A stretch of DNA of 36,361 nucleotides. It comes from a virus. This document shows positions 1 to 36,361 of the stretch, one piece after another. Below the pieces are notes generated by a model that saw nothing but the letters and a program-made list of their open reading frames with translations, made no database searches and had not been told where the DNA came from. The position numbers and the translations under genes were made by a program. Position 1 is the stretch's first letter. Every line of letters starts with the position of its first letter. Location: the IMG/VR virus record IMGVR_UViG_3300009068_005136, positions 1-36,361 of that record; one strand, 5' to 3'.

Positions 1-1400
1 GACGTAAAACCGTTTCCAAATATTTCTAAAGAAGAACCAGTCGCATAAAAATTTGATGCATTTTGCGTCGCTGAAAAATTTTTCTGAGATTCATTAAATG
101 ATGATTCAAAACGTTCATTTAAACTTTCTAGAACAGACAGCTGCTGAAGTTGATCATCCACGATCGTTCTTTTTACAGAACCATTTATTTGAATATTCCC
201 ACTAGTAAACAACAACTGTCTTGAAGCAATATCAACTGTGCCTGAGTCTCCAAGCAACCTACTTGGAAACGTCGATGGCATACTAACGATAGAGCTTGTA
301 GCAAAGTTTATTGACCTTCTATCATCAAAAATTCCGGGAGACCTAACTAAATGCTTCGTTGAATTAGCAATCGATGAAAGCTTTCTTGGTAAAACTTTTA
401 TAGAGTTAACAGGTGGCGAAATCGTAATGACCGCTCCGTTTGCCGGCCAATAAATTTGAGAAATATTCAACGAGTATTTTTTCGAAGCCAGAGGATAGGA
501 TAAAGACGTTTCAGAGTATGAAGAAGGTGGAGACCCTCCAAATTCTGAAATGACTCTATTCTTTTTAGAATAATCAAAGAGTGTTGCTAGGTCTCTAAAT
601 TTGTCTGTACCTTGAGAAGGTCCGGACCAAAATATTCCCACTGTTGCAGTTGAATCAGCGCTAGAAAAGCTGGATGGTTCGTAGTAGCTTTTTGGCCAAT
701 ATCTGTACTCTATTCTACCGCTTTCAAATATCGCTACTTCAAATTTTAGCTTGTAAGCGTAACTTATATTTTGAGCTAAAGTCCATCTAACCAAAAGATA
801 TTTACCTTTTGATTTGTCATATCCATTGATATATCTAACTCCATGATCAGCAAAATCGTATGGCCAATTTTTTACGTTTGAACCTTGCTTTATGTAGTTT
901 TTGATTGCTTCACTTATTGTAGAGCTATAGTACCCTGCTTGGAGCTCTTCTATTGAACGCGCAGAAATGATACCATAATCAAACCACGGAGCAAGAATTA
1001 TGTGATCATATAAAAAGTCAGATAAGATAAACTCATTGGTGTACACACTATCAGAAAATGTTACAGGATCATCTATAACGTCTTTGTAAAAATTTGCTCC
1101 TGTAGACCCTCCAACGGGATCGCGAAGCATCATCCACCCAGATGTAGAGACAGAAAATTCTTTGTAAATTTTTCCGTTGATTTTAAAATCAAATCCGATT
1201 GGTTCAGAAACAGAATACCCTTCCGCCGGACCTAGTCCGCCGACAGTTACTGAACTATCCCAAGTTATTGCATAGTTTCCGCCTTTTAAAAAAGCAGAAT
1301 CAGGTATAGTTTCTGGCGCGGAGAAAAGCTTTTGAACAGACATGACATAACGATCTAACGTTCTGTCTGGGGGTGTACGTAATGCCTTGTCTGTCGCCAT
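1..1400 (-). CDS. Large virion structural protein, C-terminus cut by window edge
   Basis: An uninterrupted minus-strand frame of about 466 codons runs from an ATG at 1400 (protein begins MATDKALRTPPDRTLDRYVM) off the left edge, so the C-terminus is missing. The stop codon of the preceding gene lies one base upstream (1402-1404). I do not recognise a named family. The visible part is beta-prone and rich in Ser, Gly and aromatic residues, with phrases such as SVSTSGWMML and GRIEYRYWPKSYYEP that resemble jelly-roll or lectin-like folds in tail-fibre proteins. Near the window edge it becomes polar and Gln/Asn/Ser-rich. Position after the baseplate wedge genes suggests a tail-fibre or baseplate-periphery protein; this is inference from context. 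A GGAGG sequence lies about 14 bases before the ATG, rather far for a normal ribosome binding site. Confidence 0.8.
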   Translation of the reverse strand, partial: MATDKALRTPPDRTLDRYVMSVQKLFSAPETIPDSAFLKGGNYAITWDSSVTVGGLGPAEGYSVSEPIGFDFKINGKIYKEFSVSTSGWMMLRDPVGGSTGANFYKDVIDDPVTFSDSVYTNEFILSDFLYDHIILAPWFDYGIISARSIEELQAGYYSSTISEAIKNYIKQGSNVKNWPYDFADHGVRYINGYDKSKGKYLLVRWTLAQNISYAYKLKFEVAIFESGRIEYRYWPKSYYEPSSFSSADSTATVGIFWSGPSQGTDKFRDLATLFDYSKKNRVISEFGGSPPSSYSETSLSYPLASKKYSLNISQIYWPANGAVITISPPVNSIKVLPRKLSSIANSTKHLVRSPGIFDDRRSINFATSSIVSMPSTFPSRLLGDSGTVDIASRQLLFTSGNIQINGSVKRTIVDDQLQQLSVLESLNERFESSFNESQKNFSATQNASNFYATGSSLEIFGNGFT

Positions 1401-1401
1401 T

Positions 1402-2388
1402 TTAATAAGTCATTCCTCCGAAAGCCAAAGAGTCAGTTCCCACAGATGATATATTATCATATACAAAACCAGTTGTGCTTGATTTTTTACCTGGAGAAAC
1501 GTAGTTTCCTGTCGATCCCAACATAGCTTTGACAGCTTTGACCATGTCATCTCCGTGAGTGGCAGAAGTTATCCCTATGTCTTCTAGGTAAACTTTTAAA
1601 TCGTCAAAAGAATCAATTTTATTAACGTCGGGGTTTACGTATCCGGTTCCTAAAAGAGGTACATCTGAATCAGAAGAAACATTAGATCCAGACAGTAGGT
1701 GTTCAGAAGCATCTAAAAACCATCTGTTGTTTAAGTAAGAATATTGCTGAATATAGTCGCCTGAATTGGCAACATTTGATCCAGACATTATCATAACAGG
1801 TCTTGGTGGCGTCAATCTTTGAGGTATATAATCGACTGTTAAAATTTGATCGCTAGAGAATTTTCTGATGTCAGAATTTCCCCCCATAAATGTTCCACGA
1901 ACAGCGTGCGATTCAAACGGAGATTCAATGGAAAAGAAAGATATAACGGGACGAATTGTAAGAGGCTCAATTATACCGTTTAAAATATAGTTTTCTGCTT
2001 GGTTGTTATCACTAGTAATAATTGGAAACGTTATAGCATTTAATAAAGAAGAACCTGGTTCTTGGGCTTTTAGGTATCTAACGGGATTGAAGTAATCAAT
2101 TTCTATATACGAATCAGTAGAAATAAGATCTAAATCATTAATTCCAATACTGACTGGTCTAACGATATGTCCAGGAGTACCTGCAGATATTTTTACTGTA
2201 CCGATCGCATATTTTTCTTGCGTAATTTCGACGCCTTGTCTAAAACTGTCGATTTCTGATGTGTTTATTGATGAAGAATTAACTCCCGCTAACTTTACTA
2301 AGACGTGCGGTCCTTCATCGAATCTTTTTAAATCAAGCGTTGAGTATTGCTGGATCGAGGAATAAAAATTTCTTGTAAATGCTGACAT
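1402..2388 (-). CDS. Uncharacterised tail/baseplate structural protein (328 aa)
   Basis: The reading frame starts at an ATG at 2388 preceded by AAAGG, and ends in TAA just before the next gene. No family is recognised. The N-terminal half is beta-rich (strands around residues 85-175), and the middle holds Ser/Gly/Asn-rich turns with repeated SGSN motifs near residues 205 and 235. The C-terminal third has a short helical stretch (about residues 255-290) followed by a Gly/Ser-rich tail. No signal peptide or membrane segment is seen. It sits between the gpI-like lectin protein and another large structural protein, so a virion role, perhaps a fibre or connector, is inferred from position only. 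Confidence 0.75.
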   Translation of the reverse strand: MSAFTRNFYSSIQQYSTLDLKRFDEGPHVLVKLAGVNSSSINTSEIDSFRQGVEITQEKYAIGTVKISAGTPGHIVRPVSIGINDLDLISTDSYIEIDYFNPVRYLKAQEPGSSLLNAITFPIITSDNNQAENYILNGIIEPLTIRPVISFFSIESPFESHAVRGTFMGGNSDIRKFSSDQILTVDYIPQRLTPPRPVMIMSGSNVANSGDYIQQYSYLNNRWFLDASEHLLSGSNVSSDSDVPLLGTGYVNPDVNKIDSFDDLKVYLEDIGITSATHGDDMVKAVKAMLGSTGNYVSPGKKSSTTGFVYDNISSVGTDSLAFGGMTY

Positions 2389-2400
2389 AAAACCTTTATG

Positions 2401-5400
2401 TTAATATCTTCGTATATTTCCGACGATCTGTTGTACGAGTAAAGTGTCTCTTATTCTACTTCTTGTAGAATCACCAAGATATATTTCGCTCGATTGGTAT
2501 TCTATTTTGTGTCGTTCTAACATATGAGATTCAATAACAAAATTTGTCCCTTTGAATTTAGTTTTTCTTGGGACAAGCTGCTGTATAAATGTTCCAATTG
2601 ATTTATCGAACCATCTGTAAAATTCAAAAAAGCTTTTAAAGTTTAACTTTTCTGAAAGTCTGTTGAAGTAAACATCTCTAAGCTTTTCTAAATCAGGATA
2701 ATCAGGAGAGTACATCATCTCCGGACTTCCTATGGCGTTTGCCATTTCGTCTAAAGTAGCAAACATATTGATAATGTCTCTATTCAAAGAATCAATTAAA
2801 GAGAACTCGATTGAAAGACGTGGATCATCTAGCGGAGTTTCTCCAGCAGGTATTTCATAAGCTGGTCCTTTGATTGCCCATGGAGCGCCATTTAATAGCT
2901 CTTCATCTTGAAATCCTCTAACTCTGATTTTTTCGCTAGTAGAATATTCATCAAAGTTTGGAGACATGTAACTGTAGTTGAATATTTCTCCTAAATGAAC
3001 GTTTTTGTTTGCAGAGAAATTTCTTCCAGTTGAGTGAAAATTATTTTCGCTAAAGTCTATAAATTGTATTGAACCGTCTGAACTCGCTGTCAATATATTC
3101 TGTTTTTCTAGTATGCTAAGTCTGAGCTTTTCAAATGAACCAGAAGTTTGAGTTACGTAATTATAGTTTGTTAAAGGGCTTTCAACCCCCAAAGACTTAT
3201 AGTTTCTTACGTGCTCTCTCCACTCTAACTCTGTAAGTCCTTTTGACCAAAACCTAATATTGCTTGCCTGACCAACAAACTCAGATGATCTTGCGACTTC
3301 TGGCACATCGAGCGTGCTGTTAAGGTAAAGATATCCCATACCACCGTCTGGAATATTTTGATCATTTCCTATTGATATTCTAGAGCCTGATGCGTTTGTT
3401 AAAGCGCTCATTGATCTGAGAGCGTTTCCTTCGCCTGTCGGAGTTTCATTAAAAAAAGATGAAGTCGCGTATATCTCCGTTATTTCTCCAGCGTTTTGAG
3501 TGGCTGCCCTTAAGAAATAAGAAGAAGAGATGTTACTTTCAATTGAATCATTTCGATTACATCCAATCGAAATATTCCATCTATCTCCGTTCAAAACGTT
3601 TACAGGAACTGAAAGTTGGAGAACAGGCGAATTAGATGCCATACCAGGTCTAATAAAAGCGTATAAGGAACCTGATGACACGACATTTATTATGACGCCT
3701 GGTTTTGCTGTAGATGATGATCCTGTAACTTCAAACCTGAGAAGTGACTGATTGTCGGTTATTCGATTCGTGTTTTTTGTGGAATACTTGTATAAACCTT
3801 CAAAAGTCCACGATCCAGAAGTTAAAAGCCCATCATTTAAATTAGTGGAAATTCCTGAAGAGAATGGACCAACTGCAGATGGATATCCTGGTTCTATTCT
3901 TGAAGATGAAAGAAACGGAGTTGTGATTATAGAAGACGAAAGAAAATCTACTATTGGAGAATACTCTGCTCTAACTTCTCTTGAAGTTCCAAATTGTCTC
4001 AAAGATGGACCTCCAAACTCTCTAATCCTCATGCTGTTATCTGGGTCTATTCCAACTGATCTTAAAAAAGATCTTATACTGTGCTGCGTACCCTTTGACC
4101 TTAAGATGTCGGGCATGTTAACGAGTATTCTTCTTAAAATTTGAGCTTGAACGTTTTTTAACGAAACATCATTAACTTCTATCTTTGTGACGTCTTCACC
4201 GTCGACGTACTGAGCGTTATTAGAATCGTTGAACAAGGGCGGCAAATACATACCATAACTTTTTATAAAGTCGTTTAAAAAGTTATCTGGCATCGTGTCA
4301 GTCAAAGAATAATCTGCGCTTTTTAATGTTTTAAAGGCGTCGACAAACATTTTAATTTCATCAAAAAATTTTGCCCAGATGTAAAGAAAAGTTAAAATAA
4401 TCTGAACGGACCCTATTTTTCCTTGGCCAGGTATTCCTTCACCGCTGTAAGGGTCTCCAATCGATCCTTCAACTGAAGAATTCGTGTAGCCCTCTTCAGC
4501 GCCGCCTTCTCTCAAATAGTGACGAGGGACCAGCTTTGTGATTAAATTCGGGTTTTCTTGATCATAAATGCTTGCTGAACTTAAAAGATCAACGTTTAAA
4601 TTTACAACGTCTGGATTGTATGGGAAAAGAACTTTTTTAAATTCCGGTCTTTCATTGATCATCGGAGAGTTAGTGTCGTCCGATGTTAGTTGTCTTAAGG
4701 AAAGGTTGAAATTGGAAACAAAAGAATGAAGAGAATTTCCAGAACTATCTAAAACTATCGAATTTACGGGATCATTTATATTTGAAGACAACAATGACGA
4801 TGGTTCGTTAAATCTATAGTACAACTTTAAAGAATCTGACGCATAAAGTCCCTTTGACGAGTATAGAGACTGCTGCTGCTGCGTTCTATAGGAGTGAAAT
4901 ATTCTTAATTCATCTAACGTTCCGCTGAACGTTTGAGTTGGGGTTGTTAATATGTTGTTAAAATAAAAAGAAGACCCAGACCCAATTAAAAGATCAGAAT
5001 TATCAGTTATGTCTTGAAAGCTTTTTTCTTTTTTACTTTCAGATGTTAACTTTTCGTCAACAAAGAATTGAAGAAAGTTACTTCCTGCATCACGATTTAA
5101 AGATACACAGATGTGATTAAACTTTCCTTTTGTTAGACTTGCGGTTACGTAATTATTGACGCTACCAGATGTAATGATGAATACTCCATCTACTGTGGAG
5201 GTAGAAGAAGGCTCTAGGTGAAGTGTGAAGCCCTGAGATAAATCTTTAGAAATCTTCTGGAGTAAAACCTGGCGATCATTTTGTTGATTTGGTAAAAAAG
5301 CTTGCACCTCTATTGTAAACGATTTATTCGTTGGAGGATTTAATATAGACTCGCCCGTTTTGTTTTTTGAAAGTTCTGGGTATAACCATCCCGCTACGTC

Positions 5401-5835
5401 TTTTACGTCAATCCATGTTCCTAATTCTTCAGCATACCCATTTGAAGGATCTTCTCCAATTTGAGTACCAGAAAAATGTAGCTGCCCTCCAAAATTTGGA
5501 AATTGGTCAAAAACCCATTTTTCAAATCCTCCGAGTTTTTCAAAGAAAAATTCTACATCTTTCTTAGTTCCGTCGAAGGGATAACCGTTGATAATCTGAT
5601 CAAAAGTTGTATTAACTTTTACTTCTGCAGAAGAAAAAAACGTATGATTTTCAAATTTTGACCAATCTACATTTAACTGCTGTGTATTTTTTAAAGGGTA
5701 ATTTAAGGGTTCGTATCTAAAAGAAGATGTGCTAGATACGTTTGTGTTTATTAAATCTTTAAAAGTTAGCTGAGCCGGTTTTGTATCACTCAGAGCTGCC
5801 TTTAAAAAAGAAGGAATATAGGGTGAATTTGCCAT
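2401..5835 (-). CDS. gpI/gp7-like baseplate protein fused with two LamG-like lectin domains (1144 aa)
   Basis: Three parts can be read. Residues about 170-345 look like a LamG/concanavalin-type jelly roll (FTIEVQAFLP, then FNHICVSLNRD, then GTLDELRIFHSYRT). Residues about 475-610 are helical and carry NMPDILRSKGTQHSIRSFLRSVGI-like sequence, the pattern of tail protein I proteins that attach fibres to the wedge. Residues about 672-880 form a second LamG-like segment (SGSWTFEGLYKYS, later QASNIRFWSKGLTELEWREH). The C-terminus (about 990-1144) is mixed helical. Gene order, directly after the gp6/J-like gene and one other structural gene, matches a J-then-I arrangement. The ATG at 5835 has AGAAGG eight bases upstream. 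The lectin folds suggest glycan contact, either host surface or virion glycan; that is inference. Confidence 0.75.
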   Translation of the reverse strand: MANSPYIPSFLKAALSDTKPAQLTFKDLINTNVSSTSSFRYEPLNYPLKNTQQLNVDWSKFENHTFFSSAEVKVNTTFDQIINGYPFDGTKKDVEFFFEKLGGFEKWVFDQFPNFGGQLHFSGTQIGEDPSNGYAEELGTWIDVKDVAGWLYPELSKNKTGESILNPPTNKSFTIEVQAFLPNQQNDRQVLLQKISKDLSQGFTLHLEPSSTSTVDGVFIITSGSVNNYVTASLTKGKFNHICVSLNRDAGSNFLQFFVDEKLTSESKKEKSFQDITDNSDLLIGSGSSFYFNNILTTPTQTFSGTLDELRIFHSYRTQQQQSLYSSKGLYASDSLKLYYRFNEPSSLLSSNINDPVNSIVLDSSGNSLHSFVSNFNLSLRQLTSDDTNSPMINERPEFKKVLFPYNPDVVNLNVDLLSSASIYDQENPNLITKLVPRHYLREGGAEEGYTNSSVEGSIGDPYSGEGIPGQGKIGSVQIILTFLYIWAKFFDEIKMFVDAFKTLKSADYSLTDTMPDNFLNDFIKSYGMYLPPLFNDSNNAQYVDGEDVTKIEVNDVSLKNVQAQILRRILVNMPDILRSKGTQHSIRSFLRSVGIDPDNSMRIREFGGPSLRQFGTSREVRAEYSPIVDFLSSSIITTPFLSSSRIEPGYPSAVGPFSSGISTNLNDGLLTSGSWTFEGLYKYSTKNTNRITDNQSLLRFEVTGSSSTAKPGVIINVVSSGSLYAFIRPGMASNSPVLQLSVPVNVLNGDRWNISIGCNRNDSIESNISSSYFLRAATQNAGEITEIYATSSFFNETPTGEGNALRSMSALTNASGSRISIGNDQNIPDGGMGYLYLNSTLDVPEVARSSEFVGQASNIRFWSKGLTELEWREHVRNYKSLGVESPLTNYNYVTQTSGSFEKLRLSILEKQNILTASSDGSIQFIDFSENNFHSTGRNFSANKNVHLGEIFNYSYMSPNFDEYSTSEKIRVRGFQDEELLNGAPWAIKGPAYEIPAGETPLDDPRLSIEFSLIDSLNRDIINMFATLDEMANAIGSPEMMYSPDYPDLEKLRDVYFNRLSEKLNFKSFFEFYRWFDKSIGTFIQQLVPRKTKFKGTNFVIESHMLERHKIEYQSSEIYLGDSTRSRIRDTLLVQQIVGNIRRY

Positions 5836-5838
5836 AGA

Positions 5839-7353
5839 CTAAACCTTCTTTATTCTAAATGTTGGTGAAGAATCTAGATACTTTTGCGTAACGCTTTCAA
5901 CAACAAGCGCAATGTCGATTGTATAACTCTGCAAAGGAGTCAAAGCTGAAGTGTTGAAGCTGAAGTACATGCCTTCAGAATCGCTGGAAACTTTTGTAGA
6001 TTTGTCTACAAAATCGAAAGGTATCTCGTATTCGTTTGTCGCAACATTTCTGACAGCGTAATAAACGTTGTTTAAAACGACTCCGGGAAGTTCGATGGGG
6101 AGCCTTTTCGCTATTACTATTGGGCTATTTTCGTCAAAGATATTAACTCGTAGCATTACTTCTTCATTTTTAGAATGGTCAGAGCTAATCCCTAAGACGC
6201 TTATCGTGTAACGTCTTGGACTAAGACGTTTTGAAAGTCTTTCAGGCGCAAAAGCTGTGATTACGCTGCCAGTTACATATGATAAAGATCCATCAATAGA
6301 ACTCCAAATAGGGGTAAATTTAACAGAGCCAGATAGCTGATTGCTTAGTTTTAAATTCGGGTTTGTTAATGGTAAAGTAACATTCGCAAAGTAAATTCCA
6401 GTTGCCGCGTTGGTACCAAAAGTGTATTGAGAACCTGTAAAGAACAAAGAGTATACACCAGCTCCAGTGACTTCTGTTTTTAGCTCTAATAAAACGCTAT
6501 TAGATCCTGTGACTTCAAAGCTACTTGATACGAGGTTTTTTAATTGTCCTTGTGAGTAATTGTAAAGAAATAAGTTTGAAGAAGCGTCCAAATAAAGATT
6601 TGCCGTGTCGTCCGAAATTGAATCGTCAAATTTAACGATCATCTTTGGACGTTTACTTTCATCGTAAGAATGTCGACTTCCAAATCTTTTTACAAAATAA
6701 GTGTGTGAATCATTCTCTATAGTGTTATTAAAAGATAATCTGAACCCAGAGTCAGGTATATCACCAGAAATAGTTGAAGAAATTATTGAAGTAACGTCTA
6801 CGAAAAGGTCTTCTTCTCCAGTAACAAAAGTTTGAGAAACTTTTGTCGAAGGAAGCAACATCGAGCTTGTTATGTAGTCGCCAGAACCTGTAGAGAAGCA
6901 AGCAAGAGAACATCCTATGGAGCCCCAAGCTTTGTTATTTGATGCAGATAAAAAGTTACATTTGTCTTTATCAGAATAATAAGCAGCGTCTTTTCCCAAG
7001 CCCTCTGAGAATGAAGAAGATAATGGAAAAATATCGACGGTAAAATTATTCGGAGTTGGTTGACCTCCATACACATCTTTTAAATCAAGAAAACATTTAA
7101 AACTGCTATCATTGACGTCGATTTTGCTGTTTGATATAAGACTTCTTAATGGGTCAAGATCAAAATGAATTAAAATTCTCGATAACTCGGTCTGCGCAAC
7201 TTTTATTGCTCCGCTTGTTACTTGGGTGATTCCGTACAATTTAAAAAGGTCTAAAGACCCTGCGATGCCTACATTTCCGCTAACAGCAGGTTTTCCATCT
7301 ACGTATTTGTTTGTGATGTAAGAATCTTTGTCTGCCTTTAATTTAAGAAACAT
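5839..7353 (-). CDS. Structural protein with DNRLRE-like N-terminal domain (504 aa)
   Basis: The first roughly 245 residues resemble the DNRLRE-type beta-sandwich: an opening KADKDSYITNKY, then SRILIHFDLDPL, a DVTS segment near residue 187, GFRLSFNN, and YFVKRFGSRHS followed by RPKMIVKFD. Those domains are usually found on surface or adhesion proteins. The rest (about 250-504) is beta-rich and may hold two Ig-like repeats, judged by alternating hydrophobic strands. The start codon overlaps the stop of the gp6-like gene by one base (TGATG), so translation is probably coupled. The stop is TAG, and the next ATG lies one codon downstream in the same frame. The function is not known; a baseplate-peripheral role is inferred from its place between the gp6-like and gpI-like genes. 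Confidence 0.72.
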   Translation of the reverse strand: MFLKLKADKDSYITNKYVDGKPAVSGNVGIAGSLDLFKLYGITQVTSGAIKVAQTELSRILIHFDLDPLRSLISNSKIDVNDSSFKCFLDLKDVYGGQPTPNNFTVDIFPLSSSFSEGLGKDAAYYSDKDKCNFLSASNNKAWGSIGCSLACFSTGSGDYITSSMLLPSTKVSQTFVTGEEDLFVDVTSIISSTISGDIPDSGFRLSFNNTIENDSHTYFVKRFGSRHSYDESKRPKMIVKFDDSISDDTANLYLDASSNLFLYNYSQGQLKNLVSSSFEVTGSNSVLLELKTEVTGAGVYSLFFTGSQYTFGTNAATGIYFANVTLPLTNPNLKLSNQLSGSVKFTPIWSSIDGSLSYVTGSVITAFAPERLSKRLSPRRYTISVLGISSDHSKNEEVMLRVNIFDENSPIVIAKRLPIELPGVVLNNVYYAVRNVATNEYEIPFDFVDKSTKVSSDSEGMYFSFNTSALTPLQSYTIDIALVVESVTQKYLDSSPTFRIKKV

Positions 7354-9191
7354 CAGCTCACCACCCTGGCTATTATATCTGTGTCAGGATATCTTATTTC
7401 GAAGATTCCACCTGTGGGAGGAAAAATCATCTGTCTTTTTGTGTATGATTTAATATCATGCGTGACATCGCTGTATTCTTTATTATTAGCTACACCCGCG
7501 ATATTGCTGAACTGTACGCTGTCAACTGCGATGACTCCTTTTATCGTAAAGATAGTATTTACAACATCTGAGATTATAATCGGTTGATCAATATACATCT
7601 TTTTTATGTTAAATTGATCTTGCAATTTTGAAAGTATTGCAGTAAGAACCGAAGTTCTGTTTAAAGAAGGATCAATGACTACAGCAAATTTTAATTGAAG
7701 ATTTACTATCTTTGCATCTAGAATATCAATAGAGTCTGATATCATTCTATAAGAGTTCAAATATTTCTTAATGTTTAATTTAAGAGTGTCAGGAGAAGTT
7801 ACTAGTTTTTGATTTGAACTTCTTGAAACTATAAAAAGCTGGGTTGACAGAGGGTTTTCTGAATTTGGAGTGATAGATGCTCTAAACACTCTTCCAAAGT
7901 TAGAAGGCATTGTGTATACCCTAGCAAGCAAATCTTCTTTTGTTACTATTCTTTCTTGAGAATTTTTTACTGTCGGAATCAACGCGACTAGTTCTTCTGA
8001 TGTTAGCGCGTCTTCTCCACCAGAAGCTCTTTTTACGTTAGAAAACTCCAAACTATTTCTTATTTTTATTGAGTCAGAATTAGCAGGATTTTTCGGGAAT
8101 GTTATGTTTAAATTTGTAAGGGATTTTATAGAGCCAGGTGAAACATTATGACTTAATCCTCCACCATAACGATACACGACTGTCAAGATTGTATCAGAAG
8201 AAGCTATCCCCAACGTGCTTGTTTTTAATAACTTTTCTGGGTTTACTGGTATTCTTGAAATTGTTTTTGAGTATGGAAACGCGATAGCAAATTCTGACGG
8301 ATCTGGTATGACGTCATCTTCTAGCGTTTCCGCGCTTCCTCCTCCAAAAGTAAGAGTTGTTGATCTTGTCGCTAAAGAAGTAGATTTTGTGAATCTGTAA
8401 GGTGCAGGAACGACTCGTAGACCGTCTTTTACCATGCCACTATCACTTGATAAGTTTAGCACATTTCTATAAACTACGTCGTGAGAAAGAGCACCAACTT
8501 CGTAGTAAGTGTTTGCGTTATCATCATAAACGCTTACAACTTCAGTAACATTGCTCTGAGCTAAAGTCATTTTTCTAAATGGTACGAATGCACCAATAGT
8601 AAAATTTTCTGTGATTTCTTTTCCAGAAATGCATAAACCAGTGAGGGATAAAAGATAAGTTATTACTTTTCCATCAGATCTAACTCTTCCTATTTTTTTT
8701 TCTGCTTTTGGATTAAAAACGAAATTTCCATCATCATTTGGATCAACCGCAAAAGCAATGTCTTCTATTAAAGAAAAAGGAACTCCGTTGTCTGCTGAAA
8801 AAGTGGTCCCTTCTTTGATCACAGGAAGGAGGTTGACATTTGGAGAAGTGTCACCTGCCGTAGCTACAGGAACTTCAATATATGCAGTTATGCTTACTGT
8901 TGCAGGACTTGCTCCATTGACCGCTATTCCTGCGTTAACTAAAGCTTTTTCTATGCTACCAAGTTCTACCGCGGTGTCAGAGTTTAATTCTCCGTACGCA
9001 TGGTCTAAATAAAAAGATAAATTATCACCAACATAAGCAGCCATGTCTAAAAACAAACCGCCCACGGAAGCTTCAGAGAAGTCTTGTATCTGATTTGGAT
9101 AGTACTGACGGGCGTAATTCAAAAGTTCTGCTCGAAATGAGTCAAAATCTCGAGCAAGATATCTTCTGTTTTTATTAGAATCATTGGCCAT
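7353..9191 (-). CDS. gp6: Baseplate wedge protein, gp6 / Baseplate J-like (612 aa)
   Basis: The N-terminus has the hallmark of T4 gp6-like proteins: a charged opening, YLARDFDSFRAELLNYARQYYP, then a DFSEASVGGLFLDMAAYVGDNLSFYLDHAYGE-type helix (residues about 10-70) and an ELGSIEKALVNAGI segment. The C-terminal half has the J-type region with RIVTKEDLLARVYTMPSNFGRVFRA (about 415-440), followed by a segment ending in a polymerised-wedge-like domain. Proteins of this family form the inner ring that joins baseplate wedges around the hub. It follows the gp25-like gene, the same order as W-J in P2-like and 25-6 in T4-like phages. The length is close to T4 gp6 (about 660 aa). The start ATG at 9191 is chosen because it comes 15 bases after the gp25-like stop, though no strong Shine-Dalgarno is visible. 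Confidence 0.9.
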   Translation of the reverse strand: MANDSNKNRRYLARDFDSFRAELLNYARQYYPNQIQDFSEASVGGLFLDMAAYVGDNLSFYLDHAYGELNSDTAVELGSIEKALVNAGIAVNGASPATVSITAYIEVPVATAGDTSPNVNLLPVIKEGTTFSADNGVPFSLIEDIAFAVDPNDDGNFVFNPKAEKKIGRVRSDGKVITYLLSLTGLCISGKEITENFTIGAFVPFRKMTLAQSNVTEVVSVYDDNANTYYEVGALSHDVVYRNVLNLSSDSGMVKDGLRVVPAPYRFTKSTSLATRSTTLTFGGGSAETLEDDVIPDPSEFAIAFPYSKTISRIPVNPEKLLKTSTLGIASSDTILTVVYRYGGGLSHNVSPGSIKSLTNLNITFPKNPANSDSIKIRNSLEFSNVKRASGGEDALTSEELVALIPTVKNSQERIVTKEDLLARVYTMPSNFGRVFRASITPNSENPLSTQLFIVSRSSNQKLVTSPDTLKLNIKKYLNSYRMISDSIDILDAKIVNLQLKFAVVIDPSLNRTSVLTAILSKLQDQFNIKKMYIDQPIIISDVVNTIFTIKGVIAVDSVQFSNIAGVANNKEYSDVTHDIKSYTKRQMIFPPTGGIFEIRYPDTDIIARVVS

Positions 9192-9206
9192 TTTTATTTT
9201 TTAACC

Positions 9207-9674
9207 TTACATTACATATAAGACTATTTGTAGTTTCTTATTACTTACGTTCAAAGCTGGAATATTGTAGCTAATAGTCACACGAATGATTCCTGTACTA
9301 AGATTTTCTAGTCTATCTGTCTCTGACGCAAAGTCTACCAAATCTATAAATGGCATCCATTGGGAAACAGATGACTTAATTCTAATGACAGCTTCACTAT
9401 CAAAATCATCTTGAGAAACGAATTCTGTCGTTAAAGGTTTAAGGTTTGCGCCAAATGTATATTGACCAACTCTTTCTCCCCAATTTGTAAGAAGCAAATT
9501 TCTTAGATTGTCAGACAGTTGATTCGAAAGACTATAATGCATTTCTAAAAGTCCAGAATCATTGCTGAGCTGTAAAGGAGTTTTTATTCCAATCGGGGTA
9601 GCAGAAGACGCAAGAAAAGAATCTTGCTCTTGCTGCCTTGTCATACCCACACTTTTGAAATTTATTTTAGCCAT
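9207..9674 (-). CDS. gp25: Baseplate wedge subunit gp25-like / W-like (155 aa)
   Basis: The sequence has the gp25/W fold signature: IGIKTPLQL near residue 27, then LSNQLSDNLRNLLLTNWGERVGQYTFGANLKPL (about 48-80, the conserved segment in which tail-tube-side residues follow a helix and WGER loop), and a C-terminal beta strand region ending in VTISYNIPALNVSNKKLQIVLYVM. The length is in the usual range for the family (about 130-160 aa). The protein anchors the wedge to the hub and to the first sheath ring. The start at 9674 is preceded by an in-frame TAG at 9678-9680, so no longer in-frame product is possible without stop readthrough. A 13-codon open reading frame lies between this gene and the 582-residue gene upstream. 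Confidence 0.9.
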   Translation of the reverse strand: MAKINFKSVGMTRQQEQDSFLASSATPIGIKTPLQLSNDSGLLEMHYSLSNQLSDNLRNLLLTNWGERVGQYTFGANLKPLTTEFVSQDDFDSEAVIRIKSSVSQWMPFIDLVDFASETDRLENLSTGIIRVTISYNIPALNVSNKKLQIVLYVM

Positions 9675-9677
9675 TCT

Positions 9678-9719
9678 CTACTGCATACTATCTATATTTG
9701 AGCTTGAATCTGTCGCCAT
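9678..9719 (-). CDS. Possible 13-codon leader peptide before the gp25-like gene
   Basis: ATG at 9719 opens MATDSSSNIDSMQ and ends in TAG at 9678-9680. It lies in the same frame as the gp25-like gene, whose ATG follows the TAG by one codon. An AGG about ten bases upstream could serve as a weak ribosome binding site. It could be a translated leader coupling ribosomes onto the wedge gene, a remnant of a longer N-terminus, or chance. No homologue is recognised and a peptide this short cannot be judged by composition. Confidence 0.25.
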   Translation of the reverse strand: MATDSSSNIDSMQ

Positions 9720-9722
9720 TCT

Positions 9723-11471
9723 TTAAACCTGCAACTCTGGTATTAGGTCGACATTTAACCATCCTAAAACTTGTCTGAGCTCATCGGGTCTATCTAACCT
9801 TCCTGATCCTCCGCTACTAATGATTCCTCTATTATCTCTCGCTATTTTTCTTTTTGTATAAGAAGCTCCTTGCTGAAGTTTGGATCCTTGTCCTGCTTCT
9901 GCAGTGGTCCAGTAATCTGGAGAAACATCATAGACAACGGCTACGTGAAGTATTTCACGACCCGGCAATTTTCCCGGTGATTGTCCTATTGGTATTGGTT
10001 TTCCAAACAATATGATATCTCCAGGAGAAGGGTCTTTTAAAATATCAGCTTCAGCTGCTCCAACATGAGGATCGACGTTAACCCAGACAGTGTGGGGTGG
10101 TAGATTATTCAACTTTTCTATTGTCTTTCCTATTGTGATCATAGAACCGAGTCCCGCACCCGTGACCATCGCTTTTATTTTTAAGTTACTATCGACGTCG
10201 TTCAGCACGCTACCATCATAAATTTTTGATTTTTTTGAAAATCGTTTATAAATTTCATCATAAACATATCTCGGGAATTCTCCGCAAGTGGTATAGTTTT
10301 TTCCAAGAGCGAGTGCAGGAATTTTTTCTAGTAGCTCTTTCCTTTTTGCCTCATCTGCTTTTTCGTAAAAAGCCCACGTAGAATTGTCTACAGGATAATA
10401 AGAAGGAGCTATTTGTTCAAATCTGTTTGTTCCGTCGTTGTGAAAGCATTTTCCGCCCGGTGCTGGGCCTAGTATGTTCGATATAATCTCGATTGCTGCT
10501 GTTCTTATCGCGGAATTTAATTTTGGTTGATAGGTTATTTCTACTTCTTCTTCGGGAGGTATCACGTTTAACACTCCAAACGGAGAAGATGGCGGTGCAG
10601 TTGCAAGACCTTTTGTTATGACTCCGCTGCCAACATTTTGCCCAACAAAACAAAGAGACTGATATTTTACCTGATGCTGCTGAAGTACCTGTTGGGCCGC
10701 AATTTCAAGAGAGCTTGTTGACATTGACTTTGGTTGATCGCTTGCAACTTGATCGCACACAAATTTTATCAACCCGCCCACGACATCACCTTGCAGCAAT
10801 TTTGAAACAAGCTCTGGAAAGTTCGGCAAGCTTAGAGCCGGTAACATCAACTTGGCTTGCGTTTTTACGGGCGCTAACGCTAATTCTACTTCAAAATTAA
10901 ACCTCTCTGTATATCCGAGCTGAAAAAGAAGCGGATTGGGAAGCTTTGGAATCGCAGGGATGGGAGGCGATGGCACAAGTATTTTTAAAAAATCTGAGTT
11001 TGGGTTTAAAAATTTTGTTAGTTCTGATAAATTAGCGGCGACCTTTGGAAAGTAAAGAGCTATAAAAGGTTGAGTACCCATCGGAGGTCCAGCTATCATT
11101 GCTCCTAGAGCTTGTTCTAGAGTTAGGTCTGGTGGATCCACACCAATCGCTGTTGCGACCGCTGTCGGATCGATCATGGGAAGAAGTCCGTTTTTTGCTA
11201 GTTGAAAATCGCCTGGTACGTCTAACGCAAAGACCATGCTTTCGTATCTGGGTCGCCAGATGCTGTGGAATTCAGGAAAAAGTTCCTCGTCTTCTAATCT
11301 AAGAAGCTCGGCGCCGGGAGTTGGTTCGACTTTTTTGTTGCACTCAACTCCTGAAGGAAATATTCCGTCTCCCGTCTTCAACATTTTCTTTACGTCATTA
11401 ATGTAACCTTTAAACGCAGCGTCTGAAACCTTTCCGTCGACGATTACTTTAATGTCTTGTAATATTCCCAT
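9723..11471 (-). CDS. Baseplate-associated protein with possible NlpC/CHAP-like hydrolase domain (582 aa)
   Basis: The N-terminal part (about 1-380) has no recognised fold; it is helical with Pro-rich loops (around 120-135 and 165-182) that suit a hub or tape-end structural role. The C-terminal third has the spacing of a papain-like peptidoglycan hydrolase: Cys396 at the start of a helix (NYTTCGEFPRYVYDEIYKRF), a PGDIILFG strand at 483-490, His509 starting the next strand (LHVAVVYDV), and Trp521/Glu525 in DYWTTAEAGQG. This C...GD-ILF...H-VA-V pattern is typical of NlpC/P60 and CHAP domains, which cleave peptide bonds in cell wall. It lies between the gp5-like spike and the gp25-like gene, where a tail-tip lysin would fit. 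I infer catalysis from motif spacing; it could be a structural pseudo-enzyme. Confidence 0.7.
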   Translation of the reverse strand: MGILQDIKVIVDGKVSDAAFKGYINDVKKMLKTGDGIFPSGVECNKKVEPTPGAELLRLEDEELFPEFHSIWRPRYESMVFALDVPGDFQLAKNGLLPMIDPTAVATAIGVDPPDLTLEQALGAMIAGPPMGTQPFIALYFPKVAANLSELTKFLNPNSDFLKILVPSPPIPAIPKLPNPLLFQLGYTERFNFEVELALAPVKTQAKLMLPALSLPNFPELVSKLLQGDVVGGLIKFVCDQVASDQPKSMSTSSLEIAAQQVLQQHQVKYQSLCFVGQNVGSGVITKGLATAPPSSPFGVLNVIPPEEEVEITYQPKLNSAIRTAAIEIISNILGPAPGGKCFHNDGTNRFEQIAPSYYPVDNSTWAFYEKADEAKRKELLEKIPALALGKNYTTCGEFPRYVYDEIYKRFSKKSKIYDGSVLNDVDSNLKIKAMVTGAGLGSMITIGKTIEKLNNLPPHTVWVNVDPHVGAAEADILKDPSPGDIILFGKPIPIGQSPGKLPGREILHVAVVYDVSPDYWTTAEAGQGSKLQQGASYTKRKIARDNRGIISSGGSGRLDRPDELRQVLGWLNVDLIPELQV

Positions 11472-11483
11472 AATCTTGCTTTA

Positions 11484-13016
11484 TTATTTAATCAAAACTT
11501 TTCTAGAAAATGTTCCTAGGTCTGGTGGACCTTTTAAAGCGATAGCGTCCTTGTCTATGTTACCACCAGAGGTGCCGACAAAACCGCCTCCTGTAGTTGC
11601 CAACGGTAATGAAGTTACAGCACCATCTTCATTCTTTGCTGGTCTTTCAGTACAAAGAATCGCTTTTGTTGCGTCATCTCCGCCTAACTTTATCACTCCT
11701 TTATCGCTAGGTGTGAAGATGATATCTCCGTTTCTTCTTATAGTAATAGAAGCCCACTTTTCGGTGTCAGATTGGTCTAACTTAAAGACTCTTGACTCTC
11801 CAGGAGGAACCGCTTTTTCGTCTTTTAAAGCTTCTTCATAATTTGTAACAATAAGAGAGATGTCTGATCGAGCTATGATTCTAATCTTGTCTGATTTTAT
11901 TACTACTGCAGAATCTCCTGCGGTAGAGTCTAAAATTTCGTTATAGTCTTTTTGATATTCGTCTAATCTGAAATTAGAGTCTACTTTGGTTCTTTGAGAA
12001 ATTAATATTCTACTTCTGTCGTTTATAAAATCTGGGTCGCCTTCATTCTGGACTGTGTCTTTTGCAGATTTACCTAACTCTTTTTTTATCTCTTGTCCGT
12101 CTAATATCCTTGTCGTGCTTACTACTTTTCCACCTGTGGATTCTAACGTGCCACGACCAGTAACGATGTCGATACAACCTGCTTGATTTACAAAATCTTC
12201 TGTCGGAAGTGGTAATATTCCTCCTTCTTCTGGGTCAGAATCATCTACATTATACGTTGCAACGGGTCCGGATCGATCGGTCCCAAGAACAATTAAAGAA
12301 TTGTTACTTCCTTCTAAAGCAATATCGCCAGGTCTTTTTCTAAACCTTGGTACGGCTTCATAACGCATCATTTTTGCAGCGTCAGTTTCTGCTATTAACA
12401 ATTCAAAAACCTCTTCGTTGTCAGAAGAGATTATTTCAGAATCTGGTACTACGAATCTCGTTCCGTCTTTTGAACGATTTACTTTTCCGTTTCTTAATTC
12501 ATAGTATGAGTCATCATTTCCTTCTATTCTTTTCTTTATTGTAGAATTGAATGAATGATCTAATTGTCTAGCATGATGAGTGTGATTAACATCATCAATA
12601 AAGTGAGGCTCTGCAATTCTACAAAACCAATATCCCATTTCTTTTATTCTTGCGCCTGGACTCTCGAACATCGTCCACACAAGCTCGCCTGGTTTACATG
12701 GAAGAGACAGATGGGAAGGAAAAAATGGCAATAGAAACATCGGCGGTGTGACATTTGTAACACCTGTCAAAGCTTTTTGAGCTATTATTGTATTTCTTGG
12801 AAGTACAGAAGCAAACCTTATGTTTGATATGCGTAAAACGTTCTTCCAATACTCTATTTTATCTTCAGTTATGATATTTGGGTCAGAGATAGTCTCAAGT
12901 ACAACCATCCTCGTAAAAGTAGGTTGAGGGTCTTTTATAAGCTTTTTTATCTCTGTAACTGCAGCTGAGGCGACGCCTTCTGTTGCTTGACTAGAGTAAT
13001 TAGGATCGTAAACCAT
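11484..13016 (-). CDS. Baseplate hub/spike protein, gp5-like OB-fold (510 aa)
   Basis: Residues about 60-150 form an OB-fold like that of gp5/gpV/VgrG spikes: CKPGELVWTMFE (107-118), GYWFCRIAEPHFIDDVNHTHHA (128-149). A second conserved segment RKRPGDIALEGSNNSLIVLGTD (226-247) follows. The C-terminus has strands of spike beta-helix character: VVIKSDKIRIIARSDISLIV (371-390) and WASITIRRNGDIIFTPSDKG (421-440) followed by IKLGGDDATKAIL. There is no obvious lysozyme domain, so it differs from T4 gp5; the neighbouring 582-residue protein may supply a hydrolase. The role is the central membrane-piercing spike on which the wedges assemble. The gene is followed 12 bases later by the 582-residue gene, consistent with one baseplate operon. 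Confidence 0.8.
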   Translation of the reverse strand: MVYDPNYSSQATEGVASAAVTEIKKLIKDPQPTFTRMVVLETISDPNIITEDKIEYWKNVLRISNIRFASVLPRNTIIAQKALTGVTNVTPPMFLLPFFPSHLSLPCKPGELVWTMFESPGARIKEMGYWFCRIAEPHFIDDVNHTHHARQLDHSFNSTIKKRIEGNDDSYYELRNGKVNRSKDGTRFVVPDSEIISSDNEEVFELLIAETDAAKMMRYEAVPRFRKRPGDIALEGSNNSLIVLGTDRSGPVATYNVDDSDPEEGGILPLPTEDFVNQAGCIDIVTGRGTLESTGGKVVSTTRILDGQEIKKELGKSAKDTVQNEGDPDFINDRSRILISQRTKVDSNFRLDEYQKDYNEILDSTAGDSAVVIKSDKIRIIARSDISLIVTNYEEALKDEKAVPPGESRVFKLDQSDTEKWASITIRRNGDIIFTPSDKGVIKLGGDDATKAILCTERPAKNEDGAVTSLPLATTGGGFVGTSGGNIDKDAIALKGPPDLGTFSRKVLIK

Positions 13017-13017
13017 T

Positions 13018-13380
13018 TCAATGTCCGCTTATCTTTTTAAACATCTCTTCTGAGTCAATTTCATCATTTGATTTTTCTGCCTTCGACACTAGCTCAGCCA
13101 ATCTAATAAGCTGATCGTTTGATTTGCTCATTTTTTCTATGTACGAAGACAAAGACTTACCATGTACTGCGTGTTCTGTACTTTTATCATCAACAATTTT
13201 TACTAATTTTATGAACAAAGAATAAGCATTTTGACGATCATAGATTGCATTTTCATAGATTTCTTTCCAGAGCTTTTTCTTTTTATCAGATAAACCTTCT
13301 ATTTGGTTTAGAAGGCTAGAAAAGTCTCTGACTTTTTCTTCTATTTTAAGCTCAGATTCTTCTAATTTAGTTTCAATCAT
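13018..13380 (-). CDS. Small helical protein of unknown function (120 aa)
   Basis: A charged, almost entirely helical protein with coiled-coil character (heptad-like Leu/Ile spacing through residues 1-60 and 75-115) and no membrane segment. It starts inside the sigma-factor gene (8-base overlap with its stop), and its stop lies two bases before the gp5-like spike start, so all three are probably translated together. I do not recognise the family. Candidates by position are a tail-assembly chaperone or a partner of the sigma factor; neither is supported by a motif. Confidence 0.7.
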   Translation of the reverse strand: MIETKLEESELKIEEKVRDFSSLLNQIEGLSDKKKKLWKEIYENAIYDRQNAYSLFIKLVKIVDDKSTEHAVHGKSLSSYIEKMSKSNDQLIRLAELVSKAEKSNDEIDSEEMFKKISGH

Positions 13381-14134
13381 TGCTGTCTTTCTGCTCTGTT
13401 TTTATCTTTTTATAATGCTTCTTTATTGATTGCATTGTCGTTGTAAGTTGCTTTGGACTAAGACCAGATAACTCTCTCATGTAAAGAAGTATTGCATTTT
13501 TATTAAGAAGATCTATCTCATCTATACTTTCAAATATTGTAATAATCGAATTGATACACATCAACTCATTTTCTGTTCTTGCTTTTTCTCTAATCTCATA
13601 AAGAATAGCTGTTATTGTTTCTGTCGACTTTAATCCTTCAAGAAAAATGTCTTGAGATGGTAGAGTGCAATGTTCTTCAACAATATTTCTTTCATAGGCT
13701 GACAACATATTCGGATCATCAAGACTTACGTTCTTTTTTGTTTTTTGAGACTTTTGTTTTGTCTTGATAATCAACCAATTTTTTGCGACAACATTAAAAT
13801 AAGAAAAAGCGTTTGTTCCCCTAGCTGCATCAAATTTACCGATTGTTTCAAAAAGAAAATTGACACAGTCGTTTTTTAAATCGTCATAGGAATCATAAAG
13901 CCCTGCAAATTTATGAATATTGATCAAATTTTCTACAAGTTTTTCAAATGCAGGCATTATTTCTTGAACGTATAGTTTGTCTTTTTCTTTCTTATCAAAA
14001 GAAGATTGAAATTCTACAATCGCTCGTTGAGTGTCTGAATTAAAGTAAAGCTTAACTTGATCGGTCTTTTTAGGCTTTACTTCTTTTTCTTTTTTTTCTG
14101 GCTCTTGATCTGTTGTCTGCGTCATTGTTAACAT
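13373..14134 (-). CDS. gp55: gp55-like late-transcription sigma factor (253 aa)
   Basis: Residues about 40-140 resemble sigma region 2: a helix with YDDLKNDCVNFLFETIGKFD (83-102), then RGTNAFSYFNVVAKNWLIIKTKQKSQK (105-131) followed by VSLDD. This is the form seen in T4 gp55-type sigma factors, which direct host RNA polymerase to phage late promoters. The N-terminal 30 residues are lysine-rich and disordered. The C-terminal helices (about 160-245) contain LYMRELSGLSPKQLTTTMQSIKKHYKK, which resembles a helix-turn-helix but is weak. The start at 14134 has AGGAAG about seven bases upstream. It sits between baseplate genes and the glycan genes, unusual for a regulator and possibly coordinating late expression. 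Alternative ATG at residue 4 is possible. Confidence 0.8.
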   Translation of the reverse strand: MLTMTQTTDQEPEKKEKEVKPKKTDQVKLYFNSDTQRAIVEFQSSFDKKEKDKLYVQEIMPAFEKLVENLINIHKFAGLYDSYDDLKNDCVNFLFETIGKFDAARGTNAFSYFNVVAKNWLIIKTKQKSQKTKKNVSLDDPNMLSAYERNIVEEHCTLPSQDIFLEGLKSTETITAILYEIREKARTENELMCINSIITIFESIDEIDLLNKNAILLYMRELSGLSPKQLTTTMQSIKKHYKKIKTEQKDSND

Positions 14135-14142
14135 GCTTCTTC

Positions 14143-14454
14143 CTAGGCTAGGTTTTTGCCTTCGACATTTTCTTTTTCTCCCGTCAGTCTTTCAGAAACG
14201 AACAGTACTGCTTTTCGTGCCTGCTTTATATCATCAACTAGTTCTCGAATCGTCGGGTCGTCAGAAAATAATTCTAACTTTGCTTTTTTATCGATATTAT
14301 TATAACAATAATCTAAAATCTCTAAAGACTCTTCTACTTCTGACATTGTTTCTTCAATTATTTCAATCATTTCAAGGTTTCTTTTTACGCTAAAATACAA
14401 CCCAGTTATCGATATAATCGTAGTTGTAAAAAAAAGCAAAACCAGGTAAATCAT
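14143..14454 (-). CDS. Small membrane-anchored coiled-coil protein (103 aa)
   Basis: An N-terminal hydrophobic helix (residues about 2-21, MIYLVLLFFTTTIISITGLYF-type) forms one likely membrane segment with no cleavage site, followed by a charged coiled coil (about 22-60) and a basic helix with DDIKQARKAVLF near residue 75-85. The start overlaps the stop of the glycosyltransferase upstream (ATGA at 14451-14454). No family is recognised. A topology with a short outside end and long cytoplasmic coiled coil is suggested. It could be a spanin-like, holin-like or superinfection-related protein, but no motif supports any of these. Confidence 0.65.
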   Translation of the reverse strand: MIYLVLLFFTTTIISITGLYFSVKRNLEMIEIIEETMSEVEESLEILDYCYNNIDKKAKLELFSDDPTIRELVDDIKQARKAVLFVSERLTGEKENVEGKNLA

Positions 14455-15626
14455 AAAATTTCCTTTGTAGCCTCATCGTAAGCTTTAAAGACTGCGGATG
14501 AAGAGCATTTTTCTTTAATAATGATAGAAAGCTCTTCAGCCCATTCTTTCGGAGTAGAAAAGCTGTTTCTAAACTTCAAAACTTTTTTCTTAAAATCATC
14601 TTCAATCACTTCGGCCCATTTTGCGCCTGGAATAAAAATTTTTCCGTCGACTCTTGATGAGTGTATCTCTTTTAAGTTGTAAGAAACGTTGATATATTTT
14701 CCATGATTAAGAAAATCTGTGTGTCCAGACCATCCTGTCGCGATTACAGGTAGCGCGCTTGCCGCAGCTTCTAGAATTGGAAGTCCGTAACCTTCTCCTC
14801 TAGTCAAAGAAACAAGAGCTTTTATTTGTTTATGTCTATACAAGGCTGCAACGTCTTCATTAGACATCTCTCCATGAAGTAAATGTACTTTTGGAAAGTC
14901 TCCTTTACGACACTCTTTAAGGAGAGTTTTCATGATTTGTGCTGTACGATGTTTATCGATATGAGTGTTTCTGCCCGAGTTTGTTTTTATTACGATCCCA
15001 ACATCTTTATCATTTTTAAAAGTCTCGCACAACCACTTTATCGTGAAGAATATATTTTTTCTATCATTCATAGGATTATCTCCCGTGATCTGACCGAAAA
15101 TTAAAAAATTAAAGTCTGTAGAAAGCTGCGGAAATTTTGGCGATGTTTCATTGTGATACAAAATTTCATCACAGAAAGATTCTGGAACTATTGCGATCGT
15201 TGTCTTTAATTCTCCGCTTTTTTGAAGAACTTCAGCAGAGTGTCTAGAAGGAACGATTATAAGATCCATCTTATTACAAGACGTGACCCATTCTGGGTTA
15301 CATACATCTGTTTCAACAGCTGCTGTAAGACCAACATTATAGTTTGCTATTGATGGATCCCACTCGTTTGGTAGCTGCAGCTGAAAAGAAACATCATATT
15401 GTTTATCTGGACTTACTTTGATATCGACAGTATTTCTTGTTATCTTTCCTATTAAACCATCATCAAAATTATCATCTAATATCCAGGGGGTATCTCCCCA
15501 AGGTAGAGCCTGGTATTTAACGTCTATCTGAGGTCTTTTACTTTCTAACCATGCTGCGACTTGTCGACAATGGACGCCATATCCTGACTGGGTTAGTGAC
15601 GGTCCTCTTAAAATTACTTTTTTCAT
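14451..15626 (-). CDS. GT-B glycosyltransferase, GT4-like (391 aa)
   Basis: The protein has an N-terminal Rossmann-like half beginning KKVILRGPSLTQSGYGVHCRQ and a C-terminal nucleotide-sugar-binding half with the GT4 EX7E motif at Glu278-Glu286 (RGEGYGLPILEAAAS), followed by LPVIATGWSGHTDFL. A conserved IFGQITGDNPMNDRKN segment (177-191) fits the start of the C-terminal domain. Family GT4 enzymes are retaining transferases using sugar-nucleotide donors; donor and acceptor cannot be told from sequence. The ATG at 15626 has GGAG eight bases upstream. It is the last of the glycan genes in transcription order before the small membrane protein and the sigma factor. Confidence 0.88.
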   Translation of the reverse strand: MKKVILRGPSLTQSGYGVHCRQVAAWLESKRPQIDVKYQALPWGDTPWILDDNFDDGLIGKITRNTVDIKVSPDKQYDVSFQLQLPNEWDPSIANYNVGLTAAVETDVCNPEWVTSCNKMDLIIVPSRHSAEVLQKSGELKTTIAIVPESFCDEILYHNETSPKFPQLSTDFNFLIFGQITGDNPMNDRKNIFFTIKWLCETFKNDKDVGIVIKTNSGRNTHIDKHRTAQIMKTLLKECRKGDFPKVHLLHGEMSNEDVAALYRHKQIKALVSLTRGEGYGLPILEAAASALPVIATGWSGHTDFLNHGKYINVSYNLKEIHSSRVDGKIFIPGAKWAEVIEDDFKKKVLKFRNSFSTPKEWAEELSIIIKEKCSSSAVFKAYDEATKEIL

Positions 15627-15628
15627 TA

Positions 15629-16879
15629 TCAGATCTCCGTAAGAGTCCAGCTGTTCGGGCGATTATTTTGCCAATTTTCGATAGTACTTGTTAGAGTTTC
15701 ATCCCAGGATTTGATCATGTCATTTATGTCATAATCTTTATGAGCATGTGCCATTGCTTTTAATCCAAGCTCTTTACGAGAGTCTGGTCCCATCTCGTAC
15801 ATTTTCATAAATGAATCTGCTAACGTCTTGTGGGACACAAAGTCTTCATAGATGTAAGGAACCATTTGGTTACCGACTAGAGACTTTACTTCTGGGTCTA
15901 ATCCAATCCCGTACTGCTCTCCTGTCTCATGATCTTCGACTTGACGAGTCAGACCGCCAGTTTTTAGAGCGATGATTGGCTTTCCGCACATCATTGATTC
16001 GAGCGTTGGAAGACCAAATCCTTCATTACAGCTACGATTGACGATCGTATCGAAAGAATTATAAAGAAGACACATTTCGTCAAACGCGATTCTGCTTTTA
16101 GAAAAAACTACATTTTTGGAAACGTCCATAGCATCAACAACGTGATAAAGATTTGGGCCTTCAGGGTCTAAAGGCTCAGTGTGCATCACCAATGTTGCTT
16201 TTTTATGGCCGTACTTTTCTTCAAGAGAGTCTAAAAACATTTTCCAAGAAATAACAATATCACTTGGCATTTTACGTCGAGCATTACGAGAAACATAACC
16301 TACAACAAAATTGTCTGCATTTTCTTCTCCAAGAAGCTTTTTCTTGAAGCGGTTTACGTCGTTTTCTGGTAATGGTCTATAAAGATCTTTTGGCACGGCG
16401 TGAGGAACGTAATTTGTCTTTTCAGGAAAACGTTCTTTGACCATGCGGTAAGTTGGCCAATTGATGCAATTAATCAAATCTGTTGATTCATAAAGAACTT
16501 TATTAAAATCTGGCCACGGTGGATTGTCCCATAGATGCCAGTATGTTATTGGACAAATCTGTTTAATTTCGTCTGCCATTTCCCAGACCCATATGAAAAA
16601 TCTTGGATCTGTAAAAAGCATCAGCGCATCGGGTTTAAGCTGAACCAACGTTTGTCTTAATAGGTTTCTATCTCCAAAACCGTTTGTTGGTTTTATGATA
16701 AAGTCTTGGTTTACTACGTTGAGGTTATAATCTTCATGTCTTACTGCACCTCCAAAACACCTGAAGCTATACTTTCCTGTATTAATAAGTCCATGAATAA
16801 GCCACCTTGCCTGAGTGCCAACTCCAGACGTTGAAAGTGGGTGATCACTAAGCATTAATATTGTTTTTTTGTTACCCAT
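15629..16879 (-). CDS. GT-B glycosyltransferase, GT4-like (416 aa)
   Basis: The N-terminus has the SDHPLSTSGVGTQARWLIHGL acceptor-side glycine loop (11-31), a WHLWDNPPWPDF segment (114-125) and, in the C-terminal half, FVVGYVSRNARRKMP (191-205) and the EX7E motif Glu286-Glu294 (NEGFGLPTLESMMCGKPIIALKTGGL). This is a GT4-family architecture of normal length. It lies two bases upstream of the 391-residue GT4 gene; the pair may act in sequence on one glycan. Donor sugar is not predictable. There is a 42-base gap (16880-16921) before it in which no terminator is seen. Confidence 0.88.
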   Translation of the reverse strand: MGNKKTILMLSDHPLSTSGVGTQARWLIHGLINTGKYSFRCFGGAVRHEDYNLNVVNQDFIIKPTNGFGDRNLLRQTLVQLKPDALMLFTDPRFFIWVWEMADEIKQICPITYWHLWDNPPWPDFNKVLYESTDLINCINWPTYRMVKERFPEKTNYVPHAVPKDLYRPLPENDVNRFKKKLLGEENADNFVVGYVSRNARRKMPSDIVISWKMFLDSLEEKYGHKKATLVMHTEPLDPEGPNLYHVVDAMDVSKNVVFSKSRIAFDEMCLLYNSFDTIVNRSCNEGFGLPTLESMMCGKPIIALKTGGLTRQVEDHETGEQYGIGLDPEVKSLVGNQMVPYIYEDFVSHKTLADSFMKMYEMGPDSRKELGLKAMAHAHKDYDINDMIKSWDETLTSTIENWQNNRPNSWTLTEI

Positions 16880-16921
16880 GTTTGTCTTATCGTAACAATC
16901 TTTTTAAGTTTGTAATCTTTT

Positions 16922-17740
16922 TTAGGAACAATGTTCCGTGTCTTTATATTCGCACCACGTGCAAGCATCCCTATTTTTTAAAGCGACTCCTCTTTTCACT
17001 GAAGTCAACATGTTGCTGACAACTTTTAGCGACCGCTTGATGGGAACTTCGCCTAATGAAACAGAAAATAGCTCGCAGTGGTCTCCTGGCTTCGCGGCTT
17101 TCTTTAAGAGGACGAATCCACAGCGGACATCTTTCATTGAGACATTAGGGTTTTTTTGACACCAGTAGTTCTTATAAAGAGCCAACTGAGCCTTGACCAT
17201 ATCGTCTGATCTCTTTTCTCGAAACCATCCTCTTGCAGTAGTTTTCCAGTCAAGGATCCAGTACAGTGTTTCTCCTCGCTTACCCTTTGCTTTGATGACA
17301 CCGTCGATGAATCCCTTAAAGGCGTGAGGATGATTTTCTACGGCTTCATAGAGCTGGTGCTCGGCATCCACTACTTCCCATTCTAGAAATGTGTCATCTA
17401 AAAACTTTGGAACTTCAGAAAGGATTGCTTCAGCTTCTTTTTTAGATTTTTCTAATGAGGCTGGGGTGAAGTCTGGATTACCTTCGTGCTTTGCCCACGC
17501 TTTTTCCATGTGTTCAAAAGCAATCTCGGGTTTCATCTCTCTTGTCAAAAGGTAGTGCTCGCATGAAGCGTGGACAGCAGTACCAAAATCTAGTACAGGA
17601 GATGGTTTCGAAAGATCAATCTTCTTGATGTGAACTAAGCTGTGTCTATATGAACATTCTTTCCAAAGCTTGACCTCAGAAAAAGAGATGTGAGGTTTGC
17701 CAGTGGGAAGAAGCTCAAAAGAGCGTTTTTCTTCTTGCAT
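16922..17740 (-). CDS. PD-(D/E)XK nuclease, Cas4/RecB-like, with Fe-S cysteine set (272 aa)
   Basis: All core features of Cas4/AddB-type exonucleases can be seen: an ISFSEVKLWKECSYRH opening (18-33), GTAVHASCEHYL with His57 (53-64), a metal-binding Asp146 in FKGFIDGVIKA, catalytic Asp164 and Lys166 in WILDWKTTARGW, and Gln185 in AQLALYKNYW. Cys29 with Cys260, Cys263 and Cys271 (CTWCEYKDTEHC) can form the 4Fe-4S cluster typical of these enzymes. The usual role is ssDNA/dsDNA end processing in recombination or replication. It is the only nucleic-acid enzyme in the glycan island, with small gaps on both sides, so it may be a separately inserted phage gene. There is no Cas1/Cas2 or CRISPR array. 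Confidence 0.88.
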   Translation of the reverse strand: MQEEKRSFELLPTGKPHISFSEVKLWKECSYRHSLVHIKKIDLSKPSPVLDFGTAVHASCEHYLLTREMKPEIAFEHMEKAWAKHEGNPDFTPASLEKSKKEAEAILSEVPKFLDDTFLEWEVVDAEHQLYEAVENHPHAFKGFIDGVIKAKGKRGETLYWILDWKTTARGWFREKRSDDMVKAQLALYKNYWCQKNPNVSMKDVRCGFVLLKKAAKPGDHCELFSVSLGEVPIKRSLKVVSNMLTSVKRGVALKNRDACTWCEYKDTEHCS

Positions 17741-17775
17741 TATGAGGACATAGTAAGCCCCATATATGCATTAGT

Positions 17776-18714
17776 TCAATCTTTGATTTTCTTAGAGACT
17801 GCTCTACCGATTAATTTTTCCCAATCGCGTTCAGGACGAACTTCAAGATTCTTTTCCCAAGCTGCTTTAAGCAACTTAGGATCCACATCAACTGATTCAG
17901 CTAAACAAATCATAGCATTGATGTCTTTTGGAAAACAGCTTCCGCCATATCCTCTTTTTCCATCAGGACCAGGAACATTCCAGTGACTTTGACCGAGTCT
18001 AGAGTCATAGGATGCATATTCGACGACTTTATCATAGTCAACATTTAATCCTGATTTGTCTAGAGCTTCGCAGATCTGTGCCATCTCATTTGCAAATGCG
18101 ACCTTAATAGTCAAAAAGTTGTTTGTGAGATACTTGATCATCTCGGCGGTCGTCGATGAAGTCTTAATAATTTTGACGTCAGAAAATGCAGCTCTAAAAA
18201 TTTGCTTAACGGAATTGATCCACGGTCGAGGACCGCCTAGGATGATTCTATCTTGATTTCTCATGTCATCAAGAGCAGTCCTCTCCGTCAAAAACTCTGG
18301 ATTGAAGACGATATGAAGTCCTGTCTCTGAGAACTTCTTGTTCCAGCGCTCGGTTGAACCAGGAGGAATTGTGGATTTGATGACAGCGATTCTTTCGCCC
18401 GGTATTGCCGCTAATTCTTTTAACGCACCTTCGACGATGCTAAGATCGGCAGAACCATCTTCTCGCATTGGTGTCGGAAGGCACACGAAATAAATGTTTG
18501 AAAATCCAGGTGTTCCACCATTCTCATTATCTCCAATTAATTCTGCAATAGATCCAGGGTAACCAGCAACGGAATCTCCATGACTTGGTAATGCTCCTTT
18601 AGAATATTTTCCAGCTTTGTCATAAGCATAGACGTCGACTCCTCTTTCTGAAAAAACAGTTGTAAGAGAACCGCCAACAAACCCTTGTCCAATTACTGCA
18701 ATTGAATTTTTCAT
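17776..18714 (-). CDS. UDP-glucose/GDP-mannose dehydrogenase family, C-terminal domain missing (312 aa)
   Basis: NAD-binding GQGFVGGSL (9-17), CLPTPMREDGSADLS, STIPPGSTERW, FNPEFLTE (137-144), the helix EMIKYLTNNFLTIKVAFANE (191-210) and the catalytic GYGGSCFPKD with Cys260 and Asp264 are all present. These enzymes oxidise the C6 hydroxyl of a nucleotide sugar to a carboxylate with two NAD+. The standard protein is about 390-450 residues; this one stops soon after the catalytic loop and lacks the C-terminal nucleotide-sugar-binding domain. It is therefore either a minimal enzyme or needs a partner. The next gene upstream, overlapping by four bases, is a second short relative, so a hetero-oligomer is possible. 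Confidence 0.88.
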   Translation of the reverse strand: MKNSIAVIGQGFVGGSLTTVFSERGVDVYAYDKAGKYSKGALPSHGDSVAGYPGSIAELIGDNENGGTPGFSNIYFVCLPTPMREDGSADLSIVEGALKELAAIPGERIAVIKSTIPPGSTERWNKKFSETGLHIVFNPEFLTERTALDDMRNQDRIILGGPRPWINSVKQIFRAAFSDVKIIKTSSTTAEMIKYLTNNFLTIKVAFANEMAQICEALDKSGLNVDYDKVVEYASYDSRLGQSHWNVPGPDGKRGYGGSCFPKDINAMICLAESVDVDPKLLKAAWEKNLEVRPERDWEKLIGRAVSKKIKD

Positions 18715-19463
18715 TTTTGCTTTTTGTATTGTTTGATTAAATCAAGAGCGAGAGACTGACATTGTTTTGATAACAATTCGGCGTTTTCGACTATGCAGTG
18801 TCCACCGATCCCGCCTTCGGGAGAAGTTAACGTTGGTCGAACAACATTTGGTTTTCCCAGAGCCGTATAACTTTCATTGTATGATTTATTATACGCTGTC
18901 ATCGCTTGGTCAAAGTTCGCACCAAATTTTTCACAAGCCTTTTTTGCTTCACCGTGATATGCGATACAAATTCCATAGTAGCTTGTATCTAATAGCTTCG
19001 CCAATTCTGTGGTCTCGGCATTGTCACACTTTGCCACGTTTAATTTCAATGATGATAAGTGGGTCGCGGCCGCATCTAGATCTTCATCATTTATTGCACC
19101 AACGAATTTTGGAAACGTTAGTAATCCCTCATATAAATTTGGGTGTATTCCCCTGCAGGGTGAATGAACAATTTTTACGTGAGGCAAGAGCTGCTTTAGC
19201 TTGCGTGTTGTACCAACCGAAACAGTAGAATGAATGATAGCTAATTTTGTGTTTGATGCTTGAATCTCTTTTTTAACCGTCTCTACGAAATCAAAAGACT
19301 CATTAAATGGAATCGCAATGTTAAGTACATCAAGATCTTTGAGCTCATCATGTCGATTCAAGTCTTTTACAAAGCAGCTAAAAAGCAAATCTGAATTTTG
19401 ATAAAGCTTATGTACAGCTTGTCCTATTTCTCCAAATCCTAAAAATCCAATCTTATTGTCCAT
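18711..19463 (-). CDS. Short divergent nucleotide-sugar-dehydrogenase-like protein (250 aa)
   Basis: The protein keeps the outline of the UDP-sugar dehydrogenase superfamily in shrunken form: Rossmann GFLGFGEIGQAV (5-16), HSTVSVGTTRKL (matching STVPPGTT), VHSPCRGIHPNLYEG, ETTELAKLLDTSYYGICIAYHGE (the helix that holds the lysine in the family, here with Lys at LAKLL), and GGIGGHCIVENAELL (matching GGHCIPxD, with the catalytic-type Cys). It lacks the C-terminal nucleotide-sugar-binding domain and an Asp after the Cys loop. It overlaps the start of the 312-residue dehydrogenase by four bases. It may be a catalytic partner, a related sugar-acid dehydrogenase, or a non-catalytic subunit. Confidence 0.72.
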   Translation of the reverse strand: MDNKIGFLGFGEIGQAVHKLYQNSDLLFSCFVKDLNRHDELKDLDVLNIAIPFNESFDFVETVKKEIQASNTKLAIIHSTVSVGTTRKLKQLLPHVKIVHSPCRGIHPNLYEGLLTFPKFVGAINDEDLDAAATHLSSLKLNVAKCDNAETTELAKLLDTSYYGICIAYHGEAKKACEKFGANFDQAMTAYNKSYNESYTALGKPNVVRPTLTSPEGGIGGHCIVENAELLSKQCQSLALDLIKQYKKQK

Positions 19464-20097
19464 GTGCTAATGCCTCGTCATATTTCTTTAATTCTTGTAA
19501 GTCATTTGTTCTATTCTCACCATGCATTCTATATCGATACAGAGACATTGGCAAATGGAACAATGAAAATTTCTTCAAGAATCTATTAATGAGATCGTGA
19601 CCTTCTCGCATTCTAAAATTCTCATCATAGAAATTAATCTCACAAAGAGATTCATAGGTAAACATCACACCGCATGCGATTGGTTCTTCTTTTGCTGAAT
19701 GACGAGTTAACAGTTGCCCAACTTCGTCTACTTTTTGATAGTCGCAAGCCACAGCTTGATATGCACGATTCATATCTAAAAACAAAGAAAGGGTGTGCAC
19801 AAAATGGCTTGAAACATAATCGTCACTGTCAACTCTAACGAAATAGCGACCTCGAGCGCTTTTGAGTATCTTATTCAGTGAAGCTGGTAATCCCAAGTTT
19901 TTAGGGTTGTTAATCAGCCTAATGTTTAATAGATCTTTCATACTCTCACAAATTTCTGAGAGATTTTCTTGTAGGTCATCATTCACAACCACAACTTCAA
20001 ATTCATTCTTTGATAGTGTTTGACTGGCCAGACTACGCAGACATCTGTGCAACCATTTTTTTTGCTTGTAGCATGATATTCCAATCGTAACTTTCAT
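19453..20097 (-). CDS. GT-A glycosyltransferase, family 2-like (214 aa)
   Basis: The opening VTIGISCYKQKKWLHRCLRSLASQTLSKNEFEVVVVND is the classic GT2 start, followed by NNPKNLGLPASLNKILKSARGRYFVRVDSDDYVS with the metal-binding DSDD at 90-93. A late MREGHDLINRFLKKF segment matches the acceptor-side ED/GHD motif. The protein is compact (214 aa) and has no membrane segment. It overlaps the dehydrogenase-like gene by 11 bases and the 306-residue hydroxyacid dehydrogenase by 4 bases. The inverting transfer of an unknown sugar is inferred from the family. Confidence 0.88.
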   Translation of the reverse strand: MKVTIGISCYKQKKWLHRCLRSLASQTLSKNEFEVVVVNDDLQENLSEICESMKDLLNIRLINNPKNLGLPASLNKILKSARGRYFVRVDSDDYVSSHFVHTLSLFLDMNRAYQAVACDYQKVDEVGQLLTRHSAKEEPIACGVMFTYESLCEINFYDENFRMREGHDLINRFLKKFSLFHLPMSLYRYRMHGENRTNDLQELKKYDEALAHGQ

Positions 20098-21014
20098 ACA
20101 ATGAATTGTTTGCTTAATTTTAAGACTGAAACGAACGCTTTCAATTGACTTTCTGTTGTAGCCCCAGCGACATGCGGAGTTATTGCAACGTTCGAGTTGG
20201 TTTTTGATGCATTATACAACTTTGATTTTTTTAGTTCAAGAATATTTTGCTCATTCTGTAGGACGTCGGCACCAAAAAGGATGTTTTTTGAATCGATCAA
20301 GTGTAAGATGTAATCTTCATCTACAACTTCACCACGAGATGTGTTGACAACAATAGCTCCCTGCTTAAGTTGATCCAAGGTACCATATGTTATCATTCCT
20401 CTTGTTTCTTCCGTCAGATAGCAGTTTATTGAAATAATGTCACAATTATTTAAGCTGGTTATGCCGCTAACTTTTTCGACATAACTTGGATATTCAAAGA
20501 CGTATGGATCGTAGACCATGATATGAAGGCCAAAAGCATTAGCATAGTTTGCAATTTTTTTTCCGATTCTTCCGAATCCGATTATGCCTATTTTCTTTGA
20601 ATGTAATTCATTCGATCTTAAAAATTCTTCGTTTTGTTTTGAACGCCAATCATCAACTGACGTCAACGCTTTTGAAAATTTTCTGACTAAATTCATGATG
20701 TGTAGCCATGTGAATTCGGCCGAGGCATGAATGTTATCTAATGTTTGTCTATCATCTAAAAGACACAACACTGAGATATTCATTTTTTTCAAAGTTGCGA
20801 CATCAATATGGTTCGTGCCCGTTGAGGGTGTTGCAACAACTTTTAAGTTTTTGTAATGAGAAAAATGTTTGTAGTCTAAGAATAATTCTGTCCCTGGATT
20901 TACGACAATTAATTCTGGGTCAGAATCATCAATAACTAAATCAAAGTTTTTTATAGCGTCTTTGAACGTCTCCACACTAATAAAATCTAGTGGACACTCG
21001 AACCTTACTCTCAT
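20094..21014 (-). CDS. D-isomer-specific 2-hydroxyacid dehydrogenase (306 aa)
   Basis: The NAD-binding GIIGFGRIGKKIANYANAFG (147-166), the NTSRGEVVDED catalytic arginine segment (about 224-234) and ITPHVAGATTES with catalytic His (about 278-289) define the SerA/D-lactate-type family. No ACT or C-terminal regulatory domain is present, and the length is normal for a minimal member. It starts three bases after the NeuA-like gene with AAAGGA upstream, and it overlaps a GT2 gene. Members of this family recur next to CMP-nonulosonate genes in surface polysaccharide clusters, where their substrate is often unproven; a role in making or modifying a keto acid precursor is inference. Confidence 0.87.
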   Translation of the reverse strand: MRVRFECPLDFISVETFKDAIKNFDLVIDDSDPELIVVNPGTELFLDYKHFSHYKNLKVVATPSTGTNHIDVATLKKMNISVLCLLDDRQTLDNIHASAEFTWLHIMNLVRKFSKALTSVDDWRSKQNEEFLRSNELHSKKIGIIGFGRIGKKIANYANAFGLHIMVYDPYVFEYPSYVEKVSGITSLNNCDIISINCYLTEETRGMITYGTLDQLKQGAIVVNTSRGEVVDEDYILHLIDSKNILFGADVLQNEQNILELKKSKLYNASKTNSNVAITPHVAGATTESQLKAFVSVLKLSKQFIV

Positions 21015-21017
21015 TAT

Positions 21018-21719
21018 TCAATCCTTTAAGTTTTTTATCAGAGATTCAGCCAAGTAAAAATCTATCATTGAATCTATGTTGACAGAATGAAGTTCATCCA
21101 TGATATATGGACGAGAGACGGCACCATTTCTAGAAAACTTTTCTACTATACAGTCTCTAGTCATTGCATAAATTGCGCCGTTTCTGATGTAACAAGGTTC
21201 TAGCTCCTGTCTTCTAGACCCTTCACCTTCTGGAAATTCCTTACAAAAGTCTTGGATTGTATCATTAATAATCCTCTTCATTCTTACAGGATGCTTATCT
21301 TGCATCTGGCATACTGAAATGACGCTGTCAGCATCTGAAGTTGTAAGCTTTTCTACTGCTTCTTTAATATGGGTTTCGTTACGAAGAGGCGCGACGCAAG
21401 GTAGCTCTACAACGTAATCGTATCTTTTGTTGTAGACATTTTCACATTCTAGAACAGCATGCTTTAAAGCATCTCTGGACCAGACTTGATCTCCAGATAA
21501 TTCAGATGGACGTATGAATGGTACTTGGGCGCCCGAATTTTTGGCCACATGAGCGATTTCTTCACAGTCGGTACTGACAATGAAGTCTTCAAAGAGACCG
21601 CTTTTTAATCCAGCTTCTATTGTGTAAGAAATTAATGGCTTGCCACAAAGTAACTTGATGTTCTTTTTAGGAATACCTTTTGAACCGCCTCGGGCTAGGA
21701 TTACTCCAAGTATTTTCAT
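21018..21719 (-). CDS. neuA: CMP-nonulosonate (acylneuraminate) cytidylyltransferase, NeuA-like (233 aa)
   Basis: The CTP-binding signature [22 protein letters not shown] is at residues 8-29, followed by [36 protein letters not shown], and the family's [18 protein letters not shown] and [15 protein letters not shown] segments near the C-terminus. The length is that of single-domain NeuA. The enzyme would couple CMP to a sialic-acid-like nine-carbon sugar. The gene starts one base after the small methyltransferase stop, with GAGG five bases before the ATG. A NeuB-like gene lies just upstream, making a compact NeuB-methyltransferase-NeuA set. Substrate choice (Neu5Ac, legionaminate, KDN or another) cannot be told. 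Confidence 0.92.
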
Positions 21720-22286
21720 TTATACCTCAAAGAAATATCTGTAATTTGAATCTGGGAGCGTCGTCTTTTTCTTTTCGACTAGCTTCATGCTTACGACTGA
21801 ATCGACATTTTCGATATTTTCTTGTATGACTGCTGATTTACAAACAGTATGCAAATCCCTTAACATCGATAAGCGGCTAGTTTCGATGTGTATTAAGTGA
21901 GCATTAGTTATGATGACATCAAAGTTTTTGTTCTGCTCGATACAGCTCTTTAAAAAGTCTGCGCTATCTTCTTCGACAATGTCTACATACCCACGATTTT
22001 CTTTGATGTAAGCGATGGCATCTTTCCAAACATCATTACCTGTGAGAGTCGCATTCGGAAAATGCTCATGTATTATGCCGAGGTTCGTTCCCCAGCCACA
22101 CCCAAGTTCATGTAAGGTGAAAGAATCTTCTTTTTTAAATTTCTGAGATAGTACCTCAACAATAGAAAGCGAATAAGGTAATCTTACACTCATGTTAAGA
22201 TAATCTGACTTACCATTTTCTTTTTCTATTGGAGCTTGCCAATACTTGATGCCTGTTACATAAACTGACGGTCTTTTAATTGTCAT
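21720..22286 (-). CDS. Small class I SAM-dependent methyltransferase (188 aa)
   Basis: LHELGCGWGTNLGIIHEHFP (58-77) is SAM motif I, with NDVWKDA as the likely acidic ribose-binding strand and FDVIITNAHLIHIE as motif IV. The protein is short, so only the core Rossmann fold is present. It lies between the NeuB-like and NeuA-like genes, which suggests modification of the nonulosonate or its precursor; that is inference from position. The family could also act on other small molecules. The gap to the next upstream gene is 23 bases. Confidence 0.8.
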   Translation of the reverse strand: MTIKRPSVYVTGIKYWQAPIEKENGKSDYLNMSVRLPYSLSIVEVLSQKFKKEDSFTLHELGCGWGTNLGIIHEHFPNATLTGNDVWKDAIAYIKENRGYVDIVEEDSADFLKSCIEQNKNFDVIITNAHLIHIETSRLSMLRDLHTVCKSAVIQENIENVDSVVSMKLVEKKKTTLPDSNYRYFFEV

Positions 22287-22309
22287 GAAACTAATCTAAC
22301 GTTTAAGAG

Positions 22310-23008
22310 TTATAAAGTTAATTTTCTAACTAAAAATATTTGTCTACCTAAATCATTTAAAACTTTTAGTTCGTTTAAATCCATTGACCCAATGTGGTCA
22401 TTTCCTGTCGCAGATTTGTCTAAAGTAAAGTGTTTTTCAATATAGCTTGCGCCTAGAGATATATGGTGCAAACAACTTGCAATTCCATAGGAGTGATCGC
22501 TAAACCCAACTATCTTTGAATCATAATTTCTGTATGCATTTTTATTGAAATCTAAAATGCTGGTTGGATACTTGGAAATACAGTTAAAATAGTGGACATT
22601 CGTCTCTAAATGTGGCAATGCATCTTGTTCCCATTGACCTAAGGATACGAATGTTTCAATTCCGGTATTGATTATAGCTTTAGTTAAAGCAGGTTCTTTC
22701 TTTAATGTTCTACTTGCTATCTTGAAGTAATTTACTTTCAGCTCCTGGCACCAACTAATTTTTTCTTCATCAAATACTGAAGCAAAAAACTCTATATCAT
22801 AAGCATCGCAGATTTCTTTTATTAGCTTTACTTGCTCAAAGCTGAACTCATTTTTCTTTCTAGAATCATCTCCAAAAACTCTAACAGAATCATACAGCTG
22901 AAATTTAGCAAAGTCGGCTCCGCCAATAGAGGATTGGCGTATTAGCTCTTCTATCAATCTAAAATCTCCATTATGATTGATTCCAATTTCAGATATAATC
23001 TTTAGCAT
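22310..23008 (-). CDS. neuB: NeuB-type nonulosonate synthase, SAF domain missing (232 aa)
   Basis: The barrel motifs of NeuB are all in order: SEIGINHNGD (6-15), FAKFQLYD (33-40), FFASVFDEE (74-82), FKIASR (95-100), VGFSDHSYGIA (167-177), and YIEKHFTLDKSATGNDHIGSMDLNEL (189-214), with His172 and His193 in metal-ligand positions. The enzyme condenses phosphoenolpyruvate with a six-carbon amino sugar to give a nine-carbon acid. Full-length NeuB is about 340-350 residues and ends with an antifreeze-like SAF domain that closes the active site of the partner subunit; here the protein stops at the end of the barrel. It could be a functional minimal form, or work with a host subunit. It overlaps the upstream gene by seven bases. 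Confidence 0.88.
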   Translation of the reverse strand: MLKIISEIGINHNGDFRLIEELIRQSSIGGADFAKFQLYDSVRVFGDDSRKKNEFSFEQVKLIKEICDAYDIEFFASVFDEEKISWCQELKVNYFKIASRTLKKEPALTKAIINTGIETFVSLGQWEQDALPHLETNVHYFNCISKYPTSILDFNKNAYRNYDSKIVGFSDHSYGIASCLHHISLGASYIEKHFTLDKSATGNDHIGSMDLNELKVLNDLGRQIFLVRKLTL

Positions 23009-24126
23009 AAATCCTTAAAAACTTCTTTGACTGTGGCAGCAATTAACTTTGCTGCATTAGATCTTAAAATAAAATCGCTATCCTGAAATTTATCAGCTCC
23101 TTTAAACTCGAAAATTTCTTCTATGTTTTCTATGGATCGGTTGTAAACGTCATCAGGATATGTTACACTTTTTAAGTAATGTACTTTTTTGTAATAAGGC
23201 TTGTCTTTCAAATTGATCGAATAGCTTTTTCGTTTTGAAAAGTGAGTTTCCCAAGAGATATGTGATCCAGACATGTTGAATAAAGCGTCACAGTGCGTTA
23301 CTGCATCAAAGTGATCTTGACTTTCTATGATTATTGCATCAGGAAATTTGTTTTTCAAAAACTCATACTGTGGACAAGAACCGTAAATTCTTTTATAGAC
23401 TCCCGTATATTGATCATCTGATTCATGAAACAAATAATCGTTAGGGTATGTTTTTATTAAAATTCTTGAATCATACCTTGCTGCAATCGAAAATATTTTT
23501 TCTAACTCTTGTATGTTTTGATCAAATTGAGAAACATGGGATGCTGGATTTGTAGGGCAGACTAGTATTAGCTTTTGTTTGGGGGTCGTACCATACTTTT
23601 CACAAAAAGTTTCTTTTTTGAAGTTATCGAGAAAATATTCATCATAATGCGGGGACCCTGTAACATAAATCTGCTTTTCGGGTATTCTCTTTTCTTTTTG
23701 TAACCATTCTTTCCACGCGGCACCTTTTGTGAAATAAAAATCCGCAAAGTGCACAGCATTCGTTAGGATATCGCCACCACCAATATCCCAAACTGCGATT
23801 GGGCACTGCTTATTGTCCTTTAATTCATGTGGATATCTTGTTTTTGGTGCGATATGAGTTGAGGTTAGGATTAAAGCGTAGTCATTAGAAATAGAATAAA
23901 GCTCACGCCAGTTTTTTATGGTTTTTAAGTTTTTTATCTTAAAAACGCTTGATTTGAATTGATATTTCTCTATTCCTACGAAATTCTTGTTAAGTCTAAT
24001 GTCTTGGTCAAACATTAACAGGTCAACATCTATACCAATATCTTGTAGCGATTCAAGTAGCCTAATTCCATCATATGGGATACTGCTCCAAAAAAAATCT
24101 CCTAAAAATATCGCTATTTTTTTCAT
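23002..24126 (-). CDS. Putative GT-B-like transferase of surface polysaccharide synthesis (374 aa)
   Basis: No family is certain. The protein has two Rossmann-like halves: residues 1-140 open with KKIAIFLGDFFWSSIPYDG, and the second half contains IYVTGSPHYDEY, LILVCPTNPASHVSQFDQN, RILIKTYPNDYLF, and CDALFNMSGSHISWE, similar in layout to CDP-glycerol glycerophosphotransferase-type or polysialyltransferase-type GT-B enzymes. I place the start at 24126 rather than an upstream ATG at 24144, because it gives the ATGA overlap seen at most junctions nearby. Its position directly upstream of the NeuB-like gene suggests it transfers the nonulosonate or a related sugar, but this is inference. Confidence 0.75.
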   Translation of the reverse strand: MKKIAIFLGDFFWSSIPYDGIRLLESLQDIGIDVDLLMFDQDIRLNKNFVGIEKYQFKSSVFKIKNLKTIKNWRELYSISNDYALILTSTHIAPKTRYPHELKDNKQCPIAVWDIGGGDILTNAVHFADFYFTKGAAWKEWLQKEKRIPEKQIYVTGSPHYDEYFLDNFKKETFCEKYGTTPKQKLILVCPTNPASHVSQFDQNIQELEKIFSIAARYDSRILIKTYPNDYLFHESDDQYTGVYKRIYGSCPQYEFLKNKFPDAIIIESQDHFDAVTHCDALFNMSGSHISWETHFSKRKSYSINLKDKPYYKKVHYLKSVTYPDDVYNRSIENIEEIFEFKGADKFQDSDFILRSNAAKLIAATVKEVFKDLC

Positions 24127-24851
24127 TTCTTTAGTAAATACCATCTCTCAAAATTACTTGTCACGTGCTTTTTAAATTCAAACTTATTTTTATCAAGCTT
24201 GGATAAAAACTCATCAACGGCAATTCTTGCTCCTGGATATTTGAGCGAATAGTACTCATCAAACACAATGATTCCACCACTTACGATTTTATCATACAAT
24301 AAGTTTAAGCATTCTAAATAAGGTTCATATAGATCACAATCAATGTGTAGGACAGAGATTGGCTTATGGAAGCTTGGCAGAACATCAGAAAACTTTCCGC
24401 GTATTAAAGTAATACTACGCTTCTTAGCTTCTTCAAAAACATCACCTTGTGAGATAGCAAAATATTCTGAATTTAGATGCGAATCATTTTTCAATGAAGA
24501 TAGTCTCTCTAAAGATCTCTGATAGTGTTGTTCACTTATTCTTCCTTGTTCATAAAGAACTTTAAACGCATCAGGTGAATCATTCGCGTTTTGTGTCTGC
24601 TCTACTGGGAATCCACCGAATGTATCGATTCCAACAAACTTTTTATCGATTCCTCTTAACTTAGAAAACTCATGAGATGTAAATAATGTGCTGCCTTTAT
24701 AAACCCCACATTCTATAAAGCAGCCATCCAAATTTTTCGTTTGTTCTAATGCATAGCATAGCAAATGAACGTTGTCAACGACGGAAAGGCCTAAGCTTTT
24801 AATCGTGCTTTGCGCTTTGGAAATTTCTTCTTTAATTTCTTCTATTATCAT
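24123..24851 (-). CDS. TylF/MycF-family O-methyltransferase (242 aa)
   Basis: The TylF pattern is complete: DGCFIECGVYKGSTLF (42-57, SAM motif I), FVGIDTFGGFPV (72-83), ITLIRGKFSDVLPSF (147-161), LHIDCDLYEPYLECL (168-182) with Asp171 and Asp173 in the metal site, and GGIIVFDEYYSLKYPGARIAVDEF (192-215) with Asp198. These enzymes methylate sugar hydroxyls with Mg2+ and SAM. In this cluster it probably methylates a residue of the glycan. The gene overlaps both neighbours by four bases. The fold is well supported; the acceptor is unknown. Confidence 0.9.
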   Translation of the reverse strand: MIIEEIKEEISKAQSTIKSLGLSVVDNVHLLCYALEQTKNLDGCFIECGVYKGSTLFTSHEFSKLRGIDKKFVGIDTFGGFPVEQTQNANDSPDAFKVLYEQGRISEQHYQRSLERLSSLKNDSHLNSEYFAISQGDVFEEAKKRSITLIRGKFSDVLPSFHKPISVLHIDCDLYEPYLECLNLLYDKIVSGGIIVFDEYYSLKYPGARIAVDEFLSKLDKNKFEFKKHVTSNFERWYLLKK

Positions 24852-25483
24852 GGTTCACTCACCAAGGTAATAATATACAATTGCGGGCTTTCTGGCCAAA
24901 GACATTTTACGCTTGTCATCTTTGTTTCATATGAGATAACTTTTGGAACTTCTTGAGTGATGATTTCATTTAAGCTTTTTTCGTTGGAGTAACCAAAAGC
25001 AGGGTTGGACGTGACATGCTTCCAGAATTGCATCGTTTCTTTATGCTGAAGAATTTCTTCATTCCAAAAGCAAGAGTACAAAAAGTTACTATTTTTGTAA
25101 GCAAACTCGTGCTCGCCGTCTCTAATCCAACCGACTTTATATTTCAAAAATCTCCAATGATCTCCTAATCCCCAATCTATAAGGGCATGTCCATTAGGGG
25201 TAAGATGATTTTTTACTCTTAAAATAAAATCATTGGGGTCTTTTGAAAAGTATGCACAGCGTGTGCAGATGATTAAGTCATATTTTTGCTTTAGAGACCA
25301 AGCGCTATTAATGTCCCAGTTGCTTAAGCTTAGATCATAAAACGTTCTTGTTTTTGCGATGATAGAGCTTGTGAATTCATTTTCTTTTGAAAACCCTAAA
25401 AAAGCAACGGATTCAAAAGAAGAGCTAATTGTGTTTAATACACTTTTGTACTCCTCAAAAATGATGCTATCAGACTTGCCCAT
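24848..25483 (-). CDS. Divergent methyltransferase-like protein (211 aa)
   Basis: The protein looks like a class I methyltransferase with a weak first motif (SVAFLGFSKENEFT), an acidic strand near FYDLSLSNWDINSAWSLKQKYDLIICTRCAYFSKDPNDFILRVKNHLTPNG (motif II-IV region) and LIDWGLGDHWRFLKY. The glycine-rich loop is degenerate, so activity is uncertain. I use the ATG at 25483; an alternative TTG lies three codons upstream at 25492. The gene lies inside the overlap with the preceding methyltransferase. A role in sugar methylation is possible from context only. Confidence 0.6.
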   Translation of the reverse strand: MGKSDSIIFEEYKSVLNTISSSFESVAFLGFSKENEFTSSIIAKTRTFYDLSLSNWDINSAWSLKQKYDLIICTRCAYFSKDPNDFILRVKNHLTPNGHALIDWGLGDHWRFLKYKVGWIRDGEHEFAYKNSNFLYSCFWNEEILQHKETMQFWKHVTSNPAFGYSNEKSLNEIITQEVPKVISYETKMTSVKCLWPESPQLYIITLVSEP

Positions 25484-26159
25484 TTTTTGCAAAAACCATT
25501 GTTATATAGCGGTCCATTTGTAGACCGTAATTGCTTTCTAAAAATGCTTCGAGGTATTGATCTATTTTGCTCATGTTTGCTTGATTTATCATGTGTTTGT
25601 CTTTCGACCACTTAAACATGTCAATTAGGTCAAAATTTGCGCAACAAATTATTGCAGCAAGGTCTATAGGGGGAGCAGAATTTTTATGATCAAAATGGTT
25701 AAAATACGCTCCAAAGTTATAAAGATTGGGTATCGTAAGAACTAACTTGCCATTTTCATTTAATAAGCTGTTGAATTTTTGTACCAATCCATTTATTACG
25801 TCTTCTACTTTAATGTGTTCCAAGACGTGTTCACCAATTATTAAGTCAAACTTTTCATCGATCGAATTAATACTATTATAATCTGCACCAGCAGTTGGGT
25901 CGTTATCGCAAGATTTAACGTCACGAAATATGCTTTTTATTTCTTGGTAATTGGCTGCCTTTATGTTTCCGCAACCAAAATTTAAGACTTTTCCTTCTAC
26001 AAGGAAATCATGCCAAATTCTTCTTTTCCTGACCAAAGAAGGAAATTGCGAACATATTTTTGCTCTATTGGCAATGACGCTTGAATAATAAATCATAAAA
26101 GCAAAAATAAAATTTTGGATGTTATTGTACAAATTGACTACAAAAAAGTAGCCAATCAT
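25470..26159 (-). CDS. Class I SAM-dependent methyltransferase (229 aa, start uncertain)
   Basis: VLNFGCGNIKAANY (58-71, motif I), DNDPTAGADYNSI (acidic strand), FDLIIGEHVLEHI (motif IV region), and LLNENGKLVLTIPNLYNFGAYFNHF (post-motif) are typical of Methyltransf_11/23-type proteins. The N-terminus before motif I contains a hydrophobic stretch (about 1-24) that overlaps the upstream gene; an internal ATG at 26096 would remove most of it and give 208 residues. No convincing ribosome binding site decides between them. It is one of three consecutive methyltransferase-like genes (24123-26159). Confidence 0.78.
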   Translation of the reverse strand: MIGYFFVVNLYNNIQNFIFAFMIYYSSVIANRAKICSQFPSLVRKRRIWHDFLVEGKVLNFGCGNIKAANYQEIKSIFRDVKSCDNDPTAGADYNSINSIDEKFDLIIGEHVLEHIKVEDVINGLVQKFNSLLNENGKLVLTIPNLYNFGAYFNHFDHKNSAPPIDLAAIICCANFDLIDMFKWSKDKHMINQANMSKIDQYLEAFLESNYGLQMDRYITMVFAKNGQV

Positions 26160-26880
26160 TTGTCATTATCTTTTGAGGAGAAGAATATGCGCCAGTATAT
26201 TTTGTTGTACCGCGACCCTGGTGTATAAACATTACGTTGTTTTGTCCGTCTAGGCACCTATCGACGCCACAAGCTTTACCCAACTCTTTAAATGGAGAAT
26301 TACAAATTTCTACGAATGCAGGATCGTTATAGGTGTTTTTAAACAGTTTCATTTTTAGATCATTTTCCCTACAATAGGCCGTCAATAGATCGGCTGTGTC
26401 TATCTTGGGAAGAATCGGCATCATAGAGACGCTCTTAAAAATCTCTGTTTTTACCAAAAGTCCAGAGCAGTGTAACGCCTTAATTCTTTCTGGATGCGCA
26501 TCTTCGCAGACACCTGCAAGGCAGATTTTTTCTTGGATGCAGTCTTTTATTTCTTTAAAGAAAGAGCTGGAAGTCACGCAAGTATCACTGTGACAAGTAA
26601 AGACGTAGTCTGCCTTCGCTGATATAAACTGCTTAGATACTTCCAGCCCACTTCCGTGGGCGTGAGATAATGTCAGATTAATTGGGTTGTTGATAACTGT
26701 AACGTTATTTAAAGATTTTTCTTTAATGGATTTTGAAAGGTCAAAATCAGAGTTTTCTACCACTATAAACTTTAAATTAAAGTCATCGGTGACAAACTTT
26801 TGAAAGCTCTTTACGACGATTTCTACCAGCTCTGGTGTCTTGTACGACACTAAGACTACGTCTAAGTTGTATCTTGCCAT
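26122..26880 (-). CDS. GT-A glycosyltransferase, family 2-like (252 aa)
   Basis: LDVVLVSYKTPELVEIVVKSFQKF (6-29) is the GT2 entry, FIVVENSD the second strand, and NNPINLTLSHAHGSGLEVSKQFISAKADYVFTCHSDTCV carries an HSDT variant at residues 97-100 in place of the usual DXD. The C-terminal half is Cys-rich (at least six Cys) with a CGVDRCLDG segment. Family GT2 transfers sugars by inversion. The substituted metal motif means donor or metal handling may differ from the typical enzyme. It ends inside the next gene (38-base overlap with the longest start of that gene). Confidence 0.8.
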   Translation of the reverse strand: MARYNLDVVLVSYKTPELVEIVVKSFQKFVTDDFNLKFIVVENSDFDLSKSIKEKSLNNVTVINNPINLTLSHAHGSGLEVSKQFISAKADYVFTCHSDTCVTSSSFFKEIKDCIQEKICLAGVCEDAHPERIKALHCSGLLVKTEIFKSVSMMPILPKIDTADLLTAYCRENDLKMKLFKNTYNDPAFVEICNSPFKELGKACGVDRCLDGQNNVMFIHQGRGTTKYTGAYSSPQKIMTNDWLLFCSQFVQ

Positions 26881-26882
26881 TT

Positions 26883-27584
26883 TTATAATTCTTCTATGAA
26901 AGAAAACTCGATGTCACTTTGAGATTTTAACCAAGAATTTAGTTGCTGAGTTAAATCTGCGCTAAGATAATTCTTGTCCCATTCACAAGCGTGGTAAACT
27001 ATTTCTACACTGGGTGCGGGAACAAGTTCATCAAACGGAGGATTACAGTTGTAGTATACAACTTTTGGAAAGTTTTTTTCTTCGCCGGCGTATGTTGCTT
27101 TTGCGTATTCTTTTGGAGACAAAGCCAAGGTACGAATCCCAACTTCTTGTGCAACCTTTATCGCACCAGGAGACATTTTCCAGGCTGGCGGTCTAAAGAT
27201 AGGCTTAAAAACGCTTTGTAAATTGGCACGCATTACAACTTCAAACATGTCAGAAAATTTTTTGATCGCCTGTTCTTCAGTTAGATATTGAAATTCGTCG
27301 TTGTCACTTTTTCCAGGGATTCCATGAAAAAGTCCGTGATAGCATATTTCAAAATTTTCTTTTGGTAAGTCTTTGATCACTTTGCAGAAATCAGGAAACG
27401 CATCAAGATGTAAAGGAGTCTTTGTTGCTATTCCAGGTCTTACTGTTCTCCAGTATGCGAGTGGTACAAACAAAGAAAACTTGATGTCAGGAAAGATTCT
27501 TATTAATTCAAAACACCTATCGACAACCTTTATTGAAGATAAAGGATGTGGAGAAACATCGTCGATGCTAATATTGACTTTCAT
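26883..27584 (-). CDS. NodB-type polysaccharide deacetylase-like protein (233 aa)
   Basis: ISIDDVSPHP with Asp8-Asp9 matches motif 1, and EICYHGLFHGIPG with His83 and His87 matches the HxxxH zinc-binding motif 2. FRPPAWKMSPGAI (130-142) matches motif 3 (RPP). The layout fits a NodB/DUF2334-type deacetylase that removes acetyl groups from amino sugars. No signal peptide is seen, so if active it works in the cytoplasm on a precursor or lipid-linked sugar. It starts with an ATGA overlap with the upstream GT4 gene. Confidence 0.82.
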   Translation of the reverse strand: MKVNISIDDVSPHPLSSIKVVDRCFELIRIFPDIKFSLFVPLAYWRTVRPGIATKTPLHLDAFPDFCKVIKDLPKENFEICYHGLFHGIPGKSDNDEFQYLTEEQAIKKFSDMFEVVMRANLQSVFKPIFRPPAWKMSPGAIKVAQEVGIRTLALSPKEYAKATYAGEEKNFPKVVYYNCNPPFDELVPAPSVEIVYHACEWDKNYLSADLTQQLNSWLKSQSDIEFSFIEEL

Positions 27585-28486
27585 AACGACTCAAATAAAT
27601 TCACGTATTCTTTAGCCATATCCGTCGAGCTTCTTGAATAAGACATCTTACTAGCTAGACTTTGCAAAAAATCTTTTTTGCTTTTTAGAATATAAATTAA
27701 GTCTTCAAAGTTTTCGTATTGAAGCCCAAAATTTTCGCAGTATTCATTGATGCTTCCACCATCTTTATGGTAAAGTACCGGTAATCCCAAAGCCATTGCT
27801 TCTAGCACGTGATTGGCTCCAGCTTCTTGCTTTGAAGCAGTAACATAAACATCATGAGATGGAAGCAAATTAATCAATCCTTCTATGTCTTGAGGCGGAA
27901 TATAATTGTTTAAAATAAGATCTTCTGGTTTTCTTCCTATGAAGCAAAAGTCTGCGTTGCTGGTCGAGCAATAATCATCTAGCTGCTCGTAGATTTCAAA
28001 TCCCTTCAAAGAATTATTCGACCAGTGATGCGAGACTATTTTTATCTTTTCAGAAAAAGTTTTATTCGTTTTTTTTATTAAGAATTTTGAAAGTGGAGCG
28101 TTTGAAATTACATAAGAATCTTTGCTGGAAGAGAGATAGTCTCTCGCCCACTTACTTGGAAAGATTAAAACGTCTGCAAGCTGAGAAGACGCCTTGACTA
28201 ACTCTAAAAGTTCTGGTTTTCCGTGGGTTCCAAGATCTCCAACTCTTTGTAAGAGTTTAGCTTTAGGATGATTCTTTTTATAACTTAAAAGTTGGTGAAA
28301 ATCTATTGTCTGAATCGGTCTAGGATCCATACAAAATAAAACGTCTATGTCGTATTGAAAGCAAATTTGCTCTTCAAAGATTACTTCATGACCTCTCAGT
28401 TCGCACTCTTCTATTATGGCAGATAAAACCTTCGTTCCTCCGCCCCATGGACCTAGTATCGGTCTTCTATTGAACAATATCTTCAT
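27581..28486 (-). CDS. Short GT-B glycosyltransferase, GT4-like (301 aa)
   Basis: The C-terminal nucleotide-sugar site is clear: EAGANHVLEAMALGLPVLYHKDGGSINEYC, with the EX7E pair Glu221-Glu229. The N-terminus has a glycine loop (RRPILGPWGGGTKVLSAI, 8-24). At 301 residues it is shorter than the usual 360-420, mainly through a short N-terminal domain. ATGA overlaps bind it to both neighbours. The donor and linkage are unknown. Confidence 0.83.
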   Translation of the reverse strand: MKILFNRRPILGPWGGGTKVLSAIIEECELRGHEVIFEEQICFQYDIDVLFCMDPRPIQTIDFHQLLSYKKNHPKAKLLQRVGDLGTHGKPELLELVKASSQLADVLIFPSKWARDYLSSSKDSYVISNAPLSKFLIKKTNKTFSEKIKIVSHHWSNNSLKGFEIYEQLDDYCSTSNADFCFIGRKPEDLILNNYIPPQDIEGLINLLPSHDVYVTASKQEAGANHVLEAMALGLPVLYHKDGGSINEYCENFGLQYENFEDLIYILKSKKDFLQSLASKMSYSRSSTDMAKEYVNLFESL

Positions 28487-29499
28487 GAAACTCTAATCAC
28501 TTGTTGCTGATGACCTGATTTCTTTATCATTTGTATGCAGACGTGGTCGATGTATGCATCTTTGTACGAATATAGGATACCTTTTGAAGCATTCTCCACA
28601 AGAGTTGCAATCGCAGTTTGCTGGTCATCAAACTGTAAATTTGCATACGGATTTTTCCACTCGACATTTTCTTCCTTTAACGAAATAGAAATTGTTGTTG
28701 ACCCGTTTCTTTCTATAGTTGTTTCACAAATTTTTGCTTCTTTTGTTGTCTTATTCAGACATCTTACATCTACAATTTCATAATCATTTCCAACTTCTTT
28801 CATTCTACCAGTAACGATTGATCCATCTGTAGAATAAGAACGAATAAATTGAATTGGTATTGTTGACAGGCTCTTACAGTTATACGCAAAGTTATAAAGA
28901 AGCAAACTTCCGTCCGACATTTCGACTTGTCCTGTTGTCCAATCGTGAGGATTTAAATTGAGATTTCCATGCGCGTCGACAACTCCTGGATTCCCAAAGA
29001 TATTAACAGACCCTTTAACACAAACAGGAACCGGAAAACACAGCTGCGTTCTTAATTGAGCAATCGCGTGATAATCAAAAGACCTCCCGTCGTTAAAAAC
29101 AATGTAAGGCCTTCTTATCAAGTTAGATCTATAGATTGTTTCCTTAAATTGCTCAAGAGGAAGTTGAGGACACTGCTCAAGTACGCCAATATTTTTATTT
29201 AAAGAAAATATTCTTTGGTCTTTAGCTGGCGTCTCTACAAGAATATTACAGTTTAAATCCTGCAAAGACTTGAGGACTTCATACTGCGAATTTGGTGGAA
29301 CAAAACAAAGAACGACGTCTGGTTTTACTTCTGTAAATTCGCTTAGCTTTTTTATTAAGGCGCATTTGTTTTCTTTACAAAAACTTTGAGATTTTTCTAG
29401 ACTACGATTCCAAAGAAATACTTTGTGATTTAATTTTTGCAAGATAGAAAAATAGATGTTAATGAATCTTTTTCCGCAGCCTATCACTCCAATCTTCAT
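28483..29499 (-). CDS. Gfo/Idh/MocA-family sugar oxidoreductase (338 aa)
   Basis: IGVIGCGKRFINIYFSIL is the NAD(P)-binding start, LSEFTEVKPDVVLCFVPPNSQY the second half of the Rossmann fold, and NILVETPAKDQ holds an ETP in place of the family's usual EKP. The C-terminal half is beta-rich, with a HGNLNLNPHDWTTGQVEM segment that can contribute the catalytic His. The lysine of EKP is replaced by Thr, so activity should be tested. Family members oxidise or reduce hydroxyl groups of nucleotide or free sugars. It sits beside the PhyH-like dioxygenase and a methyltransferase. Confidence 0.78.
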   Translation of the reverse strand: MKIGVIGCGKRFINIYFSILQKLNHKVFLWNRSLEKSQSFCKENKCALIKKLSEFTEVKPDVVLCFVPPNSQYEVLKSLQDLNCNILVETPAKDQRIFSLNKNIGVLEQCPQLPLEQFKETIYRSNLIRRPYIVFNDGRSFDYHAIAQLRTQLCFPVPVCVKGSVNIFGNPGVVDAHGNLNLNPHDWTTGQVEMSDGSLLLYNFAYNCKSLSTIPIQFIRSYSTDGSIVTGRMKEVGNDYEIVDVRCLNKTTKEAKICETTIERNGSTTISISLKEENVEWKNPYANLQFDDQQTAIATLVENASKGILYSYKDAYIDHVCIQMIKKSGHQQQVIRVS

Positions 29500-30173
29500 T
29501 TTATTTCCTCATAAGCTTTTGAAGTTCTAACGTGCAATTCATCTGTAGAATAATCCATCAATTGCTCTTTTGATAAAAAAGAATAAATAAGTCTGATAGA
29601 AGGAGAGTTAAGCTCATCAGGTACAACAGCATGAAGAAGAGATGTTTCAAAAAATAAAGCTTGATCATTTGATGTTTCAACAGTAAATTTATTTAATCTT
29701 GAAACCAATTTCAGGTCTTCTGATTGATTATCGATCATAATTCGATGAGAACCAGGAGCGACATGTAGCCTGGGTTTTTTCTTCTCGTTAAATCCTGGGT
29801 AATATATGATCTTATAACCTGGGGGGGTCATTCCAACATTTTTACCATCGTCATAGTAAGAGTCTCTATGCCAATTCATGTAGCTTACAGTAGAATCTGC
29901 AACTCTAACTTGTATGTGATGAAGTGTAAGATCTCTTAATGTTCTACTTTTAATAAAGGATTTTATGTTGTTCTTTTTTAGAATATCTAAAAATTTTTCT
30001 GAATAGTCGATTACGTTTGGTCTTAAGTCGACGGTGCTAGAATACTTTTGCTGCAGAGAAAATCCATTTTTAATGACACCGTTTGATATATCTTTTAAGA
30101 TATCGTCGATACCGCAAGAATCAAATTTAAATATTTCAAATCCGTTCTTATAAAAATTTTCGTAGTGTTTCAT
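29496..30173 (-). CDS. Fe(II)/2-oxoglutarate dioxygenase, PhyH-like (225 aa)
   Basis: Iron ligands His102 and Asp104 lie in NWHRDSYYDD, the distal His181 in LLHAVVPDE, and Arg194 in SIRLIYSFL is placed to bind 2-oxoglutarate. PGSHR (140-144) is the typical loop of the phytanoyl-CoA dioxygenase family. The protein hydroxylates an unknown substrate; in a glycan cluster a sugar or a lipid carrier is plausible. It overlaps both neighbours by four bases, which argues that it belongs to the same pathway. Confidence 0.84.
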   Translation of the reverse strand: MKHYENFYKNGFEIFKFDSCGIDDILKDISNGVIKNGFSLQQKYSSTVDLRPNVIDYSEKFLDILKKNNIKSFIKSRTLRDLTLHHIQVRVADSTVSYMNWHRDSYYDDGKNVGMTPPGYKIIYYPGFNEKKKPRLHVAPGSHRIMIDNQSEDLKLVSRLNKFTVETSNDQALFFETSLLHAVVPDELNSPSIRLIYSFLSKEQLMDYSTDELHVRTSKAYEEIK

Positions 30174-30868
30174 TTTGTTAGTATGACTTGACCGTAATCA
30201 ATTTCTTCGTCTTTCATTCCTCTATCGTCGACAAATATTCTACGGTCCATGATGATTAACTCTTTTGTTGGATCTTCTATCTGATCAATCACGCCAGCAC
30301 ATTCAATATCTTTTTGGTTTTTTGTAGGCATATGATAATCGTCAAAAAGAACGACTTTTTCCCATTTATCTTTTGACAATTCCCAATCTTTTTTTACTGC
30401 GTCGTATGTATGATCACCGTCAATATAAATCATATCAAATTTACCAAGAGTGGGTAGTACATCTTCCGATCTTCCTCGAAGGAAATCGATCTTCTTGAAC
30501 CAAGATTGTGGAAAGACTTTAGAGAGCGCTTCGATATACTCTTTATTAAAGTTTGGATCAATGGTTGTAATCTTTCCATCAATACCATCTTCTTCCATAG
30601 CTTTTGCTGCACAAAAAGTAGAGTATCCGCGACCAAAACCAATTTCTAAGTAAGACTTTACTTTATATTTTCTGATCAAAGAATAGATCAACAATCCTCT
30701 TTCATAGTTTGGTCTATAAAAACAACCTACTTTTTTATACAACTCACTATTTGGGTCGCGCGTTTTTTTTGCAGTAAATTCTCCGATAGCATCGAAATCT
30801 CCTAAGCAAAGGTTTTCTACTGGAAAATCTAACTCTGACAATTTGTCTTTAATCTGCGTTATTTTCAT
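30170..30868 (-). CDS. Class I SAM-dependent methyltransferase, Methyltransf_24-like (232 aa)
   Basis: SYLEIGFGRGYSTFCAAKAM (72-91, motif I), ITTIDPNFNKEY (acidic strand), FLRGRSEDVLPTLGKFDMIYIDGDHTYDAVKKDW (motif IV region with a DGDH metal site), and VVLFDDYHMP (metal site) are in the order of O-methyltransferases that use Mg2+. The N-terminal 60 residues form a helical cap with a YRPNYERGLLIYSLI segment. The same features occur in rhamnosyl or sugar O-methyltransferases. It is four-base overlapped with its neighbours. Confidence 0.86.
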   Translation of the reverse strand: MKITQIKDKLSELDFPVENLCLGDFDAIGEFTAKKTRDPNSELYKKVGCFYRPNYERGLLIYSLIRKYKVKSYLEIGFGRGYSTFCAAKAMEEDGIDGKITTIDPNFNKEYIEALSKVFPQSWFKKIDFLRGRSEDVLPTLGKFDMIYIDGDHTYDAVKKDWELSKDKWEKVVLFDDYHMPTKNQKDIECAGVIDQIEDPTKELIIMDRRIFVDDRGMKDEEIDYGQVILTK

Positions 30869-31764
30869 AGTGAGTTTATTAAATTTCTATAATTAAGATA
30901 TCCGGTCGGTAATTTTAAATTATTTACTGCTGGTATGTTAGGAGTTGCTGTCGTTATATCGTCTGAAATTGATTTTTCAGAAAGAACTTGACTTGCTATA
31001 CCAATATTTCTAGAAACGACAGGAATGTTCAACAAGCCACATTCAATTAATGATTGTGGACCACCTTCGTACCTTGAAGTGACAGGATATAAATCTAGCG
31101 TTTGGTACAGTTCATTGATAACCTCTTGAGAAGGTCTATCAAAATAAGTGTAAGGTATTCCTGACTTTTCTAACCTAGACATAACATATTGTCGACGCCA
31201 ACCTGCAAGAACAATATGAATATCCTTATTGCTTTCCCAAAATTTTTCTACTGCATCTACAAAAAGATCTGGTCCCTTTTCTAGTTTAGGGGTCTTAAGA
31301 TCATGACCTTCTGTGTCTCTTTGAAAAGAACCGATGAGGTATCCATCGAGCGGCAGGCTATATTTTTTTCTTAGAAACTCTTTTGTGTTTGTTGTTTTCC
31401 AAATGTTTTGGTTTGCCCAATAAGGTATTGTAATAATAGGCTTTTTAGTCAACTTTTCTATGAAAGATTTTGTGTGATCATTTGGAACATGATATACATC
31501 TGTCAATGAATCTCTATCTTGGAACTCCAGAAATTTGTTTTGATCGAATTTTTCTTCAACAATGTGATGGACAGTTGTGATTACTTTCTTCTTCTCTAGT
31601 AATCCCATATCAATGTTTCGATAACACCAACTAGCCAGTAACCAAATTACATCGGCATCATTTGGACTATTTGTACAAATATCCCGATTACCTTCGTACC
31701 ACTCGCTTACTAATCTGTCTACTACCCAGTCTTCTGAAGGTCTTAAAACGAAGACTTTGTTCAT
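30865..31764 (-). CDS. GT-B glycosyltransferase, GT4-like (299 aa)
   Basis: The C-terminal half carries GYLIGSFQRDTEGHDLKTPKLEKGPDLF (141-168), typical of the start of the donor domain, IHIVLAGWRRQYV, and the EX7E pair Glu233-Glu241 (RYEGGPQSLIECGLLNIPVVSRNIG). The N-terminal domain is short (about 110 residues). It sits directly after GDP-mannose 4,6-dehydratase with an ATGA overlap, so the product of that enzyme could feed its donor pool, but donor identity is inference. Confidence 0.85.
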   Translation of the reverse strand: MNKVFVLRPSEDWVVDRLVSEWYEGNRDICTNSPNDADVIWLLASWCYRNIDMGLLEKKKVITTVHHIVEEKFDQNKFLEFQDRDSLTDVYHVPNDHTKSFIEKLTKKPIITIPYWANQNIWKTTNTKEFLRKKYSLPLDGYLIGSFQRDTEGHDLKTPKLEKGPDLFVDAVEKFWESNKDIHIVLAGWRRQYVMSRLEKSGIPYTYFDRPSQEVINELYQTLDLYPVTSRYEGGPQSLIECGLLNIPVVSRNIGIASQVLSEKSISDDITTATPNIPAVNNLKLPTGYLNYRNLINSL

Positions 31765-32759
31765 GATTCAAACATAACCTTTTCTTTTAAGGCAAGCAAA
31801 ATGTCGTATTCCACCATCTTTTTGACGAGAGACTTAAAGTCTACCTTTGGAGTCCATCCTAGAACATTTTTTGCCTTAGTAACATCGCCTGTTAAGGTGT
31901 CTACTTCAGAAGGTCTCATAAACTTTTGATCGATCTTAATGTATTTCTCTTGGTCGAGCCCAGCGATAGTAAAAGCTTCATCAATAAACTCTTGCACGGA
32001 GTGTTGTTCTCCTGTACCTATAACATAATCATCAGGTTTATCCTGCTGCAACATTAACCACATTGCCTCGACGTATTCTGGGGCATATCCCCAATCACGA
32101 AGGGCGTTTGTGTTACCCATCTTTAGTTCATTCTGAAGACCTGCCTTGATTCTTCCAACAGCTCTTGTAATCTTGCGGGTTACAAAGTTTTCGCCACGAC
32201 GCTCTGATTCGTGATTGAATAAAATTCCTGAGCACGCAAACATATCATATGATTCACGATAGTTTTGCGTAATGTAATGGGCATATACTTTAGCGCAGCC
32301 ATAAGGACTGCGTGGATAAAATGGAGTGTTTTCGTTTTGAGGGGTCTCTCTGACTCTACCGAACATTTCGCTAGATGACGCTTGATAGAATTTACAGTCG
32401 AGCTTCGAGCGCTTGATGGCGTCCAAAAGATTTAAGGCTCCAAGAGCAGTAACTTCCGTAGTGTTGACTGGTTGATCGAATGATAAACCAACATGACTTT
32501 GCGCGGCAAGGTTATAAATCTCGTCTGGTTGAATTATTTCCAATAATGTTCGCATTCCTGAAGCATCCATTAAATCGCCATGGTGCACTTCTAACTTTTG
32601 GGAAAGCATTGCACTTTTTAGGTGCCCCCACCTGTCAGGAGTAAACTGGGTTGATTGTCTAATTAATCCATGAACTTCGTAACCTTTAGAAATCAAAAGA
32701 TCGACAAGATAACTTCCATCCTGACCAGTTACGCCTGTAATAAATGCTTTTTTATTCAT
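31761..32759 (-). CDS. gmd: GDP-mannose 4,6-dehydratase (332 aa)
   Basis: The sequence is unmistakable: ITGVTGQDGSYLVDLLISKGYEVHGLIRQ (7-35), HHGDLMDASGMRTLLE (59-74), YNLAAQSHVGLSFDQPVNT, the SSSEMFG catalytic segment (128-134), Tyr153 and Lys157 in SPYGCAKVYA, and FNHESERRGENFVTRKITRA (about 181-200). It converts GDP-mannose to GDP-4-keto-6-deoxymannose, the branch point to GDP-fucose, GDP-rhamnose, perosamine and others. No reductase or transaminase partner that finishes the pathway is visible nearby, so the host may supply it. Its start overlaps the TAA of the previous gene by one base (TAATG). Confidence 0.96.
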   Translation of the reverse strand: MNKKAFITGVTGQDGSYLVDLLISKGYEVHGLIRQSTQFTPDRWGHLKSAMLSQKLEVHHGDLMDASGMRTLLEIIQPDEIYNLAAQSHVGLSFDQPVNTTEVTALGALNLLDAIKRSKLDCKFYQASSSEMFGRVRETPQNENTPFYPRSPYGCAKVYAHYITQNYRESYDMFACSGILFNHESERRGENFVTRKITRAVGRIKAGLQNELKMGNTNALRDWGYAPEYVEAMWLMLQQDKPDDYVIGTGEQHSVQEFIDEAFTIAGLDQEKYIKIDQKFMRPSEVDTLTGDVTKAKNVLGWTPKVDFKSLVKKMVEYDILLALKEKVMFES

Positions 32760-33115
32760 TAAGACCTCTTTTTAATTTCTAAAATAAATGGTGTTGCAAA
32801 AGGTGTGTTGGAAAAAAGAGAAGCTAACATCGCTAACTCTTTAGTTTCAACATTTTTTACGCTAGCCTTTTGAGAAAAAATGTTTGGGTCAAGTTCTTGG
32901 TTGCCATTAATAGTAATTGCATCATAATGTAATTGACAAACTAGATTCATTGCTTCATTGCTTACTTTGACGTTGGCTCCTTCGAATAGGTCTACAAAAG
33001 TTTCAAATACTTCTTGATAAATTGCCGTACAAGTCGCCGTATTTAAATTTCCAGATTTATATTTTTGGAGTTTAGGAAGTAACAATTTTTCAATTGATTC
33101 TTTAATGTTTTTCAT
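32759..33115 (-). CDS. Small helical protein of unknown function (118 aa)
   Basis: A helical protein with a Lys-rich N-terminus, two or three likely amphipathic helices (about 5-25, 30-50, 55-70) and a hydrophobic C-terminal stretch (NTPFATPFILEI). It has no motif I recognise. Tight packing between the dehydratase and a glycosyltransferase suggests it belongs to the same operon. Its base composition is AT-rich, like the dehydratase side and unlike the GC-rich gene upstream. Confidence 0.62.
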   Translation of the reverse strand: MKNIKESIEKLLLPKLQKYKSGNLNTATCTAIYQEVFETFVDLFEGANVKVSNEAMNLVCQLHYDAITINGNQELDPNIFSQKASVKNVETKELAMLASLFSNTPFATPFILEIKKRS

Positions 33116-34002
33116 AATGATTTTAAAGCTTTCAAGTATGTGTTTGAAACAATCCTGATATCAATGTTTGAATCTACGGTATTGTAACTCTTTTTTTCGT
33201 AGTTTAGTTGTGGAGGAGAATAAAGATCAATGGGTTTTAGGTCCCAATCAAGATCTTCCACAACGATGTCTCCAACCCCGACTATTTCCTTTGTCCCACC
33301 GCTTGAGGTAACAACCAGCTTACAACCTGAGGCTCTAGCGTCTACCGCAACGTTTGGACAATGGTCTAGGAAGGCAAGGTGAACAAAAACCTTTGACCTC
33401 TTGTAAAGAGAGATGCACTGTTCCCAGGACAATTGACCCACGTAAAACACTCTTGGATGTTTGATCACATGGTCTGGATTTTCTCCTGCTACGACCATAC
33501 AGGAATCCTCTGGAGCGTTTTCTAAAAAATAACCTATGTTATCTTTAAGCCTTTTATGCGGACGCCAGGAAGAGCCACAGGACCACACTTCCGAGTACTT
33601 GTCGAGCTCTGGATGGGACAGCGGTTGGATATTTGAGATGGTTTCAAAGCACGTTCCGTTGTTGATAACCACCGACTTTTTGTGGTCTCCGAAGTAGGCC
33701 TCCGTCAACCTCTTGTTGAAATTGGATTGGTAAACTACTAGGTCACATACCTCAAATGACCTCCTTATGGGTTCATTTTGAGACCCCCAGTCCTGCCGGG
33801 TATTGAAATAGATGCCGTCCAACCGCAGGGCTGTAGGAGCAACCTTTCGAGTCATCATGATGAAAGATAGCTGTACCTGTGGGTCTACGACTCCGGATCC
33901 GGCCTCATGACCAGATTTGTTTAATTCAGTTATCAACCTCTTACCAAATGAGTTGGGTCCTGAGGACGATGAGGTGTTGACGTTGTCAAAGAGTATCTTC
34001 AC
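33112..34002 (-). CDS. GT-B glycosyltransferase, GT4-like, GTG start, GC-rich (296 aa)
   Basis: The GTG at 34002 makes a GTGA overlap with the previous gene. The protein opens KILFDNVNTSSSSGPNSFGKRL, a GT4-type acceptor loop, and has VWSCGSSWRPHKRLKDNI (139-156), VVAGENPD, and a C-terminal nucleotide-sugar site in which an Asp pair (Asp213-Asp221 in DHCPNVAVDARASGCKLVVTSSGG) stands in for EX7E. The length is short for the family. About the first 85% of the gene is close to 50% GC; the last roughly 40 codons (33115-33230) return to the AT-rich composition of the neighbours, a mosaic boundary inside the gene. Confidence 0.83.
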   Translation of the reverse strand: MKILFDNVNTSSSSGPNSFGKRLITELNKSGHEAGSGVVDPQVQLSFIMMTRKVAPTALRLDGIYFNTRQDWGSQNEPIRRSFEVCDLVVYQSNFNKRLTEAYFGDHKKSVVINNGTCFETISNIQPLSHPELDKYSEVWSCGSSWRPHKRLKDNIGYFLENAPEDSCMVVAGENPDHVIKHPRVFYVGQLSWEQCISLYKRSKVFVHLAFLDHCPNVAVDARASGCKLVVTSSGGTKEIVGVGDIVVEDLDWDLKPIDLYSPPQLNYEKKSYNTVDSNIDIRIVSNTYLKALKSL

Positions 34003-34736
34003 CCTAGATATCCTCTTTCTCTTATCATCTCTGCCGACATTTTTTGGTTGACCGCGCGGTCTGAGGTAAACAAATTCTTGTTTCCGAGATCAATGTTGTA
34101 GTGGTAACCTACGACTGGAACAAAGTTCAATTTTTTTCCTTCTTGCAACGAGAGGTGCATCATTGGAAGAAAGATGGCCTGGTCACATGCAATCATGATG
34201 TATTCACCTGAATCTGTGAGAAAATTAGCCTTTGGAACTTTTCTGAGCTGACCGGCCCTGAATGTCTTTAGGTGGCTAGAGACCCAAGGATGCTGGTAAA
34301 CTGTCTGGCCGGGTTGGAGGTTGAGCGGACCAGAAATGTTTCTTGGAGTGTAACTCCATCGGTGGGCCGTCCATGCCACTGCCTGTGATGGGTCCTTGTA
34401 TGTTTCATTTAGAATCCAAAGGAGGTCGTTCTCTATGAGCCAGTCACCGCCGTCCAGTCGGCAAACCACCTCATCGTCCTCAATGGATTCAAGAGATACT
34501 AAGGTGTTTCTAACCTCACCGTGTTTTTCAGTCCTGTCCACTAAGGTAAACTTGTCTCTATGGATGGAGCCTTCCACTATCCTTTTGACCAAGGCCGGTC
34601 CACCGTCGGTAGACATATCGTTGATGACAATAGCCCTCCAACCCGAGTAGCTTTGGGCCATCATGGAATGGAGGGTGTTTGAGATGTCTTCTTCCGCGTT
34701 GTAGTACGGAATGACAAAGACGAATCGATTTTTCAC
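33230..34736. other. GC-rich segment inside an AT-rich island
   Basis: Sampled 60-base blocks reach roughly 50-60% G+C (for example near 33301, 33781 and 34441) against about 20-37% in flanking blocks such as 22321 or 34801. The segment covers the 245-residue GT2 gene and most of the 296-residue GT4 gene, with C- and G-ending codons and GTG starts. I read it as acquired DNA; a local codon-bias effect is less likely because both ends are sharp. Confidence 0.65.
33999..34736 (-). CDS. GT-A glycosyltransferase, family 2-like, GTG start, GC-rich (245 aa)
   Basis: FVFVIPYYNAEEDISNTLHSMMAQSYSGWRAIVINDMSTD (5-44) is the GT2 opening and VCRLDGGDWLIE holds the DXXD metal site at Asp95-Asp98. A late YIMIACDQAIFLPMM segment is in the place of the ED motif that activates the acceptor. 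The frame starts with GTG at 34736, one base after the TAA of the gene upstream. G+C content is well above the surroundings, as in the next gene. The inverting transfer is known for the family; donor and acceptor are unknown. Confidence 0.86.
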   Translation of the reverse strand: MKNRFVFVIPYYNAEEDISNTLHSMMAQSYSGWRAIVINDMSTDGGPALVKRIVEGSIHRDKFTLVDRTEKHGEVRNTLVSLESIEDDEVVCRLDGGDWLIENDLLWILNETYKDPSQAVAWTAHRWSYTPRNISGPLNLQPGQTVYQHPWVSSHLKTFRAGQLRKVPKANFLTDSGEYIMIACDQAIFLPMMHLSLQEGKKLNFVPVVGYHYNIDLGNKNLFTSDRAVNQKMSAEMIRERGYLG

Positions 34737-34737
34737 T

Positions 34738-36361
34738 TTAAACCTCTTCTATCTTTGACGTCCAGCCTTTCATGATTTCAGGACTGCCAGACTTAATCTT
34801 GATAGAAGGCGTTGGTTTAGAAAAATTTATCATACTGTGAAAAATCCATCCGCCAAGTTCATTTTTCATTTTTGTAGCAAGCTCTTTGATGTCTGTATCG
34901 GTTACTTGTGACCATGGACGTCCAAAAAATTTATTGTTTTCGGAAGTATCTTCTTGTGTTTGGTCAAATAAACTAGTCCAGTGTTTTGACCAGTAATTTT
35001 TATATGTATGAATTTTTCTTTCTAGATCATACCATGAATAGTGATGGACGCCTGGTATGTTTTCTACAACAGAATTCAACCAATTTTCATACGCAGGTAA
35101 AGCATCTTTGTTTCCAATAAGAGCGTGTTGTCTTGCTGAATCAACTTCTTTTGTGTAGAAAGAAACAAATGGGACTCTTTCAAAACTATCTGAGTAAATG
35201 TAATCGCAACCATCTGATCCTGCAGAAATTAATCTACCTTCACTGTCAAATTTGCGTTGGTCTTTTGGAATACCATGGGTGATATTTTTGTTGTTTCTAC
35301 TGAGCCGACACTTCCAAGGATTTACGTCAACTCTAACTTTTTCAACAGACCCCCAGTATTCAATGACGTGAAGTGCCAATAGATCAACTCCTTTTGGAAA
35401 TTTCTTCACTAAATCCGAGATCTTCTGATAGTCTTTTTCATGTACAACTTCATCACTGTCCATTTGCCAAAGAAAATCTTTTGTGCAAATGGATCTAGCT
35501 TCTGCTTTTTGAGCTCCATCAAAAACTGCAAATCTTGGATGACTCCAATCTTTTTTCACAATTTTTACTTTGACTCTTGAATCTTCAGCTGATAGTTGAT
35601 TAAGAACTTCTAAAGTTTCGTCTGTAGAGCCACCGTCTACGATACAAACTTCATCACAAAACCCTAACATCGACTTTATTGATTCAACAAAAGGATAGTT
35701 TTGCTTTACGCAATTGTACGTGGTGGTGTAACCACTAATGGTTGGTTTATAGTCCATTACAGCTTTGATTCCATTCCAAAAAAGATCTGAAGCTGCATAA
35801 AGATATTCTTCAATAGAGCTGATATCGTCTGTCGCAAACCACTCTTCTTTTGAATGTTGAACGTTATCATTTAAATGAAGTTTACATCCTAAAAGTTTCG
35901 CTTCAATAATCATTCTTGGACATGTATCTTTGCCAAGAGGTAGATAAACAAAACCTTCTGCAGAAGACATTCTTGCTAACGTCTCCTCATAAGGAAGATT
36001 CCAAAGAACATCAGCGACTTTTTTATTATCTTCACACCACTGCTTTGCTTCTTTAAATCCCTTGATCCACGATTCAGAACCAAGGACAACCCATCCTTTT
36101 CGATCTTCGTTAGACTCTAAAATACCCTCTCTGAGGGCTCTGATGGTCCCTAGCGTTTTTTTATCAAATACGCTGGATAAAACAATACTGGGTTTATTCA
36201 GTAAAAATGGGAACAGACTGGCATAATGCGACTTTTGATCCTCAGACATCCACCACATACATTCTGCGCCGTGATAAAATGCAGAAATTAATTTCCCATT
36301 TATTTGCTCATGACAGTCACATGTTGCGCCAGTTGAGGATTGATGCTTTTCTGGGGATCTA
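34738..36361 (-). CDS. Bifunctional GT-B + GT2 glycosyltransferase, N-terminus beyond the right edge
   Basis: The frame stays open from the TAA at 34738 to the right edge (541 codons visible); an internal ATG at 36258 is probably not the start, because the upstream codons read ...SAFYHGAECMWWMSEDQKSHY, which continues a GT-B fold. The first visible part is a GT4-like donor domain (GWVVLGSESWIKGFKEA, ADVLWNLPYEETLARMSSAEGFVYLPLGKDTCPRMIIEAKLLG). It is followed by a GT2 domain (TTTYNCVKQNYPFVESIKSMLGFCDEVCIVDGGSTDETLEVL) with a DSD metal site in DFLWQMDSDEV. The two domains could add successive sugars. The N-terminal half of the GT-B domain cannot be seen. Confidence 0.85.
   Translation of the reverse strand, partial: RSPEKHQSSTGATCDCHEQINGKLISAFYHGAECMWWMSEDQKSHYASLFPFLLNKPSIVLSSVFDKKTLGTIRALREGILESNEDRKGWVVLGSESWIKGFKEAKQWCEDNKKVADVLWNLPYEETLARMSSAEGFVYLPLGKDTCPRMIIEAKLLGCKLHLNDNVQHSKEEWFATDDISSIEEYLYAASDLFWNGIKAVMDYKPTISGYTTTYNCVKQNYPFVESIKSMLGFCDEVCIVDGGSTDETLEVLNQLSAEDSRVKVKIVKKDWSHPRFAVFDGAQKAEARSICTKDFLWQMDSDEVVHEKDYQKISDLVKKFPKGVDLLALHVIEYWGSVEKVRVDVNPWKCRLSRNNKNITHGIPKDQRKFDSEGRLISAGSDGCDYIYSDSFERVPFVSFYTKEVDSARQHALIGNKDALPAYENWLNSVVENIPGVHHYSWYDLERKIHTYKNYWSKHWTSLFDQTQEDTSENNKFFGRPWSQVTDTDIKELATKMKNELGGWIFHSMINFSKPTPSIKIKSGSPEIMKGWTSKIEEV

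Follow-up and report, generated by a model that had tools for sequence, protein, structure and literature searches.

Which sugar does a marine phage make when it carries genes for a NeuB-like synthase and a NeuA-like transferase within 2 kb of each other? Synthases of the NeuB type condense phosphoenolpyruvate (PEP) with an aldose, and the product is then activated with CMP by an enzyme of the NeuA type. An initial annotation had read the two genes, with a small methyltransferase gene between them, as a compact CMP-nonulosonate module at 21018-23008. The question reaches beyond this locus: surface glycans help determine the pairing of phages with ocean bacteria, and the sugars of the most abundant bacteria are poorly known.

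The window, by which we mean the whole stretch of DNA analysed, comes from IMG/VR as a linear virus record; it is 36,361 bases long and has a GC content of 34-41%. It encodes T4-type baseplate wedge proteins, one of them from a gene ~30% identical to those of Flavobacterium and Microcystis phages, as well as a late sigma factor, and is a fragment of an uncultured marine T4-like phage. The genes of interest lie in a glycan cluster of ~20 glycosyltransferase, methyltransferase and sugar-dehydrogenase genes, all on one strand. Those considered here are, in the direction of transcription:

23002..24144, minus strand: ORF380, 380 aa, overlapping the neuB start, with borderline Epimerase_2 similarity
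22310..23008, minus strand: NeuB-like PEP-condensing ulosonate synthase, 232 aa (Pfam NeuB, E 6.1e-37)
21720..22286, minus strand: class I SAM methyltransferase, 188 aa (Methyltransf_25, E 9.2e-9)
21018..21719, minus strand: NeuA/PseF-like CMP-sugar-acid cytidylyltransferase, 233 aa (CTP_transf_3, E 6.6e-24)
20094..21014, minus strand: D-2-hydroxyacid dehydrogenase (HADH), 306 aa (2-Hacid_dh_C, E 2.4e-40)
19453..20097, minus strand: GT2 glycosyltransferase, 214 aa (Glycos_transf_2, E 1.1e-21)
18711..19463, minus strand: second and more divergent UGDH-like protein, 250 aa (UDPG_MGDP_dh, E 1.1e-7; TIGR03026, 59 bits)
17776..18714, minus strand: nucleotide-sugar dehydrogenase, 312 aa (UDPG_MGDP_dh_N and central domain only; NDP-sugDHase, 202 bits)

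The NeuB-like, methyltransferase and NeuA-like genes of the initial annotation are intact minus-strand ORFs with Pfam support at the coordinates above. Compared with their counterparts in the related locus L004, the cassette genes are under purifying selection (dN 0.13-0.39, with dS saturated).

The synthase and the CMP transferase

The NeuB-like protein passes the Pfam NeuB model (PF03102, 127.8 bits, cut-off 22.1) and falls below the equivalog cut-offs for NeuB_NnaB (TIGR03569, 139 against 399.7 bits) and PseI (TIGR03586, 104 against 340.3 bits), scores that are lowered in part because the SAF region is missing. An AlphaFold2 model contains a TIM barrel only (pLDDT 88.6), with 6ncs (a Leptospira sialic acid synthase), 8h2c (PseI) and 1xuu (NeuB) as the best PDB matches. 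The C-terminal SAF domain is absent and with it Arg314, which is essential in the Neisseria meningitidis enzyme NmNeuB, where R314A is inactive (PMC6795526); beyond the D247 equivalent the phage proteins run on for only 25-35 residues, as against ~100 in canonical enzymes. When the protein was aligned to the NmNeuB catalytic residues listed in the same paper, we found the equivalents of E25, K53, Q55, F112, K129, S132, Y186, S213, H215, E234, H236 and D247 kept, T110 and N184 replaced by Ser, and Glu134 replaced by Thr, with Arg as the preceding residue. The metal and PEP residues are invariant across 12 phage NeuB-like proteins. The retention of catalytic residues, by which the initial annotation proposed to judge the enzyme, thus extends to most positions and fails at the SAF Arg314 and at Glu134, and with these two lost the NeuB-like activity could be altered or gone.

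The window protein carries KIASRT, and KIAS-[R/K]-[T/S] is an unusual signature of its clade. At the Glu134 position almost every member of the clade has Thr or Ser (L102 has Val), while Glu134 is kept in the sister, HADH-linked NeuB clade. The residue four positions after the catalytic Lys, which touches the sugar C2, is Gly in Neu and Leg synthases and Phe in Pse synthases (PMC7371886). It is Arg or Lys in nearly the whole window-type clade, including proteins from Azospirillum (L317), SAR11-type genomes (L310, L312) and Omnitrophota (L018), the exception being L104 (Val). Our hypothesis is that the in-barrel Arg before position 134 takes over the role of the SAF Arg.

In a quickly built tree of 108 rows, in which four annotated sequences served as the only anchors and LegI had none, the window-type synthases formed their own 16-row clade (SH-aLRT 99), to which neither the NeuB nor the PseI anchors belonged. 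Placement within the NeuB clade, which the initial annotation had looked to, was thus not recovered, and the protein sits in a SAF-less clade of its own that also holds SAR11, Azospirillum and Omnitrophota proteins. The sister of this clade (SH-aLRT 91) consists of other synthases, mostly HADH-linked, and both are separate from the PseI anchors and from a large ordinary SAF-less group. Compared with N. meningitidis NeuB (1xuu) and Campylobacter jejuni PseI (8h2c), the window synthase shares the TIM-barrel fold and the PEP and metal residues, but differs in lacking SAF/Arg314, in carrying KIASRT for KIGSGE/KIASFE and in its separate clade. Its best match in both fold and profile is the SAF-less synthase of Leptospira borgpetersenii (6ncs), a short chain of 290 residues that likewise has no room for a full SAF domain, although identity is only 29% over the structural alignment and the motif is ASCD where the window has ASRT. 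On plasmid p6 of Azospirillum argentinense (L317:6149-16158), a short NeuB of the window-type clade lies in a polysaccharide locus beside asnB, methyltransferase, GNAT, DegT and NTP-transferase genes, with no HADH annotated within 6149-16158.

The NeuA-like protein has both the CTP_transf_3 domain and the RGGSKG motif. All 13 NeuA relatives have PseF as their top-scoring NCBIfam model, the window protein falling below the equivalog cut-off (TIGR03584, 160.1 against 205.7 bits); in the PDB, CMP-NeuAc synthetases match better than KdsB, and similarity to Kdo cytidylyltransferases is weak. The family shares the motifs ARGGSKG(I/V)P-KN, RRQ and NGAIY with known NeuA/PseF cytidylyltransferases. It differs from them in its sub-cut-off PseF score, in an invariant SVNID for SVDID, with Asn standing where the DxD motif of the PDB relatives has its first Asp, and in its pairing or fusion with a 2-hydroxyacid dehydrogenase. 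Among isolated phages, we found no homologue of the NeuB-like protein above 30% identity, and the sole match to the NeuA-like protein was a Moritella bacterial record. Collectively, the pairing of synthase and CMP transferase stands, with most catalytic residues kept, and an identity as Neu, Leg or Pse is not supported. The resulting sugar is likely to resemble a nonulosonic acid without belonging to these established types. For such phage genes, NeuB and NeuA matches alone are poor ground for annotating sialic acid synthesis.

A dehydrogenase linked to neuA in phages and bacteria

We retrieved 16 viral loci with the NeuB-like protein and compared their gene neighbourhoods. The usual order is neuB, neuA, HADH, GT2 and a short nucleotide-sugar dehydrogenase gene, often with an SDR gene. 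The conserved unit is neuB-neuA-HADH-GT2, usually with the nucleotide-sugar dehydrogenase, and is wider than 21018-23008; the narrower extent had missed the GT2 gene (19453-20097) and the conserved HADH gene (20094-21014), the most informative partner. HADH was present at all 15 window-type viral loci, 13 of them distinct and all related to one another, but at none of the 59 other viral NeuB loci and none of the 80 bacterial ones; given that relatedness, the Fisher value for this contrast serves as description only. Wherever the two genes adjoin in the relatives, HADH starts -28 to 0 nt from the end of neuA; in the window they are 3 bases apart. The GxGxxG motif of HADH (G146/G148/G151) and residues R227, E255 and H281 are invariant in 14 aligned sequences, and a PDB search returned PGDH-like proteins. 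Enzymes of this class, the 2-hydroxyacid dehydrogenases, use NAD(P) to turn alpha-keto acids into alpha-hydroxy acids and back.

The NeuA-HADH pair recurs in a different NeuB clade (L179, L183, L184 and L192, as well as L186-L191 with a divergent HADH), which gives independent support for the linkage. No HADH was found in the DNA retrieved for the distant NeuB-clade members L099-L105. The GT2 family of the cassette also lies beside a short NeuB in Omnitrophota (L018) and in a SAR11-type genome (L312). GT29 sialyltransferase-like genes adjoin the cassette at L098 (E 1.9e-18) and L179 (2.4e-12), with a homologue at L183 that is 93% identical to the L179 gene and a weaker match for L007 (8e-6) and its homologues. 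These neighbours fit a CMP-sugar product; a GT29-type transferase was not found in the window. Two variant arrangements were also noted. At L010:6684-8456, a 590-aa fusion of a second NeuB domain with a cytidylyltransferase replaces neuA between neuB and HADH, and two phage loci (L231:5983-9398 and L233:5977-9403) have the order NeuA, enolase-superfamily-like, weak HADH-like, NeuB.

The methyltransferase, which the initial annotation had taken as a sign of a modified sugar, did not hold up as a meaningful part of the module. The gap between neuB and neuA is usually empty among the relatives. Where it is filled, it holds a methyltransferase gene (the window and L166), a GT2-like gene (L002) or a GT29-like gene (L006/L007). 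The neighbourhood comparison, with L166 as the only relative carrying a methyltransferase, led us to reject it as part of the cassette core. Its match to Pse_Me-ase is weak (27.6 bits against a cut-off of 112), and it is an accessory, optional decoration.

We also searched bacterial genomes for the linkage. In the taxonomic order to which a Pelagibacteraceae genome belongs, 347 genomes gave six HADH matches at E <= 1e-50, and all six SAR11-type genes adjoin a NeuA-type domain, three as adjacent pairs and three as fusions. The fusions are single NeuA::HADH proteins of 570-580 aa (L304/L310, L306/L312 and L307/L313) with both domains confirmed by Pfam, which is strong evidence that HADH shares a pathway with activation. 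At L312, the fusion, GT2 and short NeuB genes are consecutive, forming a cellular version of the phage cassette, and at L310 one gene separates the fusion from GT2 and the short NeuB; through their NeuA portions, these two fusions form the sister group of the cassette NeuA (SH-aLRT 90). Elsewhere the linkage was rare: of 385 Alphaproteobacteria drawn from across the class, a single genome (G259) had it, 198 genomes from an actinobacterial phylum gave nothing at the threshold applied, and no NeuA::HADH was found on plasmids. In the SAR11-type genome G889 (L313:8290-12923), genes for an MR/MLE enolase-superfamily enzyme, another HADH and a DAHP synthase come after NeuA::HADH, an arrangement suggesting that a non-NeuB synthase may feed the NeuA::HADH activation step.

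In the literature searched, we found no report of a 2-hydroxyacid dehydrogenase in nonulosonate clusters and no description of a neuB-neuA-HADH-GT2 cassette. The closest published parallel to the NeuA-HADH coupling is EpaA of Acinetobacter prophages, in which a CMP-transferase domain is combined with an aldo/keto reductase and which, with EpaB, leads to 8-epi-pseudaminic acid (PMC12053666). EpaA/EpaB are likewise phage-borne and join a CTP_transf_3 domain to a nonulosonate-tailoring oxidoreductase, but the partners are an aldo/keto reductase domain and an SDR rather than a 2-hydroxyacid dehydrogenase, and no synthase is encoded.

A proposed pathway and its alternatives

Neither a NeuC epimerase nor PseB/C/G/H was recognised in the window, where PseG and PseH had no separate search, and because the window is a fragment, upstream genes missing from it alone prove nothing. 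However, Epimerase_2 also stayed below cut-off in nine related phage records, including ones of 172, 185 and 171 kb, so the absence of a NeuC-type epimerase given in the initial annotation is upheld in far longer relatives. A DegT aminotransferase is encoded in three of the nine records, and Polysacc_synt_2 matches in related phages are weak. The aldose must be supplied by the host or via a route that does not start from UDP-GlcNAc. ORF380 belongs to a conserved phage family with borderline similarity to UDP-GlcNAc 2-epimerases of the GT-B type (Epimerase_2 E 0.015 for the window protein and 1.2e-4 at best, in five of nine homologues; PDB 4neq, E 0.021), and its structure model is of low confidence (pLDDT 50). 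It occurs in only a subset of cassette phages and is not upstream of many cassettes. Given the borderline E values, this patchy presence and an hhalign probability of 0.2% with one epimerase, we do not claim it as a hidden NeuC.

From the gene order, linkage, gene fusion, families and residues described above, we infer the reactions, the sugar and its destination as follows. The short NeuB-like enzyme would join PEP to an aldose from the host or from other phage genes, giving a 3-deoxy-2-ulosonic acid, as its family and conserved residues indicate. HADH, whose linkage and fusion to NeuA are observed directly, would carry out an NAD(P)-dependent redox reaction on the alpha-keto or alpha-hydroxy acid of the ulosonate or a precursor, next to activation; that it edits the keto-acid end is the most economical reading. 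NeuA would couple the product to CMP, consistent with its family and motifs. A transferase, perhaps the conserved GT2 (19453-20097) here and a GT29-type enzyme in relatives, would add the sugar to a glycan, most probably at the surface of the infected cell. We give a probability of about 0.6 to this overall reading, namely that a ulosonic acid of an uncharacterised kind is built by the cassette, tailored by a redox step and activated with CMP for use in a phage-directed glycan. A bolder version is possible though doubtful, namely that marine T4-like phages and SAR11-type bacteria share a further nonulosonate-like class, built by a SAF-less synthase in which an in-barrel Arg substitutes for the domain-swapped SAF Arg, and edited by HADH at its keto-acid end directly before or at CMP activation. 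Through the cassette common to SAR11-type genomes and marine phages, both an acidic sugar that is probably new and the rewriting of host surfaces by phages can be put to direct test.

It seems unlikely that the locus is a conventional module for Neu, Leg or Pse, with NeuB/NeuA turning a host N-acetylated hexose into CMP-Neu5Ac, -Leg or -Pse and HADH as a side gene. Family membership, the PDB matches, the ranking of PseF among the NeuA relatives and the DegT genes would all suit such a module, but the proteins score below all equivalog cut-offs, the synthases form a clade without the NeuB or PseI anchors and with Arg/Lys in place of the Neu/Leg Gly or Pse Phe, NeuC is absent from long relatives, and the HADH linkage is too consistent, and in bacteria fused, for a side gene. 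Quite unlikely, in turn, is a product other than a C9 sugar, in which a smaller or non-amino aldose would yield an octulosonic, heptulosonic (Kdo/DAH-like) or ulosaric acid and HADH, sometimes with an enolase-superfamily enzyme, would act on the carboxylate end. The loss of the SAF Arg, the binder of the N-acetyl group, points in this direction, as do the weak Kdo-cytidylyltransferase similarity, the DAHP synthase and MR/MLE enzyme at L313 and the gene order at L231/L233; the GT29-like neighbours and the better match of NeuA to CMP-NeuAc synthetases than to KdsB argue against it.

The remaining alternatives concern the destination of the sugar and the activity of the synthase. The island adjoins late structural and sigma genes, as might be expected if its target were the virion or the DNA of the phage and not the surface of the host. 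We consider this improbable, since with its many sugar-transfer genes and the GT29-like neighbours the cluster looks like a polysaccharide locus and the SAR11-type homologues sit among other sugar-nucleotide and glycosyltransferase genes. The recognised parallel, moreover, is with the LPS gene clusters of cyanophage P-SSM2, which set a precedent for glycan islands in marine phages of the T4 type (PMC2984593); the window has a similarly large island but differs in containing a defined cassette for ulosonate synthesis and activation, which is related to genes of the SAR11 type. That the synthase is a decayed, inactive relic, as loss of the Glu134 equivalent and the SAF domain might suggest, is hardly credible given the low dN against saturated dS and the invariant metal and PEP residues.

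We also noted several features around the cassette and in its relatives. Both UGDH-like proteins (17776-18714 and 18711-19463) are without the C-terminal UDP-binding domain, and the former keeps the catalytic-Cys motif GGSCFPKD. The window further encodes a GDP-mannose 4,6-dehydratase (31761-32759) above its equivalog cut-off (462 against 415 bits), close homologues of which are common in other phage glycan loci. Finally, one phage locus (L104:2313-8727) carries three different NeuB-type synthases inside 6.5 kb.
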